Assembly: GCA_034440615.1 (NCBI GenBank)
Contig: JAOTOM010005129.1
Location: forward strand, 1,008,871 to 1,072,870
DNA length: 64,000 bases
Direction of reading: 5' to 3'
Origin: Ashinkailepas kermadecensis
Taxonomy: Eukaryota; Arthropoda; Thecostraca; Neolepadidae
Position 1 is the first letter of the stretch. The number at the start of each line of letters is the position of its first letter. Below, one piece after another: positions 1 to 64,000 of the stretch. The translations under genes were made by a program, and so were the position numbers. The notes under the pieces are model-generated. The model was not told the DNA's origin. It ran no database searches and worked only from the letters and a program-made list of their open reading frames with translations.

Positions 1-1535
1 TTGACGGCACGTTAAACTTTCGGTCAAAATTCTGCCGTTGAACTTGAATTAATGGATCGGGTGGTGGGGCCAGGGTTCACGCAACAAGCTCTGCTTAGCA
101 ATAGGACCCTGGTTCATAAAGTCACCCCAACAAGAACTCGGATTAAGTTTATTATTAAAAAAAAAAAAAAATCCGCAGCAAATATTGGCAGTTTGTGTTT
201 GAGATGCACACAAAATGTCGCGGAGAATCGCCTCGACTACGTCACAGGCTCCGAGCAACCTGATTGCCCACGGGTTTGTCCACAAGATTGTGTGGTGGCT
301 GCATCAGCCTCGCTCAAAGAGCAGTCAAAAAGCCCTCGGTATTCAGCGGGTTTTCCGACTGGGCCTTCGGTATTTACATTCGCCACCACTACTCATCACC
401 CCGACCGAACCACAGTGCCACCCACTCAGTGACCCCGGCCGGTGGGGGCGGCAGGCACCAGGCTAGAGAAAACCTGCCGCTTGACCCGTATGGAGCCCTA
501 CAGGTCCCACGTCCGTCTGGGATATCGGCACCAAGGAGGAATGTTGGTCTGGCACCACAACTGGCACTGGTGCAGTAGGGGATCACAACCTCCTCATGCT
601 ATGCCATCCCATAATTTTGCTCTGCTAATGAAACCATGGCATCTTTATTATGTGAAACTTTCTTCTCTTGCCAGTTGAATATTTCAAAATGATCTGCGTG
701 TGCTACCTGTCATGCTCCACGCTACACTTGTCACATTGTTAACCCCTCACTGCTTTTCGTGCGGAGGGATGGGGTTAGCGGATGATACATGTAACCGTGA
801 CCCATTCAAAGGCGTCGGACGGGATGCCCGCCACAAATTGCATAAGGACGGCATCCATACATAAACACGTTGTGCCGGCAAATCAAAGTGCGCCGCCATG
901 TCGCTCCACGACCGGCCGTGCCACCCACACTGACCCCGGCTGACCCCGGCGCGCGCTGCAGACGGATCGGCGGCGGCGGCGGCGGCAGCATCTCGGGCGG
1001 TGACGGCAGTGGCGGCGGCGGCCCAGCTGGCACCCACCTGGCCCGCGTCAGTCGCTGAGTCACGGGGCGGACACTGAGTCAGGCGGTGGGGGGGGGGGGG
1101 CTCATCTGCCATCCATCCGTCACCGACTAGATTTGGGCGGCAACTGCACCTTCTCCCGCACACAGAACCCCAGCCAATTGCTATTGGGCGAGAAGATGAG
1201 TGGAGTTAGCGGCTGGATTCCGAGAAGCCAAGTTATTTCCAAGCGTATTTATTGTTCTTCAGGGTTGAATATCCTCAGTGTAGAGCTGATCACCGCTCTG
1301 GATTCATCAGAGATTGATTGAAATGAGTTCAACATCCACCAACTTTGTGAAAGGCAAATGAAATAAATATAAGCAATGCTTTACAACTGCAGCAAAGCTT
1401 ACCAGATCCTTGTTCCGTAGAGCACCACATCTACGAGTGACCCAAATATAAATAATCTTGTCATGAATCGCGTTATCTATTCTCGACAAATCCAGGATAA
1501 ACGAAACTGTACGCATCTAGCCGAGCGGTGAGCGG
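1..1535. other. Unannotated DNA with low-complexity patches
   Basis: I see no gene here. There is an A-run near 158-173, which could be the scar of a retroposed tail. A CpG-rich block at about 890-1100 holds CGG/GGC triplet runs (roughly 968-1021) and a G-run at 1088-1100. The short open frames over the triplet runs are alanine-, glycine- or proline-rich low-complexity products and show no domain. Confidence 0.6.
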
Positions 1536-1550
1536 ACCTTGGGGAACTTA

Positions 1551-1582
1551 GTTAATTATTTGGGCTTAAAGGCGCATCGACC
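1551..1582 (-). mobile_element. Micro-retroposon, short form (32 bp) with TSD
   Basis: A 32-bp segment lies between two near-identical 15-mers, ACCTTGGGGAACTTA at 1536-1550 and ACCTTGGGGACCTTA at 1583-1597. On the minus strand it begins GGTCGATGCGCC, continues with a TTTAAGCCCAAAT block and ends in a short AATTAAC tail. Closely related sequence recurs at 31367, 11086, 20448, 55058 and 59306. The flanking duplication shows that it was inserted. It codes for nothing and is too short to have its own promoter. Confidence 0.75.
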
Positions 1583-1597
1583 ACCTTGGGGACCTTA

Positions 1598-3550
1598 CAC
1601 GTTTGTGAGCGAGCCTATTCAAGAGTGAGTCGATAATGATATAGAGTTAGAAGACGTAGAATATTGCCGCCGAATATCTGCAACAAGTGATGCCCTGAAA
1701 CTCTAAAATTTACGTCGAAAACGGCACCTACCGGGACCTTGCTTTGACCTACTGCGGACAGAGTTTCGACTTCCTGAATTTATTTCCATCAAACTTCACA
1801 ATATACGATAAACATTAATGTTACTTTTTCACCACGCTCGATTTCTGGCATCTGTGTTATCGCAGTCTGGTCAGCAAATGTGATAAAGATGATATTAACA
1901 GTTCATCTGTCAATATCATCTTTTAATCGGACTTCTAGCTATCATATGTCCAATTGTTTTCGATGTCATCAGGAGTTTCAACGTGTTTGCTTGCCACCCT
2001 CCACTCTACGAAAAAAAATTAAATCCAGGACACTGGCGGACAGGCGATTACGCTGAAGAACCAACAATGTATAATTATGTTTTACTGCCACGTCTTATAT
2101 CGGCACAGCTTCCACACAATGCATGACTGCAAACTTCAATGCTCGGCCACGCAAAATCGAGGCGCCGTAAAAGAGGCGCCACTAATGGTGTGCCCCTGGC
2201 GGCACTCGAGCGGAATAGGCATGCTCTTTAAAGAATATCGCGCGGTTCACAAAAATAAAACACCGCATTCTATGCGAAAACTGAAATGGAACTGAAATGG
2301 AACTGGCCTTTCAACAGTATGGAGCTGGCGAGCATTGCGCCAGACAATGCCTGCAGCACAACTATTGACAACGTGTACTTTCGGGCTGCTCTCAAGGGAC
2401 GAAAAGGCATGATGGGCTGGTGGAGACCGACTCGAATCCTGCGCAGACAGTAACGCACTGATTTGTGTCGTGTGAGGTGCACCGCAACAGGCAAACAAAT
2501 GTATCTCATCGTTGATTGGCCTGAGTATTGAGCTTGGTTTGGATCACGACTCTATCTAGCTTTACTCTGGATGTAAAATTAATTATCATTCATTCTCCAT
2601 TCATTCATTCATTCATTCTCCATCACACCCAAGCGAGCACTGGCCCAGGTGCGGTATAATTGCGTTAGGTACCCCTCTTGTAATTTATATAATAAATGGC
2701 CTCTCTTCCGCGTTGCCACTCGATTTACCTATCTTTTCCAGTATAATTAAATTGATTCCGAGGTCACGGAACAGATCAGGTGGCTGTTGCATACTTGACA
2801 GTACTCTCATTCAGCTAGTTAACATTCAGTCAGCCATTTGTTGGCTAAGGTTGACCAACATTGAAACATTATAGCATAAACGGAGCAAACGGTAAGGGAC
2901 TGAGAGCGGAGTTGTGATGTCTATAGCTATGGGGGATACCTCGATCTAAAAGCCAGATCGTTACTGGTGTAACAATGGGTGACGCTCGGTAGCTTGGTAG
3001 TAACAGTGATCAATTTCAGATCAGGAAGGATCTCCATCGACGAAACCCCAAATGGCACTGGCTTTGCACTTTTATCCGCGGCCAGAGTCAGAGAAACTGG
3101 CAACGCTAAGACGAGCAACATAGCACCCACATAAGCTATAGAAATAGCGAAGAGCTTTGATCACCGCGCTTCGCGTGAAAGGCCGGCTTCATATGATACC
3201 CCGGGTATCAAATGAAGAAAGGTCTTTGGCATAATATAGTAGATACCAAATAATCACAATGGTATAGAATAGTGATATATTACACTATATTATACCATTG
3301 CACTACAATATTAATAGCATAACGCGAGAGCCATAAACACTGCTAATAATGTACCAAAGCTGTATCCTGTGTAAACATGTTCACCGCCATTTAATATGGC
3401 ATGCACATGTCACTTTGTCTCCATTGCAACACCTTAATTGACCAAAAATGTAAAAACCATTGCAACACATACTACTTTATGTCTCCATTGCAACACTGAT
3501 GCATGTGCAATGATCCACTTATCCTATTGTTGTGAGGACTGGACGTCCCG
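1598..3550. other. Unannotated AT-rich DNA; CATT microsatellite and palindrome
   Basis: No coding region is recognised. A CATT microsatellite occupies about 2588-2622. A near-perfect 44-bp palindrome at 3257-3300 has outer arms CAATGGTATA and TATACCATTG and would form a hairpin; it may be a miniature foldback element but no TSD was found. Near 3362-3500 the phrase CATTGCAACAC recurs as a loose short repeat. Confidence 0.55.
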
Positions 3551-3589
3551 ACAGCTCGTCACCTCGCTGAAGTAAGTTACCCCTCAGTC

Positions 3590-4226
3590 GCACAACGTGA
3601 GGTCGCAGTTAGCGTTTGTAGATGGTCACATGTCAGGACTGCGGATTTCACAATTTTTTCTAGTCGTGACCTCAGCGGTGCGTGTCGCTGTCGAAAATGG
3701 TTACGCCTGGACCGTACCACCAGACGTTGACGTCGCCCTGGACCGGACAACATGTGGCCGATGTCAGCTTGGACCGGACCACCAGAGGCTGACGTCAGCC
3801 TGTACCGGATCACCAGACGCGGCACAGTTGCGAGTCGTCCGACCGGCCAGACCCGCAGACTGTTTCGACAGACGCCGCGCCCAGTGTACGGTTACCACTC
3901 CCCACTCACGTAATGAGGGCCAACGACCGGCAATGCAACGTCCTCCGGCAAGGCTGACAACCTGGCTCGACAAGGATGACAACCTGGCCCGGCGAGTTCA
4001 CGGCAGAACGACGCCAAGGTCGGGTCGAGGTAGCCAGCAACAGTGGGAACACTCGACCCGAGCTACCAGCCGGTGTCATGAAGCAGGCCGAACTCTGAAT
4101 CGATCCGGCGTCGGCGATAGCACCGCGTTATCAGCGGCCGCCAGCACACGGACGTCGGCCGTCGTCCGGTCCGATCAACTCACCGGCCGCCGCCTCCCCC
4201 ATGACGTCGCGTGACATCCGCCAGGA
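3590..4226. other. CpG-rich stretch with degenerate ~36-bp repeat
   Basis: A GC-rich block in which a phrase of the form GGACCGGACCACCAGA plus GACGTCAGCC recurs about three times between 3700 and 3835. A 205-codon open frame runs across it on the plus strand, but its product is arginine-rich with no recognisable domain and probably reflects base composition. Confidence 0.45.
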
Positions 4227-4238
4227 GAAACGACAACG

Positions 4239-4417
4239 ACGGTAATTGGTAATTGGGTTCCTTTACGACACATTCGACTGCTGGGTCACAGAGCATCGCC
4301 AACCTCTCACGCCGGTTGGTCGTGGCAAGACTCGGCAATCCCGCCGGCTGTGGGATTCTAACCCACGATCTTACGATCAAGAGTCCAACTCCTATCGATC
4401 GAGCTACCGCGGCTCCG
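4239..4417 (-). mobile_element. tRNA-derived SINE, family B, with 12-bp TSD
   Basis: Read on the minus strand, this 179-bp element begins with a tRNA-like head (GAGCCGCGGTAGCTCGATCG, an A-box-like stretch) followed by a degenerate B box. It then has the tRNA-unrelated domain shared by all SINEs in the window (the plus-strand phrase CGCCAACCTCTCACGCCG) and a tail rich in AATTACC. It is flanked by GAAACGACAACG at 4227-4238 and 4418-4429. Several head substitutions make it an old, probably inactive copy. A short frame through it is the usual shadow of tRNA-SINE sequence and not a protein. Confidence 0.85.
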
Positions 4418-4527
4418 GAAACGACAACGGTGCCACGGTGATCGCCGTGGAATACAGCATCACCCATTGAAACACTACGGTGCACTGAAGTTGAACGCCG
4501 CTGCCAGACTCTGGGATCAGAGGCAAC

Positions 4528-4857
4528 GGTGCAGAAGCACACGAGTCGCCCAGGAGCAGCCGGCCGCTATTGATGCTGTGAAGCATCCTCAATGGTGCAG
4601 AAGCACACGAGTCGCCCAGGAGCAGCCGGCCGCTATTGATGCTGTGAAGCATCCTCAATGGTGCAGAAGCACACGAGTCGCCCAGGAGCAGCCGGCCGCT
4701 ATTGATGCTGTGAAGCATCCTCAACGGTGCAGAAGCACACGAGTCGCCCAGGAGCAGCCGGCCGCTATTGATGCTGTGAAGCATCCTCAATGGTGCAGAA
4801 GCACACGAGTCGCCCAGGAGCAGCCGGCCGCTATTGATGCTGTGAAGCATCCTCAAT
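4528..4857. repeat. 66-bp tandem array, 5 copies
   Basis: Five nearly identical 66-bp units start at 4528 and repeat exactly every 66 bases, with single differences such as CAATGG/CAACGG. Because 66 is divisible by three, both strands stay open across the array, giving a 22-residue repeat on each (WCRSTRVAQEQPAAIDAVKH on the plus strand). No start context, signal or domain supports a protein, so I call it a minisatellite. The low divergence implies recent expansion. Confidence 0.9.
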
Positions 4858-5059
4858 GCTCGCGACAATCTTGGCAGCAATGGCACTTACGCTGGCCTCG
4901 AGGACTCTCAGCAGTGTTGAGCGGACACGTGAGGGGCACACGTCGGCTGACGGGCCGGCCGGGCACTGCACTGAAACCACGCTCAAACAAAAGCGCTCAT
5001 TCAGTGCTGGTACGAAGAACTTTAACAGAGGAAGACACATTCCCTGCATCATCCGCCTG

Positions 5060-5900
5060 TGACGACGGTATTTAGGCGAGTAGACGGTGCGTATTTTTCC
5101 AGATCACAATTAGTTCACCTCTTGGTCTGTTTTTGCAGCGCGCTGAGCGTCTTGCCTTCACATTTCGGTCCGAAGGAGTATTGAATACGTCCTATTACAA
5201 AACCTTTAAAAACCTCCAATACACGTTACCCATATCCTTTATTTGGTAGCCCAAATTTCTCTTATCAATCCACACTGCCCTGCAGTTATCCAATGTACAT
5301 TCACACGTGTAATGGTTCTTTTTGGCTGGTACATGGAAGGTGAGAGGCAGGGCACACGATATATACAATAATCACAATCATGCGAAAACAATATGTATGT
5401 ACACATACACAAAATATATGCGCACGTACACAATCTGTATGCTCATAGGTAAGTAGTAAAATACCTGGTATTTTAAGACGATAGCCAAAGACAATAAAGA
5501 CGGCGCAAAGGCAAGAGCTTCGCCATGTTCCAGTTGTGGGTTTGAGCATCAACGTGAGAAAACCGTATTTTTGCCATTAATTGTTGGAGGGCAAGGGCAA
5601 CTGGTCCCTTAGCTTCCCCGCTCTCATCTGACTGTGCCTGCGCTCACGGTGCCGGTCGCAAGGAGGAGTCAACTTGCGCTTCAATCGAGCTTATCAATAT
5701 ATCAACGCGCCTTCAATGTCCCCTCTCTGACACTGCCTGGACGATAGATCAAATGTCCCCTAGGCGCCTTAAATGCCCCCGTCTGATACTGCTTGGACGA
5801 TGGGTAAAATATTCCCTGGAAACCTTAACCCACGCGTGTTTTCGGTCAGATTCACATACCCCGTATCGGGGGTGGGGGATTACCCCCTCTAATTTCCAAA
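5060..5900. other. Unannotated DNA
   Basis: No gene is recognised. There is an AT-rich stretch with ACA/ATG-rich microsatellite-like sequence near 5390-5450, and a short direct repeat near 5716-5800 in which TGACACTGCCTGGACGAT and TGATACTGCTTGGACGAT recur with nearby ATGTCCCC/ATGCCCCC phrases. Nothing else stands out. Confidence 0.5.
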
Positions 5901-5916
5901 CTAAGCATTGCATGAA

Positions 5917-6083
5917 CTTTGGGTTATTACGACGCATTCAACCGCTTGGTGATATAGCGTCGCCAACCTCTCACGCCGATTGGTCGCGGGTGGACTCGGT
6001 AAATTCCGTCGGTTGTGAGATTCGAACCCACAATCTTGCGATCAAGAGTCCGACGCTCTACCAACTGAGCTACCGCGGCCCCC
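5917..6083 (-). mobile_element. tRNA-derived SINE, family B, with 14-bp TSD
   Basis: This is the best-preserved family B copy (167 bp). The minus strand starts GGGGCCGCGGTAGCTCAG, has A box TAGCTCAGTTGG and B box GGTTCGAATC, then the shared domain and a 3' end read on the plus strand as TTTGGGTTATTACGACGC. The TSD AAGCATTGCATGAA sits at 5903-5916 and 6084-6097. The head resembles a tRNA closely enough for an internal pol III promoter to be likely. The clean TSD indicates fairly recent LINE-dependent insertion. Confidence 0.92.
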
Positions 6084-6976
6084 AAGCATTGCATGAAAAC
6101 GAACGTGGTGTCATCGGGAAGAGCTCGACGAGTAGGGCCCGAAGCCATCCCAAAATTGCATCCCCACAAAACGTGACGTCACTAGTGGGACCATGAGTTA
6201 ACGACCGACACGTTTTTGGCTCTGCGGAGTTCATTTTGGGGGATATTTTATAGACAAATTATTTGGAATCAGAGAAGGCGAAGTAGACTATGGCTCCAAG
6301 ATGTTTGCCCACCTAAAAATGAACTCTTTTTTTCAACATTTTGAGTTTATCATTTTCTTGAATTTTCTTTTTCTAGTGGGTAGACGGCATGGAAGGAGGA
6401 CGATAACTTTGGGCTAAAAAACGTTAGGCCTAGAGGTTATTACAAGGAGTTCTTTGTCTAGATTCAGGCCAGGTTAATTACGGTTAGGCAAGCAAAAACG
6501 AAACTTCGGCACCAGGCTGCGGTACGATATAATATATTAATGTCATAAAGTTCATAAAGTTCATACAGGGTTAAGGCTCAATAAGGGCCACAGGGGCCCA
6601 TCTGGGCTAAGCCTATCTAGAAAAGACACCAGAAAAGTAAATGCTCACATCCCAATTAATCCATTATCTCAAGTTCCAAGGGAACTATATATCCCAGCCT
6701 ATCTAGCACCATTCACCAGATATTGCATAACACCCTCCTCAGCAATTCCTAACTCTTCCAAGCATGCCCCATTGTGCCCCCATAGCCAATCTCATCAGTA
6801 TCACATCCCGAAGGAAGGTGCTGAATCCACTGCTAGGTACACGATATATAGTACAATATAATGTCAGCAGTATAATATACCCATTGCGTGTAAAGAAATT
6901 ATACGACCTTCAATATACCAGGAGGTGCTGAGTTGACATCAAAAGTAACGATAAAGATTATACTTTATTACTCAAC

Positions 6977-7000
6977 GTTTCGGCCAGGGGCCATCATCAG
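6977..7000 (-). ncRNA. Hammerhead-ribozyme-like core, left arm
   Basis: On the minus strand the bases read CTGATGA, then TGGCCCCTGGCC (self-complementary GGCC arms with a CCT loop, a possible stem II), then GAAAC. This matches the conserved CUGANGA...GAAA core of hammerhead ribozymes, which are known in Penelope-like elements. I could not place a convincing stem III and UH cleavage triplet, so catalytic activity is not shown. Confidence 0.45.
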
Positions 7001-7054
7001 GAGTGTTGAGTGGGACCATCAACAATCCAACGTTTCGGCCAGGGGCCATCTCTC

Positions 7055-7078
7055 CTGACGATGGCCCCTGGCCGAAAC
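7055..7078 (+). ncRNA. Hammerhead-ribozyme-like core, right arm
   Basis: The same core in the opposite arm, on the plus strand: CTGACGA, TGGCCCCTGGCC, GAAAC. The variable base of CUGANGA is C here and T in the left arm, which that position tolerates. The two arms lie head to head and would pair with each other in a read-through transcript. Confidence 0.45.
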
Positions 7079-7492
7079 GTTGAGTGATAAAGTATAATCT
7101 TTATCGTTACTTTTGATGTCAACTCAGCACCTCCTGGTATATTGAAGGTCGTATAATTTCTTTACACGCAATGTCTAAAACCCAGGAGCATCTAAGTGCC
7201 ATTCTTCGTTGTATTAAACAGTATAATATACCCTATATAGCTAGTATAATACTCAATTTATTAGCGTGATCAAAAACATAAGGGTCCCAGTTTCAACAAT
7301 AACACAGGGACCAGCATCCCCCACACTCATCAATGTCTTTCTACCTTACCTATCCAGCCCTATTCACTTGATCTCATGCAACAAATGTGACCCGAGTGTC
7401 CTACCAATAATCTTTCAACTCCATCCACGCCTGCCTGAAGGGGCCCTACAGTGCACACCCACTTAGCATAGATATAACCCCATCCACCACCC

Positions 7493-8530
7493 CTAGAACT
7501 CAAAAACAAGATTTTGCAACCTAAAATAGTTGTCCACCCTATTTCTAAATACATTCAATGAGGGACTCCCCACATCAGCAGGTAGGCTATTACACTGATC
7601 AACAATCCTTTGAAAACTGAAGGCCTGTTCTCGCTTAACTGTCCTACACCTTGATTTGTCTAACCTGAATTGATGACCCATACGTGATAGTCTAAGCAGA
7701 AGGTCATCATTCAGATTGACCTGATCTAACATTTTAATAATTTTATACATTTCAATCATATCACCCCTTATTCTTCTATACTTGAGTGAGTAGATATCTA
7801 ATGCCCCAAGTCTGACCGCATATTCTAAGTTACCTAGTCCACTTACACTAAGTTACCTAGTCTAGTTGCTTTGCGCTGCACTCTTTCTAACATATCTATA
7901 TCTTTTTCTAAGTAGGGGCTCCATGCCTGCACATAATATTCCAAGTGGGGTCGCACGTATGCTAAGTACAACCTTTTCATCACTTCTTTGCTCTTATACC
8001 CCACACTCCTATTAATGATTCCCAGCATTCTGAGTGCCCTGTTCCTAGCTGAGACACATTGTTTTTGCTTTAAGATCATTTGAAACTAACACATCTAAAT
8101 CTCTTTCCTCTTCAATGGCATCCAATCTCCTACCTCCCATTGTATATCTGAAAGTCTCACCTCCAGACCCAAGATGCATAACCTTACATTTTGCATAGTT
8201 GAAAGACATCTGCCATTGACCAGCCCACTATTTAGGGCCTCCAAGTATAGTTAAATATTACTAGATTGCTCACTACTGTTAGCCACTCCTACCAATTTGA
8301 TGTCACCAGCAAATTTGAACACCATATTCCTCAGCCCTACCTCAATGTTATTCACAAGATGATAAAGAGAAGTGGCCTTAGAACAGAGCCCTGTGGCACT
8401 CCACTCAAAACATAATTTCATTCAGATTTAGATCCATTTAACACTACCCTTTGTTTCCTTCCTCTTAACCATGCTTCAATCCAACCTAGAACCTTTCCAT
8501 CAAGCCCATGCTGTTCTAGTTGTTCCCATG
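7493..8530 (-). pseudogene. Reverse transcriptase remnant of CR1/L2-like LINE
   Basis: The minus-strand translation follows the usual CR1/L2 order in broken frames: a WIEAWLRGRKQRVVLNG block, SGVPQGSVLRPLLFII, the catalytic region degraded to FAGDIKLVG (where the family has a double aspartate), a YAKCKVMHLG block, then RPHLEYYVQAWSPYL and ERVQRKATRL, and a C-terminal part ending LQNLVFEF. Stops and frameshifts lie between 8440 and 8050 and between 7840 and 7760. The enzyme would have primed reverse transcription at a nicked target. The loss of the catalytic aspartate and the stops make it dead. The N-terminal endonuclease is missing, as expected from 5' truncation. Confidence 0.85.
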
Positions 8531-8650
8531 TCCTCAGCAGAGGAATTACCCTCTGGAATTGGGGATTCCCAGGACATAAGGAAGGCACACTATGAGATAA
8601 ATGCGTGTTGTATTGTGCATTTCGTGCATGATTAAGATTGATTTCATGAT

Positions 8651-8757
8651 TGGTTGGTTTTTACAACGCGTCGACTTCTTTGGCTAAATAGCCTCGCCAA
8701 ACTCACGCCGATTGGTCGCGAACAAACAGCAGACAGGCGAGACTCGATATAAATGGT
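8651..8757 (-). mobile_element. SINE 3' part, truncated
   Basis: Matches the shared 3' domain of the SINEs: plus-strand GGTTTTTACAACGCGTCGAC, then GCCTCGCCAAACTCACGCCG and ATTGGTCGCG, then GACAGGCGAGACTCGAT, which is the B-box side. The A-box half is missing, so this is a 5'-truncated copy. No TSD was seen. Confidence 0.7.
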
Positions 8758-8759
8758 CG

Positions 8760-9900
8760 AAATTTGTTCGGTCCAGGGAAGGGCGGAAAAAGAGGGAATA
8801 AATGAGAAAGATGATTTAAACGGCCCGAGGTTTCGAAGACTGATATCAATGTTGATATCGGTGCAACATACTTGTTCATGTCATAGACAACAGTCATTTT
8901 GTTTCTGGACAATATCAAGTAATAGCTAACAGTAGGCCACAAAATCTGGTGATTTGCCAGATCTTGCAAGGATAGATGGACTTAAATTTTGCTACTATCA
9001 GATGCAATTATCAGTTTTGAAAAGTGAAATCTACGATGTCATTGTACAGCCCAGTGACCGATTGTGAAAATGTGTAGTTTGATTCTTACCACTGCTGCAG
9101 CTACCAATTAAAATGTTTGCCGACTGCCGGTATACAAGATCAACACTTGTCAAGTGACATAGTAGATAGCATTGAGAAGACATTTCTTGAAAACGACGGG
9201 TAGCCGTAGGTAGCTGTGGGTAATGAACAGAACCTTGCATTCTGCAGCACAAACTAGAACTTGAAAGGCTTTAACTGAAAGAAGTTGGTTCAAAAGGGTG
9301 ACTGATAGTCGGGTAAGAATAGGTATGCTCAGGACACCTTCCAGGATTGGAACTTGTATGTATTTGTGGGGTTCCAGCCGCTACCAATAATTTCCAGCCT
9401 CAACCATTAAACCTATGAGCGCACACTGGATCCAACGTTCTCCACTAGGCTGATTGGCAATACATAAGCCACCGGCAACCCCTCGCCAATAAAAAAAAAC
9501 TTCCGCTGGAACCACTCTGGTCTCCGAGTAAAAGACGAAAACACGTACGCCCCACTCGTGGGCCCAGGGTTGTGTCAGTATGACATCGATCGAGGTGACG
9601 GTCGCCTGAAAGGCACGTCGTACAAGATACAAGTCGAAATGACCAGAACGTGGCCAAAGTATACCCCTCGCGGGAATACACAGTCAGCTCGCCTGACACG
9701 ACCGTGTAAACAAATCCACGTCAACCTTCGTCTTGCACAGCGAGACATGACGTCAGAGACAACAAGCACACCCTGCGGGAGCTGACGAGCATTCCAGCAG
9801 TGTTGACGGGCGACATGCCCTGCACACCGTTGGCCGGGTAGCTTGGCGGCCCGCGCCGACACCGATGTCGACCCACGGCCGTTGCCGAGCCTGGTGACGT
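8760..9900. other. Unannotated DNA
   Basis: No recognisable gene, repeat family or RNA. Short open frames here have no family signature. Confidence 0.45.
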
Positions 9901-9904
9901 CACA

Positions 9905-10345
9905 GCGTCGTCCTGCACACCGCTCACCCATCGGACCCCCCCCACACACATACACACCTCTTCGCCCCCCACCCCCTCCGGTCACCCCTCGCCCATCGGA
10001 CGCCCACCCCCGGTTACCAAACCACTCGCCGATCGGACAGCCTCCCCCGGCCGCCACATCGCCCACCTACCGGACGCCCCCGACCCCTCTCCCGGGTTCT
10101 CATCCTCGCTCCGATCCCCATTCCCCCTCCATCTGCCGCCCCCCCCGTGGTGACTGCCGCGTTCCTCATGGGCTCGGAGCGTACACATCTCAGGCGCAGG
10201 GGCGGCCACATTCTTCGGACGCTCGGGTGACCCATGTCGCTGACACTCGACATGGCCACATGCCTCCGCTTCGGCATAACCACATGTCCCAGATACGCTG
10301 AGCCGGCGATACGTCTCAGACGCTCAGAGGTAGCCGTAGGTGGTC
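9905..10345. other. C-rich degenerate repeat block
   Basis: A pyrimidine-rich CpG block in which CGCCCATCGGACG-like phrases recur loosely between 9925 and 10090, followed by degenerate copies of the CACATG...CAGAC phrase that becomes regular after 10346. Long frames on both strands here are compositional. Confidence 0.45.
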
Positions 10346-10495
10346 ACATGTTCCAGACACTCGGGGGACATGTCTCCGGACACCCTGGGGCGGCCACATG
10401 TTCCAGACGCTGGGGGGACATGTCTCCGGACACCCTGGGACGGCCACATGTTCCAGACGCTGGGGAACATGTTTCGGAGGCTCTGGGCGAGTCAT
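10346..10495. repeat. 50-bp tandem array, 3 copies
   Basis: Units start at 10346, 10396 and 10446 with the phrase ACATGTTCCAGAC followed by a G-run and ACATGTCTCCGGACACCCTG. The last unit degrades into related sequence up to about 10525. Older copies extend upstream into 10200-10340. Confidence 0.85.
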
Positions 10496-10525
10496 GTCTG
10501 GCGACACTCGGTTGTTGATATTTCC

Positions 10526-11069
10526 CAGACGCTAGGGACAATCGCATGCATGAGACCATCAGAGAGGTCATATTCCTCAGGAGGCTCATGGCCAGCGCCA
10601 TACCTCAGCAAGTGGCTCACGAGGAAGTTTGGAGAAACCGCATTTTGCTGAAGGCCAAGGGAAGAAAATACCCTTGAACAAATTGAGTGTACGCGTACGT
10701 GTTGCTATTTTGACAAATTGTCGAACCAAACTTCAACCGATTTCCGATGAAGACCTCGTGATTGTTCAATACTTTTAAAAATCGAAATTCTGTCCCAGAA
10801 AACCGAGCTAAAACTTGTGTACTGGGCTGTTTCGCAATCAGGTGACCTTCCTCCTGAACTTCATGTTTGCTGCCAGTCTGTAAAGCTCAATGATGAGGTA
10901 GGTAAGTGCAAGTACATGCACATATACTACTTAATCAGGCACCAATCTCCTTCAGTCAGCAATTACCTATGGACACCATATATAAATTGGGAACATCCGT
11001 AATTGTTTGCATAGCCTTTCACCGACGGCAGGTCAGACACGACTGGGGACGTGTCAACCAGATGAACCC
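10526..11069. other. Unannotated DNA
   Basis: No gene or repeat family is recognised in this stretch. Confidence 0.4.
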
Positions 11070-11085
11070 GGGTGCCCTTGGCAGT

Positions 11086-11140
11086 GGTGGTGGATTTGTG
11101 CTTTAGGGCGCGTCGACTGCATTGGTCATTTTGCGCCCAT
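11086..11140 (-). mobile_element. Micro-retroposon, long form (55 bp) with 16-bp TSD
   Basis: A 55-bp insert is flanked by perfect 16-mers GGGTGCCCTTGGCAGT at 11070-11085 and 11141-11156. On the minus strand it starts ATGGGCGCAAAATGACC, has GTCGACGCGCCCTAAAG in the middle and ends in a CCACCACC tail. GGGCGC near its 5' end can pair with GCGCCC to make a hairpin with a loop of about 21 nt. It contains no promoter or coding sequence. The perfect TSD makes insertion certain. Confidence 0.9.
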
Positions 11141-11159
11141 GGGTGCCCTTGGCAGTATG

Positions 11160-14125
11160 AAAATGTAGAAACACATGGAAAAGCGCCCTTGCTGCCTTCC
11201 TATGCTAACATGCAGCCCACGATGTAAATCGAAGTGCATCGGCTAAGTAACATGCACATATTACCAATTTCGGCGATGCATTTTTAGTTTTGAACCTCTC
11301 ACAAGCTGGCAGGAACTGGTGGGCTATGGCCTCAAATATGCTTGGGAACGTTAACCACGATCCCTATGGGCGTCGCTTGGAAAGTCAGGCCCAAAATGAA
11401 TTTGGCTCGCCCAATATTTCTAGTCACCTCATGCACCTTGGCAGGATGCATTTAAATTTTGATGGGTCGGGTGGCTAGAATTACGTCTTGAGAGTGCTTC
11501 GCTTCTATTCCATTAACATGGTAGAGTGAAGACGCTGTCAATTCTTCTGTTGGATGTTTTAGAGCAATAATGCTTATGCAACATGGAACTTGGTAGATGG
11601 GTGACGGGCGCTCTTTTATTTGATGGTGATAAAATGGCTACAATGAACCTCTGTGTTTGAGACTTTAGCTGTAGACAATATTTTATTGAACGTAATGACC
11701 GTCCAAATTTTATCACAGAGATTAGCAGGGTGTCCAACCGACTTCCGATCGGAATTTTGACAAAATTGTCAAAGTCGGAATTTAGATTCCGACATACATC
11801 CCAGTACCCATCAGGACCAGTGTGCAAACTACCTGTGTCAATTAGTAAGCTTGTAATTGGCTGTCATGGTCTCGCCTGAGCGGAGCATATGTTGGTGAAA
11901 GCTCGCAGGTCTCTGTCGAGGGGAGAGTGTGAGCTTAGAGGCGTGGCGGACCATAGAGGTAATTTGCACTGCTTTGAAAGCGAGTGGGTTTTGCAAGCAA
12001 GTCAAAGGCAAGTGTGCATTTACGTTAAGAGTTTTACGTTATAGTGTGTGACGTTAAGGTGCTGAAGGCGGGGCCTGGGTGGAGGACATCTCCCGGTTAT
12101 TTGGTGTTTTTGTTCGCTTTACTCCTCCGCTAGATAATTTATAGTTGGGGTGGGTGAGGGTTGGCGAGAAAGTCCGTTTTTGCCAGGGTACCGGCACTAG
12201 CCTACTCTGTCGAATGGCGCCGAGGGATCCTCACCGTGCGGACAGGGAGGTATCAGTGGATGACGCCATATGTCACATGTGTCGTCGCGGCGGCGCAGAA
12301 CGCAGCTATCTGCCGCCACATGGCGACCGAGACCAATCCGACGCGGCACTTGGATAAACAGGTCGTGCAGCGGGCGCGGGCCGGCCGGCCGGCGGCTGCC
12401 GGCGGCCCGCGACGTTACCGGCCGGCCGAGCAGCGACACGACCCGCCCCTCGATCCTCCTCGGCGGTGTACCGACGCCACGCCACACCACGCGGCCCGCC
12501 GGCGCCGCCCCGCCCAGAGGCGGCTATTTCGGGCCGGGGCGGCGGGCCCGCCGTCGGCCGGCCCGGTCCGGGCTGGGCCGGGCCGGGCCAGGGTCCGGTC
12601 TCTCGGCCGGACGCCCCGACATCGTGTGTTCCGACCGCCACCGTGCCGCGCGATCGCCGCCGGGGAGGGGGGGGGGGGGGGAGGGACAGCCGAGCGTGGG
12701 ACTTTGGGGCGGCTGGCGCGCCAGCCGGATAGGAGGCGACCAACTGACTTGCAAGCCACTCGCCCGCCGAGCCGGTGAATGTGCACCCGAACCTTCGCGT
12801 GCGTGCCACGCGTCGGTGCTGCGCCCAGGAAAGGGTGGATTGTTCGGTGGCTGCATGCAGAGTGGGATCGTCCTGTGTGTCGGTCAATGGCGGTGTTTGG
12901 ACTGCGACATAAATCTACCGGCTCCGGCAGAAATCTAGAAATAAATAACCAATCTCCGTCAAGTGCGACGGAAAACCAGACGGCTGCGGGAGATTCATCC
13001 GGATCAAAAACAGCTATCTGCTGTCCGTCCCATACAGGCCCACGCGAACACATTAACAACACAAAAATACGATCATGGCGACGCGGCGGCAAACCGGCAA
13101 CGCGGCCAGCAGCAAGCGAGGACCCCGCAACGTACGCTGGGCTTGGCTTCCGTCCAAGCCGCTGAGATACATCATGCATAAATGTAAACCTCATCGGCGG
13201 CTCAATTGCTCTCGACTTCCGGAAGAGCACTGATGAGCGATCCGGACAGATAAGACGCATCGCGCCATCGCTTCTGTAATGGCTGAATTATGCATCAATA
13301 TACACCGCACCGTCAGAGAAGGTAACGCGCAAACAGCCTCCGACGGGGTGTAGAGTGTCGCGGGTGAAAACATGAGACCAAAATTGTTCCCTCCGACGCA
13401 CTGCTCGCCCGCGCAACATTCCAGCCGATTACCCAATTTTAGGCTGCGTTGTTCGTCTTCCTCATTCCGCGAATTCCGAGGTGTGACGTCACATATTTCG
13501 TGGGCTGCAGCCGCGGAGCGTTCCGTTAAATTTCGCGGCTTTATTTTATTATTAAATCTTTATTTGTATACTTAAATTTTCGGCTTGATCGGTTTGATCC
13601 CTAAATGTACATGAGCATTCATTAGTAACATTTTCGCACAATCCCGCCTAATCGTATCCCCTCCACAGCATTACTTACGAACTATCAATGTCTTCCTTGG
13701 CCCGAATACCACCTCCAGTGAGCGTCGCCATCTTGCAAGAAATCGCATAGGACGGGGCTGACAGCTTTTCTTCAGTCCGCGCGGTCCCCGCGGAATCCAC
13801 GACATCTGGACGCGTAGTTCGCGAGAAATAGACAAAGAAGGACACATGACGTCAGAGTCCATGGAATTCGTGGACGGAACGTGACAAAGAACGCAGCCTA
13901 AGTCGCTGCAACAACACTCACTGAGTGTACTAATGCAGCCAAAGTCAGGCCCGAGGTCTCAATAGACAAAGCGAACAGTGCGCTGCAGAAGAAGCATGCC
14001 ACGACTGGATTCAAATGGAGGAAAAAAACTGTCTTTAAAGGGAGTATCTAGGAAAATCGCTCATACCACCAGCTGAGCACGGGAGAAGAGCCTGGGACTC
14101 GCTCACAGCGTCCTCTACTGTTGGA
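11160..14125. other. Unannotated DNA with strong CpG-rich island at 12360-12770
   Basis: No gene is recognised. The block 12360-12770 is extremely GC- and CpG-rich (repeated GGCCGGCC and GGGCCGGGCC) with a G-run at 12667-12682. It could be a promoter island or simply repeat decay. Long frames on both strands (for example 12415-13260 minus and 12270-12938 plus) overlap each other, are rich in Arg/Pro/Gly and show no domain. A TGTGACGTCACA palindrome (CRE-like) lies at about 13481-13492. Confidence 0.45.
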
Positions 14126-14132
14126 CCATGCA

Positions 14133-14262
14133 GTGTCGCCAACCACCCGCGCAGATTATTCGTGGGTGATCTGGCAACTAGCCGGCTGTGGGATTCGAAC
14201 CCAGGACATTGCATCAGGTGCCGAACTCCACGAGGACCCAGTTACTGCGATCGTCTGAGCAA
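14133..14262 (-). mobile_element. tRNA-derived SINE, diverged
   Basis: The plus strand shows GTGTCGCCAACC, a diverged form of the shared domain, then GGGATTCGAACCC, the reverse of a B box, then a degraded A-box side ending near GACCCAGTTACTGCGATC. This is an old copy of the SINE families seen at 5917 and 19027. No TSD was found. Confidence 0.6.
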
Positions 14263-14939
14263 GGGAATGTCAAACACATGTTATTGACTAAGTCACTGTG
14301 ATGTAATCAGGAGTGTCATCCGACATCCTCCTGCACGAAAATACCCAGGTTGAAGCGATGTATGAGCATGTGTAAAAGGTCCAGACGAGTTCCAGAGAAA
14401 AATACGGGCCAGCCGTCACCCAGACAGATCAAGCCTGAGATACGGGCGCGCTGGTGCCCGTATTTTCCGTTACGGTACAGGACGGTAAAGTCGATTAATG
14501 TGATGCGAGGTGATGTGAAATGAGAAAAAATGACGTGAGGCAAGGAAAAGTACAGCAATGAAGATAACCGGCGAAACAACGAGCCCAGGTAATATCACGT
14601 GTCCTTGTGTCAGACTGAAAGGTCAGGTCGGGTCAGGTCAGGTCAGGTCACGTGATGTGAGCTCAGGCGAGGTCAAGTATGATGAGATCGGATGAGGTTA
14701 GATCGAGCCCAGGCAAGATTTGCATAAGACTAGCAAGCTGGTCTCGATTGAGTTCCATCACTTCTACGTCAGCAGGCCAAATTGGATCACATTACGAAGA
14801 TCCACAACGAGCGAAACGGCATCAGCTCAAAACCAACGACCCATTCCAGCACGTAAAACGTTGAATCGTGACCACGTCGCCAGCGAGCGTGTGATTGGTG
14901 ACTCAGTAGTGAGCGTGAGTCGTGACTCAATCAGCAGTG
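14263..14939. other. Unannotated DNA with GGTCA microsatellite
   Basis: A short GGTCA pentamer run lies at about 14619-14650 (GGTCAGGTCGGGTCAGGTCA and on). The remainder shows no gene or known family. Confidence 0.5.
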
Positions 14940-15080
14940 AGCGCTGGCAATAGTAAGCGGCAGCGCTGGCAACTGTAGTAACTGGCAGCGCAGGCAACTG
15001 TAGTAACTGGCAGCGCAGGCAACTGTAGTAACTGGCAGCGCAGGCAACTGTAGTAACTGGCAGCGCAGGCAGAAGTAAGC
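14940..15080. repeat. 25-bp tandem array, about 5 copies
   Basis: The unit AACTGTAGTAACTGGCAGCG followed by CAGGC starts at 14971, 14996, 15021 and 15046, with a degenerate copy before the first. The period is not a multiple of three, yet one minus-strand frame stays open by chance, giving a cysteine- and leucine-rich repeat that I do not regard as a protein. Confidence 0.9.
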
Positions 15081-15339
15081 GTGTGTTGCATTGTTGCATG
15101 CAGTTGCAACAAGTCGAGCAATGGCGTGTGCCGGGTTGGAAAAGCAGCCTTGTGCTGGATTTTCGTCATACAGAACATTATGCTGTCTGGACAAATATCA
15201 TTGCATTTTCTTGCCAGAATATTGAACCGTGCTGTTCGACGATGACTGCGATCTCTTTGCTTTTGGATCAAGCCTGACGCGCAATGGGAAGCATCAAATA
15301 AGGTCCTAATGTCAGAAACAGAAGAGCAGCAAGCGCGGC

Positions 15340-15489
15340 GTGAGTCGTGACCGCGTGAGTCATGGCCGCGTGAGTCATGGCCGCGTGAGTCGTGACCGCG
15401 TGAGTCATGGCCGCGTGAGTCGTGACCGCGTGAGTCATGGCCGCGTGAGTCGTGGCCGCGTGAGTCGTGACCGCGTGAGTCATGGCCGC
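15340..15489. repeat. 15-bp tandem array, 10 copies
   Basis: Ten contiguous 15-mers of the form GTGAGTCRTGRCCGC. The period keeps all frames open, and the minus strand would encode a pentapeptide repeat RGHDS. The nearby sequence 14900-14940 has related GTGAGTCGTGACTC phrases, suggesting that the local sequence seeded the array. I treat it as non-coding. Confidence 0.9.
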
Positions 15490-16530
15490 GTGACCGAGTG
15501 ACCGAGTGAGCAGCGAACACGGAGTCGCACGAGCCGTGACCGCACGACCGGCGATCGTCGCCCGATCGTCACTCGGGCGCCGAGCCGTCGAGTCCGGGCC
15601 GCTGGCGTGGCGTCCAGTCGGCGTAAAATTCGAACTAACAACGGTCCGGATTGGATGCCGGCGGTCGCCGGGCCGCCCACGGGGCACCTGTCGCGGCGGT
15701 GGCCGGCCACACCGGCAGTGTCAGGCACTCGGGAGGTGTCAGGTACCGGCTCGGCAGAGCGTCCATCGGCCAGCCTCTACCAGAACCAGCGTCCAGAAGA
15801 ATCAGAATCGGCGCACTCTGGAAATTGTATTGCACCCCAAGCGCCCATACATGCTTTCTCCCTTAATACTTCCGCCTTTTGAGAGGGATTTAGACCCCGA
15901 AGAAGAACCAGAATCAGCTTCACGTTGCACCATACCGGCGGCCACGCAGGAATCTGCCGACGAGTACCCTCACCACGGAAAAAAAGAGTGAGGAAAGGTA
16001 GAATACTCAAATGTATCCAGCCCCAAAAAATATAATAAAACTGCAATTCCCACTTCACCGAGATCTCGGGCCTGCATCTTGGTAAGATGATGCGGCGAGC
16101 GTCCTGAACCCAGCGGCATCACGAGGAGGGGTCGACGGTCCCGGTGGCGGTACCATCTCGCAGCATGAGTGGCCGTGTCACGTCCTGACCGGATGTTCCG
16201 GGCGGAATCTGCCGACGCCAGCGTTCGACAAGACCGCGGCGAGGCCTTGGCCGGGGCGCGGCACGGATCACGGCAGCAAGGACGCTCGCCGTCAAATTAC
16301 ACGCCAGTCACCACAGCATGGTCCCGCTTCACATCACCACACGGTCCCACGTCACGACCATGCCAGGTCATGATCCATGCAGGTCAGGAACCCTGCAACT
16401 CATCAAATGAGCAAGGTCACGACCGATGCAAGTCAAAAGTTGCGACCTTTCATGGGAGCCCGGACGTGGAACTATGACCGGTCGATATCAGAGCGGATAA
16501 CGTTTGCAAGCTTTGCTCTTGTAGTGAGTT
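15490..16530. other. Unannotated CpG-rich DNA
   Basis: A CpG-rich stretch (15500-15780), then ordinary sequence. A loose GGTCA/CATGGTC repeat occurs at 16310-16440. No gene or domain is recognised; overlapping frames on both strands are compositional. Confidence 0.4.
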
Positions 16531-16533
16531 CGT

Positions 16534-16690
16534 TGGCCATTGGTTTTTACGACGTGTCGGCTGATGTGACCATGTAGCGTCGCCAATCTCTTGCGCCGAT
16601 TGGTCGAGGGCGAAGAGAGCGACAGGTGGGACTCGAACCCACACACCTTCGGTTGGGGCACGAGCACTACACCAAGACTACTCGACCCCC
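16534..16690 (-). mobile_element. tRNA-derived SINE, family A
   Basis: The minus strand begins GGGGGTCGAGTAGTCTTGG, with an A-box-like TGGTGTAGTG, a B box GGTTCGAGTCC and then the shared domain to a tail read on the plus strand as TTGGCCATTGGTTTTTACGA. Both promoter boxes are recognisable. No clear TSD could be placed. It resembles the copy at 60676. Confidence 0.8.
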
Positions 16691-16785
16691 TTGGTACTTA
16701 ATATTGTCGCCAATTTGTACCACAAAGCATGCAAATCAGACCGACTACAATAATATTTGTTCAGACGTATAAGATTGTGTTCCTA

Positions 16786-16839
16786 TTAGTTATTTGATAT
16801 TGAGGGCGCATCGACTACAAAGGTCATTTTGCGGCTATA
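16786..16839 (-). mobile_element. Micro-retroposon, long form, diverged
   Basis: The plus strand reads TTAGTTATTTGATATTGAGG, GCGCATCGACTAC, then AAGGTCATTTTGCGGC. This aligns over its length with the 55-61-bp micro-retroposons at 11086 and 20448. Flanks show no clear TSD, so it is probably an older copy. Confidence 0.55.
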
Positions 16840-17408
16840 CTCGCCCTCTCAAACAGGCCAAACAATACACATATACAGTTCAACCATCACAACATATCAC
16901 TTTTAGAGCATACATACAATTGTGCACCATATCATAGCCACGGTAACGGCGCATGAGCTTGATCTTCCCCCATAATTGCCAGTGTATTTCGACAAGGCGC
17001 AACACAGTCAGTCTGTATTGGATGTGCTCCGTTCCGATTGACACGGTAGCACGCCACACAACAGCATGGGAGGCTGGCAGTCCTGCTGGACAACTTCAGG
17101 CACGATGTGGCAACACCACGTTCAGGAATGCCACACGGCGTTGTACACAACTGGCCCTCGATCGTTCCGTCCTGCTTCGAAGCATGCCAGAGAAACACCG
17201 CAAACGACAGAGGAGGCATGGTTGCCCTGAACAGTTGGTGTGTCTAATGTCCTGCGCCAGGACTCGGGCCTGTGCTCACGCCACCGATCGAGATCTTGAA
17301 CGTGTTCTGACCGACATCAAACATGTAAATGAGTAGCCAAAGGGCGGGCTTTGCCGGCTATCCGGAGGATAGCTTGCTTTACAGACCGCGACGGCATGAA
17401 TGGCATGA

Positions 17409-17447
17409 ACGGCATGAATGTGCACATACTGTGCACATTCATGCCGT
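17409..17447. repeat. Palindrome with short GGCATGAA repeat
   Basis: Short 9-bp GGCATGAAT/GGCATGAAC units (from about 17393) run into an inverted repeat: CGGCATGAATGTGCAC, a 5-bp spacer, then GTGCACATTCATGCCG. A transcript would fold into a 16-bp stem. No function is assigned. Confidence 0.7.
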
Positions 17448-17460
17448 CGACAGGCTGTCC

Positions 17461-17665
17461 ATCGGGGGCTGGCACGTGCCCAGTTAAGCCAGACGCGGTC
17501 ATGCACCCCTATCGGAAGTTACATCGGGGGCTGGCATGTGCCCAGTTAAGCCAGGCGCGGTCATGCACCCTATCGGAAGTTACATCGGGGGCTGGCATGT
17601 GCCCAGTTAAGCCAGGCGCGGTCATGCACCCTATCGGAAGTTACATCGGGGGCTGGCATGTGTTG
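17461..17665. repeat. 61-62-bp tandem array, about 3.3 copies
   Basis: ATCGGGGGCTGGCA starts units at 17461, 17523, 17584 and 17645. The units also share CCCAGTTAAGCCAG and GCGGTCATGCACCC. Low divergence implies recent duplication. Confidence 0.9.
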
Positions 17666-17699
17666 AGACACGCCAGACGTATCTGGTAAGCTACAGCGG

Positions 17700-18155
17700 A
17701 GGCGGTGTGTGACGTCGCCTACCAATCAGTTTCTTCACCGTTGCGACGTGAGGTGGCACGCGGCCCGAGAACCTGATCTCGGGGCCCGCAACAACACCCG
17801 TGGGGTTCAGCGGGACGCTTCTGGAAGTCAACGCTCGAGTCAGACATATCCTTCTGGAATGGCACTCTGTGATGTTGGCAACAGGAATTCCGCTACATAG
17901 AGGCGATCCGCTCGCACATTCGGTGCATAATAAGCATATAAAGATATATGGTTGAAACCATCGCGCCCATATTCCTACCCTAATAACCTAATCAGGAATA
18001 CATTTTGCACAGTAAATGAGTAGTAATGAACTAGTACATCATCGCTATAACAATAAACTTACTATATGTCGCTTGCTTTCCAACAATTCCAGATTGCTAT
18101 CCCCTGAGGATTCCTGGAGCACGCGCAGATAGATATCCAGTGCAAAGCAAAGCAA
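17700..18155. other. Unannotated DNA
   Basis: Nothing recognisable as a gene or a repeat family. Confidence 0.4.
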
Positions 18156-18157
18156 AT

Positions 18158-18277
18158 CACCAACATGTCACGCCGATTGGTCGCGAGTGGACTCGGTAAT
18201 CCCGCCGGTTGCGGGATTCGAACTAACGACCTTGCCATCAAGAACCGAACGCCCGCAGACCGAGCTACCGCGACTTT
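18158..18277 (-). mobile_element. tRNA-derived SINE, family B, 3'-truncated
   Basis: Plus-strand order: ACATGTCACGCCGATTGGTC, then the reverse B box GGGATTCGAAC, then GACCGAGCTACCGCG as the reverse A-box end. It lacks the terminal tail region carried by the copies at 5917 and 4239. No TSD was located. Confidence 0.75.
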
Positions 18278-18458
18278 ATCGGCGAATAGGGTTTCCAGAC
18301 TTCTCCGCAAGCGAAATATACTAACCAACCAAACTATTGACAACTGCGCCGAATATACGTTTTGTTATTGAAACCTACTGGTAATTGGCCCGAATATTAT
18401 TACTAGTATTATATTCCGAATATTAATAATTCACCCGAAGATAGATCACGTATACACT

Positions 18459-18664
18459 GGGGGCGCAGCCAATGGGTGGGTGGGGGGGTCCGCCCCTAGG
18501 AACCAAAAATACGCCAGATCAAACAAGAAATTGAGATTTTCACTACACAAAACCAGAAACAGAGGCCGCTTTTGGCGCACGAAGCGCGCCGAAAGCGACC
18601 TCTGTTTTATGGATTGAAAACAATTCGTCGGGCCCGCCCGTAACAAAATTCCGGCTGCGCCCCT
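18459..18664. mobile_element. Small MITE with GGGGCGCAGCC terminal inverted repeats
   Basis: The left end reads GGGGGCGCAGCC and the right end reads GGCTGCGCCCCTG, which are inverted copies. Flanks TATACACT (18451-18458) and TGTACACT (18665-18672) agree at 7 of 8 positions, fitting an 8-bp hAT-type TSD. The left TIR appears to lack the first two bases. An internal imperfect hairpin lies at about 18560-18606. It has no coding capacity and would need a transposase supplied elsewhere. Confidence 0.65.
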
Positions 18665-19026
18665 GTGTACACTGTACAGTGCCAACACACCTTAGTTGGC
18701 CTACTACCTGGCGACTAGGCCCATCCCAGCTACTACCTCCAGCTGGTGACCGAGTGGTAGAATACAACACCGGGCAGAGAAGTTCAATGGATACCGCCGC
18801 CGCCGCAGTCATCCGGTCCCGGGCCGACACACACAGCTGCGGCCACGCCAGGTCGTGGGGGCGCGCGCAACCAATCAAAGGCCACTCCGGCCATCAATCA
18901 GGCCGAAGGTTCGTCGGCTACGGTTATTGGAGTTCGGATGGGTCCCGGTCCCGGCCGATTGATGATTGTTGCCGGAAAGTTGCCATCAGTGAGGAGTAGG
19001 TGTAAGGGGGGGGGGGGTATCCTCGG

Positions 19027-19168
19027 TTGGTTGGTTATTGGTTGTACGACACGTCGACCGTTGAGTCATATAGCGTCGCCAATCTTTCACGCCGATTGGT
19101 CGCGGGCGAAGAGTAGCGACAGGTGAGACTCGAACCCACAATCTTTCGATTGTGAGACGAGCATCTTA
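19027..19168 (-). mobile_element. tRNA-derived SINE, family A, with 13-bp TSD
   Basis: Flanked by GGGGTATCCTCGG at 19014-19026 and 19169-19181. The plus-strand sequence starts TTGGTTGGTTATTGGTTGTA, contains CGTCGACC, then the shared domain and the reverse B box GACTCGAACCC, and stops at GACGAGCATCTTA. The first ~20 bases of the tRNA head seen in the copy at 60676 are missing, so it is slightly 5'-truncated. The perfect TSD indicates a young insertion. Confidence 0.9.
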
Positions 19169-19181
19169 GGGGTATCCTCGG

Positions 19182-20134
19182 GAAGTCGTCTCAGTGTAGT
19201 ACCCGTGAGTTGTAGGAGGCTTAGGCCGCGACTTTAACTTGTGGGTAATGCTGTACTGGAAAGTCATCGAGATTCTCCGGGAAGAACGATGGTGCACGAG
19301 AGATAAATTATCTTCTCGAGTGCGTCCATCGTCGAAGAAATACGCCCATCGGAGGCGAAACCCATGCGATTTTCAGGAAGAAAGATGGCATCCTCCTGTA
19401 AGCTAACTCTGGTCACGGGTGTGTATCTCCGACGAGGCGCTTTGTTTTCGCACATTAGTGTGACTTCACTTTCCACTGACCAAGAAATCCCTCTCAAAAG
19501 GCGGAAGTATTAATGGAGAAGGCATGTATGGACGCTTCGGGTGCAATACAATTTCTATAGTGCTGCAGAATACACTAGCTTGTGTGAGAAATGACGAATC
19601 TAGACTGGGCTTTCCAACTTGTTTTCCAATTCAGGGTTGGTAAGCTTTTGTGGCCTTGGCCGGCTTAAGCGAACCGGCTGAAGCTAGTTTAGCTATCTGG
19701 AGGTGTAAGCCGTCAAAAACTCATTCCATCTCCCAGTGTTAACCCCATTAATCCAGCAGGTTCAAAACAAACATACCACCGATGAAAAGTAATATTGATT
19801 CCTAGGATCACCTATCTACCATATCTACTGCATTTATTATGTATATTTTGCCATTTTCATCATAGCTATGAACAGCAATATGATGTTGTTGTTGTTGTTG
19901 TTGGGCAAGGGTTCCATTTTCCCACTGCATGCGACGCATATGATAGGCATCCGTCATTACAGTTGGACATATAATTGGTATTGAGTGACTGGGCTTTTGA
20001 TATCGGCAGATGCTTGTATTAAATAAGTTATTAAAGTTAGGAAGTAATTAAAGAAGTGCTGGACACTTCTTTAATTCATTCATGCTACTGATTTGGGCAA
20101 AAACAAAGTTGGCAAGCGCAGATATCAAACATGT
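19182..20134. other. Unannotated DNA with GTT microsatellite
   Basis: A GTT run lies near 19884-19902. No gene or repeat family is recognised. Confidence 0.45.
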
Positions 20135-20148
20135 TAATGTTGATATGT

Positions 20149-20193
20149 ATATGGCTTAGCGGCGCGTCGACTCCCAATGCCATTTTGCATCCA
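20149..20193 (-). mobile_element. Micro-retroposon, long form, diverged, probable TSD
   Basis: The plus strand reads GGCTTAGCGGCGCGTCGACT followed by CCCAATGCCATTTTGCATCC, aligning with the copy at 11086. Flanks TAATGTTGATATGT (20135-20148) and TAATATTGATGTTG (20194-20207) agree at 11 of 14 positions, consistent with an aged TSD. Confidence 0.65.
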
Positions 20194-20447
20194 TAATATT
20201 GATGTTGGTAGACTACAATGGGAAGCATGCCCATGTCTCATTTGCTTTCATACAGATTGGACACTACATCTTTTAATATTCAGATATGTCAGCGGATCCA
20301 TTTCAGTCTGCACAATATTGTACCAAAACTAACAGAGTGCACTTAGCTGATCAATGCGTCACGCCAAGATGGCCGACAATGAACCAGTCTGTGTCGAGCA
20401 CCAAGACATTAAACAAACGCCAAAAGCACTACACCACAACAGCACAG

Positions 20448-20508
20448 TTAGTTAGTTAGTTATTTGGGTTTTAGGGCGCATCAACTGCATTGGTTATACA
20501 GCGCCCAT
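20448..20508 (-). mobile_element. Micro-retroposon, long form (61 bp) with 13-bp TSD
   Basis: Flanked by CACAACAGCACAG at 20435-20447 and 20509-20521, a perfect match. On the minus strand it starts ATGGGCGCTGTATAACC, has GCGCCCTAAAACCCAAAT and ends in a CTAA-type tail. Its 5' end falls at the same base as in the copies at 11086, 55058 and 59306. The GGGCGC/GCGCCC pair is kept although the loop has diverged. Confidence 0.9.
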
Positions 20509-20521
20509 CACAACAGCACAG

Positions 20522-21055
20522 ATTGTCACCAAAAACATCAGCTGGGATGATCCTTTAAAAAATAAAACACTACGGGTGAAATGTTTGGCATCGAGATGAA
20601 AGCTCCTTCCAGACCTTGAGATTCTTCTACTGTGCAGGCTGGATTCAGGATCAGGTATAGATATTTCAATTAAAAACCTAAGAGAAGAGCTCCGTGGTTA
20701 CATTCACATGCAATCTAACAGGTATTTGAAATCGATGTAGCGCTTGGGTACATGTCTACAAGGGAGATTGTGGTTTATGTACACAATCTTGCTGCATATT
20801 GCTGGCCATGTTTTACTCCGCAAATGTCATTTTACGTCTAGGCCAACTTTGGCCGGTTTTGGCCAGCTTAAACCAGCCTTAGTCGGCTTTTCCCAACCCT
20901 GCTCCAATTATCTCAATAAATTGCAATTCTGCAAGCAGCGGAAACATTCTACCTCTTAAACTCTACCAGGAATTTCTCGGGCAGTTTCCATCTTGCAGAG
21001 TAGGCTCCCGCCCTTTAGCCGCATTGTGACCGCACTGGGTTTACTGGTCTCAGGC
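20522..21055. other. Unannotated DNA
   Basis: A loose repeat of GGCC-TTTGGCCGGTTTTGGCC phrases occurs around 20840-20900. Nothing else is recognisable. Confidence 0.4.
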
Positions 21056-21113
21056 GACAGCTGGGGCCGGCTACTGGGGCCGGCTACTGGGGCCGGCGAC
21101 AACTGGGGCCGGC
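21056..21113. repeat. 15-bp tandem array, about 4 copies
   Basis: Units of the form CTGGGGCCGGCTACT or a close variant repeat from 21059 to 21113. Confidence 0.8.
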
Positions 21114-21454
21114 GCGTCTCGTGCTCAGTGGCCCATCCGTGGGGCGTATCTCGCAGCACGCACAGTTGTCTCGATCGGGTCATGAGTTGCTTACTCTTGT
21201 CTACGTGCCCATTCGTTGTGTGGAGAGAATCCCAACTAGACGTCAGAGATGACACGACACAATGCATGCCATGCATCGATGCATGGCGCGCTGTGACATA
21301 TGCAAAGTTAATACGCTGTGATGCGACATATGCAAAGTTAATACGCTGCGACAATGCACCGTTCACATTGCTCAGGGCTGTTCATCTAAAATACGAATAT
21401 TTTCCCAGGTGCTCTGGATCTGAGCCTGTCTGGGGCCCCAGCCCATCGAGGCTC

Positions 21455-21715
21455 GCAGCTCAACCGAGAGCCACAGCCCACCGAGAGCCACAGCCCACCG
21501 GGGGTCGCAGCCCACCATGAGCAACAGCCCACCGAGGGCCGCAGCCCATCGAGGCTCGCAGCCCACCGAGGGTCGCAGCCCACGAGGGTCGCAGCCCACC
21601 GAGGGTCGCAGCCTACCGAGGGTCGCAGCTCACCGAGGGTCGCAGCTCACCGAGGGTCGCAGCCCACCGAGGGTCGCAGCCCACCGAGGCTCGCAGCCCA
21701 CCGAGGGCTGTGGAA
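21455..21715. repeat. 18-bp tandem array, about 14 copies
   Basis: Units of the form CCGAGGGTCGCAGCCCAC with occasional deletions of one base. Frames through the array on both strands encode short repeats but break at the indels. It looks like an ordinary minisatellite. Confidence 0.9.
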
Positions 21716-22440
21716 TCCGTGTAACATATTCGTGGAATTCTGACTTACCGTCATTTGTTATGCAAGTTTCTGCTGCCATTCGTCACACAAGTATAACATA
21801 TGACCGTGTACAAACGTGCAGAGCACACACTTGTACTCGCAAGTTAACGATACACTCGAGCTGCTTGAACTCGATTCGCATCCAAGTTGCACCAAGGCTA
21901 AAGTTTAAATGATATGGAATTAACTTTGAGCGAGAGGAAAGAGAGGAAAAACCTGATAGAATATACTCCGAAGTGTCCCTGGCAACAATACCCCCCCCCC
22001 CATGAAAGGCTTCTGCACCGACTTATATTCAGCTTTGTCATAGTTATACCCGATCAGTGAGTATGACAGTCATTACGATATTTCACTGTGATATTATGCA
22101 CACAAGACTTCATTCGTCACAACTCCGCTTCTGACGCAGAATTGATTCGCCCGGTACGCCAAAAGGTCCAAGATAATAGCAAATAAAAGTACTGCTGCAA
22201 AAATCGAACAAAATAGTCCGCTAATAACCGCACCATATCGTCGTCAACAGTTAAAAATTGACCCCAGAAATTGCATGCCTTCAACAACGTGTGCTAACAA
22301 TATTTAACTTAATCAGAACCATACTTGTTCTACAAGGAAACCAGGGTGTGCAAATCAGCAATCATTGCATGTGGCTTGGGCTCAATATTGACAAATGATG
22401 CGCGCAGGCGATCCTTTCCAGATTCAACGCTTATGATCCG
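21716..22440. other. Unannotated DNA
   Basis: No gene or repeat family recognised; a C-run lies at 21991-22001. Confidence 0.4.
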
Positions 22441-22845
22441 GAGGTGTCACCACTCGAATAGGCAGGTCACGTGGTGTCAGGAGCGGGGCTCCGGACATAA
22501 ACAGCTGCTGACAGGCCGGCTCCGTGGCAGGTCACGTGGTGTCAGGAGCGGTCGAATAGGCAGGTCACGTGGTGTCAGGAGCGGGGCTCCGGACATAAAC
22601 AGCTGCTGACAGGCCGGCTCCGTGGCAGGTCACGGGTGTAGGGGGGAAAGGCGTCGTGGTTGCGGGGCTCGACAAAACAGCTGCTGACAGGCGGCTGGGC
22701 GGTCACGTGTGTCGGAGCGGTCGAATAGGCAGGTCACGTGGTGTCGCGGGGCTGGAAAAGCGTTGTGTCGAATAGGCAGGTCACGTGGTGTCAGGAGCGG
22801 GGCTCCGGACATAAACAGCTGCTGACAGGCCGGCTCCGTGGCCTG
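22441..22845. repeat. ~100-bp complex tandem array, about 4 copies
   Basis: Units contain CGAATAGGCAGGTCACGTGG, TGTCAGGAGCGGGGCTCCGG and ACATAAACAGCTGCTGACAG. The unit at about 22640-22740 is ragged, with many single-base losses relative to its neighbours, unlike the clean units on either side. This may be uncorrected sequencing error. Confidence 0.8.
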
Positions 22846-22849
22846 CAAC

Positions 22850-25800
22850 TCGACTCGGCGCAACCAGTTGTCCGGCTTAGGGCGAGTCAAGTCGCTCGAC
22901 GCCCTTCTTGCACGGGATGAGCAAGTAGAAGTAATGTCTGAGGAATGAATGAGACAATGCCCCCCCCCCCCGTCGTATTTCTTGGCACCCGAACCTCGAA
23001 GAGTGACCACGAAACATAGGTGTTGTTCTTTTGAGGAGGCACTTTTGAGGAGGCACGTGGCCCATCAATGTTGGCTTTTCCTCCCCCCCCCCCCCCCCCA
23101 CACACACAAAACCTTAACATGGAACCATATGGAGTGTGCCTCTCCAATCCACTTGGGCCCGCCCATGGTCTTCATATATTGTGCCTCCACTTTTTTTTCA
23201 GAAATCAACTCCCCCATCACGAAGGGTACACCAGGCACTCTCAAAAAGAAAAGCCCAGGCTAATCCAACCATACCACAAAAGGCTTCTTTTGGGGGGCTT
23301 ACAAAACATTGGGAAATTATGTGCAAAAATATGGCTGTCTGAGCCCATTTTAACAAGTTGCACTACATAATTCCCTACCAGTCAGCGATTCCGCACCGCA
23401 GCGATTATGTTTTTCCCCATCTCTGCATGCTACATATTTAGGGCGCACTCATCAACTGTTGGTTTACCATCTACCGTTGTTCGCTCCAGTTCAAAAACAT
23501 ACCTCCCAACAAAATATGTCGGTAAAAAGCCAAACTTAATGGTTCTTGCCGGCATGTGACCTTTGCAGCCTTTGACCAGTCAGCAAATTTCTGATCAAGG
23601 ACGACTCCATAACCTTTGTGTTCTGAGGAAACCTCATGAAGATCGGCAGAACAGTGCCAGGCTTAAGGCGACCCTCTCCATATTACCGGTAAATTGTCAG
23701 CTGCACATTGTCAGCTGCACAGCATGCACATTGTGTTGAAACGTTAACATGCAACTCGCCACGTTTTTTTTATCATCTTTAGCAGAGGCAAAGTGCCATC
23801 CGCTAGAGATATGCTATGTTAAAGAAAGAGTTACTTTAATCCGGTTTATGTGGCATCCGGTTATATCAAATAAGAAAGACAGGAAAGATGAGACGCCAGC
23901 AAGCAAGGAACGTGGCGTAAAGGCCCATACATACATACACAGGTGAAACATACACATACATACATACATACATACACGACACTTAGGACACTTGGAGGGT
24001 GGGCAGCATCGTACCTCCGGAGAGGCTCCACTGCCCACCTGCGACCTGGAAAGCGAAGCGGAGGCCCGACGCCCAGGGCAAGTCGTGGGCGTTGGGCCCG
24101 ACCTTGTATGTGTAGGTGTATGTTTGAGTTAAATATTGGAAAAACCTGAGAAGGTGAAAAAAAAACAAGCAGCTTGGAAAACCCGTAGATAAAAATCCAA
24201 GCACAATTTATATGGAGAACCGTCCGTTATGGCCAAATTGGATCGGTCTTTGCCTACCCGTCGCTCGGCAGACAGGCCGGGCGGGCGTGTGCCAATAGGG
24301 CCAGGTTCTAGCCCGCTTTACGGCACTAAAGGCTGTGATCACACTACGACATCGCCCCTAACTGCATGCAATTGCACAGTTCCGGTAGAGTATTTGGGCC
24401 GCTTTCAACCTGCTTCTTCGCGGAAAATTGATTATCGGTAGTCCTTACTTGCAGTATGCACATGTTGTAAATGTCCGTCGCAACTCCGAGCTTCCTGTTG
24501 AATTGCATGTGTTGAATATGTAGAGACAAAAACATTTGAGGCATACAACTTTTTAAAAAAATACTACAGAATTTCTTGACAGAAAACGGTGCTCTTTCGT
24601 AGCCACGAACGAAGAAAAAGAACTAGACAGCGTTTTCCATCCGTAACAAATATGGTGTGGAAGTGTGCATTAGAAACATTGCACCCCAGACCTCTAATTG
24701 AACGACATCTAACATAGTATCTTGTTTCTACTTGTTCGTTGGAAATGCCCATCCGACACGAAGCTTACAATGAATATGTCGCATGTCAATACTTCATCTT
24801 TGTGTAGTGTTGTTTGTCTCCAAAATGCCCTGGATTGAGAATATTAGGGTATGAACTCTTTTTGAAATACATTTGTCAAGCAACATCAGGACAGTGTTGA
24901 AAGAAGTACTGCACCAGGTACAGTAGCAATATTAAACGACCTGTAGTACGCACATGTTTTCATCTCGTTATTTCTTCCAGTTGCCATTAGAAAACCACAT
25001 GCCGGCATGAGGAATTTTCTCCCAAGAAAATTGTTGCACAAAGGCTAATTCGGTAATTCCGGTAATTGTACATAGCCCATCGACGCTATTTAATTCAGCT
25101 ACACTAAGTAAAAGAAAAAGCTAACAAGCTAAGGTATATGAATTATTCTTGTTGGAATTAATCCAGTGTGGTACTTAACTGTACAGTTTAATGGTACACT
25201 TTGCATGTGATATTCTTCAGGCTAGCCATCATTCATCATTAAACTTGTCATTTGTCTCGACCAAGTGATTGAACCTGGTATGCAAAGGTGCAGCACGTTA
25301 CCGACAATAAAAGGTCTAGCAATGTCAGGTGCTGCAGGAAGGCAGTTCAATGTGCAAGATGAGGCAAGTCCGAGGCGTTGGTAACTTCGGAAGGATTTCA
25401 GTGCGTTCGCTGCAATCGTAGGTACCCGTCGAGACCAAAACTGTATGGGGTCAAGCACGCATGCTTCCGGAACTCCGCATTGGCCCCGGCTATGCCATCT
25501 GTGAGGGGACGGGAGGCAAGGAGGAAGAAATGGGACTCACCTCAACTTGGAACACAAACAGAAACACACACAGAACACAGAACACAACCAACAGAAATGC
25601 GGCGGCGATTTCCCTGCACTCGGACAGCACAACAACGCTACAAATTAGGTAAAGCGTGCAACTCAACCGGTTTTGAGGCGGTCGTCTGGACTAATGGACT
25701 TAGTGCTTTGGCATGGAACTGTGTGAATGTATGGAATTTGCGCACGTCCGGGTCAGAGGAGCACGAAGTGAGACAGACGGCAGCCCACGTCATTCCAGCC

Positions 25801-26880
25801 TATTCTTCACACCCGGACACATCCAGCCTGTACATCCATGGCGCACGGGCGACCCGAATCCCACCTCATCCAGTTCATAAAAAATGCCCGACTACGGGCC
25901 CGGCCCGCTCACGGCTGCCCCTCGGGAAAGCACGCGTTCGCCCGCCCATTGACTCCGTACAAGCCGGCCGACTGCGCAACAAAGGCCAGTCCAGCCAGAA
26001 GGCCGCGCCCGCACGCCGTCACTCACTGGACACCCGACACACATACACACGCTCACACCCGCCAACAACCAGGCTCGCGTCGTGGCGGCGCCCGCCGGCC
26101 CCCACCTGTCAGTGTGCGAGAGTCCGCCGGCGTGGTCCGACTCGAAGCGCAGATCGCGTCACCTGTCCCGCGGTCCACAGCGCACACGCACAGTCCCGGC
26201 CCCTGGCGCGTCCGCCGCCCGACTGGCGGCCACCGCCGACGGTCGATGGGCAGCCGGCCGCGTGCACCGGCGACAGAGGCGCCGCCAGGTGGCCGGTCCG
26301 GCAGACTGCCGGCCGGCGGCAGGTCTGATCCGGCCCAGCGGGGAGGGGCGCCCGAGGCCGGCAGCCGGGCTGCCGGGCATCGGCGAAGAAAACGCACTCC
26401 GCGTGTTTGTTGGGGCCTTGGCATATCCTTCCGGAGCCCGGGAACATATGCAAGTGACAGCCTAATAAGGGCATGGTGTTCAAACTCGTGCAGTTAGGCG
26501 TCAGGATGCTATAAAAAAAAATTATTCCTGGATAGCTTGTGATATGCAATATATATGGGGCATCATTCACCTGACTCTTCATCGTGAAATAGGCCTAACT
26601 TCCGTTTTTGATAACTATACTCCTCAGGGCTTGGATGCTATATGAATATGACATTGCTTTTACATCTAAAGCCTTGACGCCTAAAGTCACCAATTTGGGC
26701 ATCCTGAATAAGGGTCCAAGTAAAACACCGAATAAATATGCAGAATAGATAGGGCTTCTACATCTCGAGAGCACATCCCAATCCGGCATGAAGCATAACT
26801 CTGGGCGTGGACAGTGCAGCACGCAGCCCACGCACCGCAGAGCCGCGTCCCGTCGTGGGCGGCTCAACGTGGCGCGGCGC
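22850..26880. other. Unannotated DNA; C-runs, CATA microsatellite, CpG-rich block
   Basis: No gene is recognised. C-runs occur at 22961-22972 and 23082-23099. A CATA microsatellite lies at about 23926-23975. The phrase TTTAGGGCGCACTCATCAAC at 23430-23449 may be one more diverged micro-retroposon, but it has no TSD. A CpG-rich block at 25840-26400 carries overlapping Arg/Pro/Ala-rich frames on both strands, the longest 25378-26328 plus, without any domain I can name. Confidence 0.4.
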
Positions 26881-27262
26881 TGAACAGGGACCGCCGAGTG
26901 TGCTCACGTGCCAACCCACCCCTCCCCCGCCCCGCGACAGGGACCGCCGATGCCCACGTGCCCGACCCGCCGGGCGGCTCAACCCGGCGCTGAACAGGGA
27001 CCGCCGAGTGTGCTCACGTGCCACCGACCCACCCCGGCTCACGCGCGGCGCCCAACAGGGACCGCCGAGTGTGCTCACGTGCCAACCCACCCCTCCCCCG
27101 CCCCAACAGGGACCGCCGAGTGTGCTCACGTGCCCAACGGGCCACCCCTCGGCCAACCGCGCCGCTGAACAGGGACCGCCGAGTGTGCTCACGTGCCAAC
27201 CCACCCCTCCCCGCCCCAACAGGGACCGCCGAGTGTGCTCACGTGCCAACCCACCCCTCCCC
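26881..27262. repeat. 51-60-bp tandem array, about 7 copies
   Basis: Units share CAGGGACCGCCGAGTGTGCT, then CACGTGCC and a C-rich spacer ACCCACCCCTCCCCCGC of variable length. The CACGTG E-box palindrome is present in every unit. Frames on both strands are open because of composition and are not proposed as genes. Confidence 0.88.
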
Positions 27263-27302
27263 CGCTCCCAGCTGACAGCAACTTACATACTGAATGGCCT
27301 CG

Positions 27303-27415
27303 AGCCAGTGGCTCAATGGTAAAATATTCGCTTGAGAGCCGATGGATGCGTGATGGAGGCTGCATCGCCCTTGGAATCTGCAGTCGACATCCGTGAACGC
27401 GATTCGAGTCCTGGC
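27303..27415 (+). mobile_element. tRNA-like sequence, SINE head or tRNA relic
   Basis: The plus strand has an A-box-like GTGGCTCAATGGTAAAAT near 27309 and a B box GATTCGAGTCC near 27400. The 5' GCCAG could pair with CTGGC after the B box. The distance between the boxes is about 70 bases too long for a normal tRNA without an intron, so it is either a tRNA relic with an insertion or a different SINE head. Weak call. Confidence 0.3.
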
Positions 27416-27542
27416 CGGCGGATGTACGCGAATGACTCGGGCGGCGAGAATCGTGCCGTGCGTGCCTGCGTCACGCACGGCACGACGCACGCGCACACGC
27501 GCACAGTCACGCACCACGTCGGCTGCGCTGTCGTGGCTGGTA

Positions 27543-28215
27543 GCCGCCCGGCAGCCACTCTCAGGATAATGATGCAACCCTGTCCCTAGAACGGCAGCCA
27601 CTCTCCCGAAAATGATAGCAACCCTGTCGCTAGAACGGCAGCCACTTTCCGGAGAATGACAGCAACCCTGCCCCTAGAACGGCAGCGACTCTCCCGAGAA
27701 TGATAGCACCCTGTCCCTAGAACGGCAGCCACTCTCCCAAGAATGATAGCAACCCTGTCCCTAGAACGGCAGCCATTCTCCCGAGAATGATAGCAACCCT
27801 GTCCCCAGAACGGCAGCCACCCTCCGGAGAATGATGCAACCCTGTCCCTAGAACGGCAGCTACTCTCCCGATAATGATAGCAACCCTGTCCCTAGAACGG
27901 CAGCCACTCTCCTGAGAATGATAGCAACCCTGTCGCTAGAACAGCAGCCACTGTCCCGAGAATGATAGCAACCCTGTCGCTAGAACAGCAGCCACTCTCC
28001 GGAGAATGATAGCAACCCTATCCCTAGAACGGCAGCCACTCTCCGGAGAATGATAGCAACCCTATCCTTAGAACGGCAGCCACTCTCCCGAGAATGATAG
28101 CAACCCTGTCGCTAGAACGGCAGCCACTCTCCCGATAATTATAGCAACCCTGACCCTAGAATGGCAGCTACTCTCCGGAGAATGATAGCAACCCTGCCCC
28201 TAGAACGGCAGCGCC
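27543..28215. repeat. 44-bp tandem array, about 15 copies
   Basis: Units carry AGAACGGCAGCCACTCTCCC, GAGAATGATAGCAACCCTGT and CCCT. Spacing between successive AACGGCAG phrases is 43-44 bases. Substitutions and single-base losses vary between units. No open frame crosses the array. Confidence 0.92.
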
Positions 28216-29559
28216 AGGCTCCCACAATCACCGCAGTTGTCCAAAGGTAACCGCCAGAACGGCAGCCGCTCTGCCGGTCCAACAACGCACGCTGGGCCTC
28301 TCAAGTCGCACGGGCTCTGAAGGGCAGGCGGTCCGTTCTTCGAGTCAGGACGAATTAGCAGGTCATGAATTGAACTAAAAATCCGATAGGAGCGCGAAAG
28401 CATCCAACAGGCTGAGGGCTCATGCACGGAGGCACGGGCAGGTCCTCGGTGTCTATTGCGACGCTGTTGGTCACCAGACCGGTGTTCCAGTGATGCATGA
28501 GAACACATGCTACCTACTACTATGTGCTTCGACTAAACTAAGCTACGCCAATCAAACATTCACCCATGTCGTAACTTTCACCAAGTGCACTTCTGCAGGA
28601 GCGAACTGGGCCCAGTGCTCGTAAATCCTGATGGTGGTCACGGGCGACGATGCCTTCCTTCCCTCCACCGACCAGTCCACAAACGCGTATTTCTGGTATT
28701 TACAAGCCTGCCTCCACACAAACTTCAAACTAAGGACATTTACCATATTTTGGTGACGATAAGGCGATAGAATATGATCGCATGGTCTTCTCTGTATCAT
28801 CACTATTACTCAGTTGGCTTGGGTCATTTCCGGCATTGATCGGGCTCCGTTTGGTACCATCTGTATAGACAATGTGGGAAGGTTGGAGTAGTGATAGCGC
28901 ACCAAGTAGATGTGCGCACACGATCAAGCTATCGCCCAATCTGGTCTGTGTTTTTTTCTAGGGCAATGGAAGACAGTTTATCACCTCATGGAAATTGGCC
29001 TCCATATTAACGTCATTGATCCAATATCATACGATAACATCTAACCTGCTCCATTACTTCTCTTTTTTGGTAAAGCTTTCCTTACTGAACAAAACAACAT
29101 CAGGGAGTTATTCCCGCCCCGTTTTTCCGCTCATAACTGGTATTAAAGGAGAGGCTCTAAAGCCATGGCATGTATCCGGAAGAGTGACTTCCTCCATTCC
29201 CACTCAGATTGCATCGCTCCTGCAAAGTGATGATGGATGAAGTAACGTGGTGAGAAATACTTTATCTTCCACCATGCCTTGGGAATTTCTCGGGACTGTT
29301 GCACCTGGCCATGGAGTAAATGCTAGCCATTTGGTCTGTGACACCAAGTGATGCAATCGAAATAACGGGTCTGCTGTGATGAATAAACTCCATGAGAACA
29401 TGACCATCGGAGACTTGCAAAACGAGCAGACATCGAAAATTGGACTGGCTAGCATGTGCCAAAAACCCACCAATAACTCACGGTCTGGGTTTTTAGAACT
29501 AGTGAAGTTCCATTCCAAGTAACCCATATTCGTGCTAATTCTACCCAGACAGACCATCA
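28216..29559. other. Unannotated DNA
   Basis: No recognisable gene, RNA or repeat family. Confidence 0.4.
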
Positions 29560-29900
29560 TACTACTCTCCGAACAGTAAGCTCTCAGAACACCTGGCGCT
29601 CCGCTCTCAGAACACCTCGCGCTCCGCTTTCAGAACACCTGGCGCTCTGCTCTCAGAACAATGGTCTTTTTGATCCTAGCATGGCAGTAACTTTACACAA
29701 CAAAATGGCAACCGCTGTGGCCCTAGAACAGCAGCAACTACACCCTAAACAGCAGCAACTCTATACAGGACGGCAGTCGCTCCAGCCCCAGAACAACTGC
29801 TGCTCTAGCCCCAGAACAACTGCTGCTCTGCCTCCAAAACGGCAGCAACTCAGCTCTAAACTGCAACAATCTCTTTCCACAAGACGATAGCCGCTCTGAC
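29560..29900. repeat. Degenerate 24-27-bp repeats
   Basis: Two blocks: CTCAGAACACCTGGCGCTCC units at about 29580-29660, then units with CAGAACAACTGCTGCTCTA and CAGCAACT phrases to 29900. The AGAACRGCAGC phrase resembles the 44-bp array at 27543, so the two may share an origin. Confidence 0.65.
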
Positions 29901-30984
29901 CCCTAAACGGAAGCAGCTCCACCCAAAGAGGATACAGAATCCTTCGAAACACAGAATGGCAATACATCAAATGGTCGCGTAAACGTTATTGATGCATAGG
30001 CACTTGCATAGTAATGACACTTCAGGGAACCATGCAGGGAGAGGATACACGTCCCCCCCCTACCCCCCAGCAGGCAGGACACTCGGCCGAGAGGAGACAA
30101 ACGGCTGACCGTAAGCACCACGCTATGTCGCAACTGGGACCGCCCCTGTATGTATGGACCACCACCGCCGGGTCGAGCGTGGTTCGAGACTTTCACATGG
30201 TGGCTCAGATCTCCACGCCCCACGCAACGGTCAGGCTCGGGCGTCAGTTGTCCCAGATTGGCTCTAACGCCCATCAAGGGCTTTCGATCGCGGAGCTGGG
30301 GTGGGGGGCGGGGGTGGATTCCGTGCCATATCCGGCAGCCACTGACGTGCTCCCCAAACACGGATCACTGGGAGGGGAGGGGGGGGGAATAGCTCTCTCG
30401 TAACTCAAGAAGCAATGGACGGATCGAAATAAAATAAGGTGCAATGGATTGCCTGAAAACATTCATCGGATCGAATTTGGTTTTGCTGACCTCGAGGTCA
30501 CCAATGACGTTACAATTCCGGTCAAGTGAAAAGAGTCTAACCACTGCTTAGCTATGAAAAAAGAAACTTTGTCAGATGGTTCGCATCAGATAATACTCAA
30601 GCAAAGTGACAGGAATTGTCGCTTGCACATGTCACATGCATGTGGTCAAATTAGGTTCAGGTTAAATGAAGTCATGTGAGGTCATCGTGCATTTGGATAT
30701 ACCTACGGTACCCGATGCATATTTGTGAGTGAAAAATAACCGCTGGATGCAAAAAACGACATTATATAGTCGCATATACAGTCAAAAAGAGCTCACACCC
30801 TCATTGAGACATCCATAAAAACAATCCGCAGGCGATACAGTCAAGAATTAAAAGCTAAGTTAACATAAGTTTTTTTTTAATTGACCTCTGACCACCGCTT
30901 AGTCAGGTCGCGCGAGCTTTCGCTCCGCCCACCTGGACTAACTACGAGACCTAACTATGAGACTGCTAGGCTGTTGAGACATGG
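29901..30984. other. Unannotated DNA
   Basis: No gene recognised. A C-run at 30051-30060 and G-runs at 30370-30390 break up otherwise ordinary sequence. Confidence 0.4.
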
Positions 30985-31023
30985 ACGACATCACTCTGAA
31001 AAGATCTTGAATTCCAGATAATT

Positions 31024-31359
31024 GGTCAGGGCGCTGTTGCAGGAGCAGGTGAGAGCTGCCGTAGCCGTGGCAATTGCCGAGACTGTAGCTGTCAAGTCTA
31101 GAGAGATGGCCAGGGCGCTGTTGCAGGAGCAGGTGAGAGCTGCCGTAGCCGTGGCAATTGCCGAGACTGTAGCTGTCAAGTCTAGAGAGATGGCCAGGGC
31201 GCTGTTGCAGGAGCAGGTGAGAGCTGCCGTAGCCGTGGCAATTGCCGAGACTGTAGCTGTCAAGTCTAGAGAGATGGCCAGGGCGCTGTTGCAGGAGCAG
31301 GTGAGAGCTGCCGTAGCCGTGGCAATTGCCGAGACTGTAGTTGTCAAGGACAGCGAGAT
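31024..31359. repeat. 84-bp tandem array, 4 copies, inside LINE ORF1
   Basis: Four 84-bp units start at 31024, 31108, 31192 and 31276 and are almost identical apart from the ends of the array. Eighty-four bases equal 28 codons, or four heptads, so gain or loss of units keeps both frame and coiled-coil register. The near-identity of the units contrasts with the decayed ORF around them. Confidence 0.92.
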
Positions 31360-31366
31360 AGGCGCT

Positions 31367-31400
31367 TGTTTGTTATTTGGGCTTTAGGGCGCGTCGACCA
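31367..31400 (-). mobile_element. Micro-retroposon, short form (34 bp) with 12-bp TSD
   Basis: Flanked by GAGATAGGCGCT at 31355-31366 and 31401-31412. On the minus strand it begins TGGTCGACGCGCCCTAAAG and ends CCCAAATAACAAACA. It begins at the same place as the 32-bp copy at 1551. It sits within LINE ORF1 and interrupts it after the end of the 28-residue repeats. Confidence 0.9.
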
Positions 31401-32201
31401 GAGATAGGCGCTCTCGAGGAGGAACTCAGGCAGACGAATTAGCAGCTGAATGGACTAGAACAATTATCTAGACGGCTCTGTCTGCATATTAATGGAACAC
31501 CCGAGGACCTAAGCGAGTCAATTGGATGTCTGGTGACCGACGTCGGCAAAATGGCCGGTGTGACCATCTTGTTCAAGATCATAGACCGATCACGCAGAAT
31601 CGGCACGGCAAAGGTTGGCACATGTCGCATGATCGTCGCGCGATTTCTCGGTTTCAGAAAGCGCCACGAGCTGTGCAACGCGAGAAACGAGCTCAGAAAG
31701 CTCCGATCGTTCTACAGGTTGAGCGTGTCCGTGGAGTCAGCGAATAACGCTTCCATTTCAGACCAACTGACGCGTGACAACCAACTCACGATCCTAAAAG
31801 CCCGTCAAACGAGAAAAGACGGTAAGATCTTCGCAGCGTAGGCTGGCGTTGGGCGGATGAAGATTCGCAGGAGAGAGGGAGCGCCGACGAAGATCATCTA
31901 ATCCCTGCACGACCTCAGCAAGCTCGTGAATCCGGATGCCCCAGCTGCAGCGCCCACATCATCAGGGGAAGCTGTCATAACCACCAGACGCAGAGGTGGT
32001 AGCAGCTCCGCGCAGTAGCTGAACCGTCTGTGAACGTCCCTCCAGAGACGCATACTCCCCAGCTCTGCAGTCACCGGTGGGCCGTCATTGCAGTCTCCGC
32101 GCTGACGCCAGGGGTCGGCTGGCAGCGCCTCTGCGGCCCGGCGATCACGTGGTCGACCTCCACCCGCCGGTCACTGAGAGCGGACTGACCACAGGCATGG
32201 A

Positions 32202-33152
32202 GGAGTTGTGCTTTACATGCGCACATTCCTACCGGTGAAAAGACTGAGACAACTGGAATTATATGACTAAGAGTGCGCTTGAGCAGAGGTAAAAACGCAA
32301 AATGTCACCTTCATCATATGCTGCGTGCATTTGCCTCCAAATTTAACCACCGAGGGAATAGAGCTTTTCACGCACCATTTCATAGATAATGTATGTCTGA
32401 CGCAAACACACTCCACCACAGCAATTTTAATATTAGGCGCCTTCAACACAGGAAACGTTTACCTTGAACAACGCATTTGCAAGGACGGCGGCGTATCATC
32501 TTTTGACTACACATTTAGACACCGCATACATTAGGCTTGCAACAGCTCAGCAAACAACTTCTCCGATGACCGATGCCTGTACACATTTACGAGACCTCAT
32601 ATTCACAAGTAGCAGTGAAATTGTAATGGACACAGCTTGTCATAATTCGCACACTTGACGATATTCATATATTTGCATCACTAGGCGCTGCCCCTCCTCA
32701 GCAAGGTGTCAGCGTCATGTGCATAACCATATGGAACTATTAGAAACAAACGCACCCATTCTCAATAGCTGGCTTCTAGAAACTGACGGGAGACGAATTT
32801 TAGACAACGACATAGACACAGCGACAAACCAACTGATATCTGCTTTCCACAGTGCCGACACTGCTTCCATTCCACTGAATTATATTTAATTAACACCGCG
32901 CCAAAAGCCTTGGATGACGCCAGAACTAGACAGAAACATAGGAAGCACGTCGGACTACTGAGACTCAACACAACGCGACAGTCTATTCCGACAAACTCAA
33001 ACAAACTACAACTGGGAGAGGTGGAGACATTAACGGAACACCGTAGCAAATATGAGCAGATGCTTAAACGACAAGTACACCACCAACAACGCAAGCTACT
33101 AGCACATGAATCATACCGATATAATAGTATGATAAAAGCTCTAATCATATGA
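32202..33152 (+). pseudogene. LINE ORF2 N-terminal part (APE-type endonuclease)
   Basis: In one frame from 32202: GVVLYMRTFLPVKRLRQLEL, then VTFIICCVHLPPNL (the family CxYRPPN block) and IDNV, then ILGAFNTGNVYLEQ, where the family has GDFN with a catalytic Asp and Asn; here the Asp is Ala. A frameshift near 32530 leads to THLRDLIFTSSSEIVMDT, the conserved block before the SDH motif, then IHIFASLGAAPPQQ, and after 32880 the RQKPWMTPELDR linker. Stops interrupt the frame at several points. The intact enzyme would nick target DNA to start target-primed reverse transcription. Nothing of the reverse transcriptase remains. Confidence 0.75.
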
Positions 33153-33455
33153 TATCGATAATGTATGTAGCAAGTATGGAACCAATACTCTTGGTTGAAT
33201 TTACCATGTCAAATGGCACCACATTTTGAATAACATAAAATGTCAGGATTTTCCCCTAAATTTACCGCATCTTTCACATATCTTGATACACGAATCGGTG
33301 GTGTGAAAAGGGTAAGCTGATGTTCGACCAATTTCTGATCAGAATTTGAACATAAATTGGAGAAACCTGAATTTGGATTATCATGTGCATGTTTATAGCA
33401 AACAATTAAAGTATGTTTAATAGCAGTTCACATATGGTGTGGTGATCACCACAAT
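33153..33455. other. Unannotated AT-rich DNA
   Basis: No recognisable gene or element between the LINE remnant and the Penelope-like insertion. Confidence 0.4.
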
Positions 33456-33466
33456 TACCTCCATCT

Positions 33467-34049
33467 GTGTAAATAAAATATACGACCTTCAATATACCAG
33501 GAGGTGCTGAGTTCACATCAAAAGTAACGATAAAGATTATACTTTATTACTCAACGTTTCGGCAAGGGGCCATCGTCAGGAGTGATGAAAAAAAGTTCAA
33601 GCTTAAAAATTGAAGAAAAAAAAAGCACGCGGGGAAAAAGCGTGCAAAAAGACACGTGGAATGCAGAAAAGCCTCCTCAGTGGTGCAGACACTCACAGAA
33701 ACTCCAAACCAGAAACAAACTATGTCAAGAAGGAATCCTCTGAGGAAGCCCGAGCCGATGGTCCATATACATATCGATGCATACACTCACGCACATATAT
33801 ATACATATATCCAATATAACGCGTAATACATACTATATATAATTTATGTTTATGTAATTGTATGTGATATACCAAGACGTCGTTTGCGTGTTTAGTTGCG
33901 GCAGTAGATTACGTAAATGTAGAGATTCGAGATGTCGATGATGTCAACTCAGCACCTCCTGGTATATTGAAGGTCGTATATTTTCTTTACACGCAATGTC
34001 TAAAACCCAGGAGCATCTAAGAGCCATTCTTCGTTGTATTAAACAATGG
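33467..34049. mobile_element. Penelope-like fragment, inverted pair, with 11-bp TSD
   Basis: Flanked by TACCTCCATCT at 33456-33466 and 34050-34060. The left arm (about 33478-33584) is an inverted copy of the element's end with a hammerhead-like core. The right side (33938-34046) carries the same sequence in the opposite orientation plus the tail CTAAAACCCAGGAGCATCTA and TTCGTTGTATTAAA also seen at 7174-7218. The 350-bp interior differs from the copy at 6883 and shows no coding similarity. Two TSD-flanked copies with one common tail end define a family. Confidence 0.75.
33556..33579 (-). ncRNA. Hammerhead-ribozyme-like core
   Basis: On the minus strand: CTGACGA, TGGCCCCTTGCC, GAAAC. One base differs from the 7055 copy in the hairpin (GGCC to TGCC), leaving a shorter GGC/GCC stem. 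No cleavage triplet with a paired stem III was identified. Confidence 0.4.
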
Positions 34050-34278
34050 TACCTCCATCTACATGCATTTTGGTATTTGTGTTTTTGTGATAATCTACTG
34101 TGATCTTGCAAAGGAATGGTCAAACGCTGGGTAAACATTATTTTTTAATCGTCAAAAAGCCCGCCAGCCTTGATCGGAATTCTGACCAGGCTTCCGGGCT
34201 ATACAGCCAGCTCTAGTGCGGACACTCACATCAAGCGCGAGATCCAGCCTGATTCGTGGTCCCCACAGGGGCGCCTTC

Positions 34279-36135
34279 CTACAGCCAGTGAGAGGCCAGC
34301 CCGTCAGAGGACTCGGTGCAGGCAGTGAGAGGCCAGTCCGTCAGAAGACCCGGTACAGCCAGTGAGAGGCCAGCCCGTCAGAGGACTCGGTGCAGGCGGT
34401 GAGAGGCCAGCCCGTCAGAAGACCCCGTACAGCCAGTGAGAGGCCAGCCCGTCAGAAGACCCGGTACAGCCAGTGAGAGGCCAGCCCGTCAGAGGACCCG
34501 GTACAGGCAGTGAGAGGCCAGCCCGTCAGAGGACCCGGTACAGGCAGTGAGAGGCCAGCCCGTCAGAAGACCCGGTACAGGCAGTGAGGGGCCAACCCGT
34601 CGGAGGACCCGGTACAGCCAGTGAGAGGCCAGCCCGTCAGAAGACCCGATACAGGCAGTGAGAGGCCAGCCCGTCAGAGGACTCGGTGCAGGCAGTGAGA
34701 GGCCAGCCCGTCAGAAGACCCGGTACAGCCAGTGAGAGGCCAGCCCGTCAGAGGACTCGGTGCAGGCGGTGAGAGGCCAGCCCGTCAGAAGACCCGGTAC
34801 AGCCAGTGAGAGGCCAGCCCGTCAGAGGACTCGGTGCAGGCGGTGAGAGGCCAGCCCGTCAGGAGACCCGATACAGGCAGTGAGAGGCCAACCCGTCGGA
34901 GGACCCGGTACAGCCAGTGAGAGGCCAGCCCGTCAGAGGACCCGGTACAGGAGTGAGGGCGGCGCAGGAGGATACAGGAGTGAGAGGCGTCAGGGACCCG
35001 GTACAGGCAGTGAGGGGCCAGCCTGTCAGAGGACTCGGTGCAGGCAGTGAGAGGCCAGCCCGTCAGAAGACCCGGTACAGGCAGTGAGAGGCCAGCCCGT
35101 CAAAGGACTCGGTGCAGGCGATGAGGCCAGCCCGTAAAGACCCGGTGCAGGCAGTGAGAGCAGCCCGTCAGAGGACCCGGTACAGGCAGTGAGGGGCCAG
35201 CCCGTCAGAGGACTCGGTGCAGGCAGTGAGGCCAGCCGTAGGCAGGCAGTGAGAGGCCAGCCCGTCAGGAGGACCCAGGACTACAGGCAGTGAGAGGCCA
35301 CAACCCGTCAGGAGGACCCGGTACAGGCAGTGAGAGGCCAGCCCGTCAGGAGACCCGATACAGGCAGTGAGAGGCCAACCCGTCGGAGGACCCGGTACAG
35401 CCAGTGAGAGGCCAGCCCGTCAAAAGACCCGGTACAGGCAGTGAGAGGCCAGCCCGTCAGAGGACCCGGTACAGGCAGTGAGGGGCCAGCCCGTCAGAGG
35501 ACTCGGTGCAGGCAGTGAGAGGCCAGCCCGTCAGAAGACCCGGTACAGGCAGTGAGGGGCCAGCCCGTCAGGAGACCCGGTACAGGCAGTGAGAGGCCAG
35601 CCCGTCAGAGGACCCGGTACAGGCAGTGAGAGGCCAGCCCGTCAGAGACCCGTACAGAGAGGCCAGCCCGTCAGGAGACCCGGTACAGGCAGTGAGGGGC
35701 CAGCCCGTCAGAGGACCCGGTACAGGCAGTGAGAGGCCAGCCCGTCAGAAGACCCGGTACAGGCAGTGAGAGGCCAGCCCGTCAGAGGACCCGGTACAGG
35801 CAGTGAGGGGCCAGCCCGTCAGAAGACCCGATACAGCAGTGAGAGGCCAGCCCGTCAGAGGACCCGGTACAGGCAGTGAGAGGCCAGCCCGTCAGGAGGA
35901 CTCCGCCCGTGTACAGGCAGTGAGAGGCCAGCCCGTCAGAAGACCCGGTACAGGCAGTGAGAGGCCAGCCCGTCAGGAGACCCGATACAGGCAGTGAGAG
36001 GCCAGCCCGTCAGAGGACTCGGTGCAGGCAGTGAGAGGCCGGCCCGTCAGAAGACCCGGTACAGGCAGTGAGAGGCCAGCCCGTCAAAGGACTCGGTGCA
36101 GGCGATGAGAGGCCAGCCCGTCAGAGGACCCGGAC
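34279..36135. repeat. 37-bp tandem array, about 50 copies
   Basis: Units of the form CAGTGAGAGGCCAGCCCGTC plus AGAGGACCCGGTACAGG. Variants alternate (AGAAGACCCGGTACAGC, AGAGGACTCGGTGCAGG, GGAGACCCGATACAGG), hinting at multi-unit duplication. Irregular units occur at about 34950-35000, 35117-35165, 35220-35290 and 35640-35660, where bases are missing or rearranged. It is the largest regular array in the window and has no long open frame. Confidence 0.95.
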
Positions 36136-37849
36136 GGAACCGAGTGAGAGCTACTGCGAGCTGCGAGAGTTAAGACTGATTGGCAGGCGTGCTGAACGAG
36201 CCCGTGACGAATCGGAGCCATTTCGGTGGTCGTTATCAGGAGCGAAATCACCCACCGCCAGACACTGGCACAGGAAGCAAGCTGGCAACTGGGTTATGCC
36301 GCATGCACCAGCACGGAGTGTGACCAGGGCTCTCGTGTCATGAGCAGACTTTAGGGACTATGCAGTCGGAAGGCGGGCGACAACGACGCATAGCCAGGAA
36401 AGGAGACATGAAGGCGAACACAAAGAGGCAGGGTCAAACAACACGAAGAGGAGGACAGGCAGGAAGATGACGGGACGATGGAGACAGTGAGCCAGGGATG
36501 AGACAGAACGATCTCCGTCTCTCTGCCAGAGCAGAGGGGGCGGTTGGATAAAAGAGAAAGCAGAAATAACTCAGCGGGAGGAAGACAAATGAAACTAGAG
36601 AAAAACAGACGGAAAGACGTTCAAGAAAAATAAAGAATGAAACAAACAAAAGGCGACAATACATAGGGAGAGGGAGAACACCGGGGGAAGACCAGGAGAG
36701 GGATAGAAAAACGTCCATGATGGGATAACAAGGTGGAATGACAACAAGGCACAGTTTGAAGCGCAACTCGGGAGAAAGGCAGATACATTTCGAACCTAAA
36801 AAAGGCTAGATTTGCAACAGAAACATCCCTTCCATTCCATTCGTCCTACTCGAGCAAATATGCCATAATTAAATGCATACAGCTCACCATTTTCACCAGG
36901 CATTACGCCGCAAATACTTCTGTAATGATACTGGCACCACTCGCCCTCCTCTGTTGTCAAATGTTGTCATCAAGTAAGAAGGGCGGATCCAGGAGGCTTG
37001 CTTGGGAAATTGCAACAACAAAAACTCCAATGGCCAAAACCAGATCATATTTGAACAACAACATTCGTCGGGTCTGTTCAACAGAATATTTACCCCATAA
37101 AATATTCTTAAATTTCGAGAAAATGTCATTTTAACGCCGGATATATGCAAAAATCGGCCTCTTGGTGTGGGGGTGGGGGAGCATGCTTCGCCCCCTCATG
37201 GGATTCGCCCAAGCAGCAGTCCAGACGGCGTCACGTAGCGGCAGCAGTAGCCGCTCTTAGCCAGCCTCATCACGCACCCGCTGTGGCACTTCTGGTGCAG
37301 ATTACGCCCACTGCGATTAATTGCTAATCAGCATTCTCTCCGCAAGCAATCAGTCACCTGCCGGGTCGGCCATTATGGCCGACTTCACATTTCCATGAAA
37401 TCTACTTCACATTTCAGCCCAGATTCAACAGGGTGCGATTAATTTGGTCGTCTCTGCAGACGCTCGCCGGACCACGGATGGTTGATGGTTGGTGGCTGGT
37501 GTCTCCGGCCTTGAAACAGTGTTCCTCTGAGGCACAGCATCGGCATTGTGGGAGCCACATCCAGCAGCGGCGGCACAGACGCGTGGTGTGTTGACTGAAA
37601 ACGGTGCGAAAGGTCGCTGCCGAGGACCAACGGCAGAGAGGATACTTCAGTGGTCCACATGCCGCACAAGAGTAGCTGTCCCGAGACTAGAGACGACATG
37701 GAAGCGACTTGAGGGCTGGGACCCAGCCAGTCGAGGATGGTGTGGCAGTCCAAGCTGGAGCAGAAGTGAAGGTCCCGATTCAATACGGCGTGGCAGTCCC
37801 AACTTAGAAGCGTGTGATGATCTAGCTTTGGACGGTTGGGCAGTTCCAG
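36136..37849. other. Unannotated DNA, purine-rich at 36360-36770
   Basis: The plus strand is strongly purine-rich between about 36360 and 36770 (GGAAAGGAGACATGAAGG and similar), giving a serine-, proline- and phenylalanine-rich frame on the other strand that I do not regard as a gene. The remainder shows nothing recognisable. Confidence 0.45.
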
Positions 37850-38155
37850 TTCTGGACGGTGTGGCAGTCGCAGTCTAGAGCGATGTGGCAGTCCTAGTTC
37901 AGGGCGATGTGGTGGTTCCGGCCGATCGGACGGTGTGGCAGTCGCAGTCTAGAGCGACGTGGCAGTCCTAGTTCAGGGCGATGTGGTGGTTCCGGCCGAT
38001 CGGACGGTGTGGCAGTCGCAGTCTAGAGCGACGTGGCAGTCCTAGTTCAGGGCGATGTGGTGGTTCCGGCCGATCGGACGGTGTGGCAGTCGCAGTCTAG
38101 AGCGATGTGGCAGTCCTAGTTCAGGGCGATGTGGTGGTTCCGGCCGATCGGCTCA
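37850..38155. repeat. 74-bp tandem array, about 4 copies
   Basis: GTGGCAGTCGCAGTCTAGAG starts units at 37861, 37935, 38009 and 38083. Each unit also has GTGGCAGTCCTAGTTCAGGG and GGTTCCGGCCGATCGG. The first unit grades into older related phrases (GGCAGTCCAAGC, GGCAGTTCCAG) from 37740. Confidence 0.92.
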
Positions 38156-38551
38156 CGTCTTGCTGTGGTAACCAAGCTTCATACTAAATTGTAATTATTG
38201 GTTCAGCTTCAGAAAGTTCGTTGTGACTTGTTTGGCTCCCTAGAAATATGTGCAGTCCGATTGACCATAGGATGAGAGAAGAAGAAAACTGTGATCGGCG
38301 GTAGGAAGCTGACACAGCCTCGTAAACATGAGTGCAGTGGATCACGCAGCACACTTGACGTTACCCGACAAGTTTCACAAAATCGAGGAAAAGAGACTAT
38401 GCGTGAACTCTCTGAAATGGACTTCAGGATGTCGGATGACGACCCGTATTATGCTGAAGCCTGGCTGGATTTAAAAAAAAACTAAAGTGTGACCCAGGAT
38501 GCAGGATGATAAAGCCTGGCTGGGCTGCATGATGCTGAAGTGTGGCCCGGA

Positions 38552-38885
38552 CTGTGGCAGATCCAGGGGGAAACTGGAGGCATGTGCCCCCCCCAACAGC
38601 CATGTGGTGCCCATTCGACTGGAAAAGGTACCCCTGCAGGACGCTAAATTTCACCCCTCCCCCATCCCACGCTCAACTAATTTGTAAGCCTCTTAGTGTA
38701 AAAAAGGCGCCCTCTGCCGCAGAATTGGCGCCCCACCAGGGTACTCGAGTGAATTCCCCCTTCCCCCGCTCAACGGGTTTTTCAGCCGATGGCACCCTCA
38801 GGGAGCCGATGGCACCGGAGAAAAATGGCGCCACTCCAGAACAAGATCCCCAACCCCTGATACAAATTTTTTGGATCCGCCCCTG
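38552..38885. mobile_element. hAT-like MITE (334 bp)
   Basis: The left end CTGTGGCAGATCCA and the reverse complement of the right end, CAGGGGCGGATCCA, agree at 11 of 14 positions. Putative 8-bp flanks GGCCCGGA and GGCCCAAG share only the first five bases; they lie in a local short repeat (GCTGAAGTRTGGCCCG), so the duplication is uncertain. The interior has no coding capacity. It shares the phrase CTTCCCCCGCTCA and a following GATGGC block with the element at 51454. Confidence 0.55.
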
Positions 38886-38889
38886 GGCC

Positions 38890-41800
38890 CAAGCTGTAGG
38901 ATGCTGAAGTATGGCCCGTGCTGTAGGATGTTGAGCTCTCGCCACATGTTATGAAAAAGGGCCCAAAAACGTTGCCGATGGAAATGGAGCTTGCAAGCAT
39001 GTGCAGTATAAAAACGTCTTTTTCCACGAAACTTATCAGCGGCATCGACCAAATTTACCCCAACGATTTGTTCACCCATGGCAAATGGCATGTGTTTAAA
39101 AAGTAGGGGAATGTTCTGCACTATGGAGGAATCACTCAGAGAGCCGAGGAAGTATCTCTTCTCACTTTCGTCTTAAGAGTGCAGCAGATTGCATCAGCTG
39201 TCGAGCACCTGTTAACAAAATCTTGAGGTCTATCACCTCAAGGTTTTTTATCAAGTATCTTGAGGTCTATCACCTTGACGTCTCGTGTTCCCTCCCTCTC
39301 ACTAATGTACCCATCATAGCACCTAAAGATGAAAAAAAAACATCGACATATCACGCGGGTTAACAGCACCGCAGCAATATGGTTATAAGCCGATTCCGAT
39401 AGTGGGAAGCTTCCTCATCCGGGGTGACGTATTTCTGGAGACAAGCTGCTCCGACATTCCATCAGCGTGGCTAAATCCGATCCGCCCAGCAGTAGACAGA
39501 ACCGGCCAAAATTGATCCAAGGCGGGGGTTGGAAGGCCTAGCCAGTGCATGGTAAAGTGAAACGGGCACCACGTCTCAGTTGGTCGAGCTGGGGCGAACT
39601 ACTCTGTCCCACATTACACTTCTTGCACGCGGTCGCACGTGCGCATTCGAAGTCGTCCCATACCAGACCACGAACACATTTTTGCAACAGTGGAAGATCA
39701 GGGATCAATTGCAGTGTAGATCAACACTTCACCGTTTACCCACTAAAGTGCATTCACCTAGCGGTAACCTTGACCTCGGTGAGGCGCTTTAGCACGCGCC
39801 CCTGGGTCCATCCGGAGCCACTCGGTTTGTATTGAACAGACGGCGTCCAACCTTTGTCCGGATGGGAGGACGGGCAAAGCGAACTACGCAGCTGTTTATG
39901 ATCCATAAACCGTGTAAGCCCGGAGCGCCAACAGCACTGTCAGCAAACACAAAGCCCTTCCCTTTGTAGGGGGGGGCAAGCCGCAATGTGCCGCGCGCGG
40001 ACGCACACATAGTCTTTGCCGGAACAGTTCTGATCGAAACGCCGGCGCCTCCCGTTCCGCTGGCCTGCCCTCGCCGCTGCCGCGACGGACGCCGGACTGG
40101 GAAGTTCGTGTTTCGGAGATCCAGGACCGCCAGACGGCTGATAGCTATTTAAACACGTGGCCAGATACAGTATCGATCAGAGTCCTTGACACAAGCACCA
40201 CACCCACACCAGGACGGTCCGACGCATGGCACATCTCTCGGAACTTGCCCCGGCAGCAGGTGCAACGATATCTGATACATTCAGCACGTGGTGTGATTGC
40301 TCCCCCTCTCTCCCCATGGGAGAATACTCAACCATTTTGCACATGATCTGGTGATCATTACGGTCAAAATTTGACTTTGCAAGGTAGGACATGCAACGAC
40401 ATGTCACTCATGTCGATTGTCGCAGATCGTCCCAAAAACCAGCAGTTCTTGAGTCTTGAGTTTCGGATCCAAGTTCTTTCGATCGAAAGTGAAAAGTGTT
40501 GGCTCTATATTACCGTGACGACGACTAATCGATGCTATGATATTTCGTTGATCGTGAACGTAGTTTCGATGCAGTTCTGCAATGCCAAGATTGCAGCTTG
40601 ATTTACTTTCGAGTGCATCAGACATGAACAATTATGGGTCATTTCGTTCCTCATAACTTTCTGATCCCACCCATTTCGATCTTTCATCCCTCCCATTTCG
40701 ACCCGATACCTACCTGTCTTATAGATTGGACGTGATGCAGTGGAACTTCGACTCTCCTTTGTCTGGAAGAGGGTTTTAAGCAGGGTCGCAAGTTAGGATT
40801 CACGCGCTTTCGATAATATTCCTGGCCGACATGCACCGCCAGAACTCCACTTAGCTTTACTTGGTGATAATATACCTAGTAAGCAATCCTTCTGAACTTT
40901 TAGCTGGGGGAGGTGCAGTTAATTTCCTTTTAGTGCGGACCATGTAGCTGCCGCTCACAATACTTGGGAGACATCTGAGTTGTCAGGCAGGTCGCAGGAG
41001 AAAACCCACACACGAAACCGTCCGTTTTCAGCCAACACCGCACTGATAATGCTATATTCTGTCAGTCATGCAGCGTTGCGATTTTAAGGTTGCAACGTTC
41101 CAATGGCTTCGCTGCCAATTTTCTCTGACGGACTCAGCAGAACGCAGGGAGAGCAAAACTGTTGCAGTTCATTTTTTTCCAACAGGATCTATGATCCAAA
41201 CAACAAACCAAATAAAACGCTGGGGTGGTTCTTTGGTGGTTAACCAGATAAAACGCGGGGATTCAACACCATGGAAGGGGCGGGGGTCGCCTTCGACTTC
41301 GGAACGCTCGACATGCTGCTCCTCCCAGCTTATCGGAAGCGCTCAGGTGGCAAGTGTGCAGGGCAATGTTCACAGCGACCACGTCTCTCCTGATGCGTTG
41401 CACGCCATGGTGACTCAAGGATCAAACAGCAGGCAACCTTGGTTTGTGTTGACATTGCCAATGCAGATAAGCGAAAGCTATAATCGCTTTACACCGTACC
41501 ACGCGCACCATAAAGGTGCTCGTTCTGCCCTAACCGGTAACACCGGCAGCCTTAGCCCAAAATCGACAATTTAAGAAACCTGGTGTGATGTGTTTCAACC
41601 TGAAAAGCCTACAACCAGGTGTATTGCCACAGGTGACGGCGAACGGACGCCACACCAGTGACACACTGCAAGTCATCGATCGCCTGCCTTAAGGTGCACC
41701 ACGCTAACGCCGCAGCAAAAACACCAATGATGCCGCTGTGGCATAACAGTAGCTCGGCCATAGTGCCACTGTGGCCTTTCAACGTCCTTGCTGCTTTAAA

Positions 41801-42020
41801 AAAAAATCATCTCGAACAACACTAAAAACTACAATCACGCACTCACCATACACGAAGTAAGTTTTACCATCAGTAAGTGTGGAAACATGTCGGTTGGGCC
41901 GATCAATTGGGGTTGGGCCGATCCGAACATACCGTATCAATTCTTCAAGCACATCAACAATAATTATGTAACTTCCTTATAGAATGCAATGTCCGCATTG
42001 ACTGTTCCTTTTCCTGTTTG
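38890..42020. other. Unannotated DNA with a small hairpin at 39222-39242
   Basis: No gene is recognised. The sequence CTTGAGGT-CTATC-ACCTCAAG at 39222-39242 makes an 8-bp hairpin followed by a T-run, and the left half recurs at about 39261. A 168-codon frame at 41068-41574 has no identifiable domain. Confidence 0.4.
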
Positions 42021-42029
42021 GGTCCAGGT

Positions 42030-42590
42030 GCGAACTTTTGAGGCCCCCAGCTTGATTTTCAGGGGCCCTTCCCCAGCGTCATTTTCAGGGGCCCTGGTGA
42101 GACTTCTTGGGCCCCCAGCGTGATTGCCAGGGGCTCCGACCCGACCATTTGAGGCCCAGTGTGATTTTCGGGGGCCCGGCGCGACATTTCGGGGGCTCTG
42201 TCCCACTTTTTGGAGCCACAGCGTATTTCTAGGAGCCCATGAACATATTTTTGGGGCCCAGTGTGATTTCCAGAGGCCTTGGTGCGGTTTTGAGGGACCC
42301 AGCGTCATTTTCAAGGGCCCCTGCGCGACTTTTTGGCCCCCAATATGATTTTTAGGGATCCCGGTGCGATTTATGTGGGCTCAGCAGTATTTAAGTGTCT
42401 CCAGTCTCACCCTTTTGAGACCGCAGCGTCATTTTTAAGGGCCCTGAACGATTTTTGGGACCCTGAATATGACTTTAAGGGACACTGGTGAGGCTTTTTG
42501 GTTCCCCAGCGGGATTTTTAGGGAGCATGGCGAATTTTTTTCTTCGAAGCCCGGCGCGATTCTTGGGACCCCACAACCTCTCAGTGGGCA
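42030..42590. repeat. Degenerate ~21-bp GGCC-centred array
   Basis: About 26 diverged units of the form GCGTGATTTTCAGGGGCCC. Unit length varies from 19 to 22. The same design is seen on the opposite strand at 59480-61260 and in the same orientation at 61738-62537. Frames through it repeat FGAQCDF-like and GPGATF-like phrases on the basis of the unit, not of a gene. Confidence 0.75.
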
Positions 42591-42599
42591 ACTGCCCCC

Positions 42600-42914
42600 T
42601 TCGGTACGCCACCGACTGGCAAAAAATTCCAAGAATTCGAAGATTATCATCAAGGACAAATTTACCACTCAGTCTAACCTCCATTTTTCGAAGAAAAAAA
42701 ACATTGCAAAAAAAATTGGAACAGTTGAAGCCATTTTATTCAACATTTCCTATATATAAAACCCGACCTAACTTAACCTAGCCCAGCCTAACCTACTTTT
42801 GAAGAGAAACGATTTCCTTTTATCCCCAAAGAAGAGAAAAACTTCCAAACTTTAAAACTGTATAGCCTAGCCTAACGAAATCAACCACTTTGTTTGCTTT
42901 ATGCAGGTATATTG
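42600..42914. other. Unannotated AT-rich DNA
   Basis: A short CCTAACCTA/AGCCTAACC-like run lies at 42760-42800. No gene. Confidence 0.45.
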
Positions 42915-42918
42915 TATG

Positions 42919-43138
42919 TGTAGTCGCTGGGTCCGAACAATGCAGTCGCCGGGTCCGAACCGCAAACACGCATGACAGCTTTCAGTCCAACCCGCACGGG
43001 CGGACCGCACGTCCGCCCGCGGCCAGCTTTATTCTCACACTCCCGCGGCCGGGGATATTTCGGCGCGAAAGCAACAAGCCAATCGGAAGGCACGCGTCGC
43101 CTTGGCGACGCGCGGGACCATGACGTCACCCGTCTACA
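42919..43138 (-). repeat. 3' LTR of gypsy element
   Basis: 220 bp with the TG...CA ends of LTRs. On the element's strand it carries a TGACGTCA palindrome near the start and AATAAA (plus-strand TTTATT at 43028-43033) as a likely polyadenylation signal. It differs from the 5' LTR at three bases. A GC-rich hairpin (GGGCGGAC/GTCCGCCC) follows the AATAAA. Confidence 0.97.
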
Positions 43139-43743
43139 CTCTATAAACCTTGAAAAAGGAGTGCCCACGCACCAAACACTCACGACCAAGACACGACACC
43201 GGAGCGAAATGGCACACGATGTATCGCCACGCTGTTCGAATTATCGCCACAAGTGGTCGTCAGCAGTATGGCAACGGGTTTATCCGCAACACAAAGACTG
43301 ATGTCACGACTGCGCAAGACCGTCGCAAGTCTTAATAGGGTACGCACTAGATTTCAGCACAAGGCATCTAGCATTCGCCATAGGCGCCCCAGCAAGCGTT
43401 CCACAATCCGCACAGACATTACACAGTTTCACAATGTGGTGTAGACCCAAAAACAAACCGCCCATCCACTAACGCATCCCCGGGTGGGATCCTCATTTCC
43501 GCCCAACGCTAGTTATAACAATTGGTACACTAGCATCTTATTCTAACATCGCGCAACCTCACATCATACACGCGTTTACACTGTAACTAACGACTATTCT
43601 AACAACACCCAACCAGGAGCTCGCTTAACCAGACTCGATCGTCGCAACACAGTTGGCGGTACACTCGGGAGAAGTCCAGGCCCGGGGTCATCTGTCTCTG
43701 ACCCCACTCCCTCCACGAATGGGACAACATCAGGGCTTTCTAT
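43139..43743 (-). other. Untranslated segment between pol and 3' LTR
   Basis: About 600 bp without gene similarity on the element's strand. The bases next to the LTR (CTCTATAAACC on the plus strand) do not make a good polypurine tract. On the opposite strand CTATAAA at 43141 is followed by small frames rich in Arg and His. These could be antisense reading by chance; I assign no function. Confidence 0.5.
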
Positions 43744-44208
43744 TCATAAGCTAACCGTAGTGCCCGTCAACGCCGATTCTCTCCTGACAGCGGGGCACCC
43801 ATCTCTTTCTTCCCTCTGAACGGAAGTTGCTTGGGTGGGACCCTGATCGCCGCTGTTACTGTCGTCACCACCAGCCGCTAACGCATCCGCGCCGAGATCC
43901 CCACTTTCCCCAACGACGCGAGTTCCGATAGCGGTGCTTCCGGAGGAAGGATGTGAACCCCCTTCGCCTCCAGATTCCAGCACGCCAGGTCGGAATATGC
44001 CACATCGAACGGGTGGTGGGGGTGACCCAACCCCGGACGCCGGGGCGAGCGGCTCACCGACGCCCTGCCTCTCATCATCCACACTCAAGCCACGTCCTGC
44101 TGGTGTGTCTGTTACACCAGCTGCACATCCAGGCACTGCATCCCTGGTCACCTGAGCGGTCATTGGTTGCAGTCTGTTATGATCGTAAATTATCGGATAC
44201 GTCTGCAC
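43744..44208 (-). pseudogene. pol C-terminal end after frame break
   Basis: The first residues, MQTYPIIYDHNRLQPM, fit the end of the integrase C-terminal module (the conserved VHYNRLKP-like motif), and a Gly-, Ser- and Pro-rich tail of about 135 residues follows. It lies one frame away from the upstream integrase frame, which ends at 44177, so the two must once have been joined. The switch lies in roughly 44200-44260. A long low-complexity tail is common in gypsy Pol proteins. Confidence 0.7.
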
Positions 44209-46186
44209 GGGAGCAGAAAGACGATTCTAATGCATCACCCACTCGGCTTAGGACTGTTGCCGGCTTCCAGGGGCGGACAAACTTATAATCCTGACCTCTC
44301 GGCACAACACTCTTATACAACAGGACCTGATCACCAGCCTGAAAGGTATGCTCGCTCAGCTTCTTTTCGTAGGCTCTCTTGTTGCGCGCGTGTCGCCTAT
44401 TCGACGCAGCGATCCCAAACTCTCTCGCTTTGCGCAGACTAGTACACAGGTTGTCAACGTACTCGGACACCGTCCGAGATTTCGCCACCGTAGGCGCGTG
44501 CAGATTCGCTTCCGCTGAGAGCCGGGGCTCTCGAGCGAACATGAGAAAGTAGGGCGAATAGCCGAGCGACGAATGCACCTGGGACCGATACCCGAGCATC
44601 AACAGCGGCAGATGAACATCCCATTCCGAATGATTGTCATCTAGATATCTCGCCAACATCGTGATGATAGTCCGCATTATCCTTTCGACCTTTGAGTTAC
44701 CTTCGGGGTGGTACGCGGAGATCCGTGATTTTTCAATGCCGAGGATACGGCAGGTTTCCGTCATGACTGACCCTACAAAATTCGCGGCGCAATCGGAGTG
44801 CAAGCGCCGTGGACAGCCGAACCGAGCGACAAACTCGTTCACAATGGTCGTCGCCACTGTCGTCGCTTTCATATCCGGAAGAGGATACACCTCACACCAG
44901 CGGGTGACGTGATCACACACAACCAACAGATGCTTGTTCCCGCTTCCGGTAATCGGCAGACCGGTCAAAAAGTCAATGGAAATCGTATCAAAAGGTTCAT
45001 CTGAGTAGCGCTCACCAAGGGATGCACGTGGCCGCGGGATCGGTTGACTGTGTAAGGTGCACTTCTGGCACTTGCGACAAAACTCCTCGGTTTCAGCCGA
45101 CATCTGACTCCACCAGAACCGAATCCTCGCCTGGGCCAACAATTTCTCGGCCCCAAAATGTCCTCCTGTTGGACCAGCATGAAGCGAGGTTAGTACTCCC
45201 GGAACCAGCTGCCTTGGAACCACCAGCTGCAACCGCTCGCTCTCACCAGCGCGTGGCTTGTACATTCGATACAAAATGCCATCAATCAACTGCAGTCGTC
45301 TCCACTGCTTAAACAGTGGCCTAGAGGAACCTGACACCGTGGTTCGTCGCGGCTTAACTCCAGCCGACAAATGTTTCCCAATTTCACTTATCCTAGGGTC
45401 CTTATCCTGTTCCTGTCGCAGATACCTCAAGGACCAGGAGGAAGCATCCACCTCGCGAACTGACTCAGCTACTTCGCCGGTGTGTGTCTCCGCATCCACT
45501 CTGTCTGCCGGACGCCTACTCAGCGCGTCCGCCACCGGATTCTGCACACCCGGGCGAAACACTATCTCATAATCAAACTCGGACAAGATCTCAAACCAAC
45601 GAGAGAGCATGCCGGAAGGCTGCTTGAAGTTTATCAGCCATTGCAGGCTGGCGTGGTCGGTACGAATCCTAAACTTACGGCCCAACAAATAGTGCCTAAA
45701 CTGCTGCACGAACAGAACGCACGCTAGCAACTCTTTACGAGTTGTACTGTAATTACGTTGAGAATTGGACAACTTCCGACTCGCATACGCCAGCGGTTTC
45801 TCTTCGCCACCCTGTTCCTGCAGGAGAACGGCTCCAGCACTCAAGTCCGAACAATCACAGTCCAGAATGAACATACCAGCGTCCGCGCCGAACCTGGGCA
45901 GCGAAATCACAGGCGAAGTCGACAGCGCCACCTTCAGTGCTTCGAACGATGCTAGCGCCTCCTCTGACCAACTAAACTTTACGTCTTTCCCCGTCAGCGA
46001 AAACAGCGGCGCTGCCATCTCAGCGAACGATCGCACATACTTCCGAAAGAAAGATGCTAGCCCTAGAAAACTACTCAACTCTTTTTGGGTGCGTGGAGTG
46101 GGCCACTCAGCCAGCTGCCGGATCTTTTCAGGGTCAGCAGACAAGCCCTCGGGGGTCAATACATGACCCAGAAATGTTACTTCCGT
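44177..46186 (-). pseudogene. pol: RT end, RNase H and integrase
   Basis: Continues the reverse-transcriptase frame directly after a nonsense codon at 46187-46189 (TGA where the family usually has Arg, probably a CpG transition). Counting from 46159, RNase H has LDCDCSDLSAGAVL (about 100-112), RKELL (142), RTDHASL (167) and ADALSR (210), so its acidic residues are present. Integrase has the zinc motif HAGPTGGH (327-334) and CRKCQKC (361-367), then D396, D456 and E492 with 35 residues between the last two, i.e. an intact D,D-35-E. The GPY/F-like FVRPWKPATV follows before the frame breaks. These enzymes degrade RNA in the hybrid and join cDNA to the genome. Confidence 0.92.
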
Positions 46187-46660
46187 TCAGAACAACTCGC
46201 ACTTTCCCGGATTCAACGTGAGACCTGCCTGCTGTAGCCTTTCCAACACAGCATCCAGCTTAGTCAGGACATCATCAAAGTCTGCTCCATGCACTATGAC
46301 GTCATCAAAATAGTTCACGCACGACAGGGGACGCAAATCACCTAAAACTATATCCAGCAGACGCGCACACGTAGACGGGGCCGACTTGCACCCGAATGGC
46401 ATACGAACAAACCGATGTGCACCGAATGGAGTCACAATCGTAGTCTTATCTCTATCCCGTTCATCAATGCTTACCTGAAAATACGCATTATTCAAATCTA
46501 GGACACACCACATCTTCGATCCTGCCAAGATCTCAATAGTGTCGTCAATCCTCGGAATCGGATATGACGAGGGCGTCGTCACAGCATTCAACTGTCTCAT
46601 GTCAGCGCACATCCTGTACTGCCCAGACTTCTTCCTTACCAAACATATGGGGAAGCCCAA
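46187..46660 (-). pseudogene. pol: reverse transcriptase core
   Basis: Residues run LVRKKSGQYRMCADMRQLN, then LDLNNAYFQV with the first catalytic Asp (about residue 55), VRMPFGCKSAPST, and YFDD (117-120) with the Asp pair. The segment ends at CELF and the TGA at 46187. It lies one frame away from the upstream protease/RT-N frame; the switch is in a C-run near 46645-46650, consistent with loss of one base. The catalytic residues are all present, so decay is recent or the break is a sequence error. Confidence 0.92.
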
Positions 46661-47844
46661 CCCCCTCCACCAGACTCCTCGAGAACTCCTTGTTCCACTA
46701 ATGTCTCGATTTGCGCCCTCACCTCGTTCCGCAAATGGGGTGGTACACGCCGGGCCGCCTGACTCACAGGCGCATGGTCACCAGTATCAATCGTATGCGT
46801 CGTCACCGTGGTGTGGCCCAAATGACCATCAAACATCGACTTATGTTTGTCAATAACTCGTCTGACCGCCTCCTTCTGTACGTCTGACAATGGGGACTTA
46901 CTCAGGTCAATATGCCCACTTGGTTCTACGTATTTCGAAGCTGGCTCGCCGTCACTACCCCAGGAGTACAAGCTGTGCTCGCCGAACCCCACCTCAAGTT
47001 CGCCAATTTCTGAGCGTCTAGGAATGCTAATTGGCTCCGTCGTAATATTACGGACGACAAATGGGACAGAACTCCCTACTACATCGACCACTGCTGGAAC
47101 AAACTCGAGACCACAAATGTTCAACGACGGCTCCACTACAGCTGAGCCTATGTAGTCACAATTGGGCACCCATGCCCTCAGAACTGTTTCCTCACCCGGT
47201 GCAATTATGACACTACTCGACATCACCAAACGACCAACTGACACGGCCTCCGCCGACACCGAGCGAACTGACTCAGCCGGGGTTAATATCAATCTCCTTC
47301 TCTTCATATCAATCACGCATGGACAAGCTCGCAGAAAGTCAAGCCCCAGTAGGCACGGCACATCTATGTGGTCCGACACGAAAACACTAATGTTCACTGG
47401 CATTCCGTCAACATGGAAGCACAGAGTGGCTTTGCATGCCAGTGGCAGCTGATCTCGTGACGCCGTCTTGGCCCGCACTGCAGTCTTACGTAACCTCGGG
47501 GAATTTGGCAAAAGGTCGAACGCTGCTTGGTTCAGAATACTAATGTTGCTGCCTGTGTCCAGCAGACACTTACAGTCGACTCCCGAAATCTTAGCCACAA
47601 ATGTCATGTCCTCGTTCAGTGAAACCCATCGGTCGCCTGGGTCACCGTCGGTTATGTTCGCTTCCCTCCCGGTTTCTCTCCAGGTCCCTTTGTCCCTTCC
47701 GGAATCACATCCTCTCAGCCCATTCCTCACGGCCTTTGACTGGGTCCGGATCCCCCCATGGCCGCTCGGGTGGACCCGCGGAAGTTTCCCAAATACCTCC
47801 CACACACTTCTGGCACATGCCCCTGACAACCGCATTTCGGGCAC
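46636..47844 (-). pseudogene. pol: protease and RT N-terminus
   Basis: Opens in the -1 frame relative to gag and overlaps it by 118 bp. Counting from the start of the open frame, the aspartic protease has LLDTGSNISIL (active DTG at 96-98) and VPCLLGLDFL (163-171). A linker of about 150 residues leads to the RT N-terminus with EQGVLEES and WASP, where the frame ends. It has no start codon of its own and is reached through the slippery site at 47784. The protease would cleave the Gag and Gag-Pol chains. Confidence 0.92.
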
Positions 47845-48545
47845 CTAACATCTCGCTTGTCACAGTTATACCTCATGTGACAAGGCTGGCCACAGGCGTA
47901 ACACTCGCGCGGCCTACGCACAGGTCCACTGGACCTGAGTCCAGTCTGGACTTGGAGCTCTAATACGGCTATCCTCTTCTCTAACCGAGCAACAGCTGAC
48001 GCTTCAGGCTGGGCCCCCCTTGCAGCCATCTGGCGCACCGGCTGCGTCACGTGCCGAGCGGCACTGCACACGTGACGTACTTTTGCCACTGCATCCTCAA
48101 AAGTACTCGCTCCCGACGCGACAACAGGCGAGTACAGGTCGCCTGGAAGTGCCGACAGGAAATGGTTGTATAGCAGACCCTCCAATGCCTGTCCTGGGAA
48201 TCCTTGAGACACCATCTTCTTAAGCCGTATCACAAACGCATCTAGCGACTGGGATGGGTCGTACCTGAGATCCATAAGGGCCACATGGTGGTCCACAGAG
48301 CTACCACTGCTGAAACTCCCCTTCAGGCCGAACTCAACTTCACTATAAGACTCCTTCTGTCGGGCACCAAGGGCATCGAACGCATCCCTTGCGATTCCTG
48401 TTAGACACAATGGCAACATATCCAACTTCCGGCTCTCGTCCCAATCATGAAGCCTACTGAACCTCTCATAGTCGTCCAAAAATCTCTGCACCGAGCCACC
48501 TCCGTCGAAGCTTGGCATACCAACCATAGCAAACCTTGGCTCCAT
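47727..48545 (-). CDS. gag: Gag protein, capsid and nucleocapsid
   Basis: Intact 272-residue frame from the ATG at 48543-48545; an upstream in-frame extension has no ATG. The N-terminal two thirds is a Ty3-type capsid region (FDGGGSVQRFLDDYERFSRL, WDESRKLDMLPLCLTGIARD, LDAFVIRLKKMVSQGFP). Two CCHC zinc knuckles follow near the C-terminus, CYACGQPCHMRYNC and CPKCGCQGHVPEVC, each CX2CX4HX4C. The protein would form the particle and bind element RNA. Unlike pol it is unbroken, so this copy could still supply Gag. The C-terminus overlaps pol, and frameshifting there sets the Gag to Gag-Pol ratio. Confidence 0.93.
   Translation of the reverse strand: MEPRFAMVGMPSFDGGGSVQRFLDDYERFSRLHDWDESRKLDMLPLCLTGIARDAFDALGARQKESYSEVEFGLKGSFSSGSSVDHHVALMDLRYDPSQSLDAFVIRLKKMVSQGFPGQALEGLLYNHFLSALPGDLYSPVVASGASTFEDAVAKVRHVCSAARHVTQPVRQMAARGAQPEASAVARLEKRIAVLELQVQTGLRSSGPVRRPRECYACGQPCHMRYNCDKRDVRCPKCGCQGHVPEVCGRYLGNFRGSTRAAMGGSGPSQRP
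47784..47790 (-). promoter_or_regulatory. -1 frameshift slippery heptamer GGGAAAC
   Basis: On the element's strand the gag frame reads TTG GGA AAC, so the heptamer G GGA AAC is in exact X XXY YYZ register. A shift of -1 here leads straight into the open protease frame. The following bases (CCGCGGG-TCCA-CCCGAGCGG) can form a stem-loop, although the spacer to the heptamer is only two bases, shorter than usual. The same heptamer is used at gag-pro of some retroviruses. Confidence 0.75.
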
Positions 48546-49141
48546 TCTGCTAGTTCCAATAGGCTTCAACTATAGACTTGTGAACACGGCTTATACTAGT
48601 CACTCGACACTTCCAATATCCAAACGCGTCTGGCTTGACTGAATCACGCCACGCGCCTCATTAAACCGACATATATGCCTCGCCTTGACAAGGCACTCAC
48701 GGTTCCGACGCTGAGAATCGCACGCAGGAGTTGCGAGTCAGTCCTGCGTAGGGCCTTAGCCGTGTCCTCGAGATGCCACGTTGCTACGCGGAGTCGTTAC
48801 GTCATCTCAATCAGCTGGCGCGCAGACGAGTACTGGAGGCGCCTGCTAGTCTGTCGTTGCTAGGCGACCACAGCACTCACCAGAACCTGTATCTGGCAGG
48901 GCCGCCATCTTGCTCGCGACCCCCAAACTCATCACTTGCACGCAATCCTTCTGTGTAAGTGGCTGCACTCACGCGTCACACCGAGCCAAGTCATAAGTCA
49001 CTACACACCGTTACGACAGGATTCCGACGACGCGAATCCGCTCCTCAGTTCTCAGTCCGCCACAACACTCAATCGAGTCATCTGGCTTCCGTCGTGCGAG
49101 TCAGACGATCCGAAAGCTGTCAATCCGACCGCTGCCACCAA
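48546..49141 (-). promoter_or_regulatory. gypsy leader with primer-binding site
   Basis: The 596-bp untranslated leader between the 5' LTR and gag. One base after the LTR the element's strand reads TGGTGGCAGCGGTCGGAT (complement of 49123-49140). TGG is complementary to the CCA end of tRNAs, so this is the likely minus-strand primer site. I do not identify which tRNA. Confidence 0.7.
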
Positions 49142-49361
49142 TGTAGTCGCTGGGTCCGAACAATGCAGTCGCCGGGTCCGAACCGCAAACACGCATGACA
49201 GCTTTCAGTCCAACCCGCACGGGCGGACCGCACGTCCGCCCGCAGCCAGCTTTATTTTCACACTCCCGCGGCCGGGGATCTTTCGGCGCGAAAGCAACAA
49301 GCCAATCGGAAGGCACGCGTCGCCTTGGCGACGCGCGGGACCATGACGTCACCCGTCTACA
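49142..49361 (-). repeat. 5' LTR of gypsy element
   Basis: 220 bp, TG...CA ends, matching the 3' LTR at all but three positions. It contains the promoter region of the element; TGACGTCA and a GATTGGC (CCAAT-like) box lie in the first 70 bases on the element's strand, and AATAAA corresponds to plus-strand 49251-49256. No convincing TATA box is seen on the element's strand. Confidence 0.97.
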
Positions 49362-49365
49362 TATG

Positions 49366-51450
49366 CAGAACTTGTCTTGTGAACACCTTAAAGCACAATA
49401 ATAGCAAATAAAAGAAGAAAAAGACCAGGCTATGTTGGGTTACATACATTGTAGTATGCTAGGTTAACTTAGATTAGATGCAGTTTATTAAAAACGGAAA
49501 AGGGTAAATTTATACTTGAAGGTGTCTTAGGTGCAATATAACCCACTGGGGTTGACGCACCCTAAAACCCCAATAATCATCATGAACTCTTGGAATATTT
49601 TCCAATACAACACTTATGAACGTGATTAAGACGATGTGGACGATTCATTTCCGCTGGAAATGCTTACTTTTCAGTTCTTGAGCAAAGTAACGCCAACAAA
49701 AGGCTTTGGTTTAGGTAATATAGCAGTTAAAATAGATGGAACTGCCTAACCTGTCGTAGCATAACCTCCCTTTGAAGAAAAAATCGCTCCACGCAATTGA
49801 GAAAATCAGAAACAATTTTGTCCAAAAATTTTCACCTTTATAATGCCTAACCCAGCATACCTTAGCTTGCTTCTGACGATAAACAAGTTCCAATTCAGCT
49901 AAAAAAATATCAAAACTTTTTTAATTAATTTTCCAACTTAAAAATCCTAACCTAGCCTGCAGACTGAGAGGAGTCATTCATTCCTAAACAGCTTCAGTTC
50001 TGCTCTGCTAAGATTGGTGATAAAAAGATAGTGTCGATGACACAATTAATTGTGTCCATGAATATCGATTTGCATCCTTTTGTGGAGGCCACAGCCGCAC
50101 AAATTTTGAACTTGCCCTCCCCATGTTGATTCCCCCCCCCAAAAAGAAGTATGCTAGTTTTACTCTGGCATCGTGAAAAAATCACAATTTCTAATGTTTG
50201 AAAATAAGGTGGGCGAAATACGATGAGTTTTCAGTTGTGGAGGGAGAGGCCTGGTGCATTGACACCTCTCCCCCCCCTCCCACCCACCAAATGTTTTTTT
50301 TCCTAAAAAAATCGACACTCGTCATTATACGTTGACCACATGCAAAGAACTGCAATGAGTGCACATGCAAAGCACTGCTGCTGCCTGTTTGCATCATATT
50401 GCACATCCCAAGTATGTTTGGCTACACACTTCCATACTTCAGTGGTGGCAGCTCAAAGCTCCTCATTACTTTCGTCCTGGCAGTGATGTGTTTCTGGATA
50501 CATGCCGCTAAATCTGCAGAGCTGGGTACTAGTACATGCAGTGCTCATCTCACTGGTAAAAGGATCTTCTGTTGTGTTGGTGCTCGGTGACTGTTTCCGT
50601 AGCAACCTATGACATAAATAAAGATGTGGGATACCGGTTGGCAGTTCCTGGATTGATCACCTGCTATGCGGTGATAGTGAGAACCGAGTAGTGTACGAAT
50701 GCTAACAAAGCCCATCACTTCCACTTAGTTTCCACTGCCAGTTCGTCTTCTGCTGTGCGCTGATGTGGTCGAGTGCGCCTTTGGCTGCGCCCGGCGGCCG
50801 AGCCGACAGCTCAGATACCTCATCTAATGGCCGTGTCCCGTCCACAACAGGTGCTGGCGTCGGGGCCAGCGTCGGCTAAGATCAGCATGGTGTCGTGACC
50901 TGGTGAGGCGATGCACGTCACTCGCTGCTGGCGGCGGCTGTGCCCACTCGCGTTCGAGAGCTGCCGCCACCCCTCCCAGATCGGAGCAGGCTTTTTGGTG
51001 TGCTGTGGCGCCTCTATTGTGGGTCTCAATTGCTGTTATTGAAATATTTAAGCTAGTTGGACCTTGCTGGCACTTTGCACAGTAAAGCGTGGCTTTGGTC
51101 TTTCAATAAATGTCTTCCTTGATCTAGTGTTTTTCTTTCGTAAGAGAGGGAACCGTGGCTGCGCCTCTGCACCTCACCACACGTTAGCTTTGACAATGCA
51201 TAGTACTATTTGCGCACATATATTTTACCCTCAGCGCCACACCTGCGCAAGCCATAGGATATTAATTCATGTTTATCGTAGATAGGAATTTTTAATATCC
51301 TTATTTCACCAGAACTCAATGGCACTACCTTGTATGCATGCAATGCATGCCGGCCATTTACAGATATCCAGGGCAATTGATCGGACCCAAGTGCGACCTG
51401 GTCACCAGACCGGCCGGACCAGGGCTTCGGTCCCAAAATGTTGGCTGCCT
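49366..51450. other. Unannotated AT-rich DNA
   Basis: No gene recognised. C-runs lie at 50131-50141 and 50270-50280. A CpG-rich patch occurs at 50750-50960. Confidence 0.4.
49547..49580 (+). mobile_element. Micro-retroposon, short form, diverged
   Basis: Plus strand GGGGTTGACGCACCCTAAAA followed by CCCCAATAATC aligns with the short form (GGTCGACGCGCCCTAAAGCC, CAAATAAC). No TSD was visible, so this is a tentative older copy. Confidence 0.45.
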
Positions 51451-51453
51451 GAT

Positions 51454-51696
51454 CAGGAGTGTCACTGCATGCGCTCAGTGGGGAAACTGCCCCGCCCCAA
51501 ATCATTGATTTCCCCCCCAATGAGACCGAAAGTTAACCATTGGGTATATTGAGGCGCCCTTCCTGCATGCTCGAGTGCCTACCCTCTTCCCCCGCTCAGG
51601 TTTTTTTTCTTCAGCAGATGGCGTCCATCTGGAAATGTCATCAAAAGCATCAATTGGCCCCCAAATCAAGTTCACAAAGTGACACCCATGCCCCTG
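51454..51696. mobile_element. hAT-like MITE related to 38552-38885
   Basis: Ends CAGGAGTGTCACT (left) and AGTGACACCCATGCCCCTG (right) are roughly inverted, with extra bases in the right end. The interior shares CTCGAGTG, CTTCCCCCGCTCA, a T-run and GATGGCG with the element at 38552. No matching 8-bp flanks were found, so the boundaries are tentative. Confidence 0.4.
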
Positions 51697-51789
51697 ATCT
51701 TGAAGTACTCGGTGTGGGGAGGCAGCGATATCAAAAGGCATGGACAGCTTGAGCGCATCAATTTCCTTACCGCAGCCGGACGCATCCTC

Positions 51790-52078
51790 ATCACAGTCAG
51801 ATGTACCCAGCCCAATGTGTGCTCACCGCAGCCCGATGTATGCTCACCGCAGCCAAAGATACTCACCGCAGCCAGATGTGTACACACCACAGCCCGATGT
51901 ATACTCACAGCAGCCCGATGTATGCTCACCGCAGCCCGATGTATGCTCACCGCAGCCAAAGATACTCACCGCAGCCAGATGTGTACACACCACAGCCCGA
52001 TGTATGCTCACTGCAGCCAGATGTATGCTCACTGCAGCCAGATGTATGCTCACCGCAGTCCGACGCATGCTCACCGCG
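51790..52078. repeat. 21-bp tandem array, about 13 copies
   Basis: Units of the form GCCCGATGTATGCTCACCGC with variants GCCAGATGTGTACACACCAC and GCCAAAGATACTCACCGC. A block of about five units is repeated at 51820-51900 and 51940-52010, a higher-order structure. The 21-bp period keeps frames open on both strands (QPDVCSP-like heptapeptides); I treat it as a minisatellite. Confidence 0.9.
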
Positions 52079-52745
52079 GGCATGCGCGTTGTCAGCGAAA
52101 GCATGCGCAAGAGTGCGAGAACGTCCTCCGAGCCCGAAACATACGTCGCGTAGCAGTCTCTGAACTAGATCCGACATGCCAGAACATGAATTGCACCAAA
52201 GCTTCTGGCACTTCTCATTCTGTGAACTCTCCGAAGAAAGCCAGCCAACGGCCCGTGCATATCACGGAACGATTGACAGCACTGATGGCGTTTTCGGACA
52301 GTAGATTCTGCCAAGGATTCCCAAAATAAAAACAAAGGAAAATATATGTAAAATAAACTGCACGGCCAGGGATGTGTGGTGTGAACAACGAGTGTCGCTT
52401 TATGAAGTTGGCTGGAGGGAGGGGGGGGGGGGCAAATGATCATTTTGTAGGGGCGGTTCTGGCCCTTCGCGAGTGGGTAACCATTGTTTCCGTTTTACCA
52501 TCACAATAACTCCCCTCCCCCACACCCATAAAAACTCTTATTTCTGCCACTTCATTTTGTGGTCTGGGAAATAGGTATTCTTCTATATACTATACTTTAT
52601 CTTTATATCTATATATACTATTCTTTATATTTATTCCTATATTCGTATTATACTTATACTTCTTTACTATTCTTTATACTTATTCTTCTTTATTCTTTCT
52701 TCGTGCTTTCTTCATACTTGGTGAGGGTTATTTTGTGTCCGCTAA
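52079..52745. other. Unannotated DNA, T/A-rich at 52570-52720
   Basis: A G-run lies at about 52418-52432, and a low-complexity TATA/TTCTTTAT-rich tract at 52570-52720. No gene. Confidence 0.5.
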
Positions 52746-52749
52746 CGTG

Positions 52750-53410
52750 ATGATCTGTGACACCATTTTCACCCCGGCGACAAATTCATGATGACGTCCC
52801 TGAATTAGCACCTTCACAATCGCCTCGTAAGCTTCCATGGGACGCCTTTCAAGTGCTACTTGAACACCACCTCGCCGCGAATATTCCCTTGGGATGCCCC
52901 TGAATTGGTTGTTCCACAACCGTCCCCTAGGGACAGAATCCTGATGATAACCCTGAAATGCTATCTGAAGTACCAACCCCCGGGCGAAAATTATTGATGG
53001 AGCCCCAAAGTGACATTTGAACCTCAACCCTTTCAAGAGAAGGCCCTGGTGACGCTCCTGAATTGGCACCTGCACACCCTACCCTTAAAAACAAATTACT
53101 AGTAGCGCCTCTGGATTGCCATCTCAGCCACCACTCCTCAAAGGAAATCCCCGGTGACGCTCTGAATTGGCACCTCCACAACCGATCCATAGAGATAAAT
53201 CCCTCTTGACACCACTGAATTAGCATCACATCCACCCTTTCCAGACAAATCCCCGGCGACGCCTATAAAGCAGCCACCAGTCATCGGAGGAAAATATTGG
53301 CAACGCCTCTGTAGTGACACCCGAAACAACATTCACCGTAGACAAATGCGTTGTGACTCCTCTAAGTTGGCCTCCCGCACCTGAGAGAAATATCTGGTGA
53401 CGCCCCTGGG
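52750..53410. repeat. Degenerate ~58-bp array, about 11 copies
   Basis: Diverged units share GGTGACGCTCCTGAATTGGC, ACCTCCACAACC and AAATCCC phrases spaced 55-60 bases apart. The array is old, since neighbouring units differ at many positions. Minus-strand frames repeat FRG/GASPG-like phrases for that reason. Confidence 0.7.
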
Positions 53411-53568
53411 TCCATTCAGTGCACCCGGCTGGAGTCGGTTCTCGATACGGCCGCGTGACGTCATCGTCAGCTGACGGGCGGCGAGTTGGATAGCTTCTTG
53501 AGATGAAATAAAAGTTTGGGGGTACTTGAAGATTACCGATAGCAGCAAAGACCGGCAACAATCAAAGC

Positions 53569-54706
53569 CGGTGGCGTAGCCTGGATTTGGTCCGGGTGTG
53601 GGACATTTCAAGAGGGCCACCACTTTTCAGAAACCCCTCGAATTAAGGTCACTTTATTTGCAAATGGCCAAATAATATATACATATATATATATATATGC
53701 ATATACAAATTGCTGGTAAAAATACAGTTGCTAATCTCCATCGATACAACTGTTTCTTTCTGTTATCGGCTACGTTCGGACATAGTTTAATAGGGAGTGC
53801 ATTAATAATAAAGGCGAGGTCCACATTGTTGCGCCTTTTCAACATCTGCATACTTCTCTCTCTGTTCAAGGACCCTCTTTCACGGCACAGGACACTCCGT
53901 CCGCCCGGAGCCCCCTCTTTCGAAAGCTTGGGCATCCTCTATCACGCAAGGGACCCTCTGTGCGGTTTCGGTCCAATCGGCCTTGGGGCCCTTCATACCG
54001 GCTCTGCGCCCTCTCAGACTGCCCGGGTCCTCCCGCGGCTATGGGCTCCCTCCGTGGTTGCACGTACCGTCCCTGGCGATCCAGGGCCTCTGTCATGCTG
54101 GAAGCCCTCTTTCAACAGCTGGGGCCCGTTCAACTAGACCAGGGGCCCTTGCACGGCTTGGGCCCCATCCGTGGGTCCAGGAACTCCTTCTGACGGTCCG
54201 AGGCCCATTCTGGCAACTAGGCCCCCTCCGTTGTCTCTGCCCTCCCCCCTTGACGACCCAGGGCCTTTTGCTGTAAGCCGGAGGCCTCTTTTCAAACGTT
54301 TGGGCCCTGTCCGTCACCTTCCTTCGTCTTGGGCCCCGCCATCAGCCCAGGTGCCCTTCATATTGGCCCAGGCCCCTCTCAGTCAACACGGGACCCTTCA
54401 AACGATCCGGGTCCCACACCGATGATCTAGAAGCCCTTTACGTTAGCTCGGCCAAGGGCCAAGGGTCAACATCTTCTCGAGGGCACTCCGTTGGCTGGCC
54501 TTCTGCATCGACCCGGGACCTTTTCCCCTTCCGTAGGTCCAGGGGTCCTTCACGTCGGCACAGGGGGCCTTTACGGGACACTGCACCGACGCGTTGATGG
54601 GCCATTAGAACCCCTCAAGGCACCTGAAGGGCCCTCCGACCCTCCGGGCGGTGGCTGCTCCCTTTGCCCGCCCCCCCCCCCCCTCCCCCTCTAGGCTACA
54701 CCACTG
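53569..54706. mobile_element. hAT-like non-autonomous element (1138 bp) with 8-bp TSD
   Basis: The left end CGGTGGCGTAGCCTGGA and the reverse complement of the right end, CAGTGGTGTAGCCTAGA, are near-identical, and the CAGTGG start is typical of hAT elements. Flanks ATCAAAGC (53561-53568) and ATCAAAAC (54707-54714) match at 7 of 8. From about 53870 to 54680 the interior consists of degenerate ~20-bp GGGCCC-centred units, with frames on both strands that mean nothing. There is no transposase. Confidence 0.8.
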
Positions 54707-54714
54707 ATCAAAAC

Positions 54715-55045
54715 CAAGACAGCACATATGGACAATACTGTGAACACGTTTATGGGCACGCGGGTTGCCCGGGGAAAAACATCAGAACCCATTAGGGTTA
54801 GAACACATCAGAGGAGCAACCGGTATGTACAGGGGCGCAATGGGATACATCGGGGGCGCCCGGAATGTCAAGGGGCGACAGTGAGGTAGATTTTGGACCG
54901 CCCGGCGCTGACAGCGTCAGGCGCCAGTACGATCTAAATAGCTGGCATATTGCACGGGCACCCAGGCGCAACTGTAAAATATATATTGGAGCGCTCGCGC
55001 TGTTAGGGGTCCCAGTGGAACATTTCTAGGGGCGTCCTGGTTATC
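54715..55045. other. Unannotated DNA with GGGCGC-rich phrases
   Basis: Loose GGGGCGC/GGGCGCC phrases recur every 25-30 bases (54833-55150), possibly one more decayed GC-centred repeat. No gene. Confidence 0.45.
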
Positions 55046-55057
55046 ATGAGCGCCGGT

Positions 55058-55115
55058 GGTGGTGGTAGATTTGTACTTTAGGGTGCGTCGACTGCATTGG
55101 TCATTTTGCGCCCAC
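55058..55115 (-). mobile_element. Micro-retroposon, long form (58 bp) with 12-bp TSD
   Basis: Flanked by ATGAGCGCCGGT (55046-55057) and ATGGGCGCCGGT (55116-55127), 11 of 12 identical. On the minus strand it begins GTGGGCGCAAAATGACC, continues GTCGACGCACCCTAAAG and ends in a CTACCACCACC tail. It is closest to the copy at 11086, which also has a CCA-type tail, so the two form a subfamily. Confidence 0.88.
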
Positions 55116-55364
55116 ATGGGCGCCGGTATGACACACTTAGAGGTCATCGGCGTGCCGGGGGGAGGGGGCCAGTAAAAATAAATAGCGACACGAGGGACTT
55201 TGAGGGGGAGAGTGACGTTGGGTGTGGTGGGCGCCATGATAAATAAAGACACCCGAGCTGACGGGGGGGGGGGGGGGGGGGTCATAGGACACATTTAGGA
55301 ACAAGGGCTTGCAGGGTCGCCATTTGGACAAGAATAGCGATGCCCGAGGCGTAAGCACACAAAC

Positions 55365-55436
55365 GAGGCCAGTTGCGTTATTCGAACACACGATCTTACG
55401 AGTCCAACGCCCTATTAACTGAGCTACCACAATTCA
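55365..55436 (-). mobile_element. tRNA-like SINE head, family B
   Basis: The minus strand reads GAATTGTGGTAGCTCAGTTA, then GTTGGACTCGTAAGATCG, then a B-box-like GTTCGAATAAC. Only the tRNA-like half is recognisable. The A box is good and the B box is weak. No TSD was found; it could also be a degraded tRNA. Confidence 0.55.
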
Positions 55437-55984
55437 AACTGCTCCCCCTCCCCCCAAGGAGAGAAGGAAGGGATTTGATTACTGGTGAACAAGCACTGAA
55501 CTGAATCTGGGGGAAAGCCGTGCCGTACTTTGGTTTGGTCCCAACCAATGGACTACATATGTAATGGACTACCAATGAAATACAGTTCCGGCCACCGACT
55601 CGTCCAAAGCGAACATGCCATCCGACAATTCGCTCAGAGCACCGCACCTGGCAAAAGCTACGCGTCGGTAAACATTACTCAGGACGGTGACAAGCCTCGG
55701 GCTCGACTGTGTGATCGGAGCAATCCTGGTGTGGCATGGGATTAATGCATCGCTAGTGCAGTGCCTACCTAGCCAAGGGGTACTGCTCCCCAAGGGCGTC
55801 GCCGCCGGGGGGGGGGGCAGCGGGGGAAATCGCCCCCCTGCCGTGAGACCGGGCCCCCACCCAACCCTGAAATTTGAGGAGGCCCCTACCCGGAAATGCA
55901 CAGCAAAAAAGGCGAGCAAGGAGGCCGACGGGACAGAAGATCATGCTGTCAAGGAGGCTCCAAGACTGACGAGGCCCCCAGGAA

Positions 55985-57985
55985 ATATAATCAGGTCTCT
56001 ATAAGAGACGTAGAACAGAGATTGGGAGGAGGCCACCAGGACGAAAAGGAGGCCCAATGACAAAAAGGAGGCCCCCATGACGAAAAGGAGGCCCCCAGGA
56101 CGAAAAGGAGGCCCCAAGACGTAGAACAGAGATTGGGAGGGGGGCCTCCAGGACGACAAGGAGACCCCAAGGACGAAAAGGAGGCCTCCAGGACGAAAAG
56201 GATGCACCCAAGGACGAAAAGGAGGCCCCCAAGACGTAGAACAGAGATTGGGATGAGGTCTCCAGGACGAAAAGGAGGCCCCAGGACGAAAAGGAGTCCC
56301 CAGGACGAAAAGGAGGCCCCCAGGACGAAAAGGAGGCCTCCAGGACGAAAAGGAGGCCCCCAGGACGAAAAGGATTCCCCAGGAAGCAAAGGTGGCCCCC
56401 CGAGACGTAGAACAGAGATTGGGAGGAGGCCCCGGGACGAAAAGGAGGTCCCCAGGACGAAAAGGAAGCCCCCAGGACGAAAAGGATGCCCCCAGGACGC
56501 AAAGGAGCCCCCCCAAGACGTAGAACAGAGATTGGGAGGAGACCCCCAGGACGAAATGGATGCCCCCAAGACGTAGAACAGAGATGGGAGGAGACCCCCA
56601 GGACGAAAAGGGGCCCCCAGGACGAAAAGGATGCCCCCAGGACGAAAAGGAGGTCCCCAGGACGAAAAGGAGGCCCCCAGGACGAAAAAGAGGTCCCAGG
56701 ACGAAAAGGAGGCCCCCAGGACGAAAAGGATGCACCTAAGGAGGAAAGGAGGCCCCCAAGACGTAGAACAGAGATTGGGATGAGGTCCCCAGGACAAAAG
56801 GAGGCCCCTGGACGAAAGGAGGCTCCCGGACAAAGGAGGCTCCCAGGACGAAAAGTAGGCCCCCAGGACGAAAAGGAGACCCCTAAGACGTAGAACAGAG
56901 ATTGGGAGGTGGCCCCCATAACGAAGGAGGCCCCCAGAACGAAAAGGAGGCCCCAGGACGAAAAGGATACCCCAGGACGCAAAGGAGGCCCCAAGACGTA
57001 GAACAGATATTGGGAGGAGGTCCCCAGGACGAAATGGATGCCCCCAGGACGCAAAGGAGGCCTCCAAGGCGTAGAACAGAGATTGGGAGAAGGCCCCCAG
57101 GACGAAAAGGAGGCCCCAGGACGAAAGGATGCCCCAGGACGAAAAGGAGGCCCCCAGGACGAAAAGGATTCCCCAGGAAGCAAAGGAGGCCCCCGAGACG
57201 TAGAATAGAGATTGGGAGGAGGCCCCCGGGACGAAAGGAGGTCCCCAGGACGAAAAGGAGGCCCCCAGGACGAAAAGGATGCCCCCAAGACGTAGAACAG
57301 AGATGGGATGGGAGGAGACCCCCAGGACGAAAAGGGGGCCCCCAGGACGAAAAGGATGCCCCCAGGACGAAAAGGAGGGCCCCAGGACGAAAAGGAGGCC
57401 CCCAGGACGAAAAGGAGGTCCCCAGGACGAAAAGGAGGCCCCCAGGACGAAAAGGATGCACCCAAGGACGAAAAGGAGGCCCCCAAGACGTAGAACAGAG
57501 ATTGGGATGAGGTCCCCAGGACGAAAAGGAGGCCCACTGGACGAAAAGGAGGCTCCCAGGACGAAAAGTAGGCCCCCAGGACGAAAATGAGGCCCCTAAG
57601 ACGTAGAACAGAGATTGGGAGGTGGCCCCATAACGAAAAGGAGGCCCCCAGAACGAAAAGGAGGCCCCAGGACGAAAAGGATACCCCAGGACGCAAAGGA
57701 GGCCCCAAGACGTAGAACAGATATTGGGAGGAGGCCCCCAGGACGAAATGGATGCCTCCAGGACGCAAAGGAGGCCCCCAAGGCGTAGAACAGAGATTGG
57801 GAGAAGGCCCCCAGGACGAAAAGGAGGCCCCCAGGACGAAAATGAGGCATCTAAGACGTAGAACAGAGATTGGGAAGTGACTCCAGGACGAAAAGGAGCC
57901 CCCAGGACAAAAAGGAGGCCCCCAGGACGAAAAGGATGCCTTCAGGACGGAAAGGATGCCACCGAGACGGACAAGAAGCCACCCA
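55985..57985. repeat. 20-bp GGCCCCC array with higher-order structure
   Basis: About 100 units of AGGACGAAAAGGAGGCCCCC, with C-run length varying from 3 to 5. A distinct unit, AGACGTAGAACAGAGATTGG, recurs every 100-180 bases and marks larger repeats; a segment of several hundred bases at 56510-57060 recurs in similar order at 57280-57800. Very long minus-strand frames (up to 589 codons) come from the repeat and its length variation, and give a glycine/proline/serine/phenylalanine-rich product with no support as a gene. Confidence 0.95.
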
Positions 57986-59480
57986 GGTTAGACGAAAAGG
58001 CTTCCGATGGGTGGCAGGATATTCTTAATTTGGAAAACAAGGCCCCCAAGACGGAAGAGGATGCCCTGTAATATAAAATTAAGACATGATAGGGGAGACT
58101 TCTCCGGACGCAGGAGGGGCCCCCAGACGGGTAAGAAGGTCTCCTGAGGAATGAGAAAAGGCCACCGAGACAAGGCAGATGAGGCCCATATTTTGGAAGA
58201 GGAGGACCCTAGAAGAGAAGATCTATGACTAGGACGCAAAAGCACCCTGCCAAGAGGATAATGAGGCTCCAAACACAGATGAGGAGGCTCCCATGACGTG
58301 AGAGAAGGCCGCTAATTTGAAAAAGGAGTCACCTAGGAGAGGATAGGAGTCCCCAGAAATCAAGAGAGTGTCAAAAATGTCACGGAGGAAACCGGGATTG
58401 CAAAGGAGGCCCCAATACCGGAAGGGAGGCCCCAAAATATGAGAGGAGGCCCTAAGACGGAAAAGGAAGCCAGTGGATATGAGATGAGGTTTCGGAGACG
58501 CAAAAGCAGGCCCCAAACGGGTGAGGTTCCACCGAGATAGAAAAGGATGATCCAGAGACGTGGCAGGAGGGACCTAATTCGGAAGAGAACGACACAAGAT
58601 TGGAAATGAGACCCCATGATGAACGAGGAGGCCTCTAAAATAGGAGAGAAAGGCCATTGGATAAGAGAGATGGCTCCCAGGCGGAAAAGAAGGCTCGAAG
58701 ACGGCTCAGAAGGTCCCCGGGAAATAACAAGGCCACTGAGATAGGAAAGGTTGCCAGTAATTTGGCGGAGGAGGCGCCTGGAAGAGAAGAGGAGTCCACC
58801 AGGAGATAAGAGACCAGCCTTAAGATGGGTAAAGATCGAACCCACACGCAGAGCAGGAGGCCACCAAGACGTGAGCGGAGGCCCCTAATTTGAAAAAGAA
58901 GGCCTCTAGAAGAGAAATGAGGCCCCTGCCGGACTCGAGAGTAGTCCCTCAAGAAGGAGTAGGTCTCCAGGACCAAATGAGGCCCCGAAGACCGGAAAGA
59001 GTTCCCAGGAAATGAGAGGAGGCCCTTAAGATGGGAGTGGTAGCAGGCATGGAAGGAGGTGAGGTTTCCAAAATTGAAGATCCCCTCAAGACGGGTAAGG
59101 CTTTGCCAGGATAGAGGAGGAGGCCCACGAGGCGTGGCAGGAGGCCCCTAATTTGGCAGAGAATGCCCCTCGAAGATGAGAGGAAGCACCATGCCATGTT
59201 AAAGGGGCCCCAGAATGCAAGAGGAGGCCCTCCAAGACGGTAGAGGGGGACCATTGAATATGGAGGAGGATAGGACACACAAGGAGACGTCGAAAACCGG
59301 TAAAATGGGCGCTATATGATCAACATGGTCGTCGCGCCCTAAAGCCCAAATAACTAACTAACTAACGAAAACCGGTAAAAAGACTCTAGGAAATGAGACG
59401 AGACCCTTAAGACGCGACAGGAGGCCTATAATTTGCAAGAAGAAGCCTCTAAGAAATAGTAGGAGTCGTGTCGGGGTACT
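57986..59480. repeat. Diverged ~21-bp GGCC array
   Basis: Continues the array with older, more varied units. Unit types AGACGTGGCAGGAGGCCCC, TAATTTGGCAGAGAATGCCCC and AGAAGAGAAATGAGGCCCC recur in that order several times (58180-58220, 58560-58600, 58870-58930, 59130-59180), showing three-unit higher-order repeats. No gene. Confidence 0.8.
59306..59366 (+). mobile_element. Micro-retroposon, long form (61 bp) with 14-bp TSD
   Basis: Flanked by perfect GAAAACCGGTAAAA at 59292-59305 and 59367-59380. The insert starts TGGGCGCTATATGATC, has GTCGTCGCGCCCTAAAGCCC and ends AAATAACTAACTAACTAAC. GGGCGC/GCGCCC pairing is kept. This is the only TSD-bearing copy on the plus strand and the clearest example of the complete unit, and it lies inside the repeat array. 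Confidence 0.92.
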
Positions 59481-60284
59481 TTAAAAATCACGAGATGGGC
59501 CCCAAAAGATCCGGCCGGGGCCCCCGCAAATTACGCTGAGCCTGGGGGTACCAAAAATGCACGCCCGGACCACGAAAATCATGCCAGGGGCACGACAGGT
59601 CGTACCGTGCCCCAACAGTCTCATTGGGACCACAACAAATGAAGCCGGAGCAACGAAAAACAATCCGGACATGGATAATCACTCTGGCGGCCCAACAATG
59701 ACGCCAAAAGCCCCCAAAACGCATTGGACCCCCAAAAAGTATCGAGGCCGCTATAGCTCGCGCCAGGGATCCAAGAAAGTGACGTCGGGGCCCAAAAGAT
59801 CACATTGGACTAAAAAAAAGTCGCGTCGCAGCCCTTGAAAATCACACTGGAAGGTCGCGCCGGGGCCCGAAAAGTTGCAGCTCCCCAAAAAATCAATCCT
59901 TAACCGGAATGTCACTCTGGGACAAAACAAAACTCCTTCGGTGGCCGCAGTGCTATATCAAAGGGGCAAATGCCCCCTCCATCCTGAGAGGGATGAGCTC
60001 CCAAGAATCGTGCCGGGGCCTAAAAAATCGCGCTGGGGCCACCAAAATTCGCGTCGGCCCACCAGAATTCGCGTATGGGTCTCCAGATAAATGCCGTGAG
60101 CCCCACAAAAACTCGCTCAGAGGCCCGAATTTTGCAACCGGAACCCCCAAAATCGCGTTGGGGCCACAGCTAAATACAACGCGTCCCACAAACTCGAACC
60201 GGGCCCCCCAAATATCGCGCTCGGGACCCACAATTCCCATCGGTAGTCCCGTCGAGGCTCCCAAAAATTGGCGTCTAGGGCCAC
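59481..60284. repeat. Degenerate 21-bp array, AAAATCGCG...GGGGCC type
   Basis: Units of the form AAAAATCGCGCTGGGGCCC, strongly diverged. It is the reverse complement of the design at 42030-42590. Confidence 0.75.
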
Positions 60285-61262
60285 ACGTAAGCACAGTGTG
60301 ACCACAAACACCGGATCGGTATCCGAAAAAAAATCAAGATGGAGCCCTCCAAAATAAGGAGGGATTCCAGCAACTAAATGCCAAGGTAAAAAAAATGACT
60401 CTGGAGTACCGAACATATTATCAGATAGATGCCTTCACAAATTGGGTACGGCACCGAAAAGCATACCGAATCTCGAACAATCGAGGTGGAATACAAAAAC
60501 ATGGCGCTAGGGGCTCGAGAAATCAGGCCGGGATTCGGACTTTTTTTTAAAATCAGAAAAGATTCACAAAAATCGCATTGAGCCCAGAAAACTGGGGTTG
60601 GGTCTCCGGAACCACGCGCCTGGGCGCGATAAGTCGCTCTGGGACCCAGAAGCATCGCACCGAAGCCCCAGCATTCTAGGGGACGAGTGGTCTAGGGGTA
60701 AGATGCTCGTCTCACAATCGAAGGGTTGTGGGTTCGAGTCTCACCTGTCGCTATTCTTCGCCCGCGACGAATCGGCGTGAGAGATTGGCGACGCTACATG
60801 ACTCAACGGTCGACGTGTCGTAAAAACCAATAACCAAGCCCCAACATTGTACTGGGGCCCCACAAGTGTGCGTCAGAAGCCCAAAATACACACATTGGGA
60901 CCCTAAGAGCACAACGGGGGCCAAAAATACAACTGGTCCTCCAAAGCGCACAGTGTCACAAAAAGTGACAGGGCCTTAGCACATGCGTTGCAGCCATAAA
61001 TAAACATACCGGGAGGTCTAAAAAATACACCGGAAGCTCTCAAGGCACACAGGGGTCATGATAACGCGCAAGAGCCTGAAAAAGTGGCTGGGGCCGCAAA
61101 AGGCAACATGGTTCCAAAACAAACAAAAAGACCGGGAGCTGAATAAACACATCGGGACCTTCGAAAACGCCCTGACACGTCAAAAAAAATCATCGGTGCA
61201 CAAAAATGCAACAAACCCTAGAACGAGCAGGGGGTTCGAAAATGTTTTAGGTCCCCTAACAA
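60285..61262. repeat. Large inverted repeat, left arm
   Basis: About 800 bp (excluding an inserted SINE) that match, in reverse complement, 61738-62537. Marker phrases in both arms include ACCGGATCGGTATC, GGAACCACGC, CCTGGGCGCGATAAGTCGC and AGACCGGGAGCT. The arms show clear divergence, so this is an old duplication. The spacer is about 475 bp. Confidence 0.88.
60676..60835 (+). mobile_element. tRNA-derived SINE, family A, complete, with 13-bp TSD
   Basis: 160 bp flanked by AAGCCCCAGCATT (60663-60675) and AAGCCCCAACATT (60836-60848). The head GGACGAGTGGTCTAGGGGTA holds the A box, the anticodon-loop region resembles tRNA-Val (CTCACAA), and the B box is GGTTCGAGTC. The body follows with CGCCCGCGACGAATCGGCG and the tail ends CGTAAAAACCAATAACC. 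The matching site in the other inverted-repeat arm is empty, which fixes the element boundaries. Both pol III boxes look intact. Confidence 0.93.
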
Positions 61263-61737
61263 AAATGGATTGGAGCCATAATACACACTCATAGACCAAA
61301 AAAGACGCAACGGGTCCCAAAAAAAAGAACGCTGAGGCAGGGCCTCGGTTCGGTAGCCAATCTGGGAGGATAGCAGCAAAGATATAAAGTGCATCAAAGC
61401 TCAGCGGAATCCGCATTTCATAACTACCAGAAAATGTGGCAAGTAGGAAACTAATGATCGAATTTAATCAATCGACTTTTCGCAGCGAACGCCCATACGA
61501 AGCATTCCATCACGACAAATATGGCGCAAGTCTATCATGTGGCAGCAATTAGCAAAACGCAGAAGGCCTAGCAGAAACCGTAGCATCGCACGAAGTGTGG
61601 CGAATGCACCGAATGCGAAAGATGGGTGTGCACGTGCACTGACGTTGCCGTCGTGGCGACCGGGTGCTATGAACTGGAATGCCTGAAATTGTGAAATGTT
61701 ATATTTTAAAGTGGTGGGTAATACAATTTAAATTGAA
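61263..61737. other. Spacer of the inverted repeat
   Basis: 475 bp between the arms, not GGCC-repeat-like after about 61340. No gene or element recognised. Confidence 0.5.
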
Positions 61738-62537
61738 GTTATGGGCCTAATACATTTTCGAAACCCTGCTCGTTTTAGGGTTTTGTTGCTTTTTTTGTGC
61801 ACGGAGTATTTTTTTACGTGTCAGGGCGTTTTCGCAGATCCCAATGTGTTTATTTAGCTCCCGGTCTTTTTGTACGTTTTAGAACCATGTTGCCTTTTGT
61901 GGCCCCAGCCTCTTTTTCAGGCCCTTGTGCGTTCTCATGGCCCCTGTGCGCCTTGCGAGTTTGCAGTGTATTTTTTTAGGTCTCCCGATGTTTATTTAGG
62001 GCTGCAACGCATGTTTTAAGGCCCTATCGCTTTTTGGGAGACTCGGCGCGCTTTGGAGGGTTAGTTGTATTTTCGGGCACCGTTGTACTCTTAGGGTCCC
62101 GCTGTGTATATTTTGAGCTTCTGACGCAGTTGTGGGGCCCCAGTACGATTTTGGAGCTTCGGTGCGATTTTTCTGGGTCCCAGCGCGACTTATCGCGCCC
62201 AGGTGCGTGGTTCCGGAAACCCAACGCAAGTTTTCTGGCTCAACGCGATTTTGTGATTTTTTTGTTTGTTTTTTAAGTCCGAATCCCGGTCTGATTTTTC
62301 GAGCCTCTGGCGCCATGTTTTGCATCCCTCCTCGATTTTTCGAGATCCGGTATGCTTTCCGGTGCCGTACGCAATTTTTTAAAGGCATCTGAAAATAACA
62401 TGTTCGGTGCTTCAGAGCCATTTTCCTGACCCGGACATTTATTTGTTGGAATCCCTCCTTTTTTGGAGGGCTCCAGCTTGATTTTTTGGGATACCGATCC
62501 GGTTTTTGTGGTATAGGTGTAATTTCAGCAGTGTGCG
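61738..62537. repeat. Large inverted repeat, right arm
   Basis: Reverse complement of 60285-61262 without the SINE. The site that corresponds to the SINE insertion reads GAAGCTCCAAAATCGTAC in reverse complement, one copy of the target with no duplication. Confidence 0.88.
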
Positions 62538-63700
62538 GTGACTTATCAAGGGATACCAAAAGAAACCCTTATAACTGGGTGGTGGAGTTAGGGTTGAAAT
62601 CCGACCAATCAGAAACCATAGTGGTAGATTAGGCCCCTCCACAGGACAATTTAGTTGATCACTAATTATATTATTTCGAAAGGTCCCCTTTGACAAAATA
62701 GCGGTTGACCTCCAAGGACTTTTTAATGATGGGCGTAGGTACCCCCACCCCTGCAAATCCGTTTGCCACCTCCTGCTTGACGCAAAGATAGGTACTCCAC
62801 TGGTCCCTCAATAATTTTCCGAAACATACGCCCATGGGGCAAAGCCAACATTGAGGGGACAAATTACCCCTCACAAGCATACAAAACAGCATCCATGTCC
62901 CATATAAAATGGGATGAATGATGAATGTATTTTCTTCCAACAAACTTCTTTTCTGCTATTACAGTCTGCACAATTAGAGCTTCCCAGCTTCCATACCTTC
63001 TCAATGTCCTTTACAAAACGGTACAGCACAGCGAAAACCATGGGCGTGACGGCGTGGAATTTGAAGGTTTTGCATTATTTATGCACTGCCATTGTTGAAT
63101 TGTTGCATTGCCATTTATGCATTGCTGTTCATTGCTTGCTCTTGCCGTGAATTTATTCGCTGAAGATATATTTTAGCTCGTGTGACAGTTGCCTTACAGC
63201 CAGCACCAAATGTTATAAAAATAAACAAATTCCTAAGATGGCGCTCGGAAAACCAATTCAATCCACTTCTCGTTGTCACCTTTGCGAAATTGTCGTCCTT
63301 GGACTGCGAAATCATCGTTCAAGCTTTGCTTATGACATCAAGCTGGTGGGAATAAATAACAGTAGTGATGAATCTAGCTATATTCAGTTAGACTTGGAGG
63401 ACTTAAAAGTGGGTTGATCAATGGCAGATATCTGTAAGATATGCTTAGCACCAGCCCCGCCAGCTCGCTGCAATTTAGAGGCCAGCGGGAAGATTCTTCT
63501 GGTCGAGAAAGCATCGAGACGTTGGCTTGTTTTGGCACTTCGGTATTTATCCAAATATTACTTATTTATACCCTGGTATGGCCCAGTTTTCAAGCGAAAA
63601 TGATTAGTGCTATTGCGTTTCGAGTGAATGTTGCACCATGCCAAGAACAAACAAAACACCAATATGTGCCCCATGTTCCCCATTCTCGAACCATAGTAAG
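62538..63700. other. Unannotated DNA inside the candidate 8-kb element
   Basis: No array structure, gene or RNA is recognised. The reason it lies within the putative hAT-like ends is unknown; it could be captured flanking DNA. Confidence 0.4.
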
Positions 63701-63818
63701 AGCCTAATAACAATATGAGACCCTAACACAATGGAGGCCCCCTTTTTTCGGGAGCAGGAGGCCCCCTTTCGATCTTGCCCCCCTGGAAGAATTTCGTGGC
63801 GACGCCACTGCTGTTCCC

Positions 63819-64000
63819 GCACGGTCCCAGATGTTTGGCGGGACGACGTAATGACGACGGTGCAAAATATACATCTAACAAAATGCCGATGACCCAATCG
63901 ATTATGTACGCTAGCGGCCAGCTGCCCACGGCTTCGCCACAGACGGAGCGTTTCAAAAAGACCGCAAGCTCGAAATTTTATTGAGCACCACCAGTTGTTC
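63819..64000. other. Window end, unannotated
   Basis: Flank of the candidate hAT-like element. No feature is seen before the window ends. Confidence 0.4.

Follow-up and report, generated by a model that had tools for sequence, protein, structure and literature searches.

Hundreds of very short insertions in the Ashinkailepas kermadecensis genome contain just the terminal hairpin of a LINE and its tail

Hundreds of 30- to 60-letter insertions in this genome hold nothing but the last hairpin of a LINE and its tail, and most of them have fixed starting points. These insertions, called minis here, represent a variant form of LINE retrocopying and are probably small by-products of an element type that is already known, not a new independent element. 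The LINE's own enzyme is likely to have inserted them, and on balance we favor the explanation that they are LINE-made retrocopies whose target-primed reverse transcription (TPRT) mostly ended early, at fixed points of the hairpin. The dominant starting point is either the base of the hairpin or the inner edge of its 5' arm, depending on the subfamily.

Minis in the window and in the genome

All seven copies named in the initial annotation were found in the window, by which we mean the whole 64-kb stretch of DNA analyzed. They are listed below with their target-site duplications (TSDs), followed by two extra hairpin copies; letters such as B and E denote subfamilies.

59306..59365, plus strand: focal mini, E-like; hairpin at 59306-59339, then tail
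59291..59305, plus strand: 5' TSD of the focal mini, CGAAAACCGGTAAAA (15/15 match)
59366..59380, plus strand: 3' TSD of the focal mini
20448..20508, minus strand: mini; TSDs 20435-20447 and 20509-20521, CTGTGCTGTTGTG (13/13)
11086..11140, minus strand: mini of B type with tail CACAAATCCACCACC; TSDs 11070-11085 and 11141-11156, ACTGCCAAGGGCACCC (16/16)
55058..55114, minus strand: B-like mini; TSDs 55045-55057 and 55115-55127 (12/13, one mismatch)
20145..20193, minus strand: diverged mini, named 20149; weak TSD 20135-20144 and 20194-20203 (9/10)
31367..31400, minus strand: short mini with an internal hairpin start (TGGTCGA); TSDs 31355-31366 and 31401-31412, AGCGCCTATCTC (12/12)
1551..1582, minus strand: short mini with an internal hairpin start (GGTCGA); TSDs 1536-1550 and 1583-1597 (14/15, one mismatch)
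49528..49574, plus strand: extra mini-like hairpin copy; covariance model E = 9.8e-9, no TSD found
16792..16837, minus strand: extra mini-like hairpin copy; covariance model E = 2.8e-6, no TSD found at the boundary

The sizes first given for these copies, 32 to 61 bp, are correct, and TSDs of 12 to 16 bp that are perfect or differ at one base were found, as described, in six of the seven, along with the weaker repeat suspected at 20149. Starts at or within one base of TGGGCGC were likewise seen, the left TSD ending 0 to 1 nt before this motif in the copies at 59306, 20448, 11086, and 55058. The copy at 20149 begins at the equivalent point, there reading TGGATGC, and both short copies (31367 and 1551) begin at (T)GGTCGA. 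The focal hairpin has a fold of -18.3 kcal/mol (z = -4.0). Five minis and four SINE tails were combined in a covariance model, which added four hairpins to the window at E ≤ 0.0012, namely those at 49528 and 16792 and the tRNA-SINE copies at 8654 and 4251. The units had been described as lacking a promoter, and none was recognized in the window ones by Rfam, by ARAGORN, or by inspection for box motifs; Rfam (gathering threshold) and ARAGORN gave no match in any window mini, their matches being confined to the separate SINE described below. The internal Pol III promoter (tRNA, 7SL, or 5S) that characterizes SINEs was not found in the window minis.

Several other repeats share the window. A Ty3/gypsy element at 42919-49361 has 220-bp end repeats that are 99% identical, and its pol lies on the minus strand, split over several frames; the names among the 120 relatives listed are mostly those of animals such as spiders. 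Long minisatellite arrays with units of 37, 20, and 44 bp occupy 34280-36133, 56027-57960, and 27549-28212, respectively, and the 20-bp array falls where AT skew is strong, at 56-60 kb. A multicopy inverted-repeat element, likely a small DNA transposon, is found at 6882-7173, 33467-33587, and 33939-33998. At 60300-62500 there is a large imperfect palindrome with arms of up to 168 bp that are 78 to 96% complementary, one of which holds the SINE at 60676.

Genome-wide, the hairpin-mini pattern is real and well supported. The search proposed in the initial annotation was run over 908 Mb and returned 3,382 exact matches (1,677 + 1,705), and none (0 + 0) when the pattern was reversed; in a degenerate scan, the window had five matches and its reversed sequence none. 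In a fetched set of loci, a TSD ends within 6 nt of TGGGCGC in 30 of 44 flank-distinct full hairpins, compared with 85 of 1,892 locus pairings in which the downstream flanks were swapped. The other 14 of the 44 comprise, by eye, seven long LINE-type copies and seven unclear or diverged ones. Chance or alignment artifact is ruled out by the reversed pattern, the reversed-sequence scan, and the swapped flanks. The fetched set, partly hand-chosen for diversity, consists of eight loci plus 40 further places; it was used to test TSDs and to look for LINE copies, and no rates were taken from it. The retroposed look noted at the outset was borne out, with TSDs mostly of 10 to 17 bp and simple-repeat tails. 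The genome counts are inflated, since one mini of the TACATGGCCAATGAAGTTGAT type rides in many copies of a larger repeat (loci L044 and L046 to L051); this single insertion accounts for 7 of the 52 matches in the fetched loci, although this abundant hitchhiking type was mostly skipped when they were chosen. The exact patterns had no match in prokaryote genome contigs or in viral contigs, and a loose hairpin pattern matched 43 viral contigs, as may happen by chance with so short a pattern.

The link to LINEs and to a tRNA-headed SINE

Sequence comparison indicates that the minis are not free-standing, since long LINEs encoding reverse transcriptase (RT) and RNase H end in the same hairpin and tail. 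The window alone shows no longer copies with this 3' end, but the genome holds them. Loci L060 and L081 have 405 bp of upstream sequence in common at 94% and different downstream flanks, and L072 and L074 have 152 bp in common upstream at 91%. Related LINE coding sequence is contained in L066 (which is L065+5539) and L077, and the L066 frame reaches its stop codon 36 nt upstream of the hairpin. In L065 a frame of 882 aa is open and contains RVT_1 (E = 7e-35) and RNase_H (E = 2e-8) domains; it ends at a stop codon 104 nt upstream of the L065 hairpin. An endonuclease domain was seen only in full-length protein relatives. These LINEs may belong to the I group, whose ORF2 encodes an endonuclease, an RT, and, at its C-terminus, an RNase H. 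Long LINE copies exist with B, C, E, and G hairpins, and F is found only with a 28-bp extension (L084).

The minis carry two marks of LINE-derived retrocopies, flanking TSDs and a 3' end common to an RT-encoding LINE. The view of them as autonomous-looking, independent units is not supported, nor is self-amplification; LINE copies end in the same hairpin and tail. The initial annotation had also reasoned that widely scattered 5' ends continuous with a longer SINE or LINE would make them ordinary truncated copies; continuity with a longer element, the LINE, was found, but the starts cluster and are not widely scattered.

The window also holds a tRNA(Val)-headed SINE family that ends in a related hairpin, with the following copies.

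60676..60835, plus strand: tRNA(Val)-headed SINE with 3' hairpin at 60788-60832; TSDs 60663-60675 and 60836-60848 (one mismatch)
5917..6083, minus strand: tRNA-headed SINE with related 3' hairpin; TSDs 5903-5916 and 6084-6097
19027..19168, minus strand: 5'-truncated tRNA-SINE; TSDs 19014-19026 and 19169-19181
4239..4417, minus strand: tRNA-headed SINE; TSDs 4227-4238 and 4418-4429
16539..16690, minus strand: tRNA-headed SINE, 5' limit approximate; no TSD found
8654..8720, minus strand: 3' portion of a tRNA-SINE with approximate 5' limit; no convincing TSD

The 3' end of this SINE aligns with the minis in an architecture of a six-pair outer stem, an internal loop, and a four-pair inner stem, and downstream of the hairpin both have TAAAnCC and then a short repeat tail. 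Across five minis and four SINE tails, 94.4% of 90 cells are paired, compared with 27 to 54% in slid controls, and changes on both sides occur at 4 of the 10 hairpin pairs; since the structure was drawn from the same nine sequences, this covariation is supportive, not proof. These nine sequences have the conserved 3' stem-loop with compensatory changes that characterizes the tails of stringent-type LINEs. Folded singly, four of the nine have z < -2.5, two SINE tails have -1.3 and -1.7, and the minis at 55058 and 20149 and the SINE tail at 16533 fold near background.

Mini and SINE meet at one locus, L148 (G000:C904:28498-28855), where a B-type mini is interrupted in its apical loop by a tRNA-SINE that has no evident TSD of its own. 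The SINE, 159 nt long, is a 96% match to the window SINE, and the TSD of the mini (CCAGACTATAATTCTT/CCAGACTGTAATTCTT) is intact. This arrangement is either a TSD-less SINE insertion or a double template switch.

Start points and their possible causes

Start points were read from a sample anchored at its 3' side on GTCGACGCGCCCTAAAGC, which is placed after the loop, so that upstream starts are visible and the sample is not selected by 5' end. This anchor has 1,479 matches in the genome; the first 73 among 100 matches listed, which come from low-numbered, short contigs (11 to 68 kb), gave 71 distinct copies after removal of two duplicates. Of these, 26 continue into LINE sequence and 45 are minis. 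At least 28 bp of further upstream sequence is present in 25 of the 26 long copies; the remaining one, L112, was assigned by hand, its boundary at -5 being the only one between -3 and -27. Relative to TGGGCGC, the 45 mini starts, read by eye, fall at -2 to 0, the hairpin base, in 21 cases, at +1 to +8 in 18, and deeper in 6, the last including L148, although it is a base-start mini split by the SINE. A TSD score of at least 9 near the boundary was found by eye in 35 of the 45 and not in the other 10. Among the longer copies, L084 reaches exactly 28 bp upstream and is flanked by a TSD of 13 bp, and L100 is TSD-bounded about 161 bp upstream, with a 5' part unlike that of other B-type LINE copies. 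The L100 element (G000:C528:5136-5494) spans about 210 bp and joins an unrelated GC-rich 5' piece to a B-LINE 3' end, perhaps as a LINE-derived SINE.

Non-random 5' ends had been claimed for the window copies, and they hold more widely: 21 of the 45 sampled minis start within 3 nt of each other, as do 283 of 365 B-type copies genome-wide by nested counts. Most insertions of the B lineage, and likewise of the E lineage, consist solely of the tail module, with fixed 5' ends that differ between the two. Base starts were seen in 14 of 18 sampled B minis versus 1 of 13 E minis (P = 2e-4, post hoc), with L068, L134, and L148 placed in B from their tail and loop, and L093 and L110 placed in E from two bases only. 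Exact counts over the whole genome, made as a test of this difference, bear it out: for the arm edge, GGGCGC, and TTATGGGCGC they are 365, 320, and 37 in B and 202, 63, and 38 in E; these nested counts are lower bounds, in which mutated copies are lost and insertions inside larger repeats are included. They divide B into 283 base, 45 inside, and 37 long copies and E into 25 base, 139 inside, and 38 long (chi-square = 237, 2 df), a mutated arm being scored as inside because the classes are inferred from nested patterns. The sampled ratio of minis to long copies is 18:3 in B and 5:20 in G (hand count; Fisher P = 2e-5, post hoc), and the G and B hairpins have identical predicted folds and cDNA energies; the G-type copies counted number 145.

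Hairpin-only copies of the tRNA SINE, anchored at the same hairpin point, numbered 0 of 20 sampled, versus 45 of 71 for the LINE type (P = 1e-7), so a hairpin of this kind alone forces no stop. The 20 are from the first 22 matches listed, two on hitchhiking-repeat contigs having been excluded, and they represent 19 insertions, since L152 and L170 have a downstream flank in common. A TSD was found at the full 5' end in 13 (in L167 and L171 by the second-best match). Among the rest, internal deletions cut L159 short, L158 has a truncation at -76, L153 is ambiguous, and four copies lack a usable TSD.

In the early-stopping explanation, the LINE protein would pick its template by the 3' hairpin, as stringent-type LINEs do. 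Synthesis of cDNA would begin in the tail and halt after part or all of the hairpin, possibly through folding of the nascent cDNA into the same hairpin and its release from the template; this step is the least certain. The resulting insertions of 30 to 60 bp would be dead ends. Read by eye, the 13 junctions of inside-start minis total 12 nt of microhomology, a mild excess (P = 0.007 by chance), and the junctions of B minis show no excess (5 nt over 12, P = 0.37). The predicted cDNA folding energy is -8.1 kcal/mol for B, -7.5 for E, and -3.1 for the abundant, control-sampled SINE form, whose lack of minis fits its weak cDNA fold; that fold is weak plausibly because G-U pairs of the RNA turn into mismatches in the cDNA. 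Two other SINE copies in the window are predicted to fold at -8.6 and -5.0 kcal/mol, yet are not minis, and snap-back of the cDNA, as modeled, fits neither the -8.6 form nor the difference between B and G. A separate observation comes from L083 (G000:C389:33507-39545), where, on the minus strand near 3001, one possible TSD (GAGCAGCT) encloses a hairpin that is partly repeated at the 5' end, a pattern suggestive of an enzyme that jumped between hairpin templates or re-copied one.

Tentatively, minis could instead come from a discrete hairpin RNA, a LINE transcript cut or trimmed to 50 to 60 nt and copied to its end by the LINE enzyme; a 5'-3' exonuclease that stops where protein is bound to the hairpin is one conceivable trimming agent. 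B starts are precise at (A)TGGGCGC, with little microhomology, and so resemble run-off at an RNA end, not a random stop. The ratio of minis to long copies depends strongly on lineage despite the same hairpin fold, and a SINE with a related hairpin but no minis is expected if it is the LINE RNA that gets trimmed. Most E minis, however, start inside the stem (139 of 202), an unexpected stop for exonuclease trimming; no promoter was recognized in the units; and long LINE copies carry the B, C, E, and G hairpins as well. A discrete RNA is possibly most applicable to the B type, which in the strong form of the idea would be an amplifying hairpin-only SINE. That B is a hairpin-only retroposon, a headless RNA of 50 to 60 nt derived from the LINE tail and copied end to end, is rather doubtful.

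It is improbable that minis are just ordinary, very short LINE copies with random 5' truncation. Their continuity with LINE 3' ends speaks for such truncation, as does one TSD-bounded copy that ends at -28 (L084), but the 21 base starts occupy three positions (P = 3e-14 if starts were uniform over 49 positions), the preferred start differs between subfamilies across the genome, and L112 is the sole boundary from -3 to -27. Pure random truncation was rejected because of these clustered, subfamily-specific 5' ends. Independent mini-SINEs with their own promoter and a borrowed LINE tail are very unlikely: B minis do outnumber long copies by about 9:1 in the exact counts, but neither a Pol III box nor a tRNA-like head was recognized, and the sequence is LINE tail only. 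Small DNA transposons, suggested by GGGCGC/GCGCCC hairpin arms that form inverted repeats, are extremely improbable, being contradicted by the TSDs of 10 to 17 bp, the simple-repeat tail outside one arm, the absence of the 5' arm from many copies, and a 3' end in common with LINE copies.

Significance and comparison with known systems

Where LINE reverse transcription ends, and why, is an open question. The B and E hairpins differ by few bases, yet their end points differ, and with hundreds of insertions ending at hairpin landmarks these natural variants would allow comparison. The LINE recognition hairpin and tail may suffice for insertion of a template. Moreover, TSD-flanked repeats of less than 60 bp can be LINE tails, and standard annotation would probably miss them. 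If the hairpin-only reading of the B type were true, it might be the smallest amplifying retroposon family, and a hairpin alone would be enough for mobility in nature. Among the titles and abstract openings listed from open-access papers, none concerned hairpin-only LINE retrocopies.

In zebrafish L2 LINEs, a 3' stem-loop is reported to be required for retrotransposition and bound by the LINE protein (PMC4176376), and a review reports the sharing of tails between SINEs and LINEs in many groups (PMC3747384). Like the tails of UnaL2, ZfL2-1, and ZfL2-2, the ends described here combine a 3' hairpin with a short tandem repeat in both a LINE and a SINE, the latter in related form. Unlike in those systems, most insertions in some lineages consist of just the hairpin and tail, with 5' ends at hairpin landmarks, the LINE encodes RNase H, and recognition of the hairpin is putative. 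Minis resemble 5'-truncated LINE copies in having TSDs, a common 3' end, and a missing 5' part, but they are 30 to 60 bp long, whereas the review gives 100 to 1,000 bp for truncated members (PMC3747384), and their starts are clustered and subfamily-specific, not scattered. With tRNA-derived SINEs they share small size, non-autonomy, flanking TSDs, and an end in the same kind of hairpin and short repeat; unlike these SINEs, they lack a tRNA head and no promoter was recognized in them, and sampled copies of this genome's own tRNA SINE, in contrast to minis, are nearly all full length. Tailless retropseudogenes, which derive from truncated tRNA or SINE RNAs and are mentioned in that review (PMC3747384), are comparable as short retroposed RNA pieces, but they lack a tail, whereas minis keep the tail and lack the head.
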